64,000 nucleotides of DNA from Magnetospirillum aberrantis SpK. GTDB lineage: Bacteria > Pseudomonadota > Alphaproteobacteria > Rhodospirillales > Magnetospirillaceae. Below the pieces are notes generated by a model, which ran no database searches, was not told the DNA's origin, and saw only the letters and a program-made list of their open reading frames with translations. The DNA lies in contig NZ_JAAIYP010000034.1 in NCBI RefSeq assembly GCF_011022235.1, positions 307,583 through 371,582 on the forward strand, written 5' to 3'. The position numbers and the translations under genes were made by a program. Shown piece after piece: positions 1-64,000 of the stretch; position 1 is the first letter of the stretch, and each line of letters begins with the position of its first letter.

Positions 1-136
1 CCGCCTCGGTGGCGGCGGCGTCGCGGTAGACGGCTTTCCCCGAATTCACCAGCTTCTGCGCCTTGGTGCCTTCGAAGCCGGCCAACTCCCCCGCATTATA
101 CGGGGGAGCGGCCTTCACGAACTCGACGATCCGCAT
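1..136 (-). CDS. Small phage head-region protein, partial (C-terminus outside window)
   Basis: The first 45 codons are visible; the 3' end is cut off by the window edge. The reading MRIVEFVKAAPPYNAGELAG resembles the very small proteins found just after the capsid gene in many HK97-type phages, with the pattern of a short beta strand followed by YNxGExAGF. The ATG overlaps the stop of the upstream gene by one base (TAATG), so the two are translationally coupled. Function is unknown; a head-tail joining or tail-proximal role is a guess from position. Confidence 0.6.
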   Translation of the reverse strand, partial: MRIVEFVKAAPPYNAGELAGFEGTKAQKLVNSGKAVYRDAAATEA

Positions 137-603
137 TACGCCACCGGCAGGCGTTCGGCGCCGCCGAAGATCGCCACCGCCTGGACCGCGGCGGTGTCGG
201 TGCCGGTCGCGGACAGGTTGGGCGTGTACTTAATCCGGATGTAGCGCTTGGCGTATTCCAGCGAAACGCCCAGCTTGGCGGTACCGGTTTCGGTGCTGCC
301 GCCGGTGGCGCCGGTCAAGGTCAACACGGTAGACGAGGTGACGAGATCGGCAGCGTCGGACATGTCCGAGGCGTCGCCGGTCTCGATCTCGGCGGCGACC
401 GTCAGGGTCTTGGTGGCCGCCAGGGTGGCGGTGGCGGCGAAGACGAACGCCACCGAGCCGAAGCGGTTGCCCAGGCCCTGCAGGTCGATGGTGACGCCGG
501 TGACCTCGGTGTTGTCGCCGGTACCGCCGGCAGTCGCCGAGGCGTGCGCGGCGGCGTAGACGGCGGCGATCTCCGCCGCCAGATCGCGGGTCAGACTGAA
601 CAT
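136..603 (-). CDS. Phage structural protein (head decoration or stabilisation candidate)
   Basis: 155 residues, rich in Ala, Thr, Gly and Val with many alternating beta-type stretches, as in small beta-sandwich virion proteins. It lies directly downstream of the major capsid gene, separated from it by a strong hairpin at 629-650. A decoration, cement or head-completion protein is inferred from position and composition; I do not recognise the family. Confidence 0.6.
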   Translation of the reverse strand: MFSLTRDLAAEIAAVYAAAHASATAGGTGDNTEVTGVTIDLQGLGNRFGSVAFVFAATATLAATKTLTVAAEIETGDASDMSDAADLVTSSTVLTLTGATGGSTETGTAKLGVSLEYAKRYIRIKYTPNLSATGTDTAAVQAVAIFGGAERLPVA

Positions 604-628
604 TGTGAAAACCCTCCGGAAAGAGAAA

Positions 629-650
629 GGGCCGCCCGGGTGGGCGGCCC
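629..650 (-). terminator. Hairpin after capsid gene (terminator or attenuator)
   Basis: A 9-bp perfect GC stem (GGGCCGCCC/GGGCGGCCC) with a 4-base loop lies 13 bases downstream of the capsid stop. On the minus strand it is followed by TTTCTCTTTCC, a weak T tract. It probably reduces read-through from the abundant capsid message into the following genes. Confidence 0.6.
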
Positions 651-662
651 CGCTTTTGGCGC

Positions 663-2015
663 TTAGGCGCCCCAGGCCACGCCGGTGATGACCACCACCG
701 CCTTCTTGCGGGTCACGCCGAAGTCATGGCCGGCCAGGGCGCGGATGAGGGTCTGGTTCTTGCTGAACGCCGACACCATGGCGCCGCCCACCTTGTAGGA
801 GGCGGTGTCGGAGGCGTCGATGCGGATGCTGTAGCTGTCCGCGATCATGCAGAACGCGAAGTCCACCAGGTAGACCTCGGCCTCGGTGCCGCCGCCGCCC
901 AGGTTCTTGGGCACGTTGTTGGTGACCTCGACCTTGTAGCTCTTCCACACCGGCACCGGCAGCGACAGGCCCGGATAGACCAGGTTGCCGTTGCTGTCGC
1001 GCAGATCGCGGAGATAGGTGAACGCCCGCGGCGGCATGATCCAGCGGACGTCGATCATGGGGATGTCGGCTTCCATCAGCGCCAGCTCGGCCTTGCGGGC
1101 GTCGGCGTCGATGTTGGTGACATTCACCGTGCCGTTGGCGGCGAAGCTGGTGCCGGCCAAGTAGCGCAGGCCCTTGGGGCCGGCGCCGGTGCCGGCACCG
1201 CGCAGGAAGTTGACGTCCTCGGTCTGAGCCATGCCGTTGATCAGCATGTTGCGGACATACATGTCCACGTTGTGGCCGCTGGCACCGGAATGGCGCAGCA
1301 GCTTGTTGCTGATCGGCACCAGGGCGGCCATCTCGCGCTCGACGAACTTGATGCTGCCGAACTCGGGCTCGGTGGCGGTGACGTCGTCACCCTCGCCGAT
1401 GTAGTAGGCGGAGGTGCCGTTCTCGACGGTCGGGATGTTGTCGGTGCCGCCGACCAGAGGGACCACCATGCCGTTGTCCTGGCAGGCCCGGCGGATGACG
1501 GTGCGCGGGTACAGCAGGTCGATGATCTCGCGGCTGAACACCTCGGGGACCAGCACGCCGCCGGAAGCGGCTTCGTTGGTCTGCATGGCGGCGCCCAGTT
1601 CCATCGCCACCGGGTGGCTTTCGCCGTAGGCCTGGGCGGCCCACGCCTGGGCGGCATCCACATTGCCGCGGCCGACGATCAGGGCGCGGGTGGCCTGGGC
1701 GAAACGGATGCCCTTCTCCTCCTGCGCCGCCGGCTGGGCCGGCACGGTGGCGGCGGGGGCCGCCGGCGCGGGAGCGGCGGGCTGCGACGGCTGCTGCGGG
1801 GCCGGAACGGCGCCGGCCGCCTTCAGCTTCTGCACCTTCTCGGCGGCGGCGATGCGGCTGTCCAGACCCTCGATGCTGGCGGCCAGCTTATCGAACTGGG
1901 CCTGCTCTTCGGCGGTCATGGCGCGAGCCTCGGTCTTCGCCTTGTCCTGGATAGCCGACAGGTCGGCAAACGCCTTCGCGCGCTCCTGGCGAAGGCTCAG
2001 GATGTCCTCTTCCAT
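663..2015 (-). CDS. HK97-type major capsid protein
   Basis: 450 residues. N-terminal ~60 residues form a predicted coiled coil (the delta or scaffold domain), followed by an Ala/Pro-rich linker to about residue 105 and then the HK97 fold. Recognisable features are the GGVLVPEVFSREIIDLL entry into the mature domain, and the EREMAALVPISNKLLRHS and AFSKNQTLIRALAGHDFGV segments typical of phage major capsid proteins. The start at 2015 was chosen for the AGGAGAGGACC ribosome site; an upstream ATG at 2063 would include the terminator. The neighbouring S49 protease presumably removes the delta domain during head maturation. Confidence 0.93.
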   Translation of the reverse strand: MEEDILSLRQERAKAFADLSAIQDKAKTEARAMTAEEQAQFDKLAASIEGLDSRIAAAEKVQKLKAAGAVPAPQQPSQPAAPAPAAPAATVPAQPAAQEEKGIRFAQATRALIVGRGNVDAAQAWAAQAYGESHPVAMELGAAMQTNEAASGGVLVPEVFSREIIDLLYPRTVIRRACQDNGMVVPLVGGTDNIPTVENGTSAYYIGEGDDVTATEPEFGSIKFVEREMAALVPISNKLLRHSGASGHNVDMYVRNMLINGMAQTEDVNFLRGAGTGAGPKGLRYLAGTSFAANGTVNVTNIDADARKAELALMEADIPMIDVRWIMPPRAFTYLRDLRDSNGNLVYPGLSLPVPVWKSYKVEVTNNVPKNLGGGGTEAEVYLVDFAFCMIADSYSIRIDASDTASYKVGGAMVSAFSKNQTLIRALAGHDFGVTRKKAVVVITGVAWGA

Positions 2016-2040
2016 GGTCCTCTCCTTTCGGAATGAAAAA

Positions 2041-2058
2041 GGGCGCCCGCAGGCGCCC
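2041..2058 (-). terminator. Rho-independent terminator-like hairpin before capsid gene
   Basis: Stem GGGCGCC/GGCGCCC with loop CGCA; on the minus strand the hairpin is followed by TTTTTC. It lies between the protease and capsid genes and overlaps the leader of the latter, so it may partially separate protease from capsid expression. Confidence 0.65.
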
Positions 2059-2085
2059 CACAAATCCCTGGCCCTCGCCTGGGGA

Positions 2086-2976
2086 TTACCGGCCCTTCAG
2101 CGCCTCAACTTTGCGCTGATTGGCAACCATCCGGGACAGCGCGGCGACGCTGGCCTCGTAGCTCTGGATCTTGTCGATCATGCCGGCCGCCTTGGCGGCG
2201 GCGCCGACCAGCACGCCACCCTGGCCGTACCGTTCCGGCACATCGGCCGCCTTGATGCCGCGGCCGCGCGCCACATCGGCGATGAACTCGGCCTCGATGG
2301 CGTCGAGCATCTCGCGGACCTTGGCCTGGCCGTCGTCGGTGGTCGGGTCGATGCGCTTGTTCGGCGCGTTGCTGCTGACCACCTCGACGGTGAGATAGCC
2401 GTCGCCATCGGCCTCGACCTGCTTCGGCATCGCGGCGACGACGCCGATGCTGCCCACCATGGCGGTGCGCTCGCCGGCGATCTCATGGCCCTGCGACGCC
2501 AGCCAGTACCCCGCCGAAGCCGCGGTGCCGGAGACGTAGGACATGGTGTACTTCGATTTCTTGCCGGCATTGATCTGGTCCGCCAGGGCGTTGATGCCGC
2601 TGACCGCGCCGCCGGGAGTATCGTAGAGCATCATGACGGCGCCGACGTCGGGGTGGCGCAGCGCGATGGCGTGATCGGCTTGCAGCTGGGTGGCCGAAGC
2701 GGCACCGCTGTATTCGGTCATCATGTTGGCGCGCGGGAAGATGGGGCCGAACACCGGGATGATGGCGACGCCGCCGTCGGTCACCATGGTGTAGCGGGCA
2801 CCTTCCAGCCGACGCCCGGCCGGGCCGGCGAACAGGTCGTAGTCGCGCTTCGACCAGCCTTCCACCGCCTTCAGTTCCGGAGCGCCATGGTTGCGCTGTG
2901 CAAGGGCGGCCAGGATCGGCAGCCACGACGGTTCGATGGCCCACGGTTCGGACGTGAGCGCCTGGAAAGCTCGCAT
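2086..2976 (-). CDS. S49-family (ClpP-fold) prohead protease
   Basis: 296 residues. The central segment has the SppA/phage protein C family signature: LYDTPGGAVSGINALADQI, and SGTAASAGYWLAS carrying the probable nucleophile serine, with the conserved GERTAMVGSIGVV strand after it. The lysine partner would lie downstream (IDPTTDDGQAK region). In phages such proteases cleave scaffold and capsid termini. The position between portal and capsid genes is standard for HK97-like modules that use an S49 protease instead of the U35 type. Confidence 0.93.
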   Translation of the reverse strand: MRAFQALTSEPWAIEPSWLPILAALAQRNHGAPELKAVEGWSKRDYDLFAGPAGRRLEGARYTMVTDGGVAIIPVFGPIFPRANMMTEYSGAASATQLQADHAIALRHPDVGAVMMLYDTPGGAVSGINALADQINAGKKSKYTMSYVSGTAASAGYWLASQGHEIAGERTAMVGSIGVVAAMPKQVEADGDGYLTVEVVSSNAPNKRIDPTTDDGQAKVREMLDAIEAEFIADVARGRGIKAADVPERYGQGGVLVGAAAKAAGMIDKIQSYEASVAALSRMVANQRKVEALKGR

Positions 2977-2989
2977 GTGCGGAAACCCC

Positions 2990-4270
2990 TCAGTTGGCGG
3001 GCTTGGCGTCGCCGCCGTTGTCGTTGGCGGGATCGTCGGCTTTGTTCATGTTGCCGGGGATGAGGTAGATCTTGCCCTGGCCGTCCGGCAGCGGGTCCAT
3101 GTTCTCCCAGTCGCGGACGTCATCGGCGGACAGCCAGCCCCAGTTGCGGCCGATGGCATAGGCGCGGTAGCGGCTCAAGAGGTCGCCACGCATCAGGCCG
3201 TCGAGGTTGTGCTCGAGGTAGAACTCTTCCTGCTCGGCGTCGGACAGGCAGGCGGTGGTGATGGCGCTCTCGATGCACTTCGCCAGCGACGACACCGGCC
3301 CCTTAACGTAATCTATGCCCTGATGCTCGATGTTGTTGTTGGTGGCGCGGTCGAGGATGCCGATCTTGTGAGGCGGCATGTTGAACATCTGGGCCACCAG
3401 CTCGGCCTGGTGCTTGCGCACCTCGATGAGCTGGGAATCAGAGTTGTTGCTGCTGATCTCCCTGAACTTCACGCCGAGCTCCAGCAGCGCGATGCGAAAG
3501 GCATTGTCGACGCCGCTGTAAAGCCGCTCGATACCGTTCCGCATCCGCGTCGCGACACCGTCATTCGGCAGGATTTTGTCGTATTCCAGCACCGCCGATG
3601 GGCGGGCGCCGTTGGCAAAGAACTTGGCCGCGAAGCGCTCCGTCACGATGGCCAGGGCGATGGTCTCGCGATGCTGATGCAGCGGCGAGATGCCGATGAT
3701 GCCGCCGTTCTCGGCGCCATCCATGGTGGCCCGGTAAGGGACGTGGATGACGTCGCGGAACGACAGCGCGCGTTCGTTGTTCCCGGCGACGGACACATCG
3801 AAGAACGGCTCGCCATCCTGCGCCCAACGCGGCTGGACGCGCCCGCTGGGCAGCAGGGTGAGCCGCTGGACCTGGACGCCGAAATTGTCACGCCGGACCC
3901 GGCTATAGCCGTTGCCGTGCACCATCGCCGCCTCGACCAGCGCGCGGCGCCAGGCGAAAGAGGTCAGCCAGGGGGCGGGGCGTTCCTTCAGTCGCTTGTA
4001 GAGCGGGTGAGTGTCGGCACGCTCGCGCCCGCCGCCGCGCTTCCGCCGGTACAGGATCAGCGGGACCTTCGCCAGGTCCTCGGAAAGAACCTGCACGCAG
4101 GCGGCCACGCCGGGCACCGTCATGGCGTCCCGCGCCGACACACGGATGCCGGTCGCCGTCACCACGCCGCCGAGCAGATCGACCAGCCAGCCCTCGGGAT
4201 TGGCCGTCCCGGAGGTGTCCGCCGAGGCGCCGACCACAGGGCCGCCGAGTAGGTTGGTCAGAAAGCGCAT
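2990..4270 (-). CDS. HK97-family portal protein
   Basis: 426 residues. Typical portal features: PGVAACVQVLSEDLAKVPLILYRR near the N-terminus, DVIHVPYRATMDG in the middle, and the FRE...QLIEVRKHQAELVAQMFNMPP stretch with the HKIG motif. The portal forms the dodecameric DNA-entry vertex and docks terminase. The gene lies 13 bases before the protease and two bases after the small membrane gene, within the packaging operon. Confidence 0.94.
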   Translation of the reverse strand: MRFLTNLLGGPVVGASADTSGTANPEGWLVDLLGGVVTATGIRVSARDAMTVPGVAACVQVLSEDLAKVPLILYRRKRGGGRERADTHPLYKRLKERPAPWLTSFAWRRALVEAAMVHGNGYSRVRRDNFGVQVQRLTLLPSGRVQPRWAQDGEPFFDVSVAGNNERALSFRDVIHVPYRATMDGAENGGIIGISPLHQHRETIALAIVTERFAAKFFANGARPSAVLEYDKILPNDGVATRMRNGIERLYSGVDNAFRIALLELGVKFREISSNNSDSQLIEVRKHQAELVAQMFNMPPHKIGILDRATNNNIEHQGIDYVKGPVSSLAKCIESAITTACLSDAEQEEFYLEHNLDGLMRGDLLSRYRAYAIGRNWGWLSADDVRDWENMDPLPDGQGKIYLIPGNMNKADDPANDNGGDAKPAN

Positions 4271-4272
4271 GG

Positions 4273-4446
4273 TCAGCCTTTCGTCCGCAACGCGCCGATG
4301 ATGCCGAGCGCCAGCATGATGCCACCCGGGACGATGAAACCGGCTGCCGGGTGCAGGAGGGCGGAGCCGACACCGAGCATGGCCGTGCCACCGACAATCA
4401 GGGCGGTGCGCACCACCTCGGCGGCCAGTTGCTGCTTATCGCTCAT
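4273..4446 (-). CDS. Small two-helix membrane protein between portal and terminase
   Basis: 57 residues with two hydrophobic segments (about residues 12-30 and 36-53) and a basic C-terminus. The ATG overlaps the terminase stop (TGATG), so it is coupled to terminase. Position between terminase and portal is often taken by such unknown membrane peptides; a holin-like role is possible from topology but holins usually sit with lysis genes. Confidence 0.65.
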   Translation of the reverse strand: MSDKQQLAAEVVRTALIVGGTAMLGVGSALLHPAAGFIVPGGIMLALGIIGALRTKG

Positions 4447-6131
4447 CACCACACCTTGGGTTCGTAGTCGTCGGGGAAGCCGCCACGGGCCTCCGGGTTC
4501 AGGCTCATCAGCGACACCGCGTTGAACGTCGCCATCAGGGGATCGATCTTCGCGCTGCCGCTGGCCTGCTTCGTGATCAGGATGGCGTTGCCCTTCGTCT
4601 CCACCCTGGCATTGCCGACGCACCACGCCATCAGCGGCCGGCCGCCGTGCCACAGCGTGCCGCCGGCCAGCAGGCGCTCGGTATCCTTGATGGCGCCGTT
4701 CAGCTTGTAGCCCTGGCCGATAGCGACGATGCGCTTTTCGGGGTCGATGCCGCGCCCGGACAACTCGGTGACGATTGCCCCGATGCCGGCAGCATCCACG
4801 CCGATGCCATGTTCGGCCAGAAGGCCGCGCTCCTCGATGCGCATCACGATATCGGCCGCCGCCTCGACGTCGTCGCCGGGGCGCTCAACGATCCAGAGGT
4901 CGCCGTCCTTCTCGAAATCCAGCAGCCGCGGCGCGATGTCCTTGCGCCGGGTCAGGGCGATCTTGTGTGCCCAGGCGCCGTGCCAGGACAGCCAACGGCC
5001 AGTGCCGCGCTCCCGCCCGATGACGCAGAGGCCCAGCAGGTCGTCGAGGCCGCCGCCGTCGATGCCGACCGTCACCACCTCGCAGCGGTCGAGGATGGCG
5101 TCGAGCGTTAGCACCTCCAGCGACTGCTGCGGCCAGAACTCGGCGCCGGCCCAACTATCGCTGCGGAGCGCGAGACCGACCTCGACGTTGAGGTGCTTGG
5201 CGAGCGTGCCGGCCACCTCCTCTTTGCCCTCGATCTCCGCCTGGCGCAGCTTGCGCTCCAGGAACACCACATCGACCGACGCCCCGAGATTTGGGTTCGG
5301 GATATGGAAGTTCTCGGGCTTCAGGTGGTCACCGACCTCGACCATCCTCGGCGGGAACTCGTACAGCACCGGCAAGAACGTCTTGTCCACGATCTTGCCG
5401 TCGCGGACGTCGCGGGCGTACTTCAGCTTCGTCCTGAACACCCCGGCCGGCGGTTTGTCCGACTGCGTCGTCAGGTAGATGATGAAACCTTCAGGGCGGC
5501 TGGCGAGGCCGCCGGCAACCTCGCGCAGCATATCCGCCGCGTTGGCCCTCTGCCCGAACAGCCAAACCTCATCCACCAGCAGGCCGATGGTCTTCTTGCC
5601 GGATACCGTTTCGCTGTCGGCCGCGATGACCTTGAGCGTCGCGCCGGTCTGCCGATGGGTCAGTAGGCGGAGGTGGGACTGGACGTGGATGAGGTCGGAT
5701 AGCTCCTCATCCTTCGCCACCATGGACGAGGCCGGCTTGAAGCAGTTGTCCGCGACCTCCTTGGTCGGCGCCAGGACGTAGAACTCGCCTTCCTCGCGCC
5801 AGTTCCGACACAGGGCCGTGGTCATGATGCCGGCCGCGATGGTCGACTTCGAATTCTTCTTGGCGATCATCAGGAAGAATTCCTGGATCAGCCGGCGGCC
5901 GGTCTCGTGGTCATAGGCGCCGAAGATGGCGTCGCAGAACTGGAACACCCATTCGCGGCAGGATTCCCCGATGGTCGGGCATCCCGCCACATCAGCGATA
6001 CGGAGGCTGTCGAAGATCGCACGGGCCGCCGCAGCCTCAGCCGGAAACAGCGGCGCGAACGGGATAAGCGGCTCCCTGGCGAGGATCCGGCGTTCCCAAT
6101 CAAGGCACGCCGTTGACCAATCCGGCGTCAC
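4446..6131 (-). CDS. Terminase large subunit
   Basis: 561 residues, Terminase_1 type. The ATPase motor has an atypical Walker A at AKKNSKST (about residue 89), Walker B GLLVDEVW, and motif III YLTTQSDKP. The C-terminal nuclease half contains VGIDGGGLDDLLG and GVDAAGIG, plausible acidic metal ligands. It cuts concatemeric DNA and pumps it into the prohead. The GTG start overlaps the small-subunit stop by four bases (GTGA). Confidence 0.95.
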   Translation of the reverse strand: MTPDWSTACLDWERRILAREPLIPFAPLFPAEAAAARAIFDSLRIADVAGCPTIGESCREWVFQFCDAIFGAYDHETGRRLIQEFFLMIAKKNSKSTIAAGIMTTALCRNWREEGEFYVLAPTKEVADNCFKPASSMVAKDEELSDLIHVQSHLRLLTHRQTGATLKVIAADSETVSGKKTIGLLVDEVWLFGQRANAADMLREVAGGLASRPEGFIIYLTTQSDKPPAGVFRTKLKYARDVRDGKIVDKTFLPVLYEFPPRMVEVGDHLKPENFHIPNPNLGASVDVVFLERKLRQAEIEGKEEVAGTLAKHLNVEVGLALRSDSWAGAEFWPQQSLEVLTLDAILDRCEVVTVGIDGGGLDDLLGLCVIGRERGTGRWLSWHGAWAHKIALTRRKDIAPRLLDFEKDGDLWIVERPGDDVEAAADIVMRIEERGLLAEHGIGVDAAGIGAIVTELSGRGIDPEKRIVAIGQGYKLNGAIKDTERLLAGGTLWHGGRPLMAWCVGNARVETKGNAILITKQASGSAKIDPLMATFNAVSLMSLNPEARGGFPDDYEPKVW

Positions 6132-6451
6132 GTGTTGTCAACCGCCAGCTTTGGCGGGGCCGGCGGCTGGAACCTTGCACGGCCAGCAACCACCGCCGCC
6201 CTATCCTTGGCAGCCCCCTTCTTTCCCTTGGCCTCCTCCACCAGCTTCGGATCGGTGAACGGCAGGGCGTACTTCATCACCTCGACCTTCACCAGCAACG
6301 GAACGGCCGGGTTGTTCAGCAGCCACATGGCGAAGTCCTTCGCCGTGTCGAACTTCGGTGCGCCATCCGTGGTGATGGTGGCCGCAACCTGATCGACGGC
6401 AGTCGCCTTCTTTTTCCGCCCAGCGCCGGGCCGGGCACCGCCTCTGGGCAT
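6128..6451 (-). CDS. Terminase small subunit
   Basis: 107 residues starting MPRGGARPGAGRKKK, the Arg/Gly-rich opening characteristic of P27-like and related small terminases; the rest is helical with a Pro/Ala-rich tail. It would bind the packaging site and load the large subunit, with which it overlaps by four bases. The start at 6451 fits the family better than the longer reading to 6517. The small-subunit family itself is poorly conserved, so the call relies mainly on the opening and position. Confidence 0.85.
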   Translation of the reverse strand: MPRGGARPGAGRKKKATAVDQVAATITTDGAPKFDTAKDFAMWLLNNPAVPLLVKVEVMKYALPFTDPKLVEEAKGKKGAAKDRAAVVAGRARFQPPAPPKLAVDNT

Positions 6452-6470
6452 GATTTGAATTCCTTGATGA

Positions 6471-6489
6471 CGTTTGAAAAAATCAAACG
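6471..6489. other. Inverted repeat upstream of terminase genes
   Basis: Perfect palindrome CGTTTGA-AAAAA-TCAAACG in the 180-base gap between the XF1762-like gene and the terminase operon. It could be an operator or part of a terminator for the preceding genes, or lie near a cos or pac site, which in such phages often sits beside the small terminase gene. Nothing in the sequence decides between these. Confidence 0.4.
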
Positions 6490-6632
6490 CGGAGAAAAAA
6501 TCTCTACGTGGGGACAAGCACGGCTCAGCGGCTCAAACCCCGCCAAAGATCGCCTACCCCCTCCCCTGGGGCGTTTCACGGGGACGTTTCACGGATAGGC
6601 GTGCCATTTTTGCAACATCCCGCCGGGCCACC

Positions 6633-7088
6633 TCACCTCAGGGCCTCGAACAGCAGCTTCGGCGCAGTCGGCGCCTTGTCCTGTCGCGGTCGGCTGGGGC
6701 AATCCCACGACCCGCCACCGCGTTGCCCGATCAGCCGCCATCCGGCCGCTTTGCAGCTGGCGCCTGTCTCGCTGGCGAGGATGTACGTCCCGATGCGGCG
6801 ATAGCCGAGCGCGAAAGCAGCACGGGCCGCCGCTCCATAAAGGAACGAACAGGCGTTGCGCGTCCCGTCGGTGCAGAGCCTGGTGACTTCCAACGTCTCG
6901 CCGTCATCACGCATCCGAGCCACCGGCCTGCCGACGATCGCGACGCCAACCACGGCCCCGTCGACGGTGGCGCCGAGGCTGAACTTATGCCCGACCACCG
7001 GCTTATGGTGGCGATGCATGGCGGCCACGAATGCGTTGGCGTCGGCCAGCGATACTGGAGCCAGCGTCAGCCGGGGTTTGACGCTCAC
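6633..7088 (-). CDS. XF1762-family phage protein
   Basis: 151 residues. The arrangement LADANAFVAAMHRHH near the N-terminus, a VDGAVVGVAIVGRPVAR strand and TRLCTDGTRNACSFLYGAAARA matches a family common in phages and named after Xylella XF1762; the fold looks like an acetyltransferase-type fold with a C-terminal AAGWRLIGQRGGGSW turn. The molecular role is unknown. The GTG start overlaps the HNH stop (GTGA), so the two are coupled. Confidence 0.7.
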   Translation of the reverse strand: MSVKPRLTLAPVSLADANAFVAAMHRHHKPVVGHKFSLGATVDGAVVGVAIVGRPVARMRDDGETLEVTRLCTDGTRNACSFLYGAAARAAFALGYRRIGTYILASETGASCKAAGWRLIGQRGGGSWDCPSRPRQDKAPTAPKLLFEALR

Positions 7089-7498
7089 AGCGTGCCGCCC
7101 CGCGCAAACCCCTGATCCCTCGCCGTCCGCCGCGAGTGGCACGGGTGGCACAGCAGGCGGATGTGCGCCTCCGACCAGAACAGGTCGGGCCGTTCCCTCG
7201 CGCCCTCGACGTGATCGAACTCGGCGACGGGGGTGAACTCGTTGGCCTCGCGCTTGTGCAGCACCGTGAGGCAGCCGCAGCACTCGCACCGGGCATTGCG
7301 CTCGACGTACAGCTTGCGCCGAAGCTCAGCCCAGCGCTTCGTCTTGTACAGTTGCCGAATTGGGTCATCGACCCGCGCCTTGTCGTATTCCACCCGGCGC
7401 TGTTCATGCCGCTGCGCACTGGTCATCGGTGCCTGGACCGAACGGGTCCGGCTATTGAGGCTCGACGTCCTCGGCTTCAGCTGAGCGAACCGCATCAT
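7085..7498 (-). CDS. HNH endonuclease
   Basis: 137 residues. Zinc-binding Cys pairs (CECCGC near residue 70 and LLCHPCHSRRTA near 117) flank the FDHV catalytic segment, and the C-terminal CHPCHSRRTARD is the usual HNH ending. An HNH gene beside terminase is very common in HK97-like phages, where the nuclease stimulates terminase cleavage during packaging. The start overlaps the stop of the preceding small gene. Confidence 0.9.
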   Translation of the reverse strand: MMRFAQLKPRTSSLNSRTRSVQAPMTSAQRHEQRRVEYDKARVDDPIRQLYKTKRWAELRRKLYVERNARCECCGCLTVLHKREANEFTPVAEFDHVEGARERPDLFWSEAHIRLLCHPCHSRRTARDQGFARGGTL

Positions 7499-7635
7499 CC
7501 GCCATCCGCTTTTCGAATGGGCTTGCAGCGGTCGCAGTCCCTGGGGCCGCCGTCCTTGAGGCAGCGCTCAGGTTCACGGACATGCGGGCACAGCCATGGA
7601 TGCCGCTCGACGGGTTGTTCGTCGGTGGTCGCCAT
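7495..7635 (-). CDS. Small Cys-rich phage protein
   Basis: 46 residues with five cysteines in CPHV...CLKDGGPRDCDRC, a potential zinc site. Start chosen for the GAGG ribosome site seven bases upstream; the stop overlaps the HNH start (TGATG). Function unknown; a zinc-stabilised peptide accompanying the HNH gene is all that can be said. Confidence 0.6.
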   Translation of the reverse strand: MATTDEQPVERHPWLCPHVREPERCLKDGGPRDCDRCKPIRKADGG

Positions 7636-7820
7636 GGGAACCTCGATGTCGGCAGGCCTAAACGGAAAGCGCCCGGCAGGTTTCCCTCCGGGCGCACTTC
7701 TCAAACTCGCCACCATCAGTACACCACCGATGGCTTGTGCGTCAACCCGCATTTGTCCATCAACGACTTAGCGCGTACAGATGTGAATATCCTGTAATCA
7801 GTCGGAACGGATGTGATTGA

Positions 7821-8471
7821 TCACCATGCCCGCCGCGCCGCCCCCACATCCGCCACTATCCACCGCCGCAGCGGCTCGCCCTGGCGCAGCAGCCACATCA
7901 GCTTGACCACGGCGAGGCGCCACTTCAGGTATTCCGCCCGGCTGGCCTTGATCAGCGGGAGGCCGGGCCACGGCTCGATGGGGGTGTATTCTGCCTCGAG
8001 GATGACACGGCGGTTGTTCGCAGCCCGCTCCCAGCCGATGACCTCGGCGGCGGTGACCGGCTTGCCGCGTCGGTCATAGGACCTGGCATCCCAGCGCCGC
8101 ACCTCCAACGGCTTCGGCGGCTCCCCGCTCCTGGCATAGCGGCGGATCAGCATCGCGCCCAGCCAGTCGGACTGCGATAGCGCGACCACGGCGTCATGCA
8201 CCGCGGCGGCGTCATCATCCACCGTCGGCGCCTGGAGGTGAGAGGTGCCGGGGATGATGGCGCCCTCGGTCAATATCCGCTCCACCATGGCGCAGCCATC
8301 GGCGCTGACGCCGTAGGGCATCCCATCCTCGATGCCCTCGGCTTCCAGGACATCGTTCGGGACGTGCAGGCTTCGGCCGGTCATGATGTCGGCTTTCTGG
8401 CGACGATAAGTCCAATCCAGCAGCTCGACCATGGTGGTGCGCTGACGGGGCTTCGGTGCGGTGGCGGTCAT
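7821..8471 (-). CDS. Phage protein of unknown function
   Basis: 216 residues, mixed alpha/beta and Arg/Trp-rich. It ends the early leftward operon before a 186-base gap to the HNH group, the place where late-gene regulators (antiterminator Q or related) often sit. No helix-turn-helix motif is obvious, so this is positional speculation. Start overlaps the upstream stop (ATGA). Confidence 0.65.
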   Translation of the reverse strand: MTATAPKPRQRTTMVELLDWTYRRQKADIMTGRSLHVPNDVLEAEGIEDGMPYGVSADGCAMVERILTEGAIIPGTSHLQAPTVDDDAAAVHDAVVALSQSDWLGAMLIRRYARSGEPPKPLEVRRWDARSYDRRGKPVTAAEVIGWERAANNRRVILEAEYTPIEPWPGLPLIKASRAEYLKWRLAVVKLMWLLRQGEPLRRWIVADVGAARRAW

Positions 8472-9142
8472 GCGGCATGCTCCTGCGGGGCGCCGCCGAG
8501 ATACTTGGCGGCCAGCCAGTCGTTTTTGCGGATGATGGCGTGGTGCAACCCCAGCAGGGTTGTGTACATCGGGTTTGCCTCGGATACCCCGGCCATCGCC
8601 TGCGATGCCCGCGCCTGGGCATGCTTCAACCTGGACAGGATGCGGGGGTCGCTGGGGACTTCCCCGGTATCGCGGACGTGGCAGAACAGGTCCCAGCCCC
8701 AGCCTTCACTGATTGCCCTTCGGCCGAAATCGGTACGCATGCAGGCATCCGCATCGGCATCGTGGCGGGAGGATGTGGCTTTCGTCTCGACCGGAGCCGA
8801 TGCCCGCGACGGGACGGCCAGAGCTGCCTCTTCCTGGCATGCCGCCCTGAGGACGTGGATGCTGGGCCAGGACATACGCGGATGTGTCCTCCGCACCCGC
8901 TGCCATGCCTGTTGCAGCACGTCTGTGCTGAACTCGGCGAGGTCGGCGAGATACGCCTTCAAGGCGACACCGGACCATTCCAGCATGGCTTCGTCGCTGT
9001 CGGCTTCGACCGGCGGGAAGTACAGCACCAGCATTTCCTCGATGATGACGGACCAAGCCCGGTCAAAGGCGTCCGCCGCGCCGTTCCAGGATGCGCGCAA
9101 CAAGGTCTTCGTCGCTTGCGGATCGGGTTTGCGTTTGGCCAT
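8468..9142 (-). CDS. Phage replication-region protein, unknown
   Basis: 224 residues, mostly helical. Located directly after the YdaU-type gene and before the possible late regulator, in the replication module. The chosen start makes an 80-base overlap with the upstream gene, which is long; there is no good internal start before residue 37, so either the overlap is real or the true start is non-ATG. In lambdoid phages this slot often holds a helicase loader, but no Walker motif is present. Confidence 0.65.
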   Translation of the reverse strand: MAKRKPDPQATKTLLRASWNGAADAFDRAWSVIIEEMLVLYFPPVEADSDEAMLEWSGVALKAYLADLAEFSTDVLQQAWQRVRRTHPRMSWPSIHVLRAACQEEAALAVPSRASAPVETKATSSRHDADADACMRTDFGRRAISEGWGWDLFCHVRDTGEVPSDPRILSRLKHAQARASQAMAGVSEANPMYTTLLGLHHAIIRKNDWLAAKYLGGAPQEHAA

Positions 9143-10088
9143 GGTCGTCTCGCTTCGTCAGGGGGGTGGTGTTGCGGGCTAGAGCCTCGGCAATGGGGTC
9201 GGTGAAATATCCCAGCCCCCGTGGGAGCCAGTTCGGACCGTGCGTCTTCCGTGCCGCGGCAAGGCGCGCCGTGACGGTCGGGAGGATGTCGCGCTCAGGG
9301 TCGGCACCATCGGCCAGCCATTGGGCGACGACGCCGGCGGTGCCGTACCACGTCGGGTCTTGGATGCTGGTCCCCAGGATCGCCAGTACCTGATTGGCGA
9401 CCGATCTCCACCGTTCCCGGGCGGGAGGGTGGTCCGGGCCATTGCCTGGTTCGCCATCGGTCGCGCCCTCCTCAGCAGCAGCAAGATTCTTAGAATCTCC
9501 CTTTCCCTTTCCCTTTCCCTGTCCCTGTCCCTTTCTCTCTCCCTTTCTATTGGAGCCGTTTTCTTCGGGACAAAGGGGGGGTGTCCCTGGGGACATTTCG
9601 GTTTTGTCCCTGGGGACATCACTGCTCTGTCGCTGAGACAGCCACACCTCGAAAGTCGGGACAGGGAGGTCAGTCTGGTTCCGCTGGTTGGCCTTCTTGA
9701 TGCGGGCGCAGTCGGTGCCCCAGGCCCGCTTCAGCTTGCCTGTCCAGGCTTCCATGACGCCCTCGGCGACGACGTGATGGTGCAGGCGGCCGTCGCTGCA
9801 CTTCATCCAGCCCCAGAGGGCTTCCATCCTTACCTTGCGCCATGACTTGAGGTCGCGGCCCAGCTCGGCGAGGCGGCAGAGGTCGATGTCGTCGTCAGGC
9901 AATGTGCCGGCTGGAACCTGGTCCCAGGACTTGAGCCAGAGCGTGACGCCGGCGCGCCATCCTGCATCGCTGACGCGGGCGTGGAAGCTGGAACCGAACA
10001 GCCGGGAGCGGAACATCGGGGTGAAGGGGAAGTCGCGCAGGTCGACGTCGGCCGGGACGAGCGGTTCGGGGGGGGTGGTGGCGCTCAT
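9063..10088 (-). CDS. YdaU-type (DUF1376) replication protein
   Basis: 341 residues. N-terminal ~100 residues match DUF1376: DLRDFPFTPMFRSRLFGS, then WDQVPAGTLPDDDIDLCRLAELG, then CSDGRLHHHVVAEGVMEAW. A low-complexity Lys/Gly/Gln linker (KGERKGQGQGKGKGKG, about residues 180-196) joins a C-terminal helical domain. DUF1376 proteins resemble O-type origin-binding or initiator proteins and sit in replication modules. The linker is encoded by a near-perfect CCCTTT repeat tract (plus-strand reading). Confidence 0.8.
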   Translation of the reverse strand: MSATTPPEPLVPADVDLRDFPFTPMFRSRLFGSSFHARVSDAGWRAGVTLWLKSWDQVPAGTLPDDDIDLCRLAELGRDLKSWRKVRMEALWGWMKCSDGRLHHHVVAEGVMEAWTGKLKRAWGTDCARIKKANQRNQTDLPVPTFEVWLSQRQSSDVPRDKTEMSPGTPPLCPEENGSNRKGERKGQGQGKGKGKGDSKNLAAAEEGATDGEPGNGPDHPPARERWRSVANQVLAILGTSIQDPTWYGTAGVVAQWLADGADPERDILPTVTARLAAARKTHGPNWLPRGLGYFTDPIAEALARNTTPLTKRDDHGQTQTRSASDEDLVARILERRGGRL

Positions 10089-11668
10089 ACCAGCAACCCC
10101 TGAATGGTGCCGTCGGCGAAGTACGACGGCAGCGGCACGTCGGCGGTCGGCTCCTCGCCGGTCCAGCCATCAGGCCACGTCTTCGCGGCGATCAGTTCCC
10201 GGATCCTGGCCTCTTCCTCCGCGTCCAGCAGGTCTATGGCCGGCCGGCCGATGCGCGCGGCAGCGGCATTCACTTCGACCTGGATGCCCAGCACCCGCTC
10301 CAGCCCCATCAGGCGGGCCTTGAAGGTCAGCGGCCCCATGCGCTGCTGGTTCTTGGCCAGGGTGCCGTCCTTGCGGCGCTCCCCGCCGGGCTGGCGGAGG
10401 CGGTTCTTCGCCAGACGCAATTCACGGTACAGCGGCCTCAGCCCCTTCAGCGGCGCCAGATAGGCCCAGGCGGGGGTGCCCAGCACGTAATCCATGGCCT
10501 TGTCCTGCTGCGCCAACGGGCAGCAGATGCAGCCGGTGCGGGCATTGATCTCTTCCGCCTCGTCACCGCCGTAGGCGTCGGCGATCATGGCGGTGGACCA
10601 GTCGCCGAATTGCGGCTGCGGTGCCCAGTGCTTGAGCCATTCCCAGACGTGGCAGACCCGCCAATGCAGCAACGGCGCCAGGGTGGCGATGCGTCCCCGC
10701 ACGCCCTTGGCTTCGGGCAGCGTCTTCTGATACCAGCCCTGGCCGCACTCGGCGCCGTCCTTGCTGCACGACATCTCGATGCGGCGGTCACGCATGGCGC
10801 TCTCGCCCTGGCGGACGCCGGTGATCATGAGGAACGGCTTCTGGTGCGACCCGTCCAGAGCGGGGCCTCCGTTGTGCTGGCGCTCCAGTTCGTCGAGGAA
10901 CTCGGCAACGGCCGCGCCCATCGGGTCGATCTTGATCTGCCGGGTGCACCAGCGCAGCGTGTTGTTGTTCGGCGGCGGCACGCCCCGGCCCAGGATGTAG
11001 ACCAAGAACCGCTTATCCAGCGGCGCCCGCACGACGTGGACGGTGATGCCGAGATCGCGCTTGGCCTCTGGGCTGTCCTCGAAACGTCCGGCGGCCGCGA
11101 TGAGTGCCGAAAGCTGCTCCGTGGTGACAGATCGCGCCGGCCACCCCATGGAAACGGCCCGTGATGCGGCAACGGCAGCTTCCCCGTTTCCCTGCGTCGG
11201 TTCCGTTTTTCTGCCGCTGGCGACGATCTCGACGACACGCCGCGCCGGGTTCGGGTAATGGGTGCGGATCAGGTCGGCCTTTTCCATGCGCGACAGCAAT
11301 GTCCGCATGGGCGTAGCGGCGAGGCCGACCTCACGCCCCAGGGCTTCGATGCTCGGGCATGGCCTGTGATGGCGGGCGGCGAGGCTGAGAATCCGATAGG
11401 CCGCCGCGGCAGCCGCCGCGTTGCAGCCGAATTGAACAAAGATGTCCATCTGAGCATTCCCCATAATGATCCGCTCGACTGCCGGCAAGTCGCGGCCACG
11501 GGTGGCGCGGTACTGCTCCAGAAGGTCGGCGTGCTGGTTGCGATAGGCGTTGCTGCGGGCCCGATGCACGGAGACGGTGCTCGGGCATTGCGTGGGGCCG
11601 GCGGCTACAGCCACCGGATGGTGGATTTCGTGGCCGATGAGGCGGCGCAGTGGGTCGAGCAGGTTCAT
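10085..11668 (-). CDS. Winged-helix / PAPS-reductase-like (DndC-type) fusion lacking the PP-loop
   Basis: 527 residues. Residues ~70-150 look like a winged helix (PSIEALGREVGLAATPMRTL then a basic wing). From ~200 the protein matches the second half of phage PAPS-reductase/DndC-like proteins: VVRAPLDKRFLVYILGRGVP, NTLRWCTRQIKIDPM, ITGVRQGESAMRDRR and the Cys-rich NARTGCICCPLAQQ. The ATP-binding SGGKDS motif that should precede this half is absent. Start 11668 overlaps the helicase stop (ATGA). It may be a real fusion with a new activity, or an in-frame deletion product of two genes. Confidence 0.7.
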   Translation of the reverse strand: MNLLDPLRRLIGHEIHHPVAVAAGPTQCPSTVSVHRARSNAYRNQHADLLEQYRATRGRDLPAVERIIMGNAQMDIFVQFGCNAAAAAAAYRILSLAARHHRPCPSIEALGREVGLAATPMRTLLSRMEKADLIRTHYPNPARRVVEIVASGRKTEPTQGNGEAAVAASRAVSMGWPARSVTTEQLSALIAAAGRFEDSPEAKRDLGITVHVVRAPLDKRFLVYILGRGVPPPNNNTLRWCTRQIKIDPMGAAVAEFLDELERQHNGGPALDGSHQKPFLMITGVRQGESAMRDRRIEMSCSKDGAECGQGWYQKTLPEAKGVRGRIATLAPLLHWRVCHVWEWLKHWAPQPQFGDWSTAMIADAYGGDEAEEINARTGCICCPLAQQDKAMDYVLGTPAWAYLAPLKGLRPLYRELRLAKNRLRQPGGERRKDGTLAKNQQRMGPLTFKARLMGLERVLGIQVEVNAAAARIGRPAIDLLDAEEEARIRELIAAKTWPDGWTGEEPTADVPLPSYFADGTIQGLLV

Positions 11669-13074
11669 GCGGCCCTCCTCTGCTCGACCACCCGGTCGAC
11701 CCAGGAGCGGTCGGAAATCTTCAGAACCTTGGCAACGATCTCGGCGTCGCGGCGGCTGCCGATGTGCTCGACCACCCGCATCAGCGGCAGGCGGCGGATA
11801 TCGTCGATGGCCAGCGCACCGACGCTGACAAAGGCGTTGCTGCCGGGCTGGATGACCGCGGTGCGGGCCGGATAGGGATTGCGGCATTCCGGGCAGCAGC
11901 GCCCGGCATCGCCGGCCCCGACCACCCGCCAGCATGTCGGGCAACGAATGGTGCCCTCGACCTGACGCTCCAGCCCTTTGACGCCACCCTCCAACGTCCA
12001 GGGACGCTCGGCATCCACCATGCCGTGGGCCATGGTATTCCTGACCAGATCGATGATCAGGGCGCGGCCCTTATCGCCGTGCGGCGTCAACGGGCGGCCG
12101 GCTTGCTGCATGAAAAGCTGTGTCGATTTAGTGGGGCGGGCCAGGATGGCGGCGCCGACCTCGGGAAGGTCGGTGCCCTCGCTGATCAGATCGCACGACG
12201 TCACCACCTGCACCGTGCCGTCGGCCAACCCTTCCAGGGCGGCGGCGCGTTCGGCGGGCGGCGTGTCGCCGTCGATGCTGATTGCCCGCCAGCCGGCCCG
12301 TCGAAAGGCTTCGGCGGTGTGCTGGGCATGCAGGACGCCACCACAGAACACCACACAGCTTTGCCCAGGGGCGAAACGGCCATAGGCCCGCACCGGGGCA
12401 CGGATGAAATCGGGGTTGTCCAGCAGAACCCGCAATTGGTCGGCGGTGAAGTCGCCGCGCCCCCTGACGCTCAGATCAGACAGGTTCAACTTGGTGGGCG
12501 GCGCCACCACGCCGAAATCAGCCAGCCAGCCATCTTGCATCAAACGCCGCATGGTCGGGCCGCGCACGGCGTCGCTGAACACGTCGCCCAGGCCCTGACC
12601 GTCGCTGCGATACGGGGTGGCGGTGACGCCCAGCAGCAGGGCCTTTGCGAGCGCGTTGGCCAGCGCCAGCCACTTGCCGGCCACGGCGTGATGCGCTTCG
12701 TCCAGGCAGGCGAGGTCGAGGCTGGCCAGCCAGCGCGCGGTTTCGGCGCAGCCGGCGCGCAGCCGGGTGAGGATGGTGTCGATGCTGGCGACGTGCACGC
12801 GGTGCGACGTGACGCCGGATCCTGGCGCAATGACGCCGTGGGCAATGCTGGCCCTGGTCAGCGCGGCGCTGGCCTGCTTCAGCAGTTCGACGCGGTGCAC
12901 GAAGAAGCCGACGCGCCAGCCGGCGGCGCCCGTCACCGTGCCCGTCACCTCTGTCATGACGCGGGTTTTCCCGCCACGGGTCGGCAGAACGAAGCAGGGC
13001 GAGCGGCGACGCATCAGCAGCGCCATGATCTCGTTGGCAGCGTTGCGCTGGTATGGGCGGAGAGCGTTGCTCAT
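11665..13074 (-). CDS. Superfamily 2 DEAD/DEAH-box helicase
   Basis: 469 residues. Motif Q/I region RPYQRNAANEIM then LPTRGGKTRV (Walker A, with TRGGKT), motif II LDEAHHA, motif III GVTATPYR, and helicase C-terminal motifs ISEGTDLPEVGAAI and QQAGRPLTPHGDKGRALIIDL (motif VI with the second Arg apparently replaced). A Cys4 zinc knuckle (CPTC...CCPEC) follows at about 365-390. Such SSL2-like helicases are frequent in alphaproteobacterial phages and probably act in replication or branch migration. Confidence 0.9.
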   Translation of the reverse strand: MSNALRPYQRNAANEIMALLMRRRSPCFVLPTRGGKTRVMTEVTGTVTGAAGWRVGFFVHRVELLKQASAALTRASIAHGVIAPGSGVTSHRVHVASIDTILTRLRAGCAETARWLASLDLACLDEAHHAVAGKWLALANALAKALLLGVTATPYRSDGQGLGDVFSDAVRGPTMRRLMQDGWLADFGVVAPPTKLNLSDLSVRGRGDFTADQLRVLLDNPDFIRAPVRAYGRFAPGQSCVVFCGGVLHAQHTAEAFRRAGWRAISIDGDTPPAERAAALEGLADGTVQVVTSCDLISEGTDLPEVGAAILARPTKSTQLFMQQAGRPLTPHGDKGRALIIDLVRNTMAHGMVDAERPWTLEGGVKGLERQVEGTIRCPTCWRVVGAGDAGRCCPECRNPYPARTAVIQPGSNAFVSVGALAIDDIRRLPLMRVVEHIGSRRDAEIVAKVLKISDRSWVDRVVEQRRAA

Positions 13075-13826
13075 GCCCGCCCCCGCTTCTTCCCTGGCTC
13101 CGGCATGTTGAGCACACCCATGGCCTTGCCGATGTGGTCGGCCATCTCGGTCAGGGACTTGTGAACGCTGATCAGGCCGCCGTAGGAGCGCAGCACGCCC
13201 GACTTGAGCACCATGCGAACGGCGTCCAGCACCTCTTCATCGCCGAACCATTCGCCGTCGTTCTTCAGTTCCTGGATCAGGGCGTCCAGCTTCTCGTAGC
13301 GGGGCTTGCTGGATTCATGGAAGCGGAGGCGGCGCTCGACCTCACGTTCAACCCGATCGCCCAGGAGCGCATTGACGCGCGTCTGCACCTCCTCGTCATC
13401 CACCTTGCCGGCGTTGCGCAGCATTGAGGCGACGAACAGGCGGTCAAGCGGCTGGGCATTCAACTTCTCGGGAGACTTGGCGGTGCGAACCTCGCCGGCC
13501 TCGGACACCTCCTTGAGGCCCCAGGTGGCGGGCAGTTCCTCGACCTTCACCAGCCCCTTGGGCACCACCAGCCACCAGTAATCGCAGAAGCGGGCGATGG
13601 TTTCGGCCTTCTCGGGCTTGGCCTTTTCGCGCAGCCAGTCGCTGCGGCTCACCTTGATCTCGAAACCGTCGACGGTCAGGCCACGGCTCGGCCACAGGCT
13701 CATGGCGACGGCGTCAGCGAACCGGCTATGCCGGGCACCGGTGGCGTCGGCCACTTCGAACAGGATGGCGTATTCTGGGGCGGGATAGGCGCGGCGCAAC
13801 GCCGCCTTGACGTCGGCCGTCCTCAC
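13071..13826 (-). CDS. PD-(D/E)XK nuclease-like (MmcB-like) protein
   Basis: 251 residues from a GTG overlapping the upstream stop. The N-terminal half has the nuclease-core spacing: E in AILFEVAD, D in SRFADAVAM and EIK in GFEIKVSRSDWLREKAKPEK, followed by YWWLVVPKG. This resembles MmcB and phage restriction-type folds. The C-terminal half is helical and charged. It is encoded between the RuvC-like and helicase genes, suggesting a role in phage DNA repair or recombination. Confidence 0.7.
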   Translation of the reverse strand: MRTADVKAALRRAYPAPEYAILFEVADATGARHSRFADAVAMSLWPSRGLTVDGFEIKVSRSDWLREKAKPEKAETIARFCDYWWLVVPKGLVKVEELPATWGLKEVSEAGEVRTAKSPEKLNAQPLDRLFVASMLRNAGKVDDEEVQTRVNALLGDRVEREVERRLRFHESSKPRYEKLDALIQELKNDGEWFGDEEVLDAVRMVLKSGVLRSYGGLISVHKSLTEMADHIGKAMGVLNMPEPGKKRGRA

Positions 13827-14365
13827 GCCGCCCTCCCCCGCCGCTGGCGCGCGGCGTCCTGAACGCGGTGGCAGCCCAACGACCACAGGGCCATGCTGTC
13901 GGCGTGGTTGTCGTCAATGGGATTCCAGCCGAGGTTCATGCAGGTGGCGATGATCGCCGGCTTGTCGGCGTCGCCGTGGCCGGTGAAGTGCTTCTTGACG
14001 GTCGACGGCTGCTCGCAGCCCAGCAGGTGAACCTTGCGGCGGTAGCAGATGGTGGCGGTCAGCACGGCGAGGCCCATCAGCTTCAGGCTGGTGTGGTGGT
14101 TCGCCATCTTCGGCAGGATCGGCGCCTCATAGATCACGCCGGCCGGCTCCAGCGCCGCAAGCTTGCGGTCGAACCAGTCGCCGTAATCGGACAGGAACGC
14201 GCCGACGCTGCATCCGGGCGTGCCGACGCGGTAGATGCCGCCGGGAGGCTCGGGCATGCGGACGCTCGCCAGCACCAGCGCGGTCGGCGGCGGGCCGGGC
14301 GGAACCGGCGCGCACGTCCAACCGAGGTTGGTGGCAAGGTCCAACGCGAAGAGCCCCCCGGCCAT
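13823..14365 (-). CDS. RuvC-like Holliday-junction resolvase-type protein
   Basis: 180 residues with an RNase H fold pattern: first strand ALDLATNLGW (catalytic Asp), second acidic strand VIYEAPILPK, and C-terminal DDNHADSMALWSLG providing paired Asp residues. This is the phage RuvC-like arrangement. It probably resolves branched DNA before packaging. It is coupled downstream to the nuclease-like gene. Confidence 0.85.
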   Translation of the reverse strand: MAGGLFALDLATNLGWTCAPVPPGPPPTALVLASVRMPEPPGGIYRVGTPGCSVGAFLSDYGDWFDRKLAALEPAGVIYEAPILPKMANHHTSLKLMGLAVLTATICYRRKVHLLGCEQPSTVKKHFTGHGDADKPAIIATCMNLGWNPIDDNHADSMALWSLGCHRVQDAARQRRGRAA

Positions 14366-14371
14366 GGCGCC

Positions 14372-15433
14372 CTACTCCGCCGCGACCTGGGCGGCATCGC
14401 CCACGCCATCGCCCGGCACGAACGGCAGCCCCTCGGCGCCAGCATCGCTGGTGGCCGGCTCGGCAGTGGCAACGCTGCCAGCCTTCGCGGCCCGCTCGAC
14501 CTTCTTCTGGCGCTCGTCCCAGCCCAAGGCCCAGCGGTCGTGCGCCTCGGTGCCGGCGTCGTTCGGGTTCGCTTCGCGCGGCTGCCCGGCCTTATGGGCT
14601 TCCCAGCCGCTGTTGTACTGGTCCACCTCGGCCGAGCGTTCGGAGCCGGCCAGGCGGCCCTTTTCCCAGGCGGCGGCGAGGACCGATCCGGCCTCATGCG
14701 GGTTGGCCTCGGCGGGGGCGCCAGCAAAGCCGGCCTCTTTACCGTCGGCCTCGGCGGCGTTGTAGGCCACGCCAGCGGCGTCGAAAGCCTCGTCGTCAGC
14801 CGCGGCGGCAGCGGCCCAATCGGACACCGGCTCATCATCGGCGTCATCGTCACCGAAACTGTTGGCTTCGCCGTCTTCCACGCCCATGGCGTCCAGCAGG
14901 CTCGGTTCGTCGTCGCCGTCTTCGTCACCGACCTCGACAAACTCGATGCTGCCCGGCTCCGGGTCCTGCGTGCGGCGCGCGTCGTCGGCACCGGCGGAAC
15001 CGAACAGCTCGCCCTGGCGACCGTCGCTGCCGAGGTCGATATCCAGCGCCTCGGCGCAGAGCACCAGGCCATCCAGGCTCTTGTCCCGGTCCTCGGCTTC
15101 CAACTGGAACAGCCGGAACACGGTGGCGAAGTCGGATGCCTTCACGCCGGTCTGCTTCACGCGGCCGCGCGCGGCGGTGATGTCTCCGGCCAGGGCCTTC
15201 ATCTCGGCCTTGATGCGGATGATGTCGCGGGCCGCGTCGGCGATGATCTTGAGCTTCTGCTCGTGCGACAGACTGGGCGGCGGCGCCTTGGATTTACGTC
15301 CTTTGGCCATGGGGGTGTTCTCCTGCTGGGGAATGGTGGGAATGCGCGGCGCCGCTTTCTGGCGCCTCGCCTCGCGCCGGGCCTTTCTCTCGGCCCGCAT
15401 GGCATTCAAGTCGGCCTGACTGCTGATGCGCAT
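14372..15433 (-). CDS. GapR-like coiled-coil protein with RMF-like repeats
   Basis: 353 residues. Residues ~55-135 (SHEQKLKIIADAARDI onward) resemble the GapR/DUF2312 DNA-binding coiled coil. An acidic stretch (~150-215) follows, then two copies of a ~37-residue unit (a Gly/Ala helix, EANPxxAG, then a W-containing helix) reminiscent of ribosome modulation factor. An in-frame ATG at 15310 with AGGAG upstream is an alternative start, giving 312 residues and removing a basic leader. Likely DNA or ribosome binding during infection; inference from weak similarity. Confidence 0.65.
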   Translation of the reverse strand: MRISSQADLNAMRAERKARREARRQKAAPRIPTIPQQENTPMAKGRKSKAPPPSLSHEQKLKIIADAARDIIRIKAEMKALAGDITAARGRVKQTGVKASDFATVFRLFQLEAEDRDKSLDGLVLCAEALDIDLGSDGRQGELFGSAGADDARRTQDPEPGSIEFVEVGDEDGDDEPSLLDAMGVEDGEANSFGDDDADDEPVSDWAAAAAADDEAFDAAGVAYNAAEADGKEAGFAGAPAEANPHEAGSVLAAAWEKGRLAGSERSAEVDQYNSGWEAHKAGQPREANPNDAGTEAHDRWALGWDERQKKVERAAKAGSVATAEPATSDAGAEGLPFVPGDGVGDAAQVAAE

Positions 15434-15442
15434 GGCGCCACC

Positions 15443-15826
15443 TCAGAAGCCGGTGGAGATGCAGGCCCCGCCGCCGGAATGCCCAATGCGGGCCTCGCGG
15501 CTTAAACGGACGATCGTCTCCTTTGAGGGATCGTTGACCGGCGGCGGGACCATCTCGGAAGAAGAAAGCTCCCCGGCGGCGCCATGCGGCAGCCGGCCGG
15601 GGGAGGTGCCGTGCGCGGGCAGGCTCAGGTGGGAACGCGCACGGGGGATAGTCTGGCGGATGGCCGCAGGGATGGGGGTACGCCCATCCGCCAGCGCCAC
15701 CGTCCGGGATGATCCGACTGCCGTGGCGATCTCGGGCATGGGGGTGGGGCCGCCGCCGAGTTCGGCGCAAGCGGCGGCCCCTGGCACGGCCAGCCCAAGG
15801 GGGCGATGGGTGGCGTGCGTCGGCAT
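15443..15826 (-). CDS. Phage protein of unknown function, Pro/Ala-rich
   Basis: 127 residues with little predicted structure. It is accepted because it fits tightly between the CII-like gene (two bases away) and the GapR-like gene, in the same direction, with the ribosome site for the next gene at its end. It could be poorly conserved spacer coding. Confidence 0.5.
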   Translation of the reverse strand: MPTHATHRPLGLAVPGAAACAELGGGPTPMPEIATAVGSSRTVALADGRTPIPAAIRQTIPRARSHLSLPAHGTSPGRLPHGAAGELSSSEMVPPPVNDPSKETIVRLSREARIGHSGGGACISTGF

Positions 15827-15828
15827 GG

Positions 15829-16320
15829 TCAGACCCTCACTCGGGCCGGCATGGTGGCGCGGTAGCGCCGCAGGGTATCGATGGTGTGACCGAGGCGCTG
15901 CATCATGTCGCTGGCGCGCTCGATGCAGACATCGATCTCACCCGGCTCGCGGATACCATCGGCATCCATGCGCTCAACGGCGTCGGCAAAGGTGCCGACG
16001 TCACGCGAGGCTCGGACAACCATCTGCGCCGGGTCGCTGGGCGCCGGCGCCGCGCCACCATCCATCGGCACGAGGTCGTATCCCATCAGGCGCGCCAGCT
16101 CTCGGGTCACTGTCGGTTGGCCGGCGCTACATTCCAGGTCGGCCAGCACATCCACCGGCACGAACTGGGCATGGAAAACATTGCCGAATCCGTTGATGGT
16201 GGATTCCGCCGCGCGGGTATCCAGGGCGGCCTTTTCGGCGCCACCGCATTGCCCGACCAGGCGCCGCGTCAGCGCCTTCAGACTAAGGTATGATTCATCC
16301 CCATACTTTCGGTCGGTCAT
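15829..16320 (-). CDS. CII/CP76-like phage regulatory protein
   Basis: 163 residues. The N-terminal ~85 residues (YLSLKALTRRLVGQCGG, ESTINGFGNVF, VPVDVLADLE, TRELARLMGYDLV) follow the layout of the phage regulatory protein CII (CP76) family: helix-turn-helix-like with a conserved vDVIADLE element. The C-terminus is helical. It is the first gene of the leftward operon and diverges from the 85-residue gene at 16402, so it may activate or control the leftward replication/late operon. Confidence 0.6.
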   Translation of the reverse strand: MTDRKYGDESYLSLKALTRRLVGQCGGAEKAALDTRAAESTINGFGNVFHAQFVPVDVLADLECSAGQPTVTRELARLMGYDLVPMDGGAAPAPSDPAQMVVRASRDVGTFADAVERMDADGIREPGEIDVCIERASDMMQRLGHTIDTLRRYRATMPARVRV

Positions 16321-16401
16321 CGCTTAAAGCCCCCTTCTGACTGATTTTCCCGTGCCACGGGCAGTGGCAATCTGTCCCCATCAGCAAAGGGGACCGCCGC
16401 C

Positions 16402-16659
16402 ATGGATCGAGTTGATGGACATACCGCCAGCCAGACGCCCGCCGAGGTCGTCAGCCTTCACGCCACCCGGGCGCTGTACGCGGTGATGGACATGCTGGCC
16501 GCCGCGCGCCGGGCCGGTGACCGCATGGCTATCGATGCCGGCGAGTTCTGCCTGGAGGCGCTGGTCACCACGCTCGACGGCGTCGGCCGACCGGCGCTGG
16601 AGCCGGTGCGCGAGATGGGCGGCAACGTGGTGCCGTTCCCCGTGCGGCGGCGGGGGTGA
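16402..16659 (+). CDS. Small phage protein, unknown
   Basis: 85 residues, helical, with a basic VPFPVRRRG end. Divergent from the CII-like gene; the 80-base gap contains the imperfect palindrome CCGTGCCACGGGCAGTGGCA (16350-16369), a possible shared operator. Ribosome site AAAGGGGA lies 11 bases upstream. No family recognised. Confidence 0.55.
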   Translation: MDRVDGHTASQTPAEVVSLHATRALYAVMDMLAAARRAGDRMAIDAGEFCLEALVTTLDGVGRPALEPVREMGGNVVPFPVRRRG

Positions 16660-16782
16660 GCGGTGGAGTGCGGTCATTGCCCGTCCCCTTGCCCGAGATG
16701 ATTGCGGCGGTCGCCGTGACAGCAACCGCCCCGCCCCGTATCCTGGTGGCTTTCCACGGACCAACCGGAATGGGGAGCGGAA

Positions 16783-17037
16783 ATGGAATTGTTACGACCG
16801 GAAGAACTGGCGAGCGCCGAAGCGACCTTCGCCAACCATGCCCTGGAAACCCTGATGGCGGTGATGATCGAGCGCGGCATCCTGCCTGCCGAGGCGGCAT
16901 CCGAAATGCTCGGCCGCATGCATGCGTTCTTCGCGCAGGAGGCCGAGGCCAAGCCGGAATTCGCCCGGCAGCACACATGGTGGGGCGTCAGGACGGAACT
17001 GTTGGCGCAGCGCCTGGACGTGCCGCTCCCGGACTGA
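16783..17037 (+). CDS. Small phage protein, unknown
   Basis: 84 residues, acidic and helical, with repeated AEAxxxNHALETLMAVM-type amphipathic helices. GGGGAG ribosome site eight bases upstream. It lies between the 85-residue gene and the convergent Cro-like gene in the immunity region. Function unknown. Confidence 0.55.
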   Translation: MELLRPEELASAEATFANHALETLMAVMIERGILPAEAASEMLGRMHAFFAQEAEAKPEFARQHTWWGVRTELLAQRLDVPLPD

Positions 17038-17113
17038 CCGGACTTCGGCGGGATGCGCGTGGTGCGTTCCAGCGCGGCGACGTGCCATGCGGCGATGGTG
17101 CAGGCGAGGCAGG

Positions 17114-17326
17114 TCATGCGGCCTCTCCTTCTGTGGTGGTGGCGGCGCGCTCCGCGAAGTGCGTCATGAAGCGCTCATACATGCCGGTGGTGCAGTCGCC
17201 GCCAGCCTCGATGCGGGCGAAGAACTTTCCGTCCTTGGCGACGATGGTGGCGAGCCGCGCCTTTGACATGCCGGTCGCCGCGCAGTAGCGGTCGGCCTCG
17301 GCGAGAAGATGGGAGCGCAGATCCAT
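17114..17326 (-). CDS. Cro-like small DNA-binding regulator
   Basis: 70 residues. TGMSKARLATIVAKDGKFFARIEAG has the spacing of a Cro/XRE-type helix-turn-helix followed by the FFxRxExG turn seen in small phage regulators. It is transcribed away from the CI-like gene at 17436, and three palindromic operators lie between the two starts, the classic CI/Cro layout. Start 17326 chosen because the longer reading runs through the operators. Confidence 0.7.
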   Translation of the reverse strand: MDLRSHLLAEADRYCAATGMSKARLATIVAKDGKFFARIEAGGDCTTGMYERFMTHFAERAATTTEGEAA

Positions 17327-17360
17327 GGATGCCTCGAACGTGGTAGGTCGAGAGCTATAT

Positions 17361-17437
17361 TGCGGGGTTTTCCCCGTATTGGTCAAGGGGTATTCCCCGC
17401 ATGACATGCGTGATCGTGTGCGGGATAATCCCCGCAT
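17361..17437. promoter_or_regulatory. Three palindromic operators of the lysogeny switch
   Basis: Three related inverted repeats lie between the divergent regulators: 17361-17378 (TGCGGGGTTTTCCCCGTA), 17385-17402 (AAGGGGTATTCCCCGCAT) and 17419-17437 (TGCGGGATAATCCCCGCAT). Consensus is TGCGGGG-N2-4-CCCCGCA. The third overlaps the ATG of the CI-like gene, so binding there would autorepress it. Two further copies at 21301-21349 control the early rightward operon. Confidence 0.85.
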
Positions 17438-17819
17438 GAATGACGAAGACCGCGCCCTTCAAGACATACTGGCCCGCGTAGACGCACGTCTCGGAGCTCT
17501 CGGCCTTTCAGATCGAGAGGCCAGCAGGCGCGCTATTCCGAACAATGTCGACGTGGTGCGGGAAATGCGGAAGGGGCGCATGCCCTCCGTGTATCGAACT
17601 ATGAGGCTGGCGGCTGCCCTTGAGTGCCGGCTGGAGTGGCTCCTCTATGGGAGTGGCAGCGAGACCTTACCTGACGAGATGATCCCCGCTAGTCTGGCGG
17701 CCGAAGTGTCGGCGAGCGTCGTTGAAGAAGTGTTCTCGGACGCCGGCATCCCCGTTAAGGTGAATGGGCAGATCAAGGATAAACTTGTATCTGCATTTCG
17801 CAAGAAGTCTGCGCGATAG
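17436..17819 (+). CDS. CI-like phage repressor (short, XRE/HTH type)
   Basis: 127 residues. N-terminal DNA-binding region LGLSDREASRRAIPNNVDVVREMRKGRMPSV with AAALECRLEWLLYG is the usual phage repressor helix-turn-helix. The ~55-residue C-terminus is helical and lacks a LexA-type peptidase domain, so induction would not be by RecA-stimulated self-cleavage. It is expressed divergently from the Cro-like gene, with an operator across its start codon. Confidence 0.8.
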   Translation: MNDEDRALQDILARVDARLGALGLSDREASRRAIPNNVDVVREMRKGRMPSVYRTMRLAAALECRLEWLLYGSGSETLPDEMIPASLAAEVSASVVEEVFSDAGIPVKVNGQIKDKLVSAFRKKSAR

Positions 17820-18511
17820 CTTCGTGGGCGCGCCGAAAGAGATCCGACCCGCCTTCGTGTGCAAACGGAAGACGACCGAAGCGTAAACGGTATCAAACGC
17901 GCGCAACAGCTCGCGATTTTTTCGCCCTTCAGTGCGTTGCATACCCCCTCCGTATAGGGTCTCATTCCCATGCCTGGTCTGGGCAGCGGGTGGCGAGACG
18001 TCGCAGATTGACCGTTCCCCAACGGTCGGTTTCTGGAGGTGGGATGCTACCACCGAAAGCGCCCGCTTCAATTACTGGCGCTGTCAAATATTAATCCGCC
18101 GGTTGTGCATGCAGCAACACACATACGCTTATGACTGACGTATGTGCGCAAGTCTCCACCAAGGAGAGCGGCGTTTCACCCATGACAAAATTCCGGATGC
18201 GCAAGTCTTGCGTCCGGTCCCGGCCATCTCCACCAAGATGGCGAACGGCGACGATTTTCAGGGACTGCCCTCCCCCGCTTTCGGTGCCGAACGCCATTCC
18301 CTGGCGTCCGGGGCTCAAACACCGGACACAGATCCAGCCAGCACGCCTTTAGCCTTGCGGCTTGGACATAGCGCACTGACCCCGGACAGTGGGGATACCG
18401 CTGTCGGGTCGGGGGACCGTCTGTGTTCGGGTGTTTGAGGCCCGTCGTCCCGCGGCGGGCCGCCACGGGACTGCTCAAAGGCTATCCGCTTCGCGGATGC
18501 CCGGCAAGGGG
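17820..18511. other. Gene-poor interval with several inverted repeats
   Basis: No convincing gene in ~690 bases. It holds GACCGTT-CCCC-AACGGTC (18010-18027), a likely terminator for the repressor; CACATACG/CGTATGTG arms at 18120-18127 and 18139-18146; an imperfect hairpin around GCGCAAGTCTTGCG (18198-18216); and an inverted pair of ~23 bases, GCTCAAACACCGGACACAG near 18312 against CTGTGTTCGGGTGTTTGAG near 18420. An untranslated RNA or decayed insertion is possible. Confidence 0.5.
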
Positions 18512-19618
18512 TCAGGGGGCTGGACTGGTCGGCACCGCCTCGGCGGCGGCCTTTTCGTTTGGCGCCAGGGGTTGCCCGGCCGCCAGCTTTGCCTTGATCT
18601 CGGCGACCGCCGCATCCATTGCCACCAGGCGTTCCGGGGTCGTGGGGTGGCTGTAGGCCCGCGAGATGGCATCCGGGTTGACCTCGGCCATCTTGCGCCA
18701 AAAGGTCGGCGCGCCGTCGATGGCGTAGCCGGCGCGGGCCATGATGTAGAGGCCGACATAATCCGCTTCGGCCTCGTAATCCTGGGAATAGACACCGCCG
18801 CCGGCCTGCTCGCCCATGCGGCCAAAAGCGCCGCCGGTGCTGGCGCCGCCGGCCAGGGCGCCGACCAGGCCATCCAGGATCGAGCCCAGGATCATCCCGG
18901 TGATCGCCCCGGCGCGTTTCGAGGCGACATGGTCGCGGGCGTTGTGGGCGATCTCGTGCGCCATCACCAGGGCCAGTTCGTCGTTCTCCGCGAAGCGCGC
19001 CATGCCGCCGGTGATCAGCACCGCAGACCCGTCGGCATAGGCATTGATGACGTTGTCGCGGGGCTGATAGTCCAGCGTATAGGCGCAGGCCATGTCGGGT
19101 TGAGCGGTCAGCACCATCTCGGTGTCGCCGCGCTTGACCTTGACCGCACGCGGTCCCGGATCGCTGCCCATCGCGTTACGGACCGACCGCTGCGCCATGC
19201 GGAACCGCGACACCTCTTCGGGCCCGATGGACAGCAGCTCATCTCCGACCTTGATGCCGGCCCGATCCGCCGGGCCGCCTGGAATCACCGCCAGAACCAT
19301 CGGCCGACCGCCGATGCCGGCATCCTCTGCCGCCTCGATGCCGACATAGTCAGCCCGCGAGTGCACCGCCATCCCGAGGCTGGCCACCTTTTCCGGACAC
19401 AGTGGCGCCGCCGCCGTCACCAGGCGCGAGAACGTGAACTGGAGCCGCGTCAATTCCTGTTGCCGTTTCTCGAATACCAGCTTCTTCTGCGCCGCCCGCT
19501 CGGCCTCGACCTTGGCGGGGTCCGTGCCGGGGCGCTGGGTGGTGGGGGCGCAGGACGCCAGAAGCAGGCCGACGCCTACGGCGATGCCGGCATGGCTGAG
19601 GTAGTGCGCCTGTCGCAT
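18512..19618 (-). CDS. M48-family zinc metalloprotease lipoprotein with PDZ domain
   Basis: 368 residues. Lipoprotein signal ending LLASC (Cys about residue 22), a PDZ-like domain at ~95-165 (VLAVIPGGPADRAGIKVGDELLSI), then the gluzincin motif HEIAH with a downstream EAEADYVG glutamate ligand. M48 proteins of the BepA/LoiP type act in periplasmic protein quality control. A secreted host-style protease inside a prophage regulatory region looks like cargo. Start overlaps the upstream stop (TGATG); a GTG three bases earlier is possible. Confidence 0.88.
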   Translation of the reverse strand: MRQAHYLSHAGIAVGVGLLLASCAPTTQRPGTDPAKVEAERAAQKKLVFEKRQQELTRLQFTFSRLVTAAAPLCPEKVASLGMAVHSRADYVGIEAAEDAGIGGRPMVLAVIPGGPADRAGIKVGDELLSIGPEEVSRFRMAQRSVRNAMGSDPGPRAVKVKRGDTEMVLTAQPDMACAYTLDYQPRDNVINAYADGSAVLITGGMARFAENDELALVMAHEIAHNARDHVASKRAGAITGMILGSILDGLVGALAGGASTGGAFGRMGEQAGGGVYSQDYEAEADYVGLYIMARAGYAIDGAPTFWRKMAEVNPDAISRAYSHPTTPERLVAMDAAVAEIKAKLAAGQPLAPNEKAAAEAVPTSPAP

Positions 19619-20052
19619 CACCGCACCTCCGGCCGGCCGCTGGCCCCATAGGTCTCCAGCGGCAAATGCGACACCTCGAGACCGGGCAGCGACGGCCGCG
19701 CAACTTCACGCCCGCAGTGCTTGCAGACGATCGCCGCGACCTTGATCTCTTCCGCGCAGAATGGGCAGGCCCGCGTATCAGGCGGCGGGGGTGCCGTGAA
19801 TTCGGCCCCGCATTTCCCGCATTTCAGCGCCTTCGCTGGGCCGAGTGCGCCGCATTCCGGGCAGGCGGTGAAACGTCCAGGCGCGTCCTCCTCGACTTTC
19901 ACGGCTGGCAGAAAGGCCAGCAGGATCAGGGCGACCAACGGCGAGAGCAACAGGGCGAGGAGCACCCACCCGACGACGCTTCGGTTCCGAGCCGATGCGG
20001 CAATTCCGGCCACCACCGCAAACACGATCCAACTGATGACAATCCAGCCCAT
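19618..20052 (-). CDS. Membrane protein with double zinc-ribbon
   Basis: 144 residues. Two transmembrane segments in the first ~55 residues, then CPECGALGPAKALKCGKC and CPFCAEEIKVAAIVCKHC, two four-Cys zinc ribbons of the kind seen in bacterial inner-membrane proteins. Ribosome site GGGAGGGTGG upstream of 20052. Coupled to the protease gene, so the two probably form one cargo transcript; joint function unknown. Confidence 0.8.
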   Translation of the reverse strand: MGWIVISWIVFAVVAGIAASARNRSVVGWVLLALLLSPLVALILLAFLPAVKVEEDAPGRFTACPECGALGPAKALKCGKCGAEFTAPPPPDTRACPFCAEEIKVAAIVCKHCGREVARPSLPGLEVSHLPLETYGASGRPEVR

Positions 20053-20181
20053 GCCACCCTCCCACACAACCACCGGAACAGTGTAGCGAAGGGCGCCGCC
20101 ATATCAAACAATGATGGCATGGACTCGACTCCATTCCCGCCCCGGTTTACGCTTGAACACGGACCATTCCGGGGGACGGCC

Positions 20182-20502
20182 ATGAACGATAAACCGAGAC
20201 GCACCTTCGTCACCGGTATATCCGGGGAATCCTACCGCCAAGCCGAAATCCGCCATGCCAAGGCGGGCGAGGAATTGCTGTTGATCAGAGAACCGAACAA
20301 CCCGCACGACCGCAATGCCATCAAGGTTTGCCGGCGGAACGGCCAACAGATCGGCTACATCATGGCCGGCATGGCGCCCCGATTGGCCGACCAGATCAAC
20401 AGCGGCACGCGTATGGGCGCCGTGCTGGAAGAGATACGCGGCGGAACGCGGGACAGGCCATCCCTCGGCGTTGCTATCCGCGTCAGGATTTGGGGGAAAT
20501 AG
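20182..20502 (+). CDS. HIRAN-domain protein
   Basis: 106 residues, essentially one HIRAN domain: TFVTGISGESYRQAEI, LIREPNNPHDRNAIKVCRRNGQQIGYI and MAPRLADQI are the family hallmarks. HIRAN domains bind single-stranded 3' DNA ends or damaged DNA. A free-standing HIRAN protein in a phage may act in repair or fork processing. GGGGGACGGCC upstream of the ATG serves as ribosome site. Confidence 0.85.
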   Translation: MNDKPRRTFVTGISGESYRQAEIRHAKAGEELLLIREPNNPHDRNAIKVCRRNGQQIGYIMAGMAPRLADQINSGTRMGAVLEEIRGGTRDRPSLGVAIRVRIWGK

Positions 20503-20506
20503 CGCC

Positions 20507-20698
20507 GTGTCCACCAGTCTCGACGTCATCGCCCAGAAGGCCGCCGCCCTCATCGTCGAGGAGGTCCAGGCGGCCGGGTATCGCTATCGTCCCGGCCATC
20601 ACCGTTCCACCTCGACCGCCGTGCTGGAGATGCACATTGAAGCAGTGATCGCGGCTTGGATGGAGTTGCATCTGCGCCCGCCAACGGCTGGGGGTTAA
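20507..20698 (+). CDS. Small phage protein, unknown
   Basis: 63 residues from a GTG start five bases after the HIRAN gene; helical (DVIAQKAAALIVEEVQAAGYR then HIEAVIAAWMELHLR). Convergent with the KilA-N gene, sharing the last four bases. No family recognised. Confidence 0.5.
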   Translation: MSTSLDVIAQKAAALIVEEVQAAGYRYRPGHHRSTSTAVLEMHIEAVIAAWMELHLRPPTAGG

Positions 20699-21252
20699 TC
20701 CTTCAACAGCAATTCTCCCTGGCGCATCACCGGGCTGTCGCTGGTATCGACGTGAATGCCCAGCTCGGCCAGGATCGCCGGCATGGCTTGGGCCGCCGCT
20801 CTCTGCCCGGCGATCTGGTTGATGCGCCCCAGCATGCGGTAGGCGGTGTTCCACTGCTGCACCTTCGCCAGCGTCGCCTTGATGGCATGGACACCGGCAA
20901 TGGTCTGGCCTTCCATGTGGGCACGGACAACACTATTGCACCACATGTGGAATTCCGGGCTGAGGTACTTGGCGTAGGCCATGCCGATCTGCCAATGGGC
21001 CTCGGTGCGTGGATCATTCCCGCCGCGCGTCACCTTCGTAAGCCCTTGATTTTCCCCATCCTGGGAATTTCCCATGTTGAGGCTTTCCGCCAAAAACTCG
21101 ATGAACCGTTCGGCATCGGCCGAGCGCAGCCATTCGGCTGGCTGGCGCGACGGATCGGCGCCGGCCGCCTTCCACATATCCGTGAGGTTCAGCATCTCGC
21201 CACGGTCGCGGATCGCGGTGCCGTTATAGATCAGGGTGATGGTCTTCTTCAT
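20695..21252 (-). CDS. KilA-N domain protein
   Basis: 185 residues. The N-terminal ~110 residues form a KilA-N domain (MLNLTDMWKAAG, PAEWLRS, HWQIGMAYAKYLSPEFHMW). A helical C-terminal region follows. KilA-N proteins are DNA-binding phage regulators or host-killing proteins. It diverges from the early operon gene at 21444, and the operator pair at 21301-21349 lies between the starts, so the repressor probably controls it too. Confidence 0.85.
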   Translation of the reverse strand: MKKTITLIYNGTAIRDRGEMLNLTDMWKAAGADPSRQPAEWLRSADAERFIEFLAESLNMGNSQDGENQGLTKVTRGGNDPRTEAHWQIGMAYAKYLSPEFHMWCNSVVRAHMEGQTIAGVHAIKATLAKVQQWNTAYRMLGRINQIAGQRAAAQAMPAILAELGIHVDTSDSPVMRQGELLLKD

Positions 21253-21300
21253 GGTGGTCTCCGAAGCGCCCCGATGGCGGCGGGAGGGAGTATAGCATGG

Positions 21301-21349
21301 GCGCGGGGAATTCCCCGTGATTTGTGTTGACGCGGGTTTTTCCCCGCAT
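21301..21349. promoter_or_regulatory. Two operator palindromes at the early rightward promoter
   Basis: GCGCGGGGAATTCCCCGTGA (21301-21320) and CGCGGGTTTTTCCCCGCAT (21331-21349) match the operators at 17361-17437 in sequence and length. Their centres are about 30 bases apart, the same order as in the switch region. They sit between the divergent KilA-N gene and the 21444 gene, so CI-like repressor bound here would silence the early operon in the lysogen. Confidence 0.8.
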
Positions 21350-21443
21350 TAGGATTACCCCCATCAGCCACCCATGGTGGCACCCAGGACCCCGGCAGCA
21401 GCCACGAGGCACAGCGCCGGGGTCCGCACACGGGAGGGATGGG

Positions 21444-22127
21444 ATGGACAGCAAGACCCCGCGTATTCCGCCGAGCGGCTTCAAAACCCACCAGGAACTT
21501 GCCGATGCGTTGGCCGAGGCCACGGGCATGAAATGGGTGCCGAGCTGTATCTGGGCCATCAGCGCCGATGCTGTCGCGCCTGACGGCGGCCGCGTCACCG
21601 TCTGCCAGATGGAAACCGTGGACCGCTGGGAAATCGCCCACATGGTCCCCGGCAACTTCATGCCCAAGCGCCGGTACGTCGAAGCTCGCGAGGCTATCGC
21701 GCCGACGGTGGCGGAGCTGCTGGCCGGCGAAGGCTGCACCTGCTCTTCCAGCACGTCGGAGCGGTGCCCGGCTTGTCAGCCCGATGGCGAGCGCCTGGGG
21801 ATCGCGGACGGGAAGTCGGCTTCCCCTGATGCCTGGACGGTGGACGAACTGCTGTCGGAATGCCGCTGCATCGCGTCCCTGCTGCCTGGCGGCAAGGCCG
21901 AGGTGACTGTCGTCATGCTCGGCAAGGGCGGCGGCGCCCTGGCTATCTACCCGAACGGCATGTGCGGCGGCGCTTCGGAACACATCGACATCATCTCCGG
22001 TTTCTCCGCTGCCTTCGCCAAGGCCCGCGAATGGTGCGCCACCTACAAGGACCGCCGCCGCGCCGATGCGGAACGCCGTCTGGCCGAAGTGTATGCCGAG
22101 ATCGACGCCCTGGACGCGGAGGGCTGA
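21444..22127 (+). CDS. First gene of phage early operon, unknown
   Basis: 227 residues. N-terminal part (KTHQELADALAEATGMKWVPSCIWAISA, VDRWEIAHMVPGNFMPKRRYVEA) resembles a helix-turn-helix-like region; a Cys cluster (CTCSSSTSERCPAC) follows, then an alpha/beta C-terminal half. It has a GGGAGGG ribosome site and is the first product expected after release of the 21.3-kb operators. A regulatory role is plausible, unproven. Confidence 0.6.
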   Translation: MDSKTPRIPPSGFKTHQELADALAEATGMKWVPSCIWAISADAVAPDGGRVTVCQMETVDRWEIAHMVPGNFMPKRRYVEAREAIAPTVAELLAGEGCTCSSSTSERCPACQPDGERLGIADGKSASPDAWTVDELLSECRCIASLLPGGKAEVTVVMLGKGGGALAIYPNGMCGGASEHIDIISGFSAAFAKAREWCATYKDRRRADAERRLAEVYAEIDALDAEG

Positions 22128-22130
22128 GAC

Positions 22131-22388
22131 ATGGCGAACGACAATATCGACGGCCACCTGCTCGCTGAAATGATCCTCGACCAGCTCGAAGCGGCCATCA
22201 AGGGACAGGCCAAGGCCGAAGCCGATGCTGCCGAGCAGCGCAGCAAGGTCTGGTCCTTGGAACACGAGGTCAAGCGCCTCACCGAGCAGTACCGCGACGA
22301 GACGGCCGCCCGTGGGATGGCTGAACGCGAATTGGAGGCCTTGAAGGCGCAGATCGCCGGCCTCACCGACACCACCTGCGTGTTTTGA
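22131..22388 (+). CDS. Small coiled-coil phage protein
   Basis: 85 residues, almost wholly a predicted coiled coil (heptad-rich EQRSKVWSLEHEVKRLTEQY then ERELEALKAQIAGL), ending in Cys-Val-Phe. Starts three bases after the preceding stop. Function unknown. Confidence 0.6.
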   Translation: MANDNIDGHLLAEMILDQLEAAIKGQAKAEADAAEQRSKVWSLEHEVKRLTEQYRDETAARGMAERELEALKAQIAGLTDTTCVF

Positions 22389-22396
22389 GGCCTGAC

Positions 22397-22597
22397 ATGC
22401 CCACCCTCAAGCCCTACCTCGCCACCGCCGCCATCACCCACGCCGACGGCCACGTCCAGCGCATCGACATGCACCTGACCGGCCGCGACGACATCGACGC
22501 CAGCATGTCGGCCGAGGTGGCGGTACTGGTTCACGTCCAGCGTCTGGGCCGCCCGGTGCGCAATGCCACCGTGCTCGACGTCCAGGTGGCGGGGTGA
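22397..22597 (+). CDS. Small phage protein, unknown
   Basis: 66 residues with beta-type pattern (YLATAAITHADGHVQRIDMHLTG). It follows the coiled-coil gene by eight bases and overlaps the next gene by four. No family recognised. Confidence 0.5.
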   Translation: MPTLKPYLATAAITHADGHVQRIDMHLTGRDDIDASMSAEVAVLVHVQRLGRPVRNATVLDVQVAG

Positions 22598-22815
22598 TGG
22601 CCATGTCCCTGCACCCCCGCCAGTTCTGGCAGGTCGCCTTTGATGCGGCGAAAGCCTCCGGCAAGTGCGACTTCGACGCCGCCCGCATGGCCGACAAGGC
22701 TCTGACCGAGGCTGCCGATTGGGAGGTGGTCAAGCTAACCGCCCCGCTGCCGATCCCGGTTCGGCGCACCTGTCGCCGGGCTTCCGTCGGTCCTGACTGC
22801 TATCCGGGGGCCTGA
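22594..22815 (+). CDS. Small phage protein, unknown
   Basis: 73 residues; helical N-terminus (QFWQVAFDAAKASGKCDFDAARMADKAL) with a Pro/Arg-rich tail. Coupled by a four-base overlap to the gene before. This type of short helical peptide is frequent in phage early regions; no function known. Confidence 0.5.
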   Translation: MMAMSLHPRQFWQVAFDAAKASGKCDFDAARMADKALTEAADWEVVKLTAPLPIPVRRTCRRASVGPDCYPGA

Positions 22816-22817
22816 TC

Positions 22818-23000
22818 ATGTCGCTGATGCGCGAAGAGGTGGTCGAGGGAAAGCATGACCGCCGCCATGGGCTGCCCCGCCGCAGCCCATACCAGCCTGC
22901 CACCAAACAGGACCACGACTGGCTCAAGGGCTGGGACACCGAGGATCGTTTGATCCGCACCCGCGAGCGCCAGGGCGCCGCGACCACCAAGGGGGAATGA
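22818..23000 (+). CDS. Small charged phage protein, unknown
   Basis: 60 residues, highly charged (basic and acidic) with little hydrophobic core, so probably flexible. Accepted on spacing: two bases after the previous stop and four before the XRE gene. Confidence 0.45.
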   Translation: MSLMREEVVEGKHDRRHGLPRRSPYQPATKQDHDWLKGWDTEDRLIRTRERQGAATTKGE

Positions 23001-23004
23001 GACG

Positions 23005-23409
23005 ATGAACGCCACGACCACCCGTGACCGGACCGGCGTTGACCGCAACGGCCGCGCCACCGATACCGACAAGCAGATCGGGGCCAAGATCCGTGAGCGC
23101 CGCATTCTGTCGGGCCTTAACCAGAACCAGCTCGCCGAGCGGGTCGGCATTACCTATCAGCAGCTCCACAAGTACGAGCGCGGTCACAACCGCGTCAGCG
23201 CCGGCCGCCTGCACCAGATCGCCCAGGTGCTCGGCGCTTCCATCTCCGACTTCTTCGAGGGTGTCGGCGCCGCCGGCAAGGATGCGACCGTTGCGCAGCA
23301 TCATCGGTTGATCCTGAACCTGGTGCAGGACGTCCAGGCCATGAGCCAGGATCAGGCGGAAGCGGTTGCCCGCGTCGCCCGCATCATCGCGACCGCAAAG
23401 GCGGCCTGA
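23005..23409 (+). CDS. XRE-family transcriptional regulator
   Basis: 134 residues. Residues ~22-85 form a clear XRE helix-turn-helix: IGAKIRERRILSGLNQNQLAERVGIT, YQQLHKYERGHNRVSAGRLHQIAQVLG. This is the second repressor-type protein of the prophage, located inside the early operon, so it may be an autoregulator or a timer rather than the immunity repressor. Confidence 0.88.
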   Translation: MNATTTRDRTGVDRNGRATDTDKQIGAKIRERRILSGLNQNQLAERVGITYQQLHKYERGHNRVSAGRLHQIAQVLGASISDFFEGVGAAGKDATVAQHHRLILNLVQDVQAMSQDQAEAVARVARIIATAKAA

Positions 23410-23412
23410 GCC

Positions 23413-23652
23413 ATGGCCGGCCGCGTCTACATCCCCAGCGCCCAGGCCTTCGGCACCGTCACCGGCAGGGGTACCTACGGCTTCGGCGGCCCGGCCTACC
23501 TGATCGTGCGCGTCGATGACAGCGGCGACACCGTCAAGGTTCTGGAGCGCGACACCGAGCCGACCAACGTGTTCGCGTTTCCCGCACGGCCGCGCCGCGT
23601 CGTCAACACCCCCATTCGCACGCCGGATGGTCCCAGCCCCAGCGCCGCGTGA
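23413..23652 (+). CDS. Small phage protein, unknown
   Basis: 79 residues, beta-rich first half (VYIPSAQAFGTVTGRGTYGF), Pro/Arg-rich tail. Starts three bases after the XRE stop. No recognised family. Confidence 0.5.
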   Translation: MAGRVYIPSAQAFGTVTGRGTYGFGGPAYLIVRVDDSGDTVKVLERDTEPTNVFAFPARPRRVVNTPIRTPDGPSPSAA

Positions 23653-23660
23653 GGTGCAGC

Positions 23661-23774
23661 ATGACCAGCGCCACCCTCTCCACCGCCATTATCACCGTCT
23701 GCGAGCAGATCGTCATGGCCGAACTGGCTGCGCTGATCGTCGCGTTCGCCTTCCTGATCCGCGAGGTGCTGTGA
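23661..23774 (+). CDS. Very short membrane peptide
   Basis: 37 residues containing one hydrophobic helix near the C-terminus (MAELAALIVAFAFLIREVL). GAGGTGCAGC precedes the ATG. Its stop overlaps the start of the next membrane gene (TGATG), supporting translation. Function unknown. Confidence 0.5.
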   Translation: MTSATLSTAIITVCEQIVMAELAALIVAFAFLIREVL

Positions 23775-23980
23775 TGACCGTGATCCGAAAGGCTGTCGTT
23801 CTGGCCCGCCTCGCGATGGCGACCGTCGCCGCTATCCCCGGCGCGGCCATCGTATTGCTGGCGCTCTCCCTCAAAATCGTCGGTATCGCCATCAAGGGTG
23901 TCGGCGAAGCCGTCGAGGAGGGCCGACGTCCGTTCTATTGGCTGGCCGACAAGGTTGCCGGGGAGGCTGAACATGGATGA
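23774..23980 (+). CDS. Small membrane protein
   Basis: 68 residues with a long hydrophobic region (about residues 8-40) that could cross the membrane once or twice, and a charged tail. Coupled to both neighbours by overlaps. Together with the 37-residue peptide it forms a membrane pair; a superinfection-exclusion role is a guess. Confidence 0.55.
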   Translation: MTVIRKAVVLARLAMATVAAIPGAAIVLLALSLKIVGIAIKGVGEAVEEGRRPFYWLADKVAGEAEHG

Positions 23981-24368
23981 CCCCGTCCGTTTCATCCGCT
24001 CCATCGCAAACGGATCTTTGTCCCTGGAATGTGGCGACTGGCGCATCACCAGAGATGGGTGTTCACAACCTCTGGCGAGGGCCCTGCTCGACGATATCGA
24101 CCTCCTCCTGTCCGAAACCAGCGATGCCGGCGAGCGCGTCGCGCAGTTGGAGGCGGAGTTGTCCTCTGCCAAAGACGCTGAGGTTCAGGCCCGAGCCGGC
24201 CGCCGCGCAGCCTGGGAAGAGGCGGAGCGGTACCGGGCCGAGCGAGACTCCCTCCGGCACCTGCTGGCCGAAACGGCGGTGCCGGCGCTGGAGATCGCCG
24301 ACGAACTCGACCGGCTGGCAGTTGCCAACGCCATCCGCGCGCAGATGGGGAGTCGCCGCGATGCGTGA
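23973..24368 (+). CDS. Phage protein with coiled coil, unknown
   Basis: 131 residues: a short N-terminal domain, then LLDDIDLLLSETSDAGERVA and a charged coiled coil to about residue 95. Overlaps its neighbours by eight bases at each end. Similar DDIDLLLSE-type proteins are common unknowns of alphaproteobacterial phages. Confidence 0.55.
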   Translation: MDDPVRFIRSIANGSLSLECGDWRITRDGCSQPLARALLDDIDLLLSETSDAGERVAQLEAELSSAKDAEVQARAGRRAAWEEAERYRAERDSLRHLLAETAVPALEIADELDRLAVANAIRAQMGSRRDA

Positions 24369-24657
24369 CCTCCACCCCACCCCCTGCCGCCCCATCCTCG
24401 GCGATCTCCTCGCCGGCCTCGCGCTCGCCCTGATCGCCGCCGGCGCCGCCCTGGCGTTCTGGGTTGCCACTTTGCACGCCGCCGCCGCCCAGGTCGGCCC
24501 GGAACTGGTGGTGCGGGCCTGCGCCGCCGACCGCCCCGGCATCTGCGAGACGCGGACCTATCCGACGTGCGACCGCGACATGGTTGCCGAGGCACTGGCC
24601 GCCGAAGGGCTGGTGATGGGGCTGGCCGTGTGCCGGGCGCCGCTGGTGGAGGTGTAG
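24361..24657 (+). CDS. Membrane-anchored small protein, probably exported
   Basis: 98 residues: one hydrophobic helix at ~16-38, then a ~60-residue domain with four cysteines (VRACAADRPGICETRTYPTC and later AVCRAP), spaced as two possible disulfides, which suggests a periplasmic location. Function unknown. Confidence 0.55.
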   Translation: MRDLHPTPCRPILGDLLAGLALALIAAGAALAFWVATLHAAAAQVGPELVVRACAADRPGICETRTYPTCDRDMVAEALAAEGLVMGLAVCRAPLVEV

Positions 24658-24660
24658 GGG

Positions 24661-25158
24661 ATGGCTGTCATTCACCCCTGCCGGCATTGCCCGCATCGCC
24701 CTACCTGCGGAAAGCGCGCTGCTGCGGCTATCGCCTTCTCGGAATCCCCCCTTAAGGTGACGCTGGCCCGGCTTTCGTGTCCGGACTATGCCGCGCTGCA
24801 CGCTCCCGGAGACCGCGTTTCGGCAGTGATCGGCGGGCGTGTGGCGCTCGCAATCACCGGAACCATCACCGGGACGTCGATCAAGAAGCCCGGCAAGTGG
24901 GTGGTGCAGGTGGATCCTGACTGCCTGGAGAAGACCGGGTTTGATGATGACGAGGGCTATCGCGACGGGACCGACCATCGCCCGTTTGTCTCGGTCTTCC
25001 CGAATAAGCTGACCAAGCTGGACGAACCTAGGCGCGCCATCTGCGAAGCGTGCGGGAATGCCCTGGGCGCCGGCGGGGAACACACCTACCAGAAGACCGG
25101 TGAAATCCCGTGCGACGGGAAGAACGTGTTCTATCTCGATGACGGGAGCGACTTTTGA
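24661..25158 (+). CDS. Phage protein with Cys-rich ends
   Basis: 165 residues. N-terminal CRHCPHRPTCGK and a C-terminal AICEACGN-type pair could bind zinc; the middle is beta-rich (a small barrel-like stretch around VSAVIGGRVALAITGTITG). It has not been assigned to a family here. Confidence 0.6.
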   Translation: MAVIHPCRHCPHRPTCGKRAAAAIAFSESPLKVTLARLSCPDYAALHAPGDRVSAVIGGRVALAITGTITGTSIKKPGKWVVQVDPDCLEKTGFDDDEGYRDGTDHRPFVSVFPNKLTKLDEPRRAICEACGNALGAGGEHTYQKTGEIPCDGKNVFYLDDGSDF

Positions 25159-25649
25159 TGCAGCCCACCATCCGCCCCCTCGCCCGCCACGAGCTTGTGC
25201 ATGCGTCCTTCGTGATCGCCGAAGCCTTCGTCGGTCCCGATGGCACCGCGCCGGAACGCTATAGCCCGTGCGCCACCATCCCGAAGCTGGCAGCCGCTTT
25301 CGAGGATCCGGCCACCTTCTGGACGCCTCGCTACCTCGTCGCCGAGGTCAACGGCCAGGTGGTCGCCATCGGCGGCTACGCCCGCTCGCGCGCCGCCGGC
25401 TCGACCTGGGAACTGCTGCTCGGCGCCACGCTGCCCGCCTACCAGGGGCGCGGCATCGGCCATGCCCTGGTGCTGGCCAGATGGGACGCGATCCGCGCCG
25501 AGGCGACGGACGGCGGCATCGTCATGGTCAGCACCCGGCGGCCGGCACGGTTCCTGCGGTACGGGTTCTCCGCCGGTCCGGTCAATCCCGATACCGGCGC
25601 CACGCTGATGTGGTTGCCGGTGGCGGCGGAAGGGAGGGCTGCGGCGTGA
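25158..25649 (+). CDS. GNAT-family N-acetyltransferase
   Basis: 163 residues. The GNAT acetyl-CoA motif A is clear: LLLGATLPAYQGRGIGHALVLARWDAI (Q/R-x-x-G-x-G/A is QGRGIG), with the beta-bulge after VAIGGYA and the C-terminal FLRYGF strand. Substrate unknown. Start at the second of two adjacent start codons (TTG then ATG), directly overlapping the previous stop. A GNAT gene in an early operon may modify a host protein or nucleotide. Confidence 0.85.
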   Translation: MQPTIRPLARHELVHASFVIAEAFVGPDGTAPERYSPCATIPKLAAAFEDPATFWTPRYLVAEVNGQVVAIGGYARSRAAGSTWELLLGATLPAYQGRGIGHALVLARWDAIRAEATDGGIVMVSTRRPARFLRYGFSAGPVNPDTGATLMWLPVAAEGRAAA

Positions 25650-25918
25650 ATCCATCTCTCATCCAGCGCCTGCGCAAGGCTGCCGAAGGCCACGCCGCTG
25701 CCAACGGTGACGACGCCCCGAACATCTTCCGCGAGGCGCTGGAAGACATCCTGCGGCTTGAACGCATCGCCAACGACATCGAGACGCTGATGCGGCCCCG
25801 CTACGTCTACGAAAACGACCACATTGGAACCCGCAAAAGCGCCACCGAGCGACACGAAGCCGGTGAGCGTCTTTTGCGGGCCTTCGGCATGGCCAAGGGC
25901 AAGCCGTCATGCGTCTGA
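25646..25918 (+). CDS. Small helical phage protein
   Basis: 90 residues from a GTG overlapping the acetyltransferase stop (GTGA). Helical throughout (FREALEDILRLERIANDIETLM). No family recognised. Confidence 0.55.
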   Translation: MNPSLIQRLRKAAEGHAAANGDDAPNIFREALEDILRLERIANDIETLMRPRYVYENDHIGTRKSATERHEAGERLLRAFGMAKGKPSCV

Positions 25919-26118
25919 TGCCCGCCCGCACCGTCACCGCCGCCAAGCCGCACCGCTGCGCCTTTTGTGGCCAGGAGATCGCCAAGGGCGTCCAGCACCT
26001 GCTGTTCCGCGCCTTCGATCCCGACCATTCCAAGGATGGCGGCAAGACCTGGGGCGCCTGGGTGCAGGAGCGGTGGCATGTCGCGTGCCGGTATCCCAGC
26101 GGGGAGATCGCAGCATGA
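25909..26118 (+). CDS. Zinc-finger-like small protein
   Basis: 69 residues. HRCAFCGQEI and a second pair at WHVACRYPSG suggest a CxxC...HxxxC zinc site around a small treble-clef-like fold. It overlaps both neighbours. Role unknown. Confidence 0.6.
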   Translation: MRLMPARTVTAAKPHRCAFCGQEIAKGVQHLLFRAFDPDHSKDGGKTWGAWVQERWHVACRYPSGEIAA

Positions 26119-26300
26119 ACTGGACCGCCTTCTTCGCTGCCGGAATGCTGATCTACGGCGTCTATGCCCTCGGCCTGTTCGGCATGCTGCTAGAGCGCGA
26201 AGGTAAAGCGCGCCGCCCGGATATGCTCGCCTTGATCCTGGTGGGTACACTTTCCCTTCCGGCGCTCGCCGTTGGTCTGTTGGTGGGGTGGCTGGAATGA
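26115..26300 (+). CDS. Small two-helix membrane protein
   Basis: 61 residues with two hydrophobic helices (about residues 4-23 and 38-58) and a short basic loop between them. Coupled to both neighbours by ATGA-type overlaps. A holin-like or exclusion role is possible from topology only. Confidence 0.55.
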   Translation: MNWTAFFAAGMLIYGVYALGLFGMLLEREGKARRPDMLALILVGTLSLPALAVGLLVGWLE

Positions 26301-26662
26301 CCGCCCCCCGCATCGACGCCCCGCAGATCGGTTTCTTCCGCACCCGCTTGGTGAAAGGCGGACCCTACGTGCCTGCGCGCATTTACCGCCCCTGCCACTG
26401 CACCGTGAACGGCGGCGACGCCAACACCGAACACCCCTGGCGCGACACCTGCGACCGCTTCCCTCCGCTGCAAGGCGAGCAGGACGGCAAGCCGATCAGC
26501 GCCTTTGCCCTGTGGCCCCGCGTCATCGGGTCAGAAATCACCGAGGCCGAATACCGCTTCATGACCGCCGATGCCGAATGGTGCCGGGCGCACGCGCCCC
26601 AGGAGCCGGCGGCGAACCCCGGCCAGCGGCTCGACCTCAGACAGCAACCGCCGATCTGGTGA
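26297..26662 (+). CDS. Phage protein, unknown
   Basis: 121 residues. PARIYRPCHCTVNGGD and HPWRDTCDRFPPLQG give three Cys near His, a possible metal site; the remainder, IGSEITEAEYRFMTADAEWC, resembles other short phage unknowns. It is coupled to the preceding gene (ATGA). No function assigned. Confidence 0.6.
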   Translation: MTAPRIDAPQIGFFRTRLVKGGPYVPARIYRPCHCTVNGGDANTEHPWRDTCDRFPPLQGEQDGKPISAFALWPRVIGSEITEAEYRFMTADAEWCRAHAPQEPAANPGQRLDLRQQPPIW

Positions 26663-26669
26663 GGGCGCC

Positions 26670-26852
26670 ATGGCCGCCGTGTCCGATCCCGAGGTGATCC
26701 GCCTCGCCAAAGAACTGATGCAGCGCCTGCTGCACACCGGGGCGCGCTCGGTGAGCGTGACGCTGAACCTGACCCTTGCGCCGCCCGGTGGCGGTGCCAT
26801 GCAGCCGGCCGTCGGCTTGCTGGTAGTCGATATCGATACCGAAGGAGCCTGA
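26670..26852 (+). CDS. Small phage protein, unknown
   Basis: 60 residues, one helix followed by a beta pair (SVSVTLNLTLAPPGGG, GLLVVDIDTEGA). GAGGGCGCC precedes the ATG. Position just before the RecT-associated genes. Confidence 0.5.
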   Translation: MAAVSDPEVIRLAKELMQRLLHTGARSVSVTLNLTLAPPGGGAMQPAVGLLVVDIDTEGA

Positions 26853-26853
26853 C

Positions 26854-27588
26854 ATGACCGACACCCCGCCCCCGAGGGGCCACAACCTCCCCCCCGAGGA
26901 AGCCCGCGTCAACGATCTGGTGGCCGTCGCCAACCGCTGGATCAAGGAGCGCTCCGTCCTGGCCGATCAGGAGACGGCGGACAAATGCAGCGCCTTTCTC
27001 GACCAGATCAATCTCGCCCTGAAGGCGCTGGAGAAGCAGCGAAAGGACGAGAAGCAGCCCCACCTCGACGCCGCGAAGGCGGTGGACGCCAAGTTCAAGC
27101 CGCTGACCGACTTGCTGGAAAAAGCCAAGACGCTGGTCAAGCCGTTGCTCACGGCTTGGCTCCAGAAGCTCGACCGCGAGCGGGAGGCCGCCGCCCGAGC
27201 CGCCCGCGAGGAAGTTGCGCGCCTGGCTGCCGAGGCCGCCCGCGCCGCCGAGGAGGCGCAGAAGGCTGCTGACGTGATTGGCGCGACCGTCGAGGCTGAA
27301 GCCGCCGCCCGCGCCGCCGAGGAGGCGCAGAAGGCTGCGCAGCGCGCCGAGAAGGCCCCGACCAACCTGCAATCCAGCATGGGCGCCCGGACCAAGTCGC
27401 TGCGCACCGTCTGGCGCGCCCGCGTCACCAATCATGCAGCGGCGCTCTGGCACTTCCACAAGCACCCCGACGTGATCGCCACCATCGAGCGGCTGGCGAG
27501 CGCCGAGGCCCGCGCCGAGGCCGCCCACAACAAGGGCATCAGCACCATCCCCGGTGTCGAGTTCTATCCCGAACGCACCGCCGCCTGA
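26854..27588 (+). CDS. Coiled-coil phage protein of the recombination module
   Basis: 244 residues. N-terminal half is helical (RVNDLVAVANRWIKERSVLADQ, FLDQINLALKALEKQRKDEK), the middle an Ala/Glu/Arg coiled coil containing a duplicated AARAAEEAQKAA unit (encoded by a 32-base direct repeat), and the end a compact WHFHKHPDVIATIERLASAEAR segment. It always sits immediately before a RecT-like gene in similar phages as far as I know; a partner for the annealing protein is inferred from that. Confidence 0.6.
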   Translation: MTDTPPPRGHNLPPEEARVNDLVAVANRWIKERSVLADQETADKCSAFLDQINLALKALEKQRKDEKQPHLDAAKAVDAKFKPLTDLLEKAKTLVKPLLTAWLQKLDREREAAARAAREEVARLAAEAARAAEEAQKAADVIGATVEAEAAARAAEEAQKAAQRAEKAPTNLQSSMGARTKSLRTVWRARVTNHAAALWHFHKHPDVIATIERLASAEARAEAAHNKGISTIPGVEFYPERTAA

Positions 27589-27606
27589 TCGAAGGAACGA
27601 ACGACC

Positions 27607-28857
27607 ATGAGCAACGCCGTCACGAAGGCCGCCGAGCAGAACATCTCCGTCGGCTTCACCAATGCCCAGAGCTTCGAATTCTCGCAGCGTGCCGCCCAGG
27701 CCCTGGCAGCATCCACCCTGGTCCCGGAGCAGTTCCGGCGTCAGGTGATGGACAAGCGGTCCAAGAACCCGGTCGAGAACCCGAACGCTGTCCCGAACTG
27801 CATCATCGCCCTGAACATGGCGAACCGCATGGGCGCTGATCCGCTGATGGTGATGCAGAACCTTTACGTGGTGGAGGGCCGTCCGTCGTGGTCGGCGCAG
27901 TTCGTCATCGCCGCCATCAATTCGTGTGGCCGATTCTCGCCGCTGCGCTTCGACCTCTCCGCCCAGGGCGAAGCGCGCGAGGTCGAATACGAGACGGTGA
28001 AGTGGGTCAACGGCAACCGCCAAATCAACAAGGCCAAATGCAAGGTGCAGGATCGTACCTGCCGCGCCTGGGCCATCGAGAAGGCTACCGGCGACCGCCT
28101 CGACGGCCCCGAGGTCAGCATCGCCATGGCCGAAGCCGAGGGCTGGCTGGGCAAGAATGGGTCGAAGTGGCAGACCATGCCCGAGGTGATGCTGCGGTAC
28201 CGCGCCGCCGCCTTCTTCGGCAAGCTGTACGCCCCCGAGCTGCTGATGGGCTTGCAGACCGTCGAGGAAGCTGCCGAGGTGATCGACGTGACGCCGGTCG
28301 ACCTGTCCGCCGTGGTCGATGCGCCCGCACGGCCCCAGCGTTCCGACTTCACCACCGCGTCCACCGTGGTTGACGTCGAGGCCGAACCCGAGCCGGATCC
28401 GTTCGTCTTCACCGACGCCGACGGCGAGGTGTACGAATACGCCTACGCCAGCGAATTCGTTCGCTTGCTGGTGGCCTCCCTGGAGAGGGCCGGCGACATC
28501 AACGCCATCGAAGGCATCTGGGAGACGAACAGCGGCCAGCTTGACCGCGTCCGCGCCGCCAATCCCAAGCTGGCCGACGAGGCGCACGAGGCCTACGGCC
28601 TGGCGCTGGACCGGGCGCACCTCGCCGCACATCCGCAGACTTGCCAAAAGACCGACGCCGAGGAAACCCCTGCTCGGGTGCTGGAACGCATCATGGCAGA
28701 GATGGAATCCTCCGTCACCGAAGCCGCCTTCCATGCCGTGGGGGAGAAGCACAGCCGCGCTATCGCCGACGCCGGCCGCGCGGACAAGACTGCCTACAAA
28801 GCGTGGCTGGCTCGGTACGACGCTAAGCTGTCGGCGCTGCGCGCGGTGGAGGGCTGA
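27607..28857 (+). CDS. RecT-like single-strand annealing protein
   Basis: 416 residues. The core (~60-215) has IIALNMANRMGADPLMVMQNLYVVEGRPSWSAQFVIAAIN, CRAWAIEKATG and WQTMPEVMLRYRAAAFFGKLYAPELLMG, the conserved signature of a widespread phage RecT-superfamily protein. The ~200-residue C-terminal extension is acidic then helical. Such proteins anneal complementary strands for phage recombination. No exonuclease partner is recognised nearby, although the PD-(D/E)XK-like protein at 13.1 kb is a distant candidate. Confidence 0.8.
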   Translation: MSNAVTKAAEQNISVGFTNAQSFEFSQRAAQALAASTLVPEQFRRQVMDKRSKNPVENPNAVPNCIIALNMANRMGADPLMVMQNLYVVEGRPSWSAQFVIAAINSCGRFSPLRFDLSAQGEAREVEYETVKWVNGNRQINKAKCKVQDRTCRAWAIEKATGDRLDGPEVSIAMAEAEGWLGKNGSKWQTMPEVMLRYRAAAFFGKLYAPELLMGLQTVEEAAEVIDVTPVDLSAVVDAPARPQRSDFTTASTVVDVEAEPEPDPFVFTDADGEVYEYAYASEFVRLLVASLERAGDINAIEGIWETNSGQLDRVRAANPKLADEAHEAYGLALDRAHLAAHPQTCQKTDAEETPARVLERIMAEMESSVTEAAFHAVGEKHSRAIADAGRADKTAYKAWLARYDAKLSALRAVEG

Positions 28858-28861
28858 GGCG

Positions 28862-29173
28862 ATGAACGAACAACCCAGCACCGCGCCCGGAGAATGGGTG
28901 CTCCTCGAAGTGTTCGGCCACCGCCGACATTGGGGGCTGCTGACCGAGGTCGAACGGTTCGGCGCCAAGTTGGCTCGCATCGATGAGTTCCCGCCCGATG
29001 CCACCGAGCCGACGGCCACGCACTTCTACGGCGGCGGCGCCATCTTCAGCATCACGCCCGTGACCGAGGCCAGCGCCCGCCAGAACGTCGGCTATTACCG
29101 GCCAGCCGCCGTGCAGTCGCTGCCGGCTCCAGACGAGGTGGGGTTCCTTGATGGCGACGAGCGGGAGTACTGA
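28862..29173 (+). CDS. Small phage protein, unknown
   Basis: 103 residues, beta-rich: EWVLLEVFGHRRHWGLLTEVERFG, FYGGGAIFSITPVTEA. The pattern of an N-terminal strand, turn and YYRP near the end occurs in unnamed phage proteins. No function is assigned. Confidence 0.55.
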   Translation: MNEQPSTAPGEWVLLEVFGHRRHWGLLTEVERFGAKLARIDEFPPDATEPTATHFYGGGAIFSITPVTEASARQNVGYYRPAAVQSLPAPDEVGFLDGDEREY

Positions 29174-29176
29174 GCC

Positions 29177-29356
29177 ATGCTCCGCTTCTACAACCCCGAC
29201 GCCATCAAGCTGGCTGACCAGCTCGAAGCCGTCCGCGCCAGCCTGACCGGCGTCCCCGACGCCCTCCCCGCCCTGGCCAGCGCCAGCCACACCCTCTATT
29301 GCCTCGCCGCCTCGGGTCTGATCCCGCCGCGTGGGGAGAAGAAGGAGGCCGCGTGA
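29177..29356 (+). CDS. Small phage protein, unknown
   Basis: 59 residues, helical (DAIKLADQLEAVRASLTG), ending KKEAA. GAGCC upstream and a TGATG overlap with the next gene support it. Confidence 0.45.
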   Translation: MLRFYNPDAIKLADQLEAVRASLTGVPDALPALASASHTLYCLAASGLIPPRGEKKEAA

Positions 29357-29616
29357 TGGCGGAGGCCAGAGAGCCTGCGGTGTGCCGTGGCTGCGGCATG
29401 GTTCTGCGCGGCGACGCCTACATGTACGGCGGCTCCGCCTACCACCCGCGCACTGGCGAACGCTGCCCGTCGAACTTCTATGGCGGCTTTGTCTGCTCGG
29501 AAGGCTGCGACCGCCGCGCATCCATGGCGATGGAAAACAGCATGCCGGGCGGCCCTGGGAGATACCTCTCCGATCCAGCAGCGGAACGACTGCGCCGAAA
29601 CTGGGGAGACCGCTGA
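29356..29616 (+). CDS. Small Cys-rich phage protein
   Basis: 86 residues with CRGCG near the N-terminus and C...C further on (GERCPSN, VCSEGCD), probably one treble-clef-like zinc site. Coupled on both sides by TGATG overlaps. Function unknown. Confidence 0.6.
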   Translation: MAEAREPAVCRGCGMVLRGDAYMYGGSAYHPRTGERCPSNFYGGFVCSEGCDRRASMAMENSMPGGPGRYLSDPAAERLRRNWGDR

Positions 29617-30140
29617 TGCACACCACCACCATCTGGCAGCCCTGGGCCAGCCTGATCCCCATCGGCGCCAAGCCGTTCGAGACGCGCGCCTATCCGCCGC
29701 CGGCCAAACTGATCGGGCAGAGGATCGCCATCCATGCGGCGGTGAAGGATCCGTCGCCCATGATGAACGACATGGACCGGGCCACGGTCGAAGCCATCGC
29801 CGATGCACTGGAAGCCGGCGGCCTCGGACACCGTGTCTGCTGGTCAGCACTGCCGCGTGGCGCCGTGATTGCCACCGCCGTGCTGGCCGGGGCGTATCGG
29901 TGCGCCTGGACCCAGCACCACCTCAGCAGCGGGACGCCCCTGCGTAACCCAGTGGTCCACATCTCCGAACATCGGGGGCCATACATCGGCGCTACGCTCA
30001 ACCTCGACCCCTTCGGCGACTACAGCCCCGGCCGCTGGTGCTGGCACCTCACCGACGTGCAGCGCCTGCCCAAACCGGTGCCAGCTAAGGGCAAGCAGGG
30101 CTGGTGGTTCTGGGAACCGCCGGCGCGGGAGGCGGCATGA
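29616..30140 (+). CDS. ASCH-domain protein
   Basis: 174 residues with ASCH features: TIWQPWASLIPIGAKPFETRAYPPP, IAIHAAVK, RGAVIATAVLAGAYR and PGRWCWHLTDVQRLPKP. ASCH domains have a PUA-like beta-barrel fold and bind nucleic acid or modified nucleosides; some are RNases or amidohydrolases. Overlaps the previous stop (TGATG). Confidence 0.85.
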   Translation: MHTTTIWQPWASLIPIGAKPFETRAYPPPAKLIGQRIAIHAAVKDPSPMMNDMDRATVEAIADALEAGGLGHRVCWSALPRGAVIATAVLAGAYRCAWTQHHLSSGTPLRNPVVHISEHRGPYIGATLNLDPFGDYSPGRWCWHLTDVQRLPKPVPAKGKQGWWFWEPPAREAA

Positions 30141-30403
30141 TGGCGTACCGCACCTACGTCGATTGCTTCTCGGTCGGACTGGATGAATTGCCGCGCAAGG
30201 TCCAACGCGACGGCGGGGCCATCATCGAGATCCTGCGCAAGACAAAGCGGTTCTCCGTGTTCGAAGCGACGGCGAACGAAACCATCGCCAAGACCATGGA
30301 TGCCATTGGCGGCCGGCTCACCACTGACCCGAACAGCCAATATCCGTGGATTGACATCATCGCCATCGATGGAATTCCGCTGGAGGACGTCGGCCATGCC
30401 TGA
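30137..30403 (+). CDS. Small phage protein, unknown
   Basis: 88 residues, alpha/beta (FSVFEATANETIAKTMDAIGG). Coupled to the ASCH gene and to the DUF4326 gene by overlaps. No family recognised. Confidence 0.5.
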   Translation: MMAYRTYVDCFSVGLDELPRKVQRDGGAIIEILRKTKRFSVFEATANETIAKTMDAIGGRLTTDPNSQYPWIDIIAIDGIPLEDVGHA

Positions 30404-30764
30404 CCGCATTCAGCGCCAGCGCACCAAGGGCTGGAAGATGCCCGAGAACACCGTCTATGTCGGGCGCGGGACGCAATGGGGAAATCCGTTCGATGACCCG
30501 GCGCTGTACGGCGATAACGCACGCCGCGCCGGTCTGTTCCGCAAGTTCCTCATGGACGCGGAGGCCACCTGCCTTGGACCGCGCCCAGAGGAGGTGGTCC
30601 CTGGCGTCGTCTGGCCGGTGGTCTTGACGGAATTGGGTGAGCGCGGCCAAACGGTGCTTCGGCGGCTCTCCGAACTGCGGGGTAAGAATCTGGCCTGCTG
30701 GTGCCCCGCTGGGTGCGCGTGTCACGCTGACGTGCTGATCGAATTCGCCAATAAGGATTCCTGA
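30396..30764 (+). CDS. DUF4326-family protein
   Basis: 122 residues with family hallmarks VYVGRGTQWGNPF and GKNLACWCPAGCACHADVL. DUF4326 proteins are short, common in phages, with a conserved Cys/His cluster suggesting a metal-dependent activity. Biochemical role unknown. Confidence 0.85.
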   Translation: MPDRIQRQRTKGWKMPENTVYVGRGTQWGNPFDDPALYGDNARRAGLFRKFLMDAEATCLGPRPEEVVPGVVWPVVLTELGERGQTVLRRLSELRGKNLACWCPAGCACHADVLIEFANKDS

Positions 30765-30766
30765 AC

Positions 30767-31087
30767 ATGAAACTCGACCGCGACAACAACGAGACCGGCA
30801 AGGGCAAGTACGCCCTCATCAACATGCGCAAGATCGAAGGCGATCCGCGCACGCCCCAGGAGTTGGTCGCCGCCATCCTGGACCATCCCGAGGCCGTCGA
30901 ATTCGGCACCACCGGCACCGAGGGCGAGTTCTTCGTCATCAAGCTCAAGGACATGTACGCCCAAGCCGGTTTGCACGCCTACGCTGTCGCGGCCGGTAGA
31001 GACGGCGATCTCGAATATGCGGGTGCGATTGATCGGATGGCCGGCCGTGCCGGTCCCGATAGCCCCTTCTGCAAACGGCCGGACTGA
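30767..31087 (+). CDS. Phage protein, unknown
   Basis: 106 residues, mixed alpha/beta; ALINMRKIEGDPRTPQELVAAILDHPEAVEFGTTGTEGEFFVIKLKD is its core (only described in parts: NMRKIEGDP, FGTTGTEGEFFVIKLKD). Such proteins occur near DksA-like genes in other phages, to my recollection, without known function. Confidence 0.55.
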   Translation: MKLDRDNNETGKGKYALINMRKIEGDPRTPQELVAAILDHPEAVEFGTTGTEGEFFVIKLKDMYAQAGLHAYAVAAGRDGDLEYAGAIDRMAGRAGPDSPFCKRPD

Positions 31088-31089
31088 TC

Positions 31090-31317
31090 ATGGACGACAT
31101 CGACAACGCCGCCGAGCGCATCGCCGCGTTCAACGCCCAAGCCCTGGCGGCCATGCTGGACCGGCCCCAGGCGCCGCCGTCGGATGGCATCTGCAAAGCC
31201 TGCGGCGAGGACATCGAGCCGGAACGGCTGGCCGTCCAGCCCAATGCTCGCCATTGCGCGGAATGCTGCATGGACCTGGAAGAAGACGCGGCCCGCCGGC
31301 GCCGCAGGGGGTGGTGA
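31090..31317 (+). CDS. TraR/DksA-type zinc-finger protein
   Basis: 75 residues with the C4 finger CKACGEDIEPERLAVQPNARHCAECC, the TraR/DksA C-terminal zinc motif. The N-terminal coiled-coil tip is shortened, as in phage and plasmid TraR proteins. TraR-type proteins bind RNA polymerase in the secondary channel and mimic DksA/ppGpp. It probably modulates host transcription early in infection. Confidence 0.85.
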   Translation: MDDIDNAAERIAAFNAQALAAMLDRPQAPPSDGICKACGEDIEPERLAVQPNARHCAECCMDLEEDAARRRRRGW

Positions 31318-31622
31318 TGGACGCGAACAAGACGCCGTGCAGCATCGAGGCCCCTGTCACCGGTCTCCGCGTGGCCTTCCGTGACCATCTCGGCATGCTG
31401 AAGACGATCAAGCTGATGGATGGCAGCGATGCCCCTGACCCCACCATGGATGAATGGGCCTCGCCACACCGCGACTTCTCGCCATGGCTCACGCCCGAGG
31501 CGCTGGCCGCGTTCGACCCGGACGCCCACGAGGCCGGGGAATACCTGCTGGAGCGGGCGAAGGCGGCGGCCGTGAACAATGAGCGGGAGCGGCGGCGTTC
31601 CGCTCGGGGAGGATCGAAATGA
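31317..31622 (+). CDS. Small phage protein, unknown
   Basis: 101 residues; middle segment DEWASPHRDFSPWLTPEAL, then a helical basic tail. Coupled at both ends by overlaps. No function assigned. Confidence 0.5.
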   Translation: MDANKTPCSIEAPVTGLRVAFRDHLGMLKTIKLMDGSDAPDPTMDEWASPHRDFSPWLTPEALAAFDPDAHEAGEYLLERAKAAAVNNERERRRSARGGSK

Positions 31623-31915
31623 GCGGGCGCCCCATGCCCCATGATCTGCTCGTACCGCAGGAGTACCAGGGGCTGATCTACGTCATCGACCTTAACGAAG
31701 AGCGCTATTGGCACGACTGCCCGATGTGCGGCGAGTACCGCCGCCTTGACCACGCTGTGGCGTGGTACTGCGGGCCGACGCACGACGAGATCGGCAGCGT
31801 CACCACCGAATACACCGATGGCGGCATCGTTGGCGGCATGTGCGTCTGCAAGGCCTGCCACGACAAGCACTACGGCGCCGAGCCGCCCCACCATGAGGTG
31901 CCCAATGGCCAATAA
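31619..31915 (+). CDS. Small zinc-ribbon-like phage protein
   Basis: 98 residues with CPMCGE near residue 37 and VCKACHD near residue 78, a probable Cys4 ribbon split by a beta-rich insert. Function unknown; it precedes the DUF5131 gene with an 11-base overlap. Confidence 0.6.
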   Translation: MSGRPMPHDLLVPQEYQGLIYVIDLNEERYWHDCPMCGEYRRLDHAVAWYCGPTHDEIGSVTTEYTDGGIVGGMCVCKACHDKHYGAEPPHHEVPNGQ

Positions 31916-32906
31916 CTCGAAAATCGAATGGACGCGCCACACTTGGACGCCCGTCGTCGGCTGCGACCCCATCTCCCCCGCCTGTGCCTTCTGCTACGCC
32001 GCCCTGATGGCGGCCCGGCTGGAAGCCATGGGACAGGAGAAATACGCCGGCCTCGCCACGCGCCAGGGCAACCGCGGCAAGTGGACCGGCAAGGTCACGC
32101 TGTGGGAGCCGGAACTGCTGGCGCCGCTGAAGGTGCGGAAGCCGGCAGCGTGGTTCCTGACCAGCATGGGTGACGTCGGGCATGAGGCGGTGCCGTTCAG
32201 TTTTCTCGACCGCCTGTTCGCCGTCATGACGCTGTGCCAGCAACACACGTTCTATGTGCTGACGAAGCGGCCGGAGCGGCTGGCGGGGTATCTGACCGAC
32301 TTCCAGGCCGGAATCCGCGTCTGCCGCGCGACGATCCCCTTTGCCACCACGGAGGTGCTGCGCTTCGGCAACCCGGCCGGGACGGATGGATGGTGGCCCC
32401 TCCCCAACGTCCTAATCGGTTGCACCACAGAGGATCAGACCCGCGCCGACGAGCGCCGCCCGGCCACGGCCAGCATCGCCGCCGACGGCTGGCGCACCTT
32501 CGTCAGCTACGAGCCGGCGCTGGGGCCGGTGGATTGGGCGGGGTGGGAATTCCTGTCCTGGCTGATCAGCGGCGGCGAGAGCGGCCAGCATGCGCGGCCG
32601 TCGCATCCTGATTGGCACCGGACGGCGCGGGATTGGTGCGCGGCCAATGGGGTGCCGTATCTGTTCAAGCAGTGGGGGGAGTGGCACGACGAAACCGATC
32701 GCGCCCCGCATGAACGCTCCCGACGGGTGGCGGACAAGGTGATTAACGCTTCCGGGGAAATCCTTGGTGGCGGGGATGGTCACACCGGCTATGTCGAACT
32801 CGATTGGCGAGAGCGTGGCGGCGCCTGGATGGCCCGTGGCGGCAAGAAGGCCGCCGGCCGGCTGCTGGATGGGGTTGAGCACAACGGGAAGCCGGAGGTG
32901 CGATGA
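31905..32906 (+). CDS. DUF5131 (phage Gp37/Gp68-like) protein
   Basis: 333 residues. IEWTRHTWTPVVGC then PACAFCYA gives the Cys trio of the family, followed by KPAAWFLTSMGDVGHEAVPF, VLTKRPERL, NVLIGCTTEDQ, ISGGESGQHAR and FKQWGEW. DUF5131 has a radical-SAM-like layout (C-x6-C-x2-C) but its reaction is unknown. Widespread in mycobacterial and alphaproteobacterial phages. The start at 31905 uses the ATG after CCCA. Confidence 0.9.
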   Translation: MANNSKIEWTRHTWTPVVGCDPISPACAFCYAALMAARLEAMGQEKYAGLATRQGNRGKWTGKVTLWEPELLAPLKVRKPAAWFLTSMGDVGHEAVPFSFLDRLFAVMTLCQQHTFYVLTKRPERLAGYLTDFQAGIRVCRATIPFATTEVLRFGNPAGTDGWWPLPNVLIGCTTEDQTRADERRPATASIAADGWRTFVSYEPALGPVDWAGWEFLSWLISGGESGQHARPSHPDWHRTARDWCAANGVPYLFKQWGEWHDETDRAPHERSRRVADKVINASGEILGGGDGHTGYVELDWRERGGAWMARGGKKAAGRLLDGVEHNGKPEVR

Positions 32907-33148
32907 TGGCTGCCGCCCTGAAGCATCTTGAAAACCTACCGAACTGGCCGCGCCTGATGAGCGTCGATCAGGCAGCCGCCTATTGCGGGCTGTCGGGTGA
33001 GGCGTTCCGCCAGCATGTTACCGTGCAACCGCTGCGGTTTGGGCGCCGAGTGCTGTATGATCGCATGAAGATAGACAGCTGGCTGGATGAAATCTCCAGC
33101 AATGGCGGCGTTGACGTTGATGCCATGATCGAGGCGTTGGGAAAGTGA
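32903..33148 (+). CDS. Excisionase / AlpA-MerR-type DNA-binding protein
   Basis: 81 residues with a winged helix: RLMSVDQAAAYCGLSGEAFRQHV, PLRFGRRVLYDRMKIDSWLD. This is the excisionase layout, in which the helix-turn-helix reads DNA and a Trp-containing C-terminus follows. It overlaps the integrase start by four bases and would direct prophage excision. Confidence 0.8.
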   Translation: MMAAALKHLENLPNWPRLMSVDQAAAYCGLSGEAFRQHVTVQPLRFGRRVLYDRMKIDSWLDEISSNGGVDVDAMIEALGK

Positions 33149-34209
33149 TCGTCCGCATCCGCCACATCAAGAAGGCCACCGGCGCCAACGGCGAGGCCTA
33201 CTACTACGACCGGATCAGCGGGAAGCGGATCAAGGCGCCGTATGGCACGGCCGAATTCGTAGCCGAAGTGGCGGAGTTGCGCAAAGCGGCGGAAGCCGCG
33301 AAACAGGAAACCACCAAGCCGGAAGGCACCTGGGGATGGCTGGTGCAGTACTGGAAGTCGACTCCAGAGTGGCGCGAACATCTCCAGGACAGCACCAAGA
33401 GGGATTACCAGAAGGTGCTAAACTATCTGTCCTCTATCGATGGCGTTCCTCTGCGCGCCATTGACGCGGCGCGGGTGGTCAAAATCAGGAACAAGGCATA
33501 TGACCAGCATAAGCGGCGCTTCGCCAACTACGTCCTGGCCGTGATCTCCCGCGCCTGGAACATCGGGGCCGCCGCTGGAAAAGTGCCGCATGGCAATCCG
33601 ACCAACAAGGAACAGAAGATCAGGCGGCCGAAGGGACTTCCCGACAAGAACCGCCCATGGACAGCCGCCGAGTTCTCCACGGTTTTCTCCGCGATGCCAC
33701 ATCACCTTCAGGTGGCCATGGCCCTGGCTCTCTGGGCTGGATGGCGGGAGGGGGATGTGTGCCGCATGAAACGCTCCGCCTATGATGGTTCCAGCATCCA
33801 GGGTCGACAGGGAAAAACTGGTGACATGGTGCGGCTCCCCTGCCACTCGTCCCTGAAAGCCATCATCGACGCCGAACTGAAGCGTCAACCCCGGACCCCG
33901 GAGGCGCCACTGGTGATCACCATGCGCGGCGGGCACTTCACGGAGAGCGGGTTCAAGGCGTCGTTTTTCAAGGTAATGCGGGTACTGAAAGCGGCGGGTG
34001 CGGTGCAACCCGGTCTCACCTTTCACGGCCTCAGAACCACGCTGGCGACGATGATCGCCGATGCCGGTGGCGACACCAGGGACATTGCCGCAGCCCTCGG
34101 TCATGCCACCGAGGCCATGGCGGCGCATTACGCCCGCCACGCCGAAAAGCGGCGCCGGGCGGCTCGTGCGATCGAGATGATCGACCCTGGCAAAGGCGGT
34201 GAAAAATGA
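33145..34209 (+). CDS. Tyrosine-type integrase
   Basis: 354 residues. N-terminal SAM-like core-binding region (WREHLQDSTKRDYQKVLNYL), catalytic domain with Arg (ALWAGWREGDVCRMKR), Lys region, HGLRTT (His-x-x-Arg) and the nucleophile Tyr in GHATEAMAAHYARHAEKRR. The start GTG overlaps the excisionase stop. The gene ends about 120 bases before the tRNA 3' half that serves as its attachment site. Confidence 0.95.
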   Translation: MIVRIRHIKKATGANGEAYYYDRISGKRIKAPYGTAEFVAEVAELRKAAEAAKQETTKPEGTWGWLVQYWKSTPEWREHLQDSTKRDYQKVLNYLSSIDGVPLRAIDAARVVKIRNKAYDQHKRRFANYVLAVISRAWNIGAAAGKVPHGNPTNKEQKIRRPKGLPDKNRPWTAAEFSTVFSAMPHHLQVAMALALWAGWREGDVCRMKRSAYDGSSIQGRQGKTGDMVRLPCHSSLKAIIDAELKRQPRTPEAPLVITMRGGHFTESGFKASFFKVMRVLKAAGAVQPGLTFHGLRTTLATMIADAGGDTRDIAAALGHATEAMAAHYARHAEKRRRAARAIEMIDPGKGGEK

Positions 34210-34330
34210 CTGACAATTCACCCATTTTCGTCGTCGCCAGTTTTTCCAAAACTGCCGGTAAGTCGTTGATTTTATCCGGCCATGGCGCTGGGTTTTTCCA
34301 TGCTACCGCATTGATTTCCCTGCTTTCGGA

Positions 34331-34380
34331 CAGGCATCATAATCCTGGGGTCGGGGGTTCAAGTCCCTCTCCCGCTACCA
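34331..34380 (+). other. Attachment site: 3' half of a tRNA (CAT anticodon)
   Basis: The sequence runs from the anticodon stem (CAGGC), loop ATCATAA with anticodon CAT, through a T-arm (GGGTTCAAGTCCC) to the acceptor end CCCGCTACCA. The matching 5' half (AGCGGGA...) is absent upstream, so this is not a complete tRNA. It is the duplicated attachment copy left at the integrase end; the intact tRNA-Met or Ile2-type gene should be at the other prophage end, outside the window. Confidence 0.75.
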
Positions 34381-34553
34381 AACGAACGCGAGCCGAAAGC
34401 CCTTGGAAACAGCCGTTTTCAAGGGCTTTTCGCTTTTGTCGGCACCGCGAAATACCGATTCCGCATGGCAGCATATCCTGCAACGGACTTGTTCCGGGCG
34501 ACAGGCGTGGCAAGCTTTGCCCACATGGTTTCCACCTTTCGGAGGATGGGCCA

Positions 34554-35027
34554 GTGGGCGTGGAAATCGAACGACGTTTCATCGCCTCGCCACAGGTGTT
34601 GAACCTGGACCTTGGCCCCGGCCACGACATCGTTCAGGGGTATCTGTGGGCTGGCCCCCAGGGCAATGCCCGTGTCCGGGTGGACGGTGACCGCGGCCTG
34701 CTCACCTGCAAGGGGCCGAAATTCGGCTTTTGCCGCAACGAAACCGAAATCCCCATTCCCCATGCCGCCGCTCTTGACCTTTTGGCGGCGCTGCCTGCGG
34801 AAACCCTGATCCACAAGACCCGCTACGCCGTGGCGGTCGGGGGACTGGGGTGGGCGGTCGACGTGTTCGGCGGCCGCCACCAAGGGCTGATCATCGGCGA
34901 AATCGAACTGACCGATCCGGCGCAGATGTTCCTGCGCCCCGACTGGGCCGTCCGCGAGGTCACCTGGGACCCGCGTTACGGTAATTCCAGCCTGGCGCTT
35001 TCCGGGTGGCAACCGGTCGCCGCCTGA
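34554..35027 (+). CDS. CYTH-domain protein
   Basis: 157 residues from a GTG with GGAGGATGGG upstream. VEIERRFIAS is the ExExR/K opening of the CYTH (tunnel metalloenzyme) family; RVRVDGDRGLLTCKGP, GEIELTDP and WAVREVTWDPRYGNSSLALS are later family strands. The activity may be tripolyphosphate hydrolysis or adenylate cyclase-like; which cannot be told. First chromosomal gene after the prophage. Confidence 0.85.
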   Translation: MGVEIERRFIASPQVLNLDLGPGHDIVQGYLWAGPQGNARVRVDGDRGLLTCKGPKFGFCRNETEIPIPHAAALDLLAALPAETLIHKTRYAVAVGGLGWAVDVFGGRHQGLIIGEIELTDPAQMFLRPDWAVREVTWDPRYGNSSLALSGWQPVAA

Positions 35028-35033
35028 CGGCAC

Positions 35034-36362
35034 TCACCCTTCGTATTCGGCCCGCACCAGGCCGTGACGCTTGAGCTTGTCGTAAAAGGTCTTGCGGGGC
35101 AGTCCCAACGCCTCGATGGTCTTGGCGACGTTGCCGGCATGACGGTTCAGTTCCGCCTCGATCACCGTCTTTTCAAACATATCCACACGTTCAGGCAAAG
35201 TCAGGGCGCCACCATCCTGATGCGGAACGTCGCCATCCAGCAATCCCAGCCCCAAGACAAACCGATCCGCGACATTGCGCAGCTCACGCACGTTTCCCGG
35301 CCAATCATGGGCCATCAGACGGTCGAGCCGTCCCCCCTCCAGAGCCGGCGGCTCGCGGTTGTAACGGCCACAGGCCAGTTGCACGAAATGCCGGAACAGC
35401 AGCGGAATGTCGTCACGTCTGTCACGCAGTGGCGGCAACGGCACCACGACCACGTTGAGGCGGTAAAAGAGATCCTGGCGAAAACGGCCATCGGCCGCCG
35501 CCTGCTTCAAATCCACCTTGGTGGCGGCGACCACGCGCAAGTCCACCGGCACCAGTTCGTTGGACCCCAAAGGTTCCACAGCGCGTTCCTGAAGCGTGCG
35601 CAGGATCTTGACCTGAAGCGTCAGCGGCATGCTTTCGATTTCGTCCAGGAACAAGGTGCCGCCGCTGGCATGCTCGATACGCCCTATCCGGCGCTTGGCG
35701 GCACCGGTGAAGGCGCCGGCCTCGTGCCCGAACAGTTCGCTTTCGAAAATAGTTTCCGGCATGGCACCGCAATTGAGCGCCACGAAGGGGCGCTCGCGCC
35801 GCCGGCCCTGGGCGTGCAGGGCGCGGGCCACCAATTCCTTGCCGGTCCCGGTTTCCCCCCACAGCAGCACGTCGGCGTCGGTGTCCGCCACGGCCGCGAT
35901 GGTCTGACGCAACCGTTCGATGGCCGGCGTGCGACCGATGATGGCACGGCTGTTGGCGTCGGCCAGTTCGTCCCGCAAGCGGCGGTTCTCCAACACCAGC
36001 CGTCGCCGTTCGGCGGCACGCCGGACCACGTCGGCCAACATCTCGGGCGGCGCCGGTTTTTCGACAAAATCATAGGCTCCTTCCCGAATGGCCCGTACCG
36101 CCATGGCCACGTCGCCATGGCCGGTCACCAGAACCACCGGCAATTCCGGGTCGTGGGCACGGAGGCGCGCCAACAACTCCATACCGTCGATTCCCGGCAT
36201 GCGCAGGTCCGTCACCACCACCGCCGGACGGGCCCGGTCCAGCAGTTCCAACGCCTGTTCGCCGGTGGCACAAGCCACCACCGAGAACCCGGCCAGTTCC
36301 AGCGTCTGTTCCCCGGCCGTCAGGACAGGCCGGTCGTCGTCGACCAACAGAACGGTATCCAT
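35034..36362 (-). CDS. dctD: NtrC-family response regulator (DctD-like)
   Basis: 442 residues. Receiver domain with DDDRPVL, phospho-acceptor Asp in [13 protein letters not shown], and Lys in [11 protein letters not shown]+ domain with [15 protein letters not shown] (Walker A), GAFTGA loop and LFLDEIESM; Fis-type helix-turn-helix at the end ([19 protein letters not shown]). It is coupled to the sensor kinase (TGATG overlap) and lies divergent from the dctA-like carrier with a sigma-54 promoter, so DctD is the natural assignment. Confidence 0.88.
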
Positions 36363-37996
36363 CAGCCAAGCTCCGCGTTAAGCAATTCAAGCGTAAAGGC
36401 CGCGCCTCCTTCGACACGGTTGACGGCACTCAGATTGCCGCCGAAATCACGGACGATAGCCGACGCGATGGACAACCCCAGCCCCAACCCCTCGCCCGCC
36501 GGTTTTGTGGTGGTGAACGGCTCGAACAAATCGGACAGCAATTCGGGGGCGATGCCCGGACCGGTGTCAGCCACCACCAGCGCGGTTTTTCGCGATCCCG
36601 GATGAATGCGGATGGACAAGGCGCCGAACTCGACCCGCGCCATGGCGTCCAGGGAGTTGGCAACCAGATTGAGCAGCACTTGCTCCAACCGCACCTGTTC
36701 AGCCCGCACCATCACGGTGTTCGCGCCCAGATCGACATCGACCGTCACCCCCTGTTCACGCAGGCGCGATCCCACCATGGCCAGCACCCGCTCCACCGCC
36801 GGCGCCAAGGCCACCGTCGCCAGTTCGCCATCCGGCCGGCGCGCGAATCCCTTGAGCCGGCGTGCGATCTCGCCCAGACGATCCGCCTGGCCGGCGATCT
36901 CGTTCAGATTGGCCGAAACACGGTCATGACGTTGCAACTCAAGAAAACGCAATGCGTTTCCGGCAAAGGCACGGATGGCGGCCAGCGGCTGGTTTATTTC
37001 ATGCACCATGCCGGTCGCCATCTGACCGATGGTCGCCAACTTGGCCGCCTGGACCAGTTCGGCGGTACGCAATTTCAGTTCTTCCTCCAGGGCCGCGCGG
37101 CTTTGACGCTCGAACGCGGCGAAGGCCAGGACACTGCGCCGTCTTTCGGCCACCACGTACACCGCCAGCAACAACGCCGTCATGGCGATGGAGCCGCCTA
37201 CCGCCCAACTCCACCGGCGGCTTTGCGCCATGCGAGTGGAACTGAGCACGCTCAACCGCCATTCGCCACCAGCCAGATCAAGCTGCACGGCCAAGCTATG
37301 GCCGTCCAACGGCGGCATCGGATGAAAGCGCAAGGCCGGATCGCCGGTCAAAAGCACCGTCCCGTCCCGGTCCGTCAACAACAGGCTTTCCGGGCTGTCG
37401 GCCCATAAACGCTCCAAGCGGGCCAACTCGATCTTAGCGACCACGACGCCGATCACCGCCCCACCCGTGCCTAGAACGGGCTGGCCGACATAGTAACCGG
37501 GAACGTGCGACGTCGTTCCCAAGGCGAATTCATGGCCGGTACGCCCTTGCATGGCATCGATGAAGTACGCACGAAAAGAGAAGTCCTTGCCGACGAAACT
37601 GTCCCCGGCCGTGGCATTGCTGGCGGCAATGGCCACGCCGTCCCGGTTCATCACGTAAAGATCGCTGAGGTCGGCGTCGCGCACCAGATCGGCCATCAAG
37701 CCATTCAATTGCCATGCGGCGGCACCGTCGCCGGCCAGGGCGTCGGCCACCAAGGGTGCGCGGGACAACGCCAGGGGCACCCCGGCCGGCCGTTCCAGTT
37801 CGCGTTGCAGCAAGGTTCGGAACAGGTCGGCGCGGCCCTGGACCTGGGCGGCGATATCGGCCATGGCGCTGGCTTCCCCTCCGACCCCGCAAAGCCACGC
37901 CGCCAGCGGCACCAGCACCAGCAACGCCCCGAACCATAGCCGGGGCAAGGGAAACCGGTCATGGGGAGGAAAAGAGACAAAAGGCTCGGCCGTCAT
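36362..37996 (-). CDS. dctB: Sensor histidine kinase (DctB-like)
   Basis: 544 residues. N-terminal transmembrane helix, large periplasmic sensor (~45-290) in the position of a double-Cache domain, second transmembrane helix near 280-300, then DHp box [21 protein letters not shown] and HATPase motifs ([34 protein letters not shown]). The start at 37996 has AGGA upstream. Expected to sense C4-dicarboxylates and phosphorylate the neighbouring regulator. Confidence 0.88.
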
Positions 37997-38077
37997 GGCA
38001 ATTTCCTGTCGGGCGGACGGAAGGCGACGCAGCAAACCCGAAAGGCGAGCCGCGCAACGGAAAACAATGTTTTAGTC

Positions 38078-38130
38078 CGTGCGGAAATCCGCACGAATTT
38101 TTGCGGAGACCGTGCGGGAACCCGCCCACG
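38078..38130. promoter_or_regulatory. Two palindromic activator sites upstream of dctA
   Basis: CGTGCGGAAATCCGCACG (38078-38095) and CGTGCGGGAACCCGCCCACG (38111-38130) are related inverted repeats in tandem, 33 bases centre to centre, about 80 and 50 bases upstream of the -24 element. This is the usual arrangement of DctD upstream activating sequences. Confidence 0.8.
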
Positions 38131-38168
38131 CGGCATAGAAAAACAAAGCAATTACAACGCCTTTGCTG

Positions 38169-38184
38169 TTGGCACAGGGTTTGC
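38169..38184 (+). promoter_or_regulatory. Sigma-54 promoter of dctA
   Basis: TTGGCACAGGGTTTGC carries GG and GC exactly ten bases apart, the -24/-12 hallmark (TGGCAC-N5-TTGC). It lies about 55 bases before the carrier start and downstream of the activator palindromes. Expression would therefore depend on RpoN and the DctD-like regulator. Confidence 0.88.
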
Positions 38185-38241
38185 GCAGGAAATCGGCGCA
38201 CCCGCCCTTGGGGCCATGCCACCACACCAGAGGAAACCGAG

Positions 38242-39549
38242 ATGCATCCTGCTCCGGCACCAAAAAAGACGAAAGGCAAGTTTTACACCAACCTGACCTT
38301 TCAGGTTCTGACCGCCATCACCATCGGGGTCCTGTTGGGGCATTTCGTCCCTGACCTTGCGGTGAAGATGAAACCCCTGGGCGAGGCCTTCATCCGTCTG
38401 GTCAAGATGGTCATTGGTCCCATCGTCTTCATCACCGTGGTCACCGGCATTTCCTCCATGGGCGACATGAAGAAGGTCGGCAAGGTGGGCGGCAAGGCCC
38501 TGTTGTATTTCGAAGTGGTGACCACCTTCGCCTTGGCCATCGGCCTGATCGTCGTCAACCTGATCGGCCCGGGCCGGGGAATGCATGTGGTTCAAGGACA
38601 GGTGGACGCCAAGGCCGTGGCCAAGTACGCCGCTGCGGCACATGAACACGACACCGTGTCATTCATCCTGAACCTCATTCCCGAGAACGTGGTCAGCGCC
38701 TTTGAAAAAGGCGACCTGTTGCAGATCCTTCTCTTTTCGATCCTGTTCGGCGTGGCCCTGGCCGCCATGGGCGACCGCGGCAAGATGGTCGAGGGCTTCC
38801 TGGAAAAGGTTGGTCACGTCATGTTCGGGGTCATTGGCATCGTCATGCGCGTGGCCCCCCTGGGCGCCTTTGGCGCCATGAGCTACACCATCGGCAAATA
38901 CGGCGTGTCGTCCCTGGCCTCGCTGGGGCAGTTGATGGCCTCGGTCTACATCACCATGGCGCTGTTCGTTTTCGTGGTGCTGGGAAGCATCGCGCGAATC
39001 TACAACTTCAGCCTGTGGCGTTTCCTGCGCTACATCAAGGACGAACTTTTGATCGTGCTGGGCACGTCATCGTCGGAATCGGCCCTGCCGCGCATGATGG
39101 ATAAGCTTCAGCGTTTCGGCTGCGCCAAGCCGGTGGTCGGACTGGTCATTCCCACGGGCTATTCCTTCAATCTCGACGGCACCTCGATCTATCTGTCCAT
39201 GGCCGCCATCTTCATCGCCCAGGCCTATGACATCGACCTGACCCTGACCCAACAGCTCAGCATCCTGGCGGTGCTCCTGTTGACCTCCAAGGGGGCGGCG
39301 GCGGTGACCGGCGGCGGCTTCATCACCTTGGCCGCCACGCTTTCGGCCACCGGAACCTTGCCCATCGAAGGGCTCGCGCTGTTGCTGGGTGTCGACCGCT
39401 TCATGTCCGAAGCCCGCGCCATCACCAACCTGATCGGCAACGGCGTCGCCACCATCGTCGTCGCCAAGATGGAAAAGGAATTCGACGAATCCAAGGCCGT
39501 CGAGGAATACCAAAGCCATTTCCGCGAGCCGGCCCTGGCCGCCATCTGA
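38242..39549 (+). CDS. dctA: C4-dicarboxylate:H+/Na+ symporter (DctA family)
   Basis: 435 residues, DAACS-type membrane carrier. Family motifs: [40 protein letters not shown] (serine-rich loop), [24 protein letters not shown] and [22 protein letters not shown]. It imports succinate, fumarate and malate. The start at 38242 follows AGGAAACC; the much longer open frame upstream overlaps the sigma-54 control region and is not used. Followed by a strong terminator. Confidence 0.93.
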
Positions 39550-39628
39550 AACCGGCAGACGGACCTCCTCCCCCGTCTTCCGGCCGCCGCCGGGTGTTCC
39601 GCAAGCCCCAAGAGCCCGGCGGCAGAAA

Positions 39629-39654
39629 AGCCCCCGTCCCTGCGGACGGGGGCT
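39629..39654 (+). terminator. Rho-independent terminator of dctA
   Basis: Stem AGCCCCCGTCC/GGACGGGGGCT with loop CTGC, followed by TCTTCGTTTC. Lies 80 bases after the dctA stop. The stretch from here to 39907 holds no gene and turns AT-rich just before the next start. Confidence 0.8.
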
Positions 39655-39907
39655 TCTTCGTTTCGGGTCATGCACAGATCGGGTGGATAAGTCTGTCGAT
39701 AAGCCGTGAGCAAGTGCGGCAGGCGTCGGTAACGCCTGAAATCCTCGGCCTTGCCCATTTCCAAGGCAGATCCGTCAGGGATGCCCGAGGAGCAGACTGG
39801 TTATCAAATACCCGCATGCTGTTAACCGGCGATTTACGACGCCCCAAAAGAATATTAATACTAAAGAAGTAATGTGCCTTCATGGATCGCTCGACCAGAG
39901 GCGGAGA

Positions 39908-41236
39908 ATGAACAGCTTGACGCACAGGGCGCAGTCACCGTCCCCCTGTACCGTAACGGCACGGTCGCGATGCGGGTTGTCGGTGATCACCGCCCCGGCG
40001 GCGTTGGCCGCCGACTGCCGCCCGGCCCCTTCGCCGACGGCCTGGAACGACGGCGGCACCGCTTTCGGCGACATCCTGCGTGTGTTGCTGGTGGAGGATT
40101 TCGCCGCCGACGCCAAATTGGTGTCGCTGTCCTTGCGTGAAACGCCTGACCAGACTTTCGTCATTACCCACGCCGCCACCTTGCGCGACGCCCTGGCCAT
40201 CTTGGGCAACACGACGGTAGATGTGGTCTTGCTTGACCTGTCTCTTCCCGATTCCAGCGGCGTCGCCACGGTGACCCGCTTGCGCGACAGCGCCCCGCAG
40301 GTTCCGGTGGTGGTGATGACCGGCAATTCCGATCCGGCCTTCGCCCGCCGTGCGCTGGAGGCCGGAGCCCAGGATTATCTGGTCAAGGGCGACGATTCCG
40401 GTCCGGTGGTCGCCCGCGCCATCCGCTACGCCATCATGCGCATGGCCACCCTGATCGAGCGGGAAAAGCTGATCAGCAAGCTTGAACGCGAACAACAGAC
40501 CTTGCGTCGGGAACTGGACGCCGCGCGTGCCATGCAATTCAACCTGCTGCCACGCCCGGCGACGGCTTCGCCACGACTTGAAGAACTGGGCCTGTCGGTC
40601 GAAGCCTATTTCGAACCGTCCTCGGGAATCGGCGGTGACCTTTGGGGAATGTTGGATTGCGGCGCCAACCGCATCGGGTTCTTCGCCTTCGACTTTTCCG
40701 GGCACGGCATCAGCGCCGCGCTGAACGTGTTCCGGCTTCATACGCTGATGGGAGAGCACCTGCCGAACCCGAACGACCCGGCGGCGACCCTTGGCGTCCT
40801 CAACCATTCGCTCAACGGGTTGCTGGCCCCCGGACAATACGCCACCATTTTTCTCGGCATCCTGGACACCGAGAAAGACGAGTTGGTCTGGTCGGCGGCC
40901 GGTCATCCCGGTCCGGCCCTGCTGGGGGCGGACGGTTCCATCGTCATGCTCGACACCCGAGGCACGCCGCTCGGCATCGCGGCCAACGCCTCCTACCACA
41001 ATCGCCGGATCGCTTTTCCCCACGGAACCAGCTTGTTCCTCTATTCCGACGCGGTGACGGAAAGCACCGGCCTCAACGGAGAAATGCTCGGGGAAGAAAA
41101 CCTGGGGCAAATGCTGCGGACCGCCACCGCCAATTCCGCTGGATTCTGCCTTGAGGACCTGCTCAACCAATTTTTCGTCCGCGCCCGCCATCCGATCGAG
41201 GACGACCTGACAGCCGTCCACATCCGGCGCTGTTGA
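39908..41236 (+). CDS. Response regulator fused to PP2C-type (RsbU-like) phosphatase
   Basis: 442 residues. Receiver domain at ~57-170 with VEDFAADAK, acceptor Asp in VVLLDLSLPDSSG, and VKGDDSG as the Lys site. A coiled-coil linker (LISKLEREQQTLRREL) leads to a SpoIIE/PP2C domain: FNLLPRP, GGDLWGML, FFAFDFSGHGISAAL, LLAPGQYATIFLG, AAGHPGPALL and LYSDAVTES. RsbU-type phosphatases dephosphorylate STAS proteins, here the next gene. GGCGGAGA precedes the ATG. Confidence 0.9.
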   Translation: MNSLTHRAQSPSPCTVTARSRCGLSVITAPAALAADCRPAPSPTAWNDGGTAFGDILRVLLVEDFAADAKLVSLSLRETPDQTFVITHAATLRDALAILGNTTVDVVLLDLSLPDSSGVATVTRLRDSAPQVPVVVMTGNSDPAFARRALEAGAQDYLVKGDDSGPVVARAIRYAIMRMATLIEREKLISKLEREQQTLRRELDAARAMQFNLLPRPATASPRLEELGLSVEAYFEPSSGIGGDLWGMLDCGANRIGFFAFDFSGHGISAALNVFRLHTLMGEHLPNPNDPAATLGVLNHSLNGLLAPGQYATIFLGILDTEKDELVWSAAGHPGPALLGADGSIVMLDTRGTPLGIAANASYHNRRIAFPHGTSLFLYSDAVTESTGLNGEMLGEENLGQMLRTATANSAGFCLEDLLNQFFVRARHPIEDDLTAVHIRRC

Positions 41237-41255
41237 ACACTGAAGCGGAACAAAA

Positions 41256-41936
41256 ATGGATATCAGCCACATCGAAGGACCGGAACCCGTTTACCGTCTG
41301 GCCGGAAAGCTGTCCTTCGCCGACAACGAGGCCATGCGACCGGTGCTCGACGACATGGGAACGGGAACCGGACGCACCCTGATCCTGGACATCGGTCAGC
41401 TGGATTACGTGGATTCTTTCGGAATCGGCCTTTTCCTGGTGGCTCTCGATGAAGTCAAGAAAGCGGGAAACCGTCTGGTCGTGCGCAATCCGCAAGGGGC
41501 GGTCAAACGCATATTCGCGTTGTCCAACCTTGATACCCTGCTGACCATCGAAGGGGAAAACACCCCGCCCCTGGGGCCAAGCGCCAAATTGCCGCCGTTG
41601 GCGCCAATTCATAACGGATTGACCATCGGTCCGGTCGTCGCCGACGGAGAGGACGGCTTTGTCGTCATGTTGACTGGACGCTTCACCTTCAACGACCACG
41701 AAGGATTCGAAGCCTTGTTGTCGGCCATCGAATCCTGCGCGGAGACCACCCTGACATTGAATCTCAAGGGGTTGGAATTCATGGATTCCGCGGGTCTGTC
41801 CATGTTGCTGATCGCACGCGAGGAAGCCGCGCGCAACAACACCCACCTTGTCCTCGCCTCTCCTTCCGGCCGGGTATCGCAATTGCTGGACCTGGCAGCA
41901 ATCGACACGTTGGTGGACGTCCGTGAACAACGCTGA
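41256..41936 (+). CDS. Tandem STAS-domain protein (anti-anti-sigma type)
   Basis: 226 residues, two STAS domains: ~1-95 with TLILDIGQLDYVDSFGIGLFL and ~125-226 with LTLNLKGLEFMDSAGLSMLL. Each carries the D-S motif (VDSFG and MDSAG) in which the serine is the usual phosphorylation site. Two domains in one chain is less common than one. Lies between the phosphatase and the ATPase in a partner-switching module. Confidence 0.9.
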   Translation: MDISHIEGPEPVYRLAGKLSFADNEAMRPVLDDMGTGTGRTLILDIGQLDYVDSFGIGLFLVALDEVKKAGNRLVVRNPQGAVKRIFALSNLDTLLTIEGENTPPLGPSAKLPPLAPIHNGLTIGPVVADGEDGFVVMLTGRFTFNDHEGFEALLSAIESCAETTLTLNLKGLEFMDSAGLSMLLIAREEAARNNTHLVLASPSGRVSQLLDLAAIDTLVDVREQR

Positions 41937-42693
41937 CGGCACAGCGACCATCCCGCGCATCCTGGCCCTTTATGACGGGTTCACACCGGCCCAGTCCCTG
42001 ATCGACGCCTGCCAGCGGATGGGGGTGGACCTTATTCCCTATGTGGAATGCATGCCGATGGGACCAACACCATGTCTTTTGATGGCTCCGGCCATCCCAT
42101 GGCGGCTGTCCCGCGCCTTGTCCGGCGATTTTTCGGGTTTCATCGAGGTGGCTCCCGACCGTGCTGAAACCATTCCGGCGGTGTGGAAGGATTGTGCGGC
42201 GACCATCGCACAGGGAGGGGTCGCCGTGTCCCTGACCACCGCGGCCGCCTATGGACACGACATTCCATGCCAGTTCATGAACGCCGTCAGCCGCCGCTTC
42301 GACGCGCCGTCATGCCAACAATCCATGGAATTGGCTCTTTACGAGGCGTTGTCCAACGCCATCATCCACGGAAACCTGGAACTGGACAGCAGCCTGAGGG
42401 GCAGCGCGGCACATCTGCGCGCCTATCGCACCGCCTTGGAACAGGCGTTGAGCACCCCCACCCTGTCGTCGCGACGCATCAACCTTACGTGCCGTCCCTT
42501 GGGGACCATGCTGAGGCTTGAAGTACACGACCAGGGACGCGGCTGGGATGTGCGCCAAGTGCTCGACACGCCTTTGGCCTCGGACGCCAAGAGCGGCCGG
42601 GGACTGGACCTGATCCGCCGGATGGCGCAATCCGTCGCCGCCATGGATTGCGGCCGCCGCTTGATCATGGATTTCCGCCGCGACCAATCTTGA
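41923..42693 (+). CDS. HATPase_c (RsbW/anti-sigma-type) protein with N-terminal extension
   Basis: 256 residues from a GTG overlapping the STAS stop. N-terminal ~105 residues are an unassigned alpha/beta region (ILALYDGFTPAQSLIDACQR). C-terminal ATPase: LALYEALSNAIIHGNLELDS (N box), LEVHDQGRGWDVR (G1) and SGRGLDLIRRMAQSV (G2). Such kinases phosphorylate STAS partners. No sigma factor is next to it, so the output is unknown. Confidence 0.85.
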   Translation: MNNADGTATIPRILALYDGFTPAQSLIDACQRMGVDLIPYVECMPMGPTPCLLMAPAIPWRLSRALSGDFSGFIEVAPDRAETIPAVWKDCAATIAQGGVAVSLTTAAAYGHDIPCQFMNAVSRRFDAPSCQQSMELALYEALSNAIIHGNLELDSSLRGSAAHLRAYRTALEQALSTPTLSSRRINLTCRPLGTMLRLEVHDQGRGWDVRQVLDTPLASDAKSGRGLDLIRRMAQSVAAMDCGRRLIMDFRRDQS

Positions 42694-42720
42694 CACATCG
42701 CGGCATGTTGCATCGCAGCA

Positions 42721-42903
42721 ATGTTTCAGGCAGTGTTGAAACGCCTGAACTTGCCGCTGCAAGGATTGGAAGACATGTCGATTCCGCCCCTGTTCGTGCC
42801 GAAAGTTTCCGCGTGGCTAGCGCGTGAAGGCTTCACCATCCTGACGGCGCCGTCTTCGTTGGTGGCCCGCGCCCTGGCCGAGGTGCGGCGGGACGCATCC
42901 TGA
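42721..42903 (+). CDS. Short hypothetical protein
   Basis: 60 residues, weakly supported. It follows the ATPase gene by 27 bases on the same strand; the inner reading from an ATG at 42775 (MSIPPLFVPKVSAWLAREGF) has a better amphipathic helix. No family recognised; it may be non-coding. Confidence 0.35.
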   Translation: MFQAVLKRLNLPLQGLEDMSIPPLFVPKVSAWLAREGFTILTAPSSLVARALAEVRRDAS

Positions 42904-42963
42904 CCGTTTTTGTCTTTCCTATGAAGCGGACGGCCCAGACCGCCCGCTTGAGATCATAAGATT

Positions 42964-43419
42964 TCAAGCCGCCAAACGACCGATCCAGCGTTCGATGGCG
43001 GCGACGTGTTCGGCCTCTTCCTCGACGAATTCGCGGGCCATGGCCTTGATCTCGGGATCGTCCGAGGCGTTCAGCACGTCCTGATAGAAAGCCAATCCAC
43101 GCAACTCCGCCTCAAGCGCCAGTTCCATGGCCTGGTTGACATCCATGTTGGGGTCAGCCCCCCAAATGGCCGCCGCCTCGGGGCTTTCCTCGTCCGGCCA
43201 TTGAAACTGGCCGGTGCCGATTTCCGGCAAGTCATGGAAACCACCGCGTTTGCGCGCCTCTTCCAGATGCAGGCGGGAAAAGTGAGCCATCTGGCGAAAG
43301 AACGCCGCCACATCCTTGTTGGCGAAGGACGACGCCACGTCCGCCAATTCATCGAAACGCAACGCCGCCTCTTGCTCCAGACGGGCGGCGTAGACCAGAA
43401 ACTCCTCGACCGACTTCAT
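42964..43419 (-). CDS. Ferritin-like (rubrerythrin-type) diiron protein
   Basis: 151 residues, four-helix bundle: EEFLVYAARLEQEAALRFDEL, ARKRGGFHDLP, AMELALEAELRGLAFY and FVEEEAEHVAAIERWI carry the paired ExxH/EE residues expected for a diiron site. AAGGAG is placed correctly for the ATG at 43419 (a TTG six bases earlier is possible). No C-terminal rubredoxin domain. Probable role in oxidative stress or iron handling. Confidence 0.85.
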   Translation of the reverse strand: MKSVEEFLVYAARLEQEAALRFDELADVASSFANKDVAAFFRQMAHFSRLHLEEARKRGGFHDLPEIGTGQFQWPDEESPEAAAIWGADPNMDVNQAMELALEAELRGLAFYQDVLNASDDPEIKAMAREFVEEEAEHVAAIERWIGRLAA

Positions 43420-43499
43420 GCCCAACTCCTTGCGTGCGGGGGGAATCGCTGGCGGAAGGAGGTAAGGCTAACTTTTGTGCAATCGCAATTCCAGCCTAA

Positions 43500-44591
43500 T
43501 TATTGGGCCGATACGATCCAACCACCGCCCAGCACCCGCTCGCCGCGATAAAAGACGCAGGCCTGGCCGGGAGCCACTCCCTCTTCGGGCTGGTCCAAGA
43601 ACACCGTGGCGGTGCCGTCGCCATGACGGGTCAGCCGCGCCGGCTTCGGAGGCCGGGTCGAACGCACCCGGACCTCAAGGGCGACATCCTCGCCTTCGTC
43701 CTCGCCCAGCCAGTTGACGGCGCGCAGACGGATAAGGCTTCGCCCCAGCATTTCACGCGGGCCGACCACCACCCGGCGGGTTTCCGCCTCGATCCGCACC
43801 ACGTAAAGCGGTGCGCCGCCCCCTACCCCCAGCCCTTTCCGTTGGCCGATGGTGTAGTGGACGATTCCGGCATGGCGACCCAACACCCGGCCATCCACAT
43901 GCACGATCTCGCCGTCCAGGATGGCGCCGGGGCGCAACCGTTCCAGCAAACCCGCATAATCACCGTCAGGAACGAAACAGATATCCTGGCTGTCGCGTTT
44001 GGTTGCCACCGGCAAATTATGGCGCAAGGCGATGGCGCGGGTTTCGTCCTTGCTCAGCATCCCGCCCAAGGGAAAGCGCAAGAAGTCCAACTGGGAGCGG
44101 GTCACCGAGAACAGGAAATAGCTTTGATCGCGGGTGGGATCGATTCCCTTCAACATGACCGGGCCTTGGGCCGTGTCCTCGCGCCGCACGTAATGCCCGG
44201 TCGCCAGGGCATCGGCGCCAAGGTCGCGCGCCACCTGGAACAGGTCGCGGAACTTGACCGTCTGGTTGCACAGCACACACGGAATCGGCGTCTCGCCACG
44301 CAAATAGGATTCGGCGAACGGATCGATCACGTCGGCCTGGAAGGTGCTTTCCATGTCCATGACGTAATGGGCGATGCCCAAGGCGTCGGCCACGGCGCGG
44401 GCATCGTGGATGTCCTTGGAACCGCAACAGGTCTTGGGCCGGCACACGGCCGCGCCATGGTCGTAGAGTTGCAAGGTGACGCCAACCACCTCCCACCCCT
44501 GTTCCATCAGGAGCGCGGCGGTGGCCGAGGAATCGACGCCCCCCGACATGGCGACGACGATGCGGCCTTTCGTGGAATTCATCGCTGCCAT
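43500..44591 (-). CDS. mnmA: tRNA 2-thiouridine synthase MnmA
   Basis: 363 residues. PP-loop [21 protein letters not shown] at the N-terminus, the first catalytic Cys in [11 protein letters not shown] and the second in [12 protein letters not shown], with [19 protein letters not shown] and [19 protein letters not shown] typical of the enzyme. It thiolates U34 of tRNAs for Lys, Glu and Gln using ATP and persulfide from IscS/Tus. Start may be 44591 or the ATG at 44582. Confidence 0.95.
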
Positions 44592-44682
44592 ATAGCGACG
44601 CGCGGCCCGCTCGTCCAGTCCCCCGCGTCGTCACCAAAGCTTCACTGGTTCCAAAAAATGGCCGCGCTAGTGTCCGCGGCAA

Positions 44683-46305
44683 ATGCAACGCAGCACGAAA
44701 ATAGTCCTCCTGGTCAGCGCGGTTCTGTCGCTCAGCGAAGCCGGACTGGTCTGGGCCAACCGTCAGGCCGCCCTGAGACGGGTGGAACAGGTCGTCCATG
44801 AACGCGGCGACACCCTGCGCGAAGGCTTCCTGATCGCCAAGGCGACGACGGAAATGCAGTTGTCGGCCATCGCCAACTTCATCGCCGGCGTCGAGGACGT
44901 CAAACGCCATCTCGACAGCGGCCAGACCGCCCGACAGCGACAAGACGCCACCGCGGCCGAGGCCATCCGCCAGCAATTGCAAGGAATCGTCGGCCGGCGC
45001 TGGCATGATCTGCAATTTCGCTTCCTCTTGCGGCAATTGGCTTTCTATTTGCCCGACGGCACGGCGTTCCTGCGTTCGGACCAGCCCTATCGCCATGGCG
45101 ACAACGCCACCGGGCATTCCGCCATGCTGCGCGAGGTATCCGCACAATCGCACGTGGTTTCGGGATTCGAGATCGGGCGCTGGTCCACCGGCTTGAGCGC
45201 CATCAGCCCGGTCTTCGATTCCGGCGACGACCGCCGGATGGTCGGAATGGTCGAACTCGGCACCTCGTTCGACCCCATGCTGGTCCCGATCTGCCCCACG
45301 GCGGAATGCGGTTTGGCCATCTTGTTGGAGCGCGGTGCCATCGCAAGCTTGTCGACCCAGGTTCGCGACACGCAGTTCAGTCCCGATCGCGTCGCCGGTC
45401 CATGGGTCATGGAAGCCTCGTCCAACCCGGCGTTGACCCGCCGTTTCCTTCCCAACCTTCCTCAGCGGATCTCGACCGACACCGAAACCCGCCTGATCCG
45501 GGTCGAAGGCGGGCGTTGGTTCGGCCTGACCACCTTTCCGCTTGACGGTTTCTCGCCGTCCACCGGCGACAGGGCGCCCCCTGCCGGCATGGTCGCCGCA
45601 TGGCAGGATGCAAGCGACCTGATGGGCGCCGCCCAACAGGACGTGAAAGAAAGCATCCTGATGGCGGTCGCCGGCTTCCTTGCCGTGCTGGTTCTGCTGA
45701 TCACTTCCGTTCGCTTGGCGACACGGCGGCTGGAAACCGAAATCGCCGAAGCCACCGCCGAATCGCGCTCTCTTCTCGACCAAGTCAGCGCCATGGCGGA
45801 ACGCGACCCGCTGACCGGTCTTTACAACCGCCGCAGCTTCGACACCCGCATGGCGGAGGCTTGCGCCGGGGCCGAACGCGACAATGTGCCCCTGTCGCTG
45901 GCGATCATCGACCTCGACCATTTCAAGTCCATCAACGACACATACGGGCATTGTGCCGGCGACAACGTCATCGCGCTGATCGCCGCCTTGTTGCACGACA
46001 TGGCCCGCGCCACGGACGTCGTCTGTCGTTGGGGCGGCGAGGAATTCGTCCTGGCCCTGCCCGCCACCGCCGACCGTCAGGCGTTGGTGATGCTGGAACG
46101 CTTGCGCTCCTGTCTGGCCGAACACAACGCCACCGCCGCCGAAGGCAGCACGCCCCCCTTCACCTTCAGCGCCGGCATCTGCCAACGGCAAGCGGGGGAC
46201 AGCCTGGACACGCTGTTGAAGCGGGCCGACCGGGCCCTTTACCGAGCCAAGGAACAAGGCCGCGACCGCATCGAGATCGCCGCCTCTGACCAGATCATGG
46301 TGTGA
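44683..46305 (+). CDS. Membrane diguanylate cyclase (GGDEF)
   Basis: 540 residues. N-terminal transmembrane helix, periplasmic sensor ~30-320 (no named family recognised), second transmembrane helix (~322-345) and GGDEF domain at ~370-535: DPLTGLYNRRSFD and WGGEEFVLAL active site. An RxxD product-inhibition site (RATD) lies exactly five residues before GGEEF, so feedback control by c-di-GMP is expected. Divergent from mnmA. Confidence 0.92.
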   Translation: MQRSTKIVLLVSAVLSLSEAGLVWANRQAALRRVEQVVHERGDTLREGFLIAKATTEMQLSAIANFIAGVEDVKRHLDSGQTARQRQDATAAEAIRQQLQGIVGRRWHDLQFRFLLRQLAFYLPDGTAFLRSDQPYRHGDNATGHSAMLREVSAQSHVVSGFEIGRWSTGLSAISPVFDSGDDRRMVGMVELGTSFDPMLVPICPTAECGLAILLERGAIASLSTQVRDTQFSPDRVAGPWVMEASSNPALTRRFLPNLPQRISTDTETRLIRVEGGRWFGLTTFPLDGFSPSTGDRAPPAGMVAAWQDASDLMGAAQQDVKESILMAVAGFLAVLVLLITSVRLATRRLETEIAEATAESRSLLDQVSAMAERDPLTGLYNRRSFDTRMAEACAGAERDNVPLSLAIIDLDHFKSINDTYGHCAGDNVIALIAALLHDMARATDVVCRWGGEEFVLALPATADRQALVMLERLRSCLAEHNATAAEGSTPPFTFSAGICQRQAGDSLDTLLKRADRALYRAKEQGRDRIEIAASDQIMV

Positions 46306-46368
46306 TCCAGATCGTGGCGTGATCAGACCGCCCACATCTCGAATACACAGGGGTCCATGGTGCCATGG

Positions 46369-46388
46369 ATTCCCGCTTTCGCGGGAAT
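46369..46388. repeat. dRS3-like palindrome ATTCCC-N8-GGGAAT
   Basis: ATTCCCGCTTTCGCGGGAAT, followed by GACG. This sequence is a widespread short intergenic repeat in proteobacteria (the Neisseria dRS3 unit is of this form). Just upstream is CCATGGTGCCATGG. No gene in the 180-base gap that holds it. Confidence 0.6.
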
Positions 46389-46441
46389 GACGCCTTATTG
46401 GCGGGCATCCGTCTCCCGGAATCCGGCGATGAACCAAAAAA

Positions 46442-46470
46442 AACTCCGCCCGGCGACGCCGGGCGGAGTT
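46442..46470 (-). terminator. Rho-independent terminator of the cold-shock gene
   Basis: Perfect 13-bp stem AACTCCGCCCGGC/GCCGGGCGGAGTT with loop GAC; on the minus strand a run of T follows (TTTTTTTGG region). It lies about 20 bases after the cold-shock stop. Confidence 0.88.
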
Positions 46471-46489
46471 CTTATTGCCTGTTTACGGA

Positions 46490-46696
46490 TCAGGCGACGC
46501 GCAAGTTGACCGCGGCCATCTTGCCGGTCCGTCCGCGCTCCAGCTCATAGCTCAGCTTCTGCCCTTCGCAGAGGTTGCCGATCCCCGAGCGTTCGACGGA
46601 GGAGATGTGAACGAACACATCAGCCGAACCGTCTTCCGGTTGGATGAAGCCGAAACCCTTGGTGGAATTGAACCATTTCACGATGCCAGTGGACAT
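46490..46696 (-). CDS. Cold-shock protein (CspA family)
   Basis: 68 residues, one OB fold with RNP1-type KGFGFIQPEDG and RNP2-type DVFVHISSVERSG. RNA chaperone and transcript antiterminator family. The start at 46696 lies far from the previous gene, and the ~150-base leader upstream would be a long 5' untranslated region as in other csp genes. Confidence 0.93.
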   Translation of the reverse strand: MSTGIVKWFNSTKGFGFIQPEDGSADVFVHISSVERSGIGNLCEGQKLSYELERGRTGKMAAVNLRVA

Positions 46697-47191
46697 ATCT
46701 GTCTCCCATAGTCCGGCGTTGCCTGTGGCTACGTAACCACACGCATCAAATCTGTTACGGGCAAGTCCAGGTATGTCCCTACAAAAGGGCTGCCGTGGGA
46801 AGTTCCCTACGAATTCGAATGACCGATATATGCCCACGTTCCACATACCAGGTCAATTAAATTAATTTTCCCAGCATAAACACATCCCGCACGATCATTT
46901 TTCTCATTTTCCCCCATGACAGAAAAAGCATGGCGAACAGGGCATTGGCCGGTGCCACGATATTCACCCAGGGAGCATGGTCTCTTGGGGGGGGGAGCTG
47001 GAAAATATGTGGAATCAGGTGAAATGGAAAAAGGCGCGACCGAGAAGCAGAGCCCGCTGTCGGGTGACGCATGAAATGCAAACGTGACAGGTAACGCGCA
47101 AAATATAGACGCATAATGTGCAAGGGCCACCCAGCGAGGGGCGGCAGGATCGATTGTCGCCCCTTAGAGGTCAGACACTTCGGTTTACGGA
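46697..47191. other. Gene-free interval (cold-shock leader and island boundary)
   Basis: No convincing gene in ~495 bases. The right part (46697-46850) is the probable csp leader. Further on there is an eight-G run near 46986 and no clear promoter or repeat. The island of accessory genes begins at the JetD-like gene, which ends at 47192. Confidence 0.5.
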
Positions 47192-48292
47192 TTAGGCGTC
47201 CGCAGGTGCGTAGGGATGCAAAATGATTTCTCCCGGCCACGGGTCGCAGATCGCCTCCTGATCTACGGCCCTGTCGTTTACAGCTTCGAGAAGCGGAAAT
47301 AGGGCTGGGTCGTCAAGGGCGATGCTCCTCTGATCGGTACTCTTGCCTGCAAAGGGGCCATATGGGTGGCTGTTGCCACGACGCAACTCGGCTTCCATGA
47401 GGCCGTAGGCGGCGGACAGCCTGATTCCCGGAAAGACGGACCGGAGACTCATGTAAATCCGTAGGCCTTCGCGGTCCAGGTCGCCCCAGAAAAGAATATG
47501 CTGCGCGGAAGCAAGAATGTCCGCCAGGGCGTACCTGGGGCCCACGGCCGGACAGGACCGGAGACCGCCATCCTTCAGCCGTACTCCGAGATTTTCCATG
47601 GATAAGCCATACCCAAAGGAGCAGATGGCCAGTGCTTGATTTCGCGTTTCTGAACCTGCGAAAGCGGAAAAGGCGGCCATGTTCTCGATAAAAAGCACGG
47701 TGTCGGCGCGGCCGTCGTCCGGACCTGCTGTCAGCACGTGTTGGATGCGGTTGAGGGATGCCTCCGGGGGAATCCCAAATGCGGAGGCGACCTGTGTTCC
47801 GACGATGTCGAGGGCCTTCGATGAGCCGAGGAGATATTTGGCCGAAGTGATGTAGGTGTCCGTCAAAGTACCGTTCCGAACGGCCTCAGAGAGTGAGATA
47901 AGGCCTTCGACCAGGGCGGCTTGGTCAGCAGGATTAAGGGAAAGGACCGCAGAAGGGGCGCCCATGAGGGCATCGAACTGAATGCGAGAAAGATTGTCTT
48001 CTTTGCTCAAAACGGCCTGATGCCATGTTTTGACATTTTCCGGGCGCTCTTCCTCCGGGAGATCGAGGGAAACATTGGTCAATGGACGCATGCCGTGGGC
48101 GAATTGTCCTGTGACGATGCCGCGTTCTTGCAAATAACGTAAAACTTCTGCGATCACCGGCGCGTTGAACCGCGCTGGCAAATTTTTCTCCAGGACCGCC
48201 CAAAGACGACCCTTCTGGACCCGCCGGCCATTCGTTTTGGCGCGAAGGACGGCGAGAACGAATTCAAGATCACCTGGCTCAAGAAGGCCCAT
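47192..48292 (-). CDS. JetD-like (DUF2220/DUF3322) Toprim protein
   Basis: 366 residues. The C-terminal Toprim-like region has FIENMAAFSAF (EN of the family), ICSFGYG, ILFWGDLDREGLRIYMSLR (the WGDxDxxG acidic motif) and AVDQEAI. These are JetD marks; JetD is the nuclease/topoisomerase-like subunit of the Wadjet plasmid-restriction system. The N-terminal half is helical (winged-helix-like DUF3322 region). Start at 48292 chosen for overlap with the upstream ORF stop at 48279; 48307 and 48322 are alternatives. JetA, JetB and a full JetC are not present. Confidence 0.75.
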   Translation of the reverse strand: MGLLEPGDLEFVLAVLRAKTNGRRVQKGRLWAVLEKNLPARFNAPVIAEVLRYLQERGIVTGQFAHGMRPLTNVSLDLPEEERPENVKTWHQAVLSKEDNLSRIQFDALMGAPSAVLSLNPADQAALVEGLISLSEAVRNGTLTDTYITSAKYLLGSSKALDIVGTQVASAFGIPPEASLNRIQHVLTAGPDDGRADTVLFIENMAAFSAFAGSETRNQALAICSFGYGLSMENLGVRLKDGGLRSCPAVGPRYALADILASAQHILFWGDLDREGLRIYMSLRSVFPGIRLSAAYGLMEAELRRGNSHPYGPFAGKSTDQRSIALDDPALFPLLEAVNDRAVDQEAICDPWPGEIILHPYAPADA

Positions 48293-48575
48293 GTTCGTGC
48301 TTTCCATCGGTTCCGTCGGCATCCTTCTTTATAAAAAGGTCACCCCCCTCCGCCGTTTTCGATAAAGGCCTTTTCGTGGGCTTGCGACGACCGTGCACCG
48401 TCGTGACCACCATCTCGCCGGGCGCAGTCTTCCGAATGGTCCCATCCCGATTCTGTGTGACGATCTCCGTCCAGACATGACGTCCGTCCCCGTCAAGCCC
48501 CATAGCGCTCTTTCCGATCAGCATGCGGGGAAAGATGTCGAAGTTGTTTCGGTAGTGAGGCGGGTGCAGAAAGCC
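48279..48575 (-). pseudogene. 5'-truncated gene coupled to the JetD-like gene
   Basis: About 98 codons remain of a protein C-terminus (PPHYRNNFDIFPRMLIGKSA then GRHVWTEIVTQNRDGTI), ending by overlapping the JetD-like start, so it was in the same operon. Its 5' part is lost at a junction near 48575, where a UvrD-type fragment in opposite orientation begins. In a Wadjet operon this place is taken by JetC, but the fragment itself is not recognisably JetC. Confidence 0.5.
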
Positions 48576-49665
48576 CGAGAACTTCCGTTGTCCGACGAGC
48601 GTGCTCGAAGTCGTCAATCGCATCAGGGCTGGCGGCGACGGGCTGGTGCAGGTCCCCGGCAGGGAGGCTGTCAGGGGAACGGCGCGGATGTTCATTCTTC
48701 CCGCAGACGGGTTGAGGAGCGCCCGACTCCGCTCGGTGAGGCACTGGCTGTCGGAGGCCAATGCCGACCCTCTGTGGCTGGACGACGGCTCCGATGGCGA
48801 CGTCCGGGTGCTCGTCATCGTCCATCGAATGGCCGCTCTCCGGCTCGGCTTCGGCGAACTGTACGCAGCGATGAATGATCGTGCGCCCTCGTCTCTGAAG
48901 GACGGTTTCCTCGACGGCACCTCATGGGCGGTCCGCCCTTTCCTCGACTATCTCCTGCCCTTGGCCGACGCCGTGGATGCCGACGACGGCTTCGGAGTCG
49001 TTTCGCTTCTGAAGGCCAACTGCCCGAAAATGGCAAAGGAGGCGGTCGCAGGCACCGATCCGGCCACCCTGCTGACGGACCTCCGAATGCAGGTGCAGAC
49101 CCTTGCGGGCATGTTCTCCGAAACCGGAGACGCCTCGGTGGGGGACGTCCTCAGGTTCGTCCGCGATACGCGGTTGACGAACCTCGATGAAAGGTTCCTC
49201 TCCTATCTGGCCGGCGCAGGTGGCGGGGCGAACGCGGAAGAAAACGACGAGGTCGCCGCCATGGCCGCCTACTTCGACTGTCCGGCGAAGCAGCTTCGCG
49301 GCTACCGGACCTACATCGAGGACGAATCTCCGTTCGCCACCCATCAGGGTATCAAGGGCGCCGAGTTCGAACGTGTGCTCGCGGTCCTCGACGACGGCGA
49401 AGGCCGTCACAACCAGTTTTCCTACGAGAAGCTCTTCGGTATCGCCCCACCATCAAAGACCGACGAGCAGAACGCGGCCGAAGGCAAGGAGACGGTCTTC
49501 GACCGTACCAGACGACTGTTCTATGTCTGCTGCTCGCGCGCCGTCAGGGATCTGGCTGTAACGCTGTTTTCATCGGACGTTTCTCTTGCGGAGCGGAAGA
49601 TAAAGGAAAGCGGAATGTTTTCCGAAGATTGCGTTCACGTGCTCGATGGGCCGCCCGAAGTTTAG
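48571..49665 (+). pseudogene. 5'-truncated UvrD-type helicase (C-terminal half)
   Basis: ~364 residues. Opens KPENFRCPTSVLEVVNRIR, the start of helicase domain 2A (motif IV), then ATHQGIKGAEFERVLAVLDD (motif V: THQGIKGxEF) and TRRLFYVCCSRAVRDLAVTLF (motif VI). Walker A, Walker B and the 1A domain are missing, and a TGA lies at 48556-48558. The first usable start is GTG 48601. UvrD-like helicases in defence loci (e.g. Gabija GajB) look like this, but the identity of the parent gene is unresolved. Confidence 0.75.
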
Positions 49666-49825
49666 TCGGTGTTGGGGAGATAAACTTACCGAGCCGCCCT
49701 TCACCTCTCTCTCGACATCACCCGCGGCACCTGATCCAACATCCCCAAAGCTACGACCTCCTGGCCCGTACGGATCGCGGCCTCGGGGGCTCTTTCCGTT
49801 CTGGCTGAAGGAAGCGAGTTGCGTT

Positions 49826-50800
49826 TCACACTCGGCTAGGTACGCCCGCCTCAAGTAGTTCATTTGCCAATCCAATTTGTTGCGGTGCTGATTTCAGCGA
49901 AATCGCAGAGTGCCGGATTGCGAGGGCAGCATCCTGGAGATATGCACATCCCGCACCGCTTTGTCCAATTACGGCAAGCGCCCCCGTCATCTTGTCGGCC
50001 GTCATTTCCGATGGCACCAGCACCCAGAACCGGCGGAAAAACGGAGCCTGAAAAGCCACTTCCTTCAGCACCCGATTCAACTCCACCCGGCTGGGCTCCA
50101 TCGACAGCGCGACGGGATAGAATCCGTCCACGAACTCGATCCCGAAGTCTTTCACCGCCACTGCCACGGCGAAGGGCGTGAAGTAGGTGAAGCGGTAGTC
50201 GCAGGAGAGGCGGACGTCGCCCTCGCCGGACAGCTTGGCCACGTCCCTCTTCAGGGCTTCCCAGCAGGCTTCATGGAACGGACTGGGGAAGACCTTGGCA
50301 GGCTTACGCAGCTTGCCCACGGGCTTAGTGGCCGGAATGGCGAGTGCGCCGCCGAACGGATCCTGGTTGAGATGGCTTGGCAGCGGACGACCCGAGGCCT
50401 CACGGTAGATGAGGTCGAGGGTCTTCTGTGTCAGCGAACCGTCAACGACGGCGTCGGCGATCTCCAGCGCCTTTTCGGGCGCTACCTTGTGCAGGCGGGC
50501 GAACAACTCGAGTTTGGAGAATTGCGCGGTGTTGCCATCCAGCCGCTCGCGGAACTTCAGATTCGGATGGGCTCGGTCGAACTCTTCCAGGAAGATGCGT
50601 ACCGCGGACATGCGGCGCAGGACAGCCGGCGCATAGCGCGAGGCCTTTGCCGCTTCCTCGATGAAGCTGACCGATAGCTTGCCTCGACGTCCCCCGACGT
50701 CGCTGTCGCGTACCTGGTCCAGGATCTCGGCGATTCGCTGCCATCCCTCGGCGGTGTCGCGGGCTTTCTTCAGTGCGGCAAGCGCTTCCTCGGCTGTCAT
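49826..50800 (-). CDS. Conserved unknown protein divergent from tnsA
   Basis: 324 residues from MTAEEALAALKKARDT (start chosen for AAGGATGGG; the reading extends to 50854). First ~170 residues are helical and resemble ParB/DNA-partner helices (WQRIAEILDQVRDSD, FIEEAAKASRYAPAVLRRM); the C-terminal part is alpha/beta (FWVLVPSEMTADKMTGALAVIGQSGAG). It diverges from the TnsA-like gene with a shared palindrome between. No family recognised; a Tn7-like accessory gene is possible. Confidence 0.6.
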   Translation of the reverse strand: MTAEEALAALKKARDTAEGWQRIAEILDQVRDSDVGGRRGKLSVSFIEEAAKASRYAPAVLRRMSAVRIFLEEFDRAHPNLKFRERLDGNTAQFSKLELFARLHKVAPEKALEIADAVVDGSLTQKTLDLIYREASGRPLPSHLNQDPFGGALAIPATKPVGKLRKPAKVFPSPFHEACWEALKRDVAKLSGEGDVRLSCDYRFTYFTPFAVAVAVKDFGIEFVDGFYPVALSMEPSRVELNRVLKEVAFQAPFFRRFWVLVPSEMTADKMTGALAVIGQSGAGCAYLQDAALAIRHSAISLKSAPQQIGLANELLEAGVPSRV

Positions 50801-50894
50801 TCCCATCCTTTCGATCAGGCGAGGATAGTAGCGGTGGTGTGGTGATGTAAGCAAGTCACGTGGCGATTGACGCGCCCTATGTTTTGTGTAAAGT

Positions 50895-50908
50895 TTACAT
50901 CGATGTAA
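50895..50908. promoter_or_regulatory. 14-bp perfect palindrome between divergent genes
   Basis: TTACATCGATGTAA, within GTTTACATCGATGTAACT. It lies 20 bases upstream of the TnsA-like start and ~95 from the 49826-50800 gene, the position of an operator in an AT-rich divergent promoter region. It could also be part of a transposon end, but Tn7-type multiple TnsB sites are not visible. Confidence 0.55.
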
Positions 50909-50928
50909 CTATATTGAGGTCGCAACCG

Positions 50929-51573
50929 ATGCTGCTTCGTGTGACAGAGGGCACCAGAGCCCGCAGGGTCATCACCCGCAGTCCGACCCGCACCGTGGGC
51001 CGGTTTCCCAGCCTCAAGGCCGGGCGGTCGATCCATTGGGAGTCCCAACTCGAGCGGGACTTCGTGTACCTGCTGGAGTTCGATCCGGCGATGCTGGATT
51101 ACCGGGAGCAGCCGGAGACCATCCGCCTCACCATCGATGGCAAGCCGCGTCGCTACACGCCGGACTTCCTGGTCCGGACCGCCTCCCTGATGGTGGTCTA
51201 CGAGGTCAAGCCGGCGGATAAGGCCGCCCATCCCGATATGGTGGCGCTGTTCGCCGCGGCGGCGGACCATTATGCCGGCCGGGGCATGCACCACCAGGTC
51301 GTCACCGAGGCCGACATCCGCATCCGGCCATACCTCGACAACGTCGCCCTGCTGCTGCGCTATCGCAGCCACCCCGTCGATCCCGACGTCGAGGCCATGG
51401 TTCTCGACCGGCTCGCTTTCGAGCCCGCTCCGTTGGGTGAGCTGATCGCCGCGCTCGCCCCCCATGCCGATATGGCCGAGGTGCTGGCGTTGCTGGCCAA
51501 CCGTCGGCTGGCCGCGGATCTGGCCCGCCGGCTGGATCGGGATGCCGTGATCCGGCTGCCCGGGGAGGGCTGA
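50929..51573 (+). CDS. tnsA: TnsA-like endonuclease
   Basis: 214 residues. The restriction-endonuclease core of TnsA is visible: HWESQLERDFVYLLEFDPAMLDYREQPE (Glu), RYTPDFLVR (Asp) and VVYEVKPADK (E-x-K). The C-terminal winged-helix-type region (LGELIAALAPHADMAEVLALL) follows. TnsA cuts the 5' ends of Tn7-like elements with TnsB. Start at 50929 has GAGG upstream. Followed four bases later by the broken tnsB. Confidence 0.85.
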   Translation: MLLRVTEGTRARRVITRSPTRTVGRFPSLKAGRSIHWESQLERDFVYLLEFDPAMLDYREQPETIRLTIDGKPRRYTPDFLVRTASLMVVYEVKPADKAAHPDMVALFAAAADHYAGRGMHHQVVTEADIRIRPYLDNVALLLRYRSHPVDPDVEAMVLDRLAFEPAPLGELIAALAPHADMAEVLALLANRRLAADLARRLDRDAVIRLPGEG

Positions 51574-51576
51574 TCC

Positions 51577-52070
51577 ATGCCGTCGCTCGCCCTCGCCCGC
51601 AACCAGCGTGTCTGGATCGACGACGCCATGCACGAGGTGCGCGGCCGCGCCGGCGGCGAGGTCGTCCACCTGGAAAGGGTGCGCGACGGCGAAATGCGCG
51701 TCGTCACCCATCGGGAATTGGCGGAACTGATCTGCGCCGACAAGGCCAAGCTGGTGGCCGTCGAGGGCACCGGGCGCGAGCCGCAGATCGTCGAGCACAA
51801 CCTGGAAAAGGACATCGCCGCCCTGCCGCCAAAGGTGCGGATGGAACTCGATCGCCGACGGGAATACCTGAAGGCCGTCGAGGAAGGCGGTGTGCTGACG
51901 CTGACCGAGCGGTCGCTGTCGGGGCTGGTCCGCCAAGTTGCCAACAAGATCGGCGATTCCAAGCCGCCGCACTGGACCACCATCTACCGCTGGGTCAGCC
52001 GGCTGCGCAGGGCATCGGGCGACATCCGGGCGGTCATTCCCGCCTTCGACCGCCGCGGCAACCGCACGCG
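51577..52070 (+). pseudogene. tnsB: Truncated TnsB-like transposase (N-terminal fragment)
   Basis: About 163 codons of N-terminal DNA-binding region: TERSLSGLVRQVANKIGDSK and TTIYRWVSRLRRASGDIRAV(I) form the helix-turn-helix, ending AFDRRGNRTRR. The RNase H-like DDE domain is missing. From about 52075 the sequence is the 3' part of another, opposite-strand gene, so the transposase was cut by deletion or rearrangement. The open frame continues to 52212 with unrelated residues. Confidence 0.75.
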
Positions 52071-52075
52071 GCGCC

Positions 52076-52469
52076 TGACGTCCATCCCGTTCTTCAGCAT
52101 CGGCCACGTCACATTGTCCTGGGTGGCGCCAAAAACGACCAACGTCGCTTTCTCCGGGTCATGGGCATGGCGGCGAATCTCGATATTCGACGCCATCATG
52201 CTGGGATTGTAGCTGGGAGACACGCAGGCCATTTCCTGGTGCTTGGTCAGGTCGCAGAGGAACTGCCGCTCGCCGGTGATGACCAGATAGCGGCCGTCCA
52301 GTCCCTTCTTGAAATTGTCCACCCCCAGCCGACCGCTGACCTGCACCTGAAAACGGGGAGGAAATTGGTCGGAAGGCGCCCGGATCCCGGCGATCCACGC
52401 GCCCCCGCCGATCGCAACGGCGGCGCCAAGGCCGAGAGCGATCCACTGCATCTTTCCGAGCATGGGCAT
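52076..52469 (-). pseudogene. 3'-truncated membrane-anchored protein
   Basis: ~130 residues: N-terminal hydrophobic anchor (WIALGLGAAVAIGGGAWIAG) and an extracytoplasmic region (SGRLGVDNFKKGLDGRYLVI, RQFLCDLTKHQEMACVSPSY with a Cys pair). The natural C-terminus is lost at the ~52075 junction with the tnsB remnant. The gene overlaps closely with the small membrane gene upstream. Family unknown. Confidence 0.55.
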
Positions 52470-52474
52470 CCCCG

Positions 52475-52705
52475 TCAGCTCGCCCGCGACGATCCATCAC
52501 GCGCCGCGTCGATCCGCACGGTGTAGATCAGCGGCTTGCCCCGGAATACCTTGCTCAGCAGGTTCAGCACGCCGACGCCCAGACGCAGCACCACCAGCGC
52601 GGCGGCGCCACCCATGAAGATTTCTGGCTTCCCAGCCAGATAGGCGATCCCCGCCAGGACGACCGCCGCCACAGCCAGCAATGCGTTGAATTGTCCAATC
52701 CACAT
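52475..52705 (-). CDS. Small membrane protein
   Basis: 76 residues with two hydrophobic helices (about 8-26 and 30-50) and a basic tail. AGGGAGAGG ribosome site. It precedes the truncated anchored protein with only five bases between, so the two formed one transcript, divergent from the XRE gene. Function unknown. Confidence 0.65.
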   Translation of the reverse strand: MWIGQFNALLAVAAVVLAGIAYLAGKPEIFMGGAAALVVLRLGVGVLNLLSKVFRGKPLIYTVRIDAARDGSSRAS

Positions 52706-52832
52706 TCGTCCTCTCCCTGCCTGGATGAAACTCCGGTCGGCGCCCGCAAACACCGCATTCACTCGGTGAAATTGAAAATTGCACCGAGCATACGCGGTGG
52801 TCAAGGCCCATTGCCCGGCGGACACTCCGGGT

Positions 52833-53177
52833 ATGGACAAGAAACACCGATTCGGAACCCAGCTTCGCGCCATCCGGAAGCAGCGCGGCCTGACCCAGGA
52901 GCAGCTGGCCGAACTTATCGACCGTTCCGTCGATGCCGTCTCCAACATGGAGCGCGGCATCAGCCTGCCGAGCTACGAAACGCTCGGGCGGCTGGCCGAC
53001 AAGCTGGGCGTGCCCATGCGGGAGTTGATGGAAGCGGTGGAAGGGGACAGCGCCGCGGATCCGGAGCGGGTGGAACTGGAGGCGCGTCTGACGGTGCTGG
53101 CCCGGTCGCTGGACAAAAGGGACCTGCGCATCGCGTTGGAGCAGATGGCGGTTCTTTCCAAGCACGAGAGGCGTTGA
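52833..53177 (+). CDS. XRE-family transcriptional regulator
   Basis: 114 residues. Helix-turn-helix FGTQLRAIRKQRGLTQEQLAELIDRSVDAVSNMERG then LPSYETLGRLADKLGVPMRE; helical C-terminus. Divergent from the membrane gene pair with ~127 bases between, so it probably regulates it. The gene is intact, directly followed by the IS3 remnant. Confidence 0.85.
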   Translation: MDKKHRFGTQLRAIRKQRGLTQEQLAELIDRSVDAVSNMERGISLPSYETLGRLADKLGVPMRELMEAVEGDSAADPERVELEARLTVLARSLDKRDLRIALEQMAVLSKHERR

Positions 53178-53189
53178 TCTCGGTTGGTT

Positions 53190-54142
53190 GTTAGCCCCCC
53201 CTCTATCGAGGATCCTATGATCAAGTTCTACTTCGCGAGGGAAACGACGTGAGGTTCGGTTTCATCGCGAAGCACCGAGGGATTTGGCCGGTGTCGTGGC
53301 TCTGCGAGGCGCTCGGTGTCTCGCGCAGTGGCTTCCATGCCTGGCTGGTTCGTCCGCCCAGCCTGCGGGCTCGGCAAGATGAGGCGATCGTCGTTGCGGC
53401 CCGGTCCAGCTTTCTGGCCAGCGGCCGCACCTATGGGGCACGCCGGGTGTGGCGCGATGTACTGGCCGACGGCCTTGACTGTGGCCTGCATCGGGTCGAG
53501 CGGCTGATGCGGCGCGAGGGTTTGCGGGCCAGACCCCGGCGGCGCGGCCTTCCTGTCGATGGTGGCCTGCGCAAGGCCGAGGGCATTGCATGCAACGTGC
53601 TCGACCGGCAGTTCAGCGCCGACGCGCCCAACCGCAAATGGGTGGCCGATTTCACCTATCTGTGGACGGCGGAAGGCTGGCTGTACGTGGCGGCGGTGAT
53701 CGACCTGTTCTCGCGCCGGGTCGTCGGCTGGTCCATGAGCTCCACCATGACCAGCCAATTGGTGGTCGACGCCCTGATGATGGCGGTATGGCGGCGTGGC
53801 AAACCCGATGCCTTGCTGCACCACTAGGATCGCGGCAGCCAGTACACCAGCGACCACTTCCAACGCCTTCTGGCCGACCAGGGCATCCAATGCTCCATGA
53901 GTCGATCCGGCAACGTCTGGGACAACGCCGCCATGGAGAGCTTCTTTTCGTCGATGAAGACGGAAAGAACCGCCAGAACGGTGTATCGCACCCGCGATCA
54001 AGCCCGTGCCGATGTCTTCGACTACATCGAGCGCTTCTATAATCCTAAGCGACGGCATTCGACGCTCGGATACCTCAGCCCCATGGAGTATGAAATGCAG
54101 GCGTCATAAGCTAAGGATGGTGTCCACCAAACCCGCAGCAGG
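53190..54142 (+). mobile_element. IS3-family insertion sequence, 5'-truncated remnant
   Basis: OrfA is lost except its last codons (IKFYFARETT then stop at 53250) and the left inverted repeat is missing. OrfB is present but broken. The right end appears to be near 54142, where GTGTCCACCAAACCCGCAGCAGGCCA follows the OrfB stop and resembles the right inverted repeat of IS407-type elements. The left boundary is not defined. Confidence 0.75.
53249..54109 (+). pseudogene. IS3-family transposase OrfB, amber-interrupted
   Basis: HTH-type start SWLCEALGVSRSGFHAWL, integrase core with catalytic Asp in VADFTYLW and Asp in AAVIDLFSRR, then an in-frame TAG at 53825-53827 in place of the Ser of HHSDRGSQYTS. 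The reading resumes with DRGSQYTSDHFQRLLADQG and the terminal Glu region AAMESFFSSMKTE, ending EMQAS. A single substitution (TCG to TAG) would explain it. Function lost unless suppressed. Confidence 0.85.
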
Positions 54143-54245
54143 CCACCTGGCCAAGACTTCGCCGTGAACTCGCGTGCCAAATCGCGATGGCATCGAGACC
54201 TTCGGCACCGGGTCAACGAGATCGCGGAAACGCGCGGACGCTCCC

Positions 54246-56189
54246 CTATCCACCAAACAGGTGTCGAGCCAAACTTTGCCCCTTGCGGAATCCATTCAAC
54301 CGGAACAACCCCCAGGACACCAGAATACTGAACACACAGACAGAGCCCGGCATGACAAACATGACCACGCCCATTACATAGGGGTCTGTATATGGCAGCA
54401 ATGTCGTCAGTTCCAATCCTGGGATGCCAAGCGCCCAGTCCAGAACTTTCCGTTCCATGCTGCTCTTGATAAAAATAAAAGACACGGAGACCAAAACCCA
54501 GGACAGAACCGCCGCCGCCGTCGAAATCACGAACATCTGTACCGCCAACATCTTTCGGATAAGCCAGCGGCTTGCCCCCTGAGACAAAAGCAACGCATAG
54601 CGTTGGCGTCTGTTGTGAACAACAAACGATAGAGAACTTGTGATAAATATGATCAGTGACGCCCCCATGTACAGCGTAACACGATATGAAACCTCATCGA
54701 TCATCGCCATGATATGCGATAACCGCCCCGCAAGATCATAGTAATGATTGTTTACATAAATACGCCTGTCATCCCTTAGTTCTTTCAACACATTGGGTAA
54801 CATAGCCCGATCATTCCAGGGAACATAAGCGATCACCGACTGGAAATCATATTTATCCTTGCCTTTCCAGTCCGCGACCGGAAGGTCCTCTGAGATGTAT
54901 GTTACGTTCCGGGCAATTCTTGATCTGACCTCGACATCGTCGATATTTGCGAGAGCCTGGTCGATCCGCCATTTGGGAAGTGGAAAGAGAAGCCGAACCG
55001 ATCGGTCGTCCTCTGATGCGGCCAGGCGTTCCGACCGACCGCCATAGCCCAACTCCACTGGGTCGTCGAGACTGGAGACGATGCACCGAGCGACCAGAAC
55101 CGACGCCCCCTGAAACCCAGGAGCTCGGCACGGGACCTTGCGGTCCCAGTAATCCGTGTTCACTCCGACGTGGGTTACGCGGCGCCATGAGGGGGGAAAC
55201 CGATCCTCGCCCTTACAATCCAGATACCAGTTGCCGCCCCCACGGCAGGCGATCACCTCGGGCGCGACCTGAGTGAGCTCGGACGGCACCTTCGTCAGCG
55301 CCTGAAGTTCCAGGGGAAAGACAATATCCGGAGCGTCGATTCCTGGAAAGATCACGGGAAACACACGGACTGGGACAATCTGCCGTCGCTGGCTTGGCGT
55401 GCCATTCCGATTGTAATTCAAGCCGATGGTGAGCCAGGCCGTCTTCAACTCATCCAGCCGCCTTGCCCCTTCGTTTTCCGTGAGCCAGGCATCGACCATG
55501 TCATCGGGAAGGACCTTGCGAAGCGCTGTCGCCGCACTGTCCAGGTCGAATTTCCTGAAGGTGTACCGCCCCTTGTTGACCATGATCACGAATGGCTTGC
55601 GCTGATCGAACAGCTCGACACGGTCCTGATCTGACAACCCAACAAGAGCCACGTTCTCCCACAACTCAGAATCCATGAAGACGGACCACGCCCGCAAATT
55701 TGCCGCATCGGCACCAAATATGTTTGGCGCGAACAGGTCGATATTTTTACGCTTCCAGTCTTCCCGTGCCCCCAACCGTTCGTACATGATCATTTTTATT
55801 TTTGCGCCGAAGCTTCCGATGTCGACACCGCCCCCGACTTCCATTTTTGTGGCGTCCGGTTCGTCGAGTTTCGGCACGAAGGTCACGCCATCGCCGGACA
55901 GCGCCAGCGGAATGCCCAATCGCGGAATATGGCCAAGCATCGCCGAGGGAACTCTTTCCTCCAGGCCAACCTTGACGACAAACAAGAAGCCACTGAGCGA
56001 GATCAGCACGGTCATCAAGACAAACAGGAACGTGAAATCCAGCCCTCCTGGACAGGGATGCCCGTAGCCACCCTCACGTCCCGCCCCCCTCTTCGCCACC
56101 CTGCGAGCCAGATGGCGGAGGCGCCCCAATCCCCAGCGCAACGGGAGCACCAACTCGTTCAATGCGAAAACCGTGAAATTCATACGCAT
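54246..56189 (-). CDS. FtsX/MacB-type ABC permease (TagS-like)
   Basis: 647 residues. One transmembrane helix near 50-75, a large periplasmic domain of ~440 residues (with several Cys and RNVTYISEDLPVADWKGKDK-like stretches), then three helices (VTLYMGASLIIFITSSLSFVV, FVISTAAAVLSWVLVSVSFI, YVMGVVMFVMPGSVCVFSIL). This is the MacB/FtsX layout for proteins that transmit ATPase movement to the periplasm rather than move a substrate. It is the last gene of the operon. TagS of the T6SS phosphorylation pathway has this build. Confidence 0.75.
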   Translation of the reverse strand: MRMNFTVFALNELVLPLRWGLGRLRHLARRVAKRGAGREGGYGHPCPGGLDFTFLFVLMTVLISLSGFLFVVKVGLEERVPSAMLGHIPRLGIPLALSGDGVTFVPKLDEPDATKMEVGGGVDIGSFGAKIKMIMYERLGAREDWKRKNIDLFAPNIFGADAANLRAWSVFMDSELWENVALVGLSDQDRVELFDQRKPFVIMVNKGRYTFRKFDLDSAATALRKVLPDDMVDAWLTENEGARRLDELKTAWLTIGLNYNRNGTPSQRRQIVPVRVFPVIFPGIDAPDIVFPLELQALTKVPSELTQVAPEVIACRGGGNWYLDCKGEDRFPPSWRRVTHVGVNTDYWDRKVPCRAPGFQGASVLVARCIVSSLDDPVELGYGGRSERLAASEDDRSVRLLFPLPKWRIDQALANIDDVEVRSRIARNVTYISEDLPVADWKGKDKYDFQSVIAYVPWNDRAMLPNVLKELRDDRRIYVNNHYYDLAGRLSHIMAMIDEVSYRVTLYMGASLIIFITSSLSFVVHNRRQRYALLLSQGASRWLIRKMLAVQMFVISTAAAVLSWVLVSVSFIFIKSSMERKVLDWALGIPGLELTTLLPYTDPYVMGVVMFVMPGSVCVFSILVSWGLFRLNGFRKGQSLARHLFGG

Positions 56190-56198
56190 CGGCTCGGC

Positions 56199-56948
56199 TC
56201 ACCCCCCCATGACGACAGACGAGGCGGACGGGCCGCGGGATTCAATTCTTAACCTCGAGTTTCCACGTTCCTCCGAATGCGTCACCCAGATCAACAACCG
56301 CCCCGGAGCGGACGACCAACCCTTGAAGAAGGCGATGACTTGCTCCTCGGTCGCCTGATCAAGGCTCGCCGTTGGCTCGTCGGCGAATACGACATTCGGG
56401 TCGTGAACAAAGGCTTGCGCAAGCGCGACGCGTTGCTTTTGACCGCCGGACAACTCGTATGGATATTTCGCACAGAAGCCATCAAATATGTTGAGCTCCG
56501 ACGCAATCAGGAAATTTCTTAGCATTTCCTTGGACTTGTTGGCGGCATCCTCCTTATTCAATCCGTCATTCGCAAGGAACAGCCTGAAAATCAGGTTATC
56601 GATAACCGTAAGTTGCGGCTGAAGAGGCGAGTGCTGGAAAGCAACCCCAAATCTCTTCTTGCGAATATCCATCAATGTCGGTTCGTCGCAGTCACGATGA
56701 AGGCGGAATTCGTCGCCCCCGGAAATCCTCCACGCCACGGATCCCTCGTCGATCCACTCCAGCCCGGCAAGAGCCTTCAGCAGTGTGGTCTTTCCGGTGC
56801 CCGTCGCCCCTTCGATGGTGCAGATGCCGCCGTTCGCCGACGATATCCGCACGTGATCCGCGTGCAACGTGAAGGTCTTGCCCTCCTCCGCTCGACGCGT
56901 GACCTGGACGTTGTCGACAGCGACCGTGGTTGGTTCCGGCCCGGTCAC
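56199..56948 (-). CDS. MacB/LolD-type ABC ATPase (TagT-like)
   Basis: 249 residues from a GTG overlapping the upstream stop (GTGA). Walker A GATGTGKT (47-54), Q-loop Gln 105, signature LSGGQ (166-170), Walker B VVFADE (186-191) and H-loop VTHSEE near 229. The closest class is the LolD/MacB/FtsE type that pairs with FtsX-fold permeases. Glu 191 in Walker B is intact, so ATP hydrolysis is expected. Confidence 0.9.
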   Translation of the reverse strand: MTGPEPTTVAVDNVQVTRRAEEGKTFTLHADHVRISSANGGICTIEGATGTGKTTLLKALAGLEWIDEGSVAWRISGGDEFRLHRDCDEPTLMDIRKKRFGVAFQHSPLQPQLTVIDNLIFRLFLANDGLNKEDAANKSKEMLRNFLIASELNIFDGFCAKYPYELSGGQKQRVALAQAFVHDPNVVFADEPTASLDQATEEQVIAFFKGWSSAPGRLLIWVTHSEERGNSRLRIESRGPSASSVVMGG

Positions 56949-59434
56949 GGCAGATACTCGTTTGGCATCCAGCAATGACGCTCGCTCGTCCCCTTTGTCG
57001 TCCGGCAGAAATGAAGGCCTTCCGGCAACCGGCGCATGCCCCCTTCCTCTTGTCCGCCGGCCCAACGCCGCAGGACGAAACCATTCACGTTATAGCGCTC
57101 AAGACTTGCCGTCTTTGGATTCATCTCCTCTCCCGACTGCGCGCCTTCCAGAAGAAGCCTCGAGGAGTTGAGCCATTCCCGCAGAACCACGACGTCATGC
57201 GCCCCGATTTTGGCCATGTCCTCGGGAGCGGCGTATTGCAGCAGCGGCGAACCCAGTGATACCGGCATGGCCTTGACCCGTCTCATGTACGCCTCGAACG
57301 TTTCCCTTGGATCCACCTGCCGCCAAGCCGGGTTCCCCCCCGAAAGCTGGCGGACCAGGTCCGTCATCCCAAGCTGCAAGGCCCTGATCTGCGCGGCGTC
57401 GCCCTGGGCGTCGACAAGACGAGTATGGAGTTCGGCGAGTTTGGTTATCCAGCTGTGGAGATTGGTGTTCTGCAGGTAGACCTTGAGGGCGATGGTGTTG
57501 TCGGGGTCGATCAAGTCCTTGGTCGGGCTGACGATCGCGTTGGAACCTTCGTCATGGAGTGGCGTATTCCGCCTTACGAAATATTCATCGGACTCGATCA
57601 CCTGACGTTCGGAGCACAAGGCGGAGACCGACTCGCCCGCCTTCCGGCGTTCCTCCAGTTCCGGGGTGTTTCGCACATAGTCGTTGCACGCCGCCGGCTG
57701 CATCGACTCGAGAACAAGCGCCGGCACATCGGGAAATTCGCGGCTGACCTGAAGTGTGGACTGGACCGGCGACATCCCCGTGCCTCGCAGCCGGTTCCAC
57801 TCCTGGATCATATCCGGATTGACGAAGCTCTTTATCAGGCCGACGATCTTCTTGGACGCCCCACCGCCATCATTGAGCTGGAATACTTTCTGGGAATCGG
57901 ACTTTCTATATTGCTTGGGAAGACTATTGCTGTATTCATGAAGTATATTTAACGCATCGCGTTCGAAATGCCCATACGCGGCGTCGTAGCACGCGGGGCA
58001 TTTCAACTCGCTGGCGGCGGTGCGTTGGGTTTGAATGAAAACAGGCAGGAAGACATAGCTGTCGCGCACCCGGCTCATGTTTCTCAACAAATTGTGGAAT
58101 TCGCTCCTGGGGAAGGGGGCGTCCACCAAGGCGGCGGCGGGGACGTCCCGGGAGCCGGGCCGATAGCCGGCATCCCCCAGCACGATCATGATCTTCATAT
58201 GGTCCGGGCAATCCCGGACCAATTTGTCCAGGCCCTCCGTCATCCCCCCGATGGTATCTTCCCAGTAATCGTCGGTGTCGTCCTCGGTGACATGATCCGG
58301 CAACGCCTTCACGAAGGCGCCCAGATCGCGCGCCTTGCAATCACCGGCGGGAAGGTCCACCGAGATCGTCTGGCCGCGATCCAATGGTCCGCCCAGGGTC
58401 TTGTCACGGTAGATGACCGCGCCGAAGCGGATCGGCAAGCCGGAGAAATTCGACGCGGAACGGATTTCCGAGGTGAATTCGGGAAGAAATTTTTTCTTGA
58501 TGTCCAGAAAATGGCTGAGCATCGATTTCGTGCCATCAATCACGAACACGACATCGACCCCCGTCGCCAGCGACCGCATTTCCCCTTGTGCGTCGGCGAC
58601 AACGCCGGTCTGGCGGCGGACTGGCGTCGCGATCCGCACCACGTTGTCACGCTCGAAGGTTTCCAGAACGGGTAGGGGCTCGTTGTCCTTCAGCCATCGG
58701 GTTCGCCCGCCATAAAGACGAATGCAGCCGGGATCGCTGGGGGCACCCCCGGAAATTGCCGATTCCTTGTGCTTGTATATACAGGCAAAAGCACTTTCCT
58801 GATCGCTTTTGGGGTGAATTCCGTAGGATGAACTCCACTCCCAGCCCAGGCTGGCATCAATCCAACCAAGCAGCGCCCCGAGTTTGGGGGCGCGCGACAG
58901 AAGGTAATAGCGCTTCGAGCCTTCCTGATGCTCCGCATAGATGAACAGACGGTCGAAGCGCTGCACCTCGGCACACCCGGCCAAGGCCCCACCGCAGCCG
59001 GCGCCGGGACGCCTGGAAATGTAGATCGCGGACGGCCCCCGTTTCGCCTGGGTGGCCACGATGACCTGCGGCTGCGTCCGCACGTAGAATTTGCGTTCAA
59101 GCCCGCCGTCATGCGCCAAGGGAGTCGTCGAACACAGGACGTCGCGGGAATTCACCCACCACTCGGCCGAATCCTGATTGGAGTTCAGTGCGCTCAAACC
59201 GACGCGAGCGCCGGACAAGGCCACGATCCGATATTGCGCCCCAAAGGAGGCCGCGCTTCCCGTCGCGGCGGCGGGCGAAGGGTAAAGCCTAGCGTCGTCG
59301 CGCGTGATCGTCGCCGTTCGCACGACGTTCAGCAGTTTGATGCCCTTAAGCTCCAACAATTCCTGATCGGTACAGGCAAGGGCGTTGGCGGACGACAAGA
59401 CCAGCGCCATCAGGGCAATCACCACCCTTTTCAT
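56945..59434 (-). CDS. Secreted von Willebrand factor A-domain protein (PpkA periplasmic-domain-like)
   Basis: 829 residues. Signal peptide (MKRVVIALMALVLSSANALA, cleavage before CTD). An SH3-like/beta-rich region at ~35-245 is followed by the vWA domain: VDVVFVIDGTKSM (MIDAS variant DGTKS at 300-304), GAVIYRDKT and IMIVLGDAGYRPG. The rest is helical. PpkA kinases of T6SS carry this type of vWA region behind a kinase and membrane anchor; here the kinase is missing. Start at 59434 gives a proper signal peptide. Confidence 0.75.
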   Translation of the reverse strand: MKRVVIALMALVLSSANALACTDQELLELKGIKLLNVVRTATITRDDARLYPSPAAATGSAASFGAQYRIVALSGARVGLSALNSNQDSAEWWVNSRDVLCSTTPLAHDGGLERKFYVRTQPQVIVATQAKRGPSAIYISRRPGAGCGGALAGCAEVQRFDRLFIYAEHQEGSKRYYLLSRAPKLGALLGWIDASLGWEWSSSYGIHPKSDQESAFACIYKHKESAISGGAPSDPGCIRLYGGRTRWLKDNEPLPVLETFERDNVVRIATPVRRQTGVVADAQGEMRSLATGVDVVFVIDGTKSMLSHFLDIKKKFLPEFTSEIRSASNFSGLPIRFGAVIYRDKTLGGPLDRGQTISVDLPAGDCKARDLGAFVKALPDHVTEDDTDDYWEDTIGGMTEGLDKLVRDCPDHMKIMIVLGDAGYRPGSRDVPAAALVDAPFPRSEFHNLLRNMSRVRDSYVFLPVFIQTQRTAASELKCPACYDAAYGHFERDALNILHEYSNSLPKQYRKSDSQKVFQLNDGGGASKKIVGLIKSFVNPDMIQEWNRLRGTGMSPVQSTLQVSREFPDVPALVLESMQPAACNDYVRNTPELEERRKAGESVSALCSERQVIESDEYFVRRNTPLHDEGSNAIVSPTKDLIDPDNTIALKVYLQNTNLHSWITKLAELHTRLVDAQGDAAQIRALQLGMTDLVRQLSGGNPAWRQVDPRETFEAYMRRVKAMPVSLGSPLLQYAAPEDMAKIGAHDVVVLREWLNSSRLLLEGAQSGEEMNPKTASLERYNVNGFVLRRWAGGQEEGGMRRLPEGLHFCRTTKGTSERHCWMPNEYLP

Positions 59435-59451
59435 TCCCCACCCCCACATGG

Positions 59452-62400
59452 CTATCTACCAAGCATTTTCTGGAATTCCGACATCAAAGCGCGTTCACTC
59501 AACTCGGCACACCGCGTCACGCCCGCGCTCCGCCATCCGTCGCAGGCGCCGGCCTTGGCGACAACCGTCATGTCCAATGCCTGGGACACGCCCTTGATCA
59601 TGGCCAGTCGGGCGAAACCCTCGCTGGCACTTGGGCCGTTGGCGGTGACGAACACCAGACGCTCCAGGATCGTCCCCGGGTAAGCCGCCAGCGCGGCTTC
59701 CAGCGCATAGGACGAGGCGTTCGGCCGGGAATCGAACCGTACCCGGTTGAGCCGTCCGGCAAGCGTGTCGACCCCCGCCTGACTGGAGGTGAGCGGCAAA
59801 TTAGCGAGTTCCTCCCCCCTGACGACGAGATCGACACTTCCGTCGCCTTGAAGCAACGCAACGTCCAGACCCGGCGCCTTGCGCCCGGATGCACTCAATT
59901 TTTCAAGGGTCGTCCGCAGGGATCGATGCACCCCTTCCTCGGCGGTAAGCCCAAACGGAGCGTTCTCGATCAACACAACCGACCTCTTGGCGGCAAACAA
60001 GGGAACGATGTTGAAAACAATTCCCCCATCTCGGACCTCACCGGGCACGCAATCGCTCACATCCTGGCCATTTGATTTAATTTTTGCATACGAACAGTAA
60101 GGCGCTGACTTGCTGCTTATTATCGTCCTGTCAAACGGTATTTTAAACATTTGTTGATCCGTGCGGCATTTCTCAGCCGATTCATAGACGAACAGGTCGT
60201 TCCTGAACGTGAAGTCGGACTGTCCCTCGACGCGGATGGGCCGCACCTTGCTCGCCAGGAGCTTCGCCCTGAAATCGGCGGAAAGGCTCGTCTCGGTCAA
60301 AAGAACTTCCAGGCCCTCCTGGCGCCAAGGGTCCTTGAGGATAAGCTTGATCCGGTCTGGCAGCGTCGGCGCACCCCACCCGGCCGCCCCAAGGGTTTGA
60401 TGCGAAACTGGGTGCCGGAAGGGAGAGCAGTCCCCCCCCTTGCAGTAAGCAAGAGTATCGATGCTGACCGGACCTTCCCCCCGTCCACATGGGCCAAGGA
60501 TCGTCCCGAGGGCCTTCTCGAGGTCGAATCGAGGCTTGGGCACGAGCATTCCAATGGAAAGCGCGCGTTCCCCGGGCGTGCCGCCATCGATCCTCAGTGG
60601 CTCCCATCCCGCACCCACATCCAGGTCGCCCTTGACACACAAGGCGCCCCCCCCATCGCCCTTGCGGCATTGGCTGGATTGCGTGAGAACGTCGAGCAGC
60701 GGCGCGGGCGCCGTCACGTTGGCGCAGTTCCAGTCGGGAGACGAGACGGACACCCCGCTTTGGTGCTGGTTCAGGGACGCAAATCCGGAGCATTTCGGAT
60801 TGACGGTGGATGAGACGGACACTTTTCTGTCCAAGGCCGATTTCAGGCGCACGGAAATGGCGGTGGCATCCTGGGCGGGAGCGGCACCGTCGAAAGTCAG
60901 GCCCGCCGGCATGGCGCCGATGTAAGGCAGCGTGACAAGGTCGTCGTCCGAAAGGTCGCCGATCTCGCCAACTTTGCCGTCGCCATCAACCCGGGTCGTG
61001 GCGACCATCAAATGGCCAATTATTTTTCTATTGAGATTAATCCTGACTTTTGGCGGAAGTACGCCAAAGCAAGTCCAAGAGCCATTCTCAAGAAAGCAGC
61101 CATCCGGGCCGGCGGAATAGACATCCCATTTGTCTTTCCCCCTGAACTTCAACACGTAACTTGGCACCGTCGCCGTCTCGACTTGCCCGTCGACGCCGCG
61201 CCCCGGCCCCTCCCAGGAAAGGATTTTGGCATCCTTGGGACACAGCCAGGACAGGGGTGGCGATTCGGAGAGCGGCGCGCAACCGACCAAATCCTCCTCG
61301 GGACGAGACCGGCGCAGCGCGACCGAAGGGGCGCGAACGTTGACGCACGGCAATCGGAAGGACTCGACATCCTGACCGAGATCGTAGCGGCCTTGGCAGG
61401 ATCGAAGGACCTTGGACTGAATGGCGACGTGCCCGACGGCGCGCTGCTCGGGCGTTGGGATCCACCCCTTCCCGTCCGGCGGCGCCTTGCCATCGACCAG
61501 GTAGCCCCCGGGAATCTTGAACCTCACCGGACTGGCGACATCGGCGCCGGCGGCGGGCGTGCCGGAACCGGTCTCTATTCCCGTCGCCATGTCGATGGTC
61601 ACCGGCCCATCCGAGGACGCTACGTTGAACAACAATGGCCCTGCCGCGCCCGTCACATATATCGACACGCTGGACAGGGCCGGTTCCGGGCAAGCATAGG
61701 TATGTTCGGCAAGGGGCTTGCAGACACGTCCCTTTGCCGTTTCGACTTTCGTTATGGATTTGGCTTTGTCGGCGGGAACCACCGTCACATTGGTGACGCG
61801 AATATCGTCACCATCGAATGAAACAACGTCGCCATTGATGCTCATGGACTTGAAGGTTCTAGAGAGTTCCGCCCTGAGCGCGTTGTCGTTCTTGATTGCC
61901 GCGACGGTGTCCGCCACCAATTCACTGAACGACGTGTATTTGTCCCGAACGATGTCGACCGATGTTTCAACGTCCAGTTCCGATACGGTGACATGGTCCG
62001 GCACATTGATACCGTCCCTGAGGACAACCGGATATTCCGGGAATTTGGCCGTGCTGTCGGGGGCGTGACCGCCCCTGCAATCCAAGAGATAGCCGTCGAA
62101 CGGCAACAGGGCCTCGTTCTGGACCTTGCCCGCCTTTAACGTGCCGTCCTTCAAGAACCGTTCGAGAGGATGCGTTTTGTCGGCACCCCTTATGGCGTAA
62201 CGCTTGGTCGCCAGCACCGGCTCCGCCCCATGCAAGCGATACGGATCCACATCGCCGCTCTCGCGCCACCAGTCCCTGGTCCTGTCGATCATCTGGATGC
62301 GGCCATCCTTGAACCTGTCCAGGAACTTCTCCTCGCCATCCACCCACAACAAGGGACGCAGGCGACCGACATGGGTGCCCGCGTCCTTCTTCTCGATGGA

Positions 62401-62553
62401 AAGGCGCAAGATGATTTTCTGCTTGCCAATCGTCTTCGGCCACGGGTCGGAACAACGCCACAGGATTCGATCCTCCGAGCCGCTCGCCTGCCCCGGCGCG
62501 GTGCACGCCATCACGATGACGGACAGGAGCGCGATGACGAGAGCGATCCTCAT
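59452..62553 (-). CDS. Large secreted lipoprotein with vWA-like C-terminus
   Basis: ~1033 residues. Lipoprotein signal (MRIALVIALLSVIVMAC, Cys at 17). Long beta-rich body with many conserved-looking Cys pairs and no named domain. The last ~170 residues look like a degenerate vWA fold (RKAPGLDVALLQGDGSVDLVVR, YPGTILERLVFVTANGP). Likely anchored in the outer or inner membrane facing the periplasm. Start at 62553 is chosen for the signal peptide; 62577, 62571 and 62568 are possible. No family recognised. Confidence 0.65.
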   Translation of the reverse strand: MRIALVIALLSVIVMACTAPGQASGSEDRILWRCSDPWPKTIGKQKIILRLSIEKKDAGTHVGRLRPLLWVDGEEKFLDRFKDGRIQMIDRTRDWWRESGDVDPYRLHGAEPVLATKRYAIRGADKTHPLERFLKDGTLKAGKVQNEALLPFDGYLLDCRGGHAPDSTAKFPEYPVVLRDGINVPDHVTVSELDVETSVDIVRDKYTSFSELVADTVAAIKNDNALRAELSRTFKSMSINGDVVSFDGDDIRVTNVTVVPADKAKSITKVETAKGRVCKPLAEHTYACPEPALSSVSIYVTGAAGPLLFNVASSDGPVTIDMATGIETGSGTPAAGADVASPVRFKIPGGYLVDGKAPPDGKGWIPTPEQRAVGHVAIQSKVLRSCQGRYDLGQDVESFRLPCVNVRAPSVALRRSRPEEDLVGCAPLSESPPLSWLCPKDAKILSWEGPGRGVDGQVETATVPSYVLKFRGKDKWDVYSAGPDGCFLENGSWTCFGVLPPKVRINLNRKIIGHLMVATTRVDGDGKVGEIGDLSDDDLVTLPYIGAMPAGLTFDGAAPAQDATAISVRLKSALDRKVSVSSTVNPKCSGFASLNQHQSGVSVSSPDWNCANVTAPAPLLDVLTQSSQCRKGDGGGALCVKGDLDVGAGWEPLRIDGGTPGERALSIGMLVPKPRFDLEKALGTILGPCGRGEGPVSIDTLAYCKGGDCSPFRHPVSHQTLGAAGWGAPTLPDRIKLILKDPWRQEGLEVLLTETSLSADFRAKLLASKVRPIRVEGQSDFTFRNDLFVYESAEKCRTDQQMFKIPFDRTIISSKSAPYCSYAKIKSNGQDVSDCVPGEVRDGGIVFNIVPLFAAKRSVVLIENAPFGLTAEEGVHRSLRTTLEKLSASGRKAPGLDVALLQGDGSVDLVVRGEELANLPLTSSQAGVDTLAGRLNRVRFDSRPNASSYALEAALAAYPGTILERLVFVTANGPSASEGFARLAMIKGVSQALDMTVVAKAGACDGWRSAGVTRCAELSERALMSEFQKMLGR

Positions 62554-62567
62554 GACACCACCCGACA

Positions 62568-63350
62568 TCATGGACATGCGACCAGGACACGGAATCCCCT
62601 TTGGGGGGAGGCCGCATAGGAATTGACATGGGCGAGGTCTGAGCCGCCCGCGCGCTTGATGGCGCGCGCCCAGCAGGATTTTCCGTCAACCTGATCCTTG
62701 CAGTCTGAAAGCCACTCATCCATGTCGGCCCCCGGCAGGTTCTCAAACAGGTTTGTCCGCTCCGCCCAGCTTGGAAGCTTGATGGTCAAGCGGGTGAGCG
62801 CGGACAGGTAGTCGGCGTAGGCGTGCGCCGCTGCCCATGGGACGCAGGTTGCGGGCAAGGATGGCTCGGAGGGAAAGCCACATTGATCGGGGGAGCCGTC
62901 CGCCCCACCATCGGTGAACGACGAGAGGAGTGCCCGAAAGCCGTCGCCCTCGCGGTAAGGGCCTGAATGACCGTCGAGAGACGCCTCGAACGTCTTGTCA
63001 CCGCCGGCGGCGCGCACCGCCTGGGCCGGCACAAGTGATGACAGCGCCACATTCGCACCCGAGTCCGATGTCGCGACGGTCATCGGCAGGCAGCCGGGGC
63101 AAACCCGCTCGATCTTGGCAAGCACCGATTTGCACTTGCCGTCAGTCGCCACCTCGTTGGTGGGTGACATGGAGAATATGAACCACAGCATCCAACCAAT
63201 AAGCGCAAACACACTCACGATAGACAACGGCACAAGCACCTTCCGCTTCCACGAGCGATCGGGGGCCATTTTCGAATATAATATCATGAAAATTGTCTGG
63301 AGCATGATTGCGGTCGCCCCAATGAGGGCAGAAAAAACACCTTCCGACAC
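62568..63350 (-). CDS. Membrane-anchored SUMF1/FGE-fold protein (TagR-like)
   Basis: 260 residues from a GTG with GGGAGGTGGGG upstream. Two hydrophobic segments in the first ~65 residues, then a periplasmic domain with FGE-sulfatase (C-type lectin-like) features: VPWAAAHAYADYLSALTRL, EWLSDCKDQ, SCWARAIKRAGGSDL and GFRVLVACP. The catalytic WEW/Cys pair of true formylglycine enzymes is not seen, so binding rather than catalysis is more likely. TagR of the T6SS pathway has this fold. First gene of the operon. Confidence 0.7.
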   Translation of the reverse strand: MSEGVFSALIGATAIMLQTIFMILYSKMAPDRSWKRKVLVPLSIVSVFALIGWMLWFIFSMSPTNEVATDGKCKSVLAKIERVCPGCLPMTVATSDSGANVALSSLVPAQAVRAAGGDKTFEASLDGHSGPYREGDGFRALLSSFTDGGADGSPDQCGFPSEPSLPATCVPWAAAHAYADYLSALTRLTIKLPSWAERTNLFENLPGADMDEWLSDCKDQVDGKSCWARAIKRAGGSDLAHVNSYAASPQRGFRVLVACP

Positions 63351-63504
63351 CCCCCACCTCCCCCAGTCAGGCACATGGAACGCGGTTTTGCCACCGCTAC
63401 ACGCGCGGGACTCCACCCTCACCCGCTTGCCGACATTCACCCGAACATTCACAAATATCGGCGACAGCCGCCGCCATGATATACAACCAAGGAGAACATA
63501 TCCA

Positions 63505-63693
63505 TCACATTTCCGGAGGCGCCAAGGGGGCTTGCCGGCGGACCGGCATGAAAACGCCCGGGCCGTGGCCGGCACCGGGCGAGGATGGAGAAACGGGGCA
63601 ACGAAGGGGCGGATCGGCCGGCTTGGGCGGCTTGCGCCGCCGGCCCAGCCCGATCCGGCGGATGATGTCCTTGACGCGCCGCTTGGCGGACAT
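63505..63693 (-). CDS. Possible small basic protein before the operon
   Basis: 62 residues, strongly basic N-terminus (MSAKRRVKDIIRRIGLGRRRK) and Pro-rich tail. GGAGACAGCC stands seven bases before the ATG. It lies ~155 bases upstream of the SUMF1-type gene in the same direction and just after a terminator. Weak evidence; could be non-coding. Confidence 0.35.
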   Translation of the reverse strand: MSAKRRVKDIIRRIGLGRRRKPPKPADPPLRCPVSPSSPGAGHGPGVFMPVRRQAPLAPPEM

Positions 63694-63720
63694 GGCTGTC
63701 TCCGATCCGGGCAAAGAAAA

Positions 63721-63749
63721 ACCCCGGCACCGCTGTCGCGGACCGGGGT
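63721..63749 (-). terminator. Rho-independent terminator facing left
   Basis: ACCCCGG...CCGGGGT arms (63721-63727, 63743-63749) with inner CCGC/GCGG pair; on the minus strand it is followed by TTTTTCTTTG. It ends transcription entering from the right, so the five-gene operon must have its own promoter between here and 63350. Confidence 0.75.
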
Positions 63750-64000
63750 CGGGGCGCACCTGTGGTGATGCTGGCATCGTTTATAGCGGATGCCGGCATC
63801 CGCCGGCAATCACGTTTTGTTCTTGTTCGGGGCGTCGCCTCCTGCCATTCGGGCTCTTCAGTGGGTTTGCAGATTTTGGGTCAAAGACTGCTGAATGTTT
63901 GCACTATATGGGGCAGGGTATTTGCGGAATATGTGTCAGGTCATCTTGACGAATCAATGGCCTAGAGGGTTCTGGTTTGCACCTTATGCGTCACCCGACA
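63750..64000. other. Gene-free edge of window
   Basis: No convincing gene. AT content rises near 63860-63950 (TTTGGGTCAAAGACTGCTG...). It probably holds the 3' flank of a gene outside the window. Confidence 0.4.

What the first reader, a model, noticed from the sequence alone, without database searches (positions are those of the whole stretch)
54246..63350. Tag-like envelope module without a T6SS: SUMF1 + lipoprotein + vWA + ABC ATPase + FtsX permease
The five genes overlap or abut and run in one direction. A SUMF1-fold, a LolD-type ATPase and an FtsX permease together are the TagR/TagT/TagS set that acts upstream of the PpkA kinase in the T6SS threonine-phosphorylation pathway, and the vWA protein resembles PpkA's periplasmic part. 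No kinase, phosphatase, Fha or T6SS structural gene is in the window. The set may be an independent mechanosensing or envelope-damage system with an unknown output.
Basis: partly seen in the sequence, partly recalled or inferred. Interest (0 to 1): 0.8.

Follow-up and report, generated by a model that had tools for sequence, protein, structure and literature searches.

The report
Transposon-borne bacterial envelope sensor-like cassette
Five adjacent bacterial genes, lying inside what is likely a Tn7-type jumping element, would together build an ATP-driven complex in the cell envelope that likely passes signals across the inner membrane; the same five-gene row occurs on another bacterium's plasmid and beside the poorly understood srfB gene in other bacteria, which would give a handle on what srfABC genes do.

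Summary
The five genes at 54246-63350 are real, intact and co-directional. The same row (SUMF1-like, ~1000-aa secreted protein, vWA protein, ABC ATPase, FtsX-type permease) occurs complete in four other loci read, including a Sagittula plasmid; three of the four have srfB beside it. The vWA protein is closest in architecture to TssR of Bacteroidota T6SS; no product has a kinase domain, and the genome lacks tssC. The "lipoprotein" ends in a second, MIDAS-less vWA fold; its lipobox is not conserved. A shorter sister form lies within 12 kb of srfB in 27 of 36 genomes of the order with its vWA protein, and beside Hsp70 or tubulin-like genes in three others; the srfABC-tag link was published in 2013. 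The window copy is an orphan: exact 15-bp inverted ends at 47058 and 64000, subterminal repeats, TnsA and a TnsB fragment make 47058-64000 a likely Tn7-like element, and the contig stops at its end. Best reading: a mobile type VII ABC envelope complex, likely signalling, output unknown here. Mechanosensing is unproven; the window's SUMF1 call is weak. New variant of a known kind.

The parts
62568..63350 (-). SUMF1/FGE-like membrane-anchored protein (260 aa, two predicted TM segments), first gene of the cassette
   Evidence: Pfam FGE-sulfatase E 0.013, below cut-off; BLAST 40% over 40 aa to L017 FGE protein, E 7e-5; hhalign 50% to the family; same position as the SUMF1 gene in Sagittula
59452..62577 (-). 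~1041-aa secreted protein; residues ~860-1041 form a vWA fold without MIDAS motif
56945..59449 (-). secreted vWA protein (834 aa) with intact DxTxS MIDAS, TssR-like
56199..56948 (-). ABC ATPase (LolD/TagT/FtsE type), start inferred at GTG 56948
   Evidence: Pfam ABC_tran E 2.1e-24; Walker A, LSGGQ, Walker B and H-loop intact
54246..56189 (-). FtsX-type permease, 1+3 TM with ~430-residue periplasmic domain
   Evidence: Pfam FtsX 33.9 bits, cut-off 25.5; TM segments 54-72, 506-524, 554-572, 605-623
63986..64000 (-). right terminal inverted repeat TGTCGGGTGACGCAT of the likely Tn7-like element; contig ends here
   Evidence: exact match, inverted, to 47058-47072
63864..63993 (-). four ~20-bp subterminal repeats (TnsB-site-like) at 63974, 63919, 63896 and 63864
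47058..47072 (+). left terminal inverted repeat of the element
47065..47126 (+). three weaker subterminal repeats at 47065, 47085 and 47107
50860..51573 (+). TnsA-like transposase endonuclease
   Evidence: Pfam PF08722 E 2.2e-12; PDB TnsAB fusion E 2.6e-12
51577..52212 (+). truncated N-terminal part of a TnsB-like transposase
   Evidence: PDB TnsAB fusion E 0.0013; plasmid Mu-transposase proteins, E down to 7e-14; no Pfam or NCBIfam hit

Best explanation
The genes at 54246-63350 form a conserved five-gene cassette (a likely SUMF1-like protein, a ~1000-residue secreted protein predicted to end in a vWA fold, a second secreted vWA protein with intact MIDAS, an ABC ATPase and an FtsX-type permease) that likely works as an ATP-driven type VII ABC complex passing a signal between periplasm and cytoplasm, and that likely entered this genome as cargo of a Tn7-like element. 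Shown: intact ATPase motifs, the 1+3 TM permease plan, signal peptides, the same gene order in five loci, and (from low-confidence models) two vWA folds. Inferred: ATP-driven movement of the permease's periplasmic domain changes the state of the vWA/SUMF1-like assembly, or is gated by it when the envelope is disturbed, as in TagQRST or FtsEX. In related loci the cytoplasmic end is likely an Hsp70/actin- or tubulin-like NTPase (SrfB/SrfC, Hsp70, tubulin-like), once with a protein kinase beside it; no such partner gene was found in the window's element, so its output here would be another protein in trans or the periplasmic assembly itself.
For: Same five genes in the same order in G000, G070, Pseudorhodoplanes MAG L016, G218 and the Sagittula stellata plasmid NZ_CP155730.1; partial in L017 and G198. 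Leave-one-out hhalign of the window proteins: vWA 100%, FtsX 98.3%, ~1000-aa protein 96.9%; their shuffled controls (one each) at most 1.0%. ABC tree: five long-form rows on one side of a 100/100 branch, 14 canonical rows on the other. ATPase motifs and TM topology. vWA folds. TssR-family link. Partner link: vWA-profile hits in 39 of 317 genomes of the order, SrfB in 35 of 317, both in 31, 29 of these within 12 kb of each other on one contig. Hsp70 (PF00012, E 1e-74) or Tubulin_2 (PF13809, E 4e-56 and 1e-9) beside the cassette in three SrfB-less genomes; in the Hsp70 case a 1023-aa gene with a kinase domain (E 4e-42) follows too. Element; GC 0.606 inside against 0.655 left of it. TagQRST-PpkA depends on outer-membrane damage in Pseudomonas (PMC11881912, passages).
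Against: I found no experiment on this long form. Both AlphaFold models are poor (mean pLDDT 43.6 and 30.8). The SUMF1 assignment of the window protein is weak. The Sagittula ~1000-aa protein is tied to the family by position and one 103-residue BLAST match (E 1e-8), with only 14.6% by hhalign. The long FtsX aligns poorly with the canonical one (17.7%), so the two forms may not work alike. G000 has no SrfB, SrfC, SrfA or Tubulin_2 match, so a signalling output here is not shown; the SrfC and SrfA searches rang in no control genome. No target-site duplication could be seen, because the contig ends at the element's end. The tree tool warns that the window, Sagittula and G070 ABC rows are long and their place unsure.
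Confidence: 0.55

Rival explanations
1. It is an orphaned half of a srfABC-type locus: the envelope half moved onto the element without its cytoplasmic SrfABC half and no longer does the full job.
For: In G070, L016 and G218 the same cassette sits beside SrfB, in L016 and G218 divergently on the SUMF1-gene side, where the element ends in the window; G000 lacks SrfB by an HMM that rings in 9 of 99 genomes searched; the element also holds broken genes (TnsB, GajB, IS3).
Against: All five cassette ORFs are intact. The Sagittula plasmid cassette also has no SrfB match in the 41 kb read, so the cassette can persist without it nearby.
Confidence: 0.22
2. It is an export or envelope-maintenance machine (LolCDE-, MacB-, FtsEX- or YbbAP-like) that moves or activates a periplasmic substrate; no signal is sent inward.
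For: The ATPase scores best against DevA, bacteriocin-export and LolD models, all far under their cut-offs, and the permease against FtsX; type VII ABC systems do such work (abstract starts in the listing).
Against: The usual neighbours in related loci are cytoplasmic NTPases, which an export machine would not need; I recognised no outer-membrane channel or hydrolase gene in the conserved five.
Confidence: 0.17
3. It is an ordinary T6SS threonine-phosphorylation (TagQRST-PpkA-PppA-Fha) accessory locus.
For: An ABC ATPase, an FtsX-type permease and a SUMF1-like protein occur together with a vWA protein. In one relative with the shorter form (G053) a kinase-domain gene follows the cassette, but that genome has no TssC match.
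Against: No Pkinase domain in the five proteins; no TssC in the genome; TssC in only 12 of 41 genomes with the vWA protein; the three Pkinase matches of the genome lie on other contigs.
Confidence: 0.02
4. It is an anti-phage or anti-competitor defence cargo of the element.
For: It shares the element with a JetD-like gene and a GajB fragment; Tn7-like elements often carry defence genes (recalled).
Against: No PADLOC model hits the four non-ATPase products at E 0.01, and the ATPase matches only parts of other ATPase models; the wide link to srfB is not that of a defence system known to me.
Confidence: 0.08

Closest known systems
srfABC-tagQRST-ppkA-ligA-hap neighbourhood of host-associated Deltaproteobacteria (PMC3608642, one section read in full)
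   Same: SUMF1-like, ABC ATPase, FtsX-type and vWA-type genes together, mostly without T6SS, beside srfB/srfC; in the window's own genus a locus of this kind exists (L019, L022, L023)
   Different: The window cassette has a ~1000-aa extra protein, a 647-aa permease instead of ~430, another gene order (SUMF1 first), no TagQ-like match and no srf genes; its ABC protein falls in a separate clade
TssR of the Bacteroidota T6SSiii membrane complex (PMC10781749, passages)
   Same: secreted protein with N-terminal domain plus vWA domain; TssR-family P0002 aligns over 428 columns with the long form
   Different: Pfam TssR models stay below cut-off; no TssC in the genome; sits beside an ABC-FtsX pair
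H1-T6SS TagQRST-PpkA (PMC11881912, passages)
   Same: TagR/TagS/TagT-type composition, envelope location
   Different: no kinase domain, no TagQ-like match, no TssC
FtsZl1/vWA predicted membrane-remodelling operons (PMC2875224, passages)
   Same: vWA genes with tubulin-like genes; two shorter-form loci here carry Tubulin_2 genes beside the cassette
   Different: the passages I read do not describe an ABC-FtsX-SUMF1 set in those operons; the window's genome has no Tubulin_2 match
Type VII ABC systems (FtsEX, LolCDE, MacB, YbbAP; listing only)
   Same: separate ATPase plus 1+3 TM permease with large periplasmic domain (plan recalled)
   Different: neighbouring periplasmic genes are vWA and SUMF1-like, not EnvC, LolA, MacA or TesA

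Membership tests
T6SS TagQRST-PpkA pathway | PpkA-type kinase domain | tested here: not met
   no Pkinase in the five proteins; genome matches only on other contigs
T6SS TagQRST-PpkA pathway | T6SS structural genes (TssC) in the genome | tested here: not met
   PF05943: 0 matches in G000; rings in the E. coli control
T6SS TagQRST-PpkA pathway | TagR-type SUMF1 domain | tested here: inconclusive
   E 0.013 for the window protein, below cut-off; clear in the L017 homologue and over cut-off in Sagittula
T6SS TagQRST-PpkA pathway | TagQ lipoprotein | tested here: inconclusive
   tblastn of one TagQ-position protein of a relative against the window: no hit; a single diverged query is a weak test
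srfABC-tag locus | SrfB adjacent or in the genome | tested here: not met
   PF07520 absent in G000, present in 9 of 99 genomes and 35 of 317 genomes of the order
srfABC-tag locus | homologous vWA protein | tested here: met
   hhalign long form against shorter form 99.2%, E 1e-19
TssR | N-terminal domain plus vWA domain homologous to TssR | tested here: met
   hhalign 99.1-99.2% over 413-428 columns to P0002, which bears PF20782, PF20781 and PF17643
TssR | Pfam TssR models at their cut-offs | tested here: not met
   PF20782 E 0.021, 14.3 bits against 25.7
TssR | tssNQOP partner genes | not tested
   only tssC was searched for
Type VII ABC | intact ATPase motifs | tested here: met
Type VII ABC | 1+3 TM permease with large periplasmic domain and FtsX domain | tested here: met
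   hydropathy; PF02687 33.9 bits over cut-off
Tn7-like transposon | TnsA and TnsB | tested here: inconclusive
   TnsA clear; TnsB only as an N-terminal fragment
Tn7-like transposon | TGT...ACA inverted ends with repeated subterminal sites | tested here: met
   15-bp exact inverted pair at 47058 and 64000; 0.22 matches expected by chance with up to 2 mismatches; repeats
Tn7-like transposon | 5-bp target-site duplication | not testable with these tools
   contig ends at the right end

The most novel reading that the evidence does not exclude
The cassette is one version of a modular, mobile envelope-status switch: a TssR-like vWA pair, a SUMF1-like protein and a type VII ABC motor on the periplasmic side that plugs into interchangeable cytoplasmic actin/Hsp70-fold or tubulin-fold NTPases (SrfB/SrfC, Hsp70 with a kinase, FtsZl1-like). 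SrfABC, TagQRST-PpkA and the vWA part of the T6SSiii membrane complex would then be branches of one envelope-to-cytoskeleton signalling architecture, spread in part by Tn7-like elements and conjugative plasmids.
Probability: 0.25. Interest if true: 0.85.

Novelty: new variant of a known kind. Interest (0 to 1): 0.58.

Why it matters
SrfB relatives are common (142 of 72,556 plasmid records match one SrfB query), and the role of srfABC is called unclear in PMC3608642, although SrfABC of Xenorhabdus is reported to be cytotoxic (PMC6950479, abstract). The envelope cassette keeps a vWA-ABC-FtsX-SUMF1 composition while its cytoplasmic neighbour changes, which turns 'what does SrfABC do' into a testable question about what an envelope complex tells a cytoplasmic NTPase. 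The link from this vWA protein to TssR also suggests where a T6SSiii membrane-complex part may have come from.

Tried and rejected
T6SS accessory locus: rejected (no kinase domain, no TssC). Srf partner hidden at another contig end: 75 stretches of the genome (1,186,549 bases, 18,845 of them N) were searched by tblastn with cassette and partner proteins (ABC queries dropped from the printout). Four rows were left: two trypsin queries on one weak match; an Hsp70 match next to an iscS-like gene (read as HscA, recalled); and a match of the 1023-aa protein of L054 near C9's left end, which is kinase on both sides (Pkinase in L054's protein, and at that place of C9), not a partner beside the cassette. 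Contig middles beyond 20 kb from the ends, the last 2 kb of C48 and the last 228 bases of C29 were not in that scan; the HMM searches took the whole genome as held. Structure prediction: both models are low-confidence, so only the vWA domains are used. Protein database searches returned almost only the window's own proteins. Resemblance to PpkA's vWA part was not tested. Of the eight genomes with a vWA hit but no SrfB: G000 is the window; G154's hit (E 3e-5) is not a cassette as read but is kept in the count of 39; G013's contig ends upstream of its vWA gene; G198 is fragmentary; G060 has vWA, ABC, FtsX and SUMF1 genes beside a diverging 2601-aa ORF that I did not identify; G047, G078 and G053 are described in the report. 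In the Sagittula 41 kb, one 63-residue Hsp70 match (E 4e-6) falls in a gene annotated as relaxase and was taken as chance.

Novelty in print: searches, mostly seen as listings; among the papers I opened only PMC3608642 describes the srf-tag link.
Full report
1. What is there. Junctions: the SUMF1-like stop overlaps the next start; the ABC start is most likely the GTG at 56948, overlapping the vWA stop; the permease starts 9 bases after the ABC stop. Pfam gives ABC_tran E 2.1e-24 and FtsX 33.9 bits, both over cut-off; FGE-sulfatase E 0.013, TssR_VWA E 0.021 and VWA E 0.25 are under cut-off; the 1041-aa protein has no hit. The ATPase has Walker A, LSGGQ, Walker B and H-loop; the permease has TM segments at 54-72, 506-524, 554-572 and 605-623, the 1+3 plan of type VII ABC permeases (plan recalled).

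2. A conserved unit. A protein search over 5.8 billion sequences (7994 candidates scored) found only the window's own vWA protein, and with a two-sequence profile one more, a TssR-family protein. Among 99 related genomes only G000 itself and G070 matched. With a four-sequence profile, 39 of 317 genomes of the order matched; four of these (G070, G000, G218, G198) score over 100 bits and are the long form (G070 and G000 are in the profile), the rest 62 bits or less. G070 holds the five genes in the same order behind srfB and srfC. Genome contigs gave a Pseudorhodoplanes MAG (L016) with the five genes and srfB, and a gammaproteobacterial MAG (L017) with the first three genes before the contig ends; a third match (L018) showed no cassette. 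G218 has srfC, srfB, a SrfA-like gene and a trypsin-like gene diverging from an 855-aa gene and the cassette. The Sagittula stellata E-37 plasmid NZ_CP155730.1, typed conjugative, has SUMF1 (so annotated), 1068-aa, 873-aa vWA, ABC and 666-aa permease genes in a row, followed by an ExbB-type gene and others; no srf match was found in the 41 kb read. Complete long-form rows: five loci; partial: two. Leave-one-out hhalign: window vWA 100%, permease 98.3%, ~1000-aa protein 96.9%, SUMF1-like 50.4%; the shuffled sequences, one each, at most 1.0%. For the other members the ~1000-aa protein gave 74.7 to 97.0%, except Sagittula at 14.6% (which matches G218's by BLAST over 103 residues, E 1e-8); the SUMF1-like proteins gave 97.2 (L016), 96.0 (Sagittula), 67.5 (L017), 40.1 (G218) and 6.5% (G070).

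4. Two forms of one kind. In the window's own genus and order a shorter ('canonical') form is common: SrfA-like genes, SrfB, SrfC, a 366-aa protein, vWA of about 670 aa, ABC, permease of about 430 aa, SUMF1 of about 530 aa, in several loci a TagQ-position lipoprotein, and a trypsin-like protein (NF040486 SrfA match). Across 317 genomes: vWA profile in 39, SrfB in 35, both in 31; in 29 the two lie within 12 kb on one contig and in two on different contigs; 8 have the vWA protein without SrfB and 4 SrfB without the vWA protein. Counting only shorter-form hits: 36 genomes, 27 of them with SrfB within 12 kb. The hypergeometric value (3e-31) ignores relatedness. Of the eight without SrfB, G047 and G078 carry Tubulin_2 genes and G053 an Hsp70 gene beside the cassette; the companion of the G078 tubulin gene has a weak FtsA match (E 5e-4), and in G053 a 1023-aa gene with a protein kinase domain (E 4e-42) follows the TagQ-position genes, so a kinase can stand beside this cassette in a genome without TssC. 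The other five are the window genome, one that is not a cassette, two that are cut or fragmentary, and G060, whose neighbours I could not name. TssC occurs in 12 of 41 genomes tested (the 39 plus those of L016 and L017), not in G000, G070 or L016's genome, but in G218 and L017's genome. An ABC tree puts the five long-form rows and the 14 canonical rows on two sides of a 100/100 branch (the tool warns of long branches for W, L140 and L005), so the window cassette is not a simple variant of its genus's own copy. Long and canonical permeases align only weakly (17.7%).

5. A likely transposon. The sequence TGTCGGGTGACGCAT occurs exactly twice in the window, inward-facing, at 47058 and at 64000, the contig's last base; 0.22 matches are expected by chance with up to two mismatches. 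Four ~20-bp repeats lie inside the right end and about three weaker ones inside the left. The 16.9 kb between hold a TnsA, a truncated TnsB-like ORF, an IS3 remnant, a JetD-like gene and a C-terminal GajB piece. GC is 0.606 inside and 0.655 to the left. Another copy of the end motif is the very first sequence of contig C41, followed by what read like housekeeping genes; in 1.25 Mb of this genome no other copy was found with up to six mismatches over 25 bases. C41 may be the right flank, but that is not shown. No duplication of the target site can be seen.

6. No partner found in this genome. SrfB, SrfC, SrfA, Tubulin_2 and TssC gave no match; the SrfC and SrfA searches had no ringing control, while SrfB, Tubulin_2 and TssC searches did ring elsewhere. 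Contig-end scan. Three Pkinase matches lie on other contigs. The window copy is therefore an orphan as far as the assembly tells.

7. How it likely works. Reported for relatives: TagQRST-PpkA responds to outer-membrane damage (PMC11881912, passages); type VII ABC systems use ATP to move periplasmic parts (abstract starts in the listing). By analogy the ABC-FtsX pair would couple ATP turnover to the vWA/SUMF1-like assembly. The direction of information, the trigger and the output are not shown. The permease has a ~430-residue periplasmic domain able to hold a partner; MIDAS would make binding metal-dependent (inference).

8. Known or new. The link of srfABC with tag-like genes without T6SS is in print (PMC3608642, section read in full); so is a vWA/FtsZl1 link (PMC2875224, passages), and SrfA, SrfB and SrfC of Xenorhabdus form a complex reported as cytotoxic (PMC6950479, abstract). 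I found no description of the long form, of its TssR-like architecture, of its place in a Tn7-like element, or of one cassette shared between SrfB, Hsp70 and tubulin-like neighbours, in the searches (listings, and the papers named above). I file it as a new variant of a known kind.

Noticed in passing
window 47192-48322 (-): JetD-like gene (JetD_C E 5e-8; PADLOC JetD1 E 6e-17) inside the element; JetA/B/C were not searched for separately
   Followed up: partly
window 48601-49665 (+): C-terminal part of a GajB-like helicase (profile 273-629 of 632): a broken Gabija gene
   Followed up: no
window 53249-53827 (+): IS3-family transposase piece between the TnsB fragment and the cassette
   Followed up: no
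window 64000: The contig ends exactly at the element's terminal base, and contig C41 starts with a third copy of the end motif followed by chromosomal genes; the cause of the assembly break is unexplained
   Followed up: partly
L053, L054, L057: Shorter-form cassettes without SrfB sit beside Tubulin_2 or Hsp70 genes, so the cytoplasmic neighbour changes
   Followed up: partly
L054 16227-19298 (+): 1023-aa protein with a kinase domain (Pkinase E 4e-42) and a SrfA-like match (E 2e-7) downstream of an Hsp70-type cassette in a genome without TssC
   Followed up: partly
L140 25276-30921: Behind the Sagittula cassette: coiled-coil proteins, a MotA/ExbB-type channel, small membrane proteins and a TPR protein, a possible alternative partner
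   Followed up: no
L016 4057-5745 (-): Trypsin-like protease joined to a SrfA-like part (Trypsin_2 E 8e-21; BLAST to the SrfA-like 480-aa protein E 9e-8)
   Followed up: no
plasmid collection: SrfB relatives occur on 142 plasmid records, 114 of them from Klebsiella
   Followed up: no
L051 (G198): Long-form cassette in pieces, with two vWA fragments on opposite strands: possibly a decayed copy
   Followed up: no
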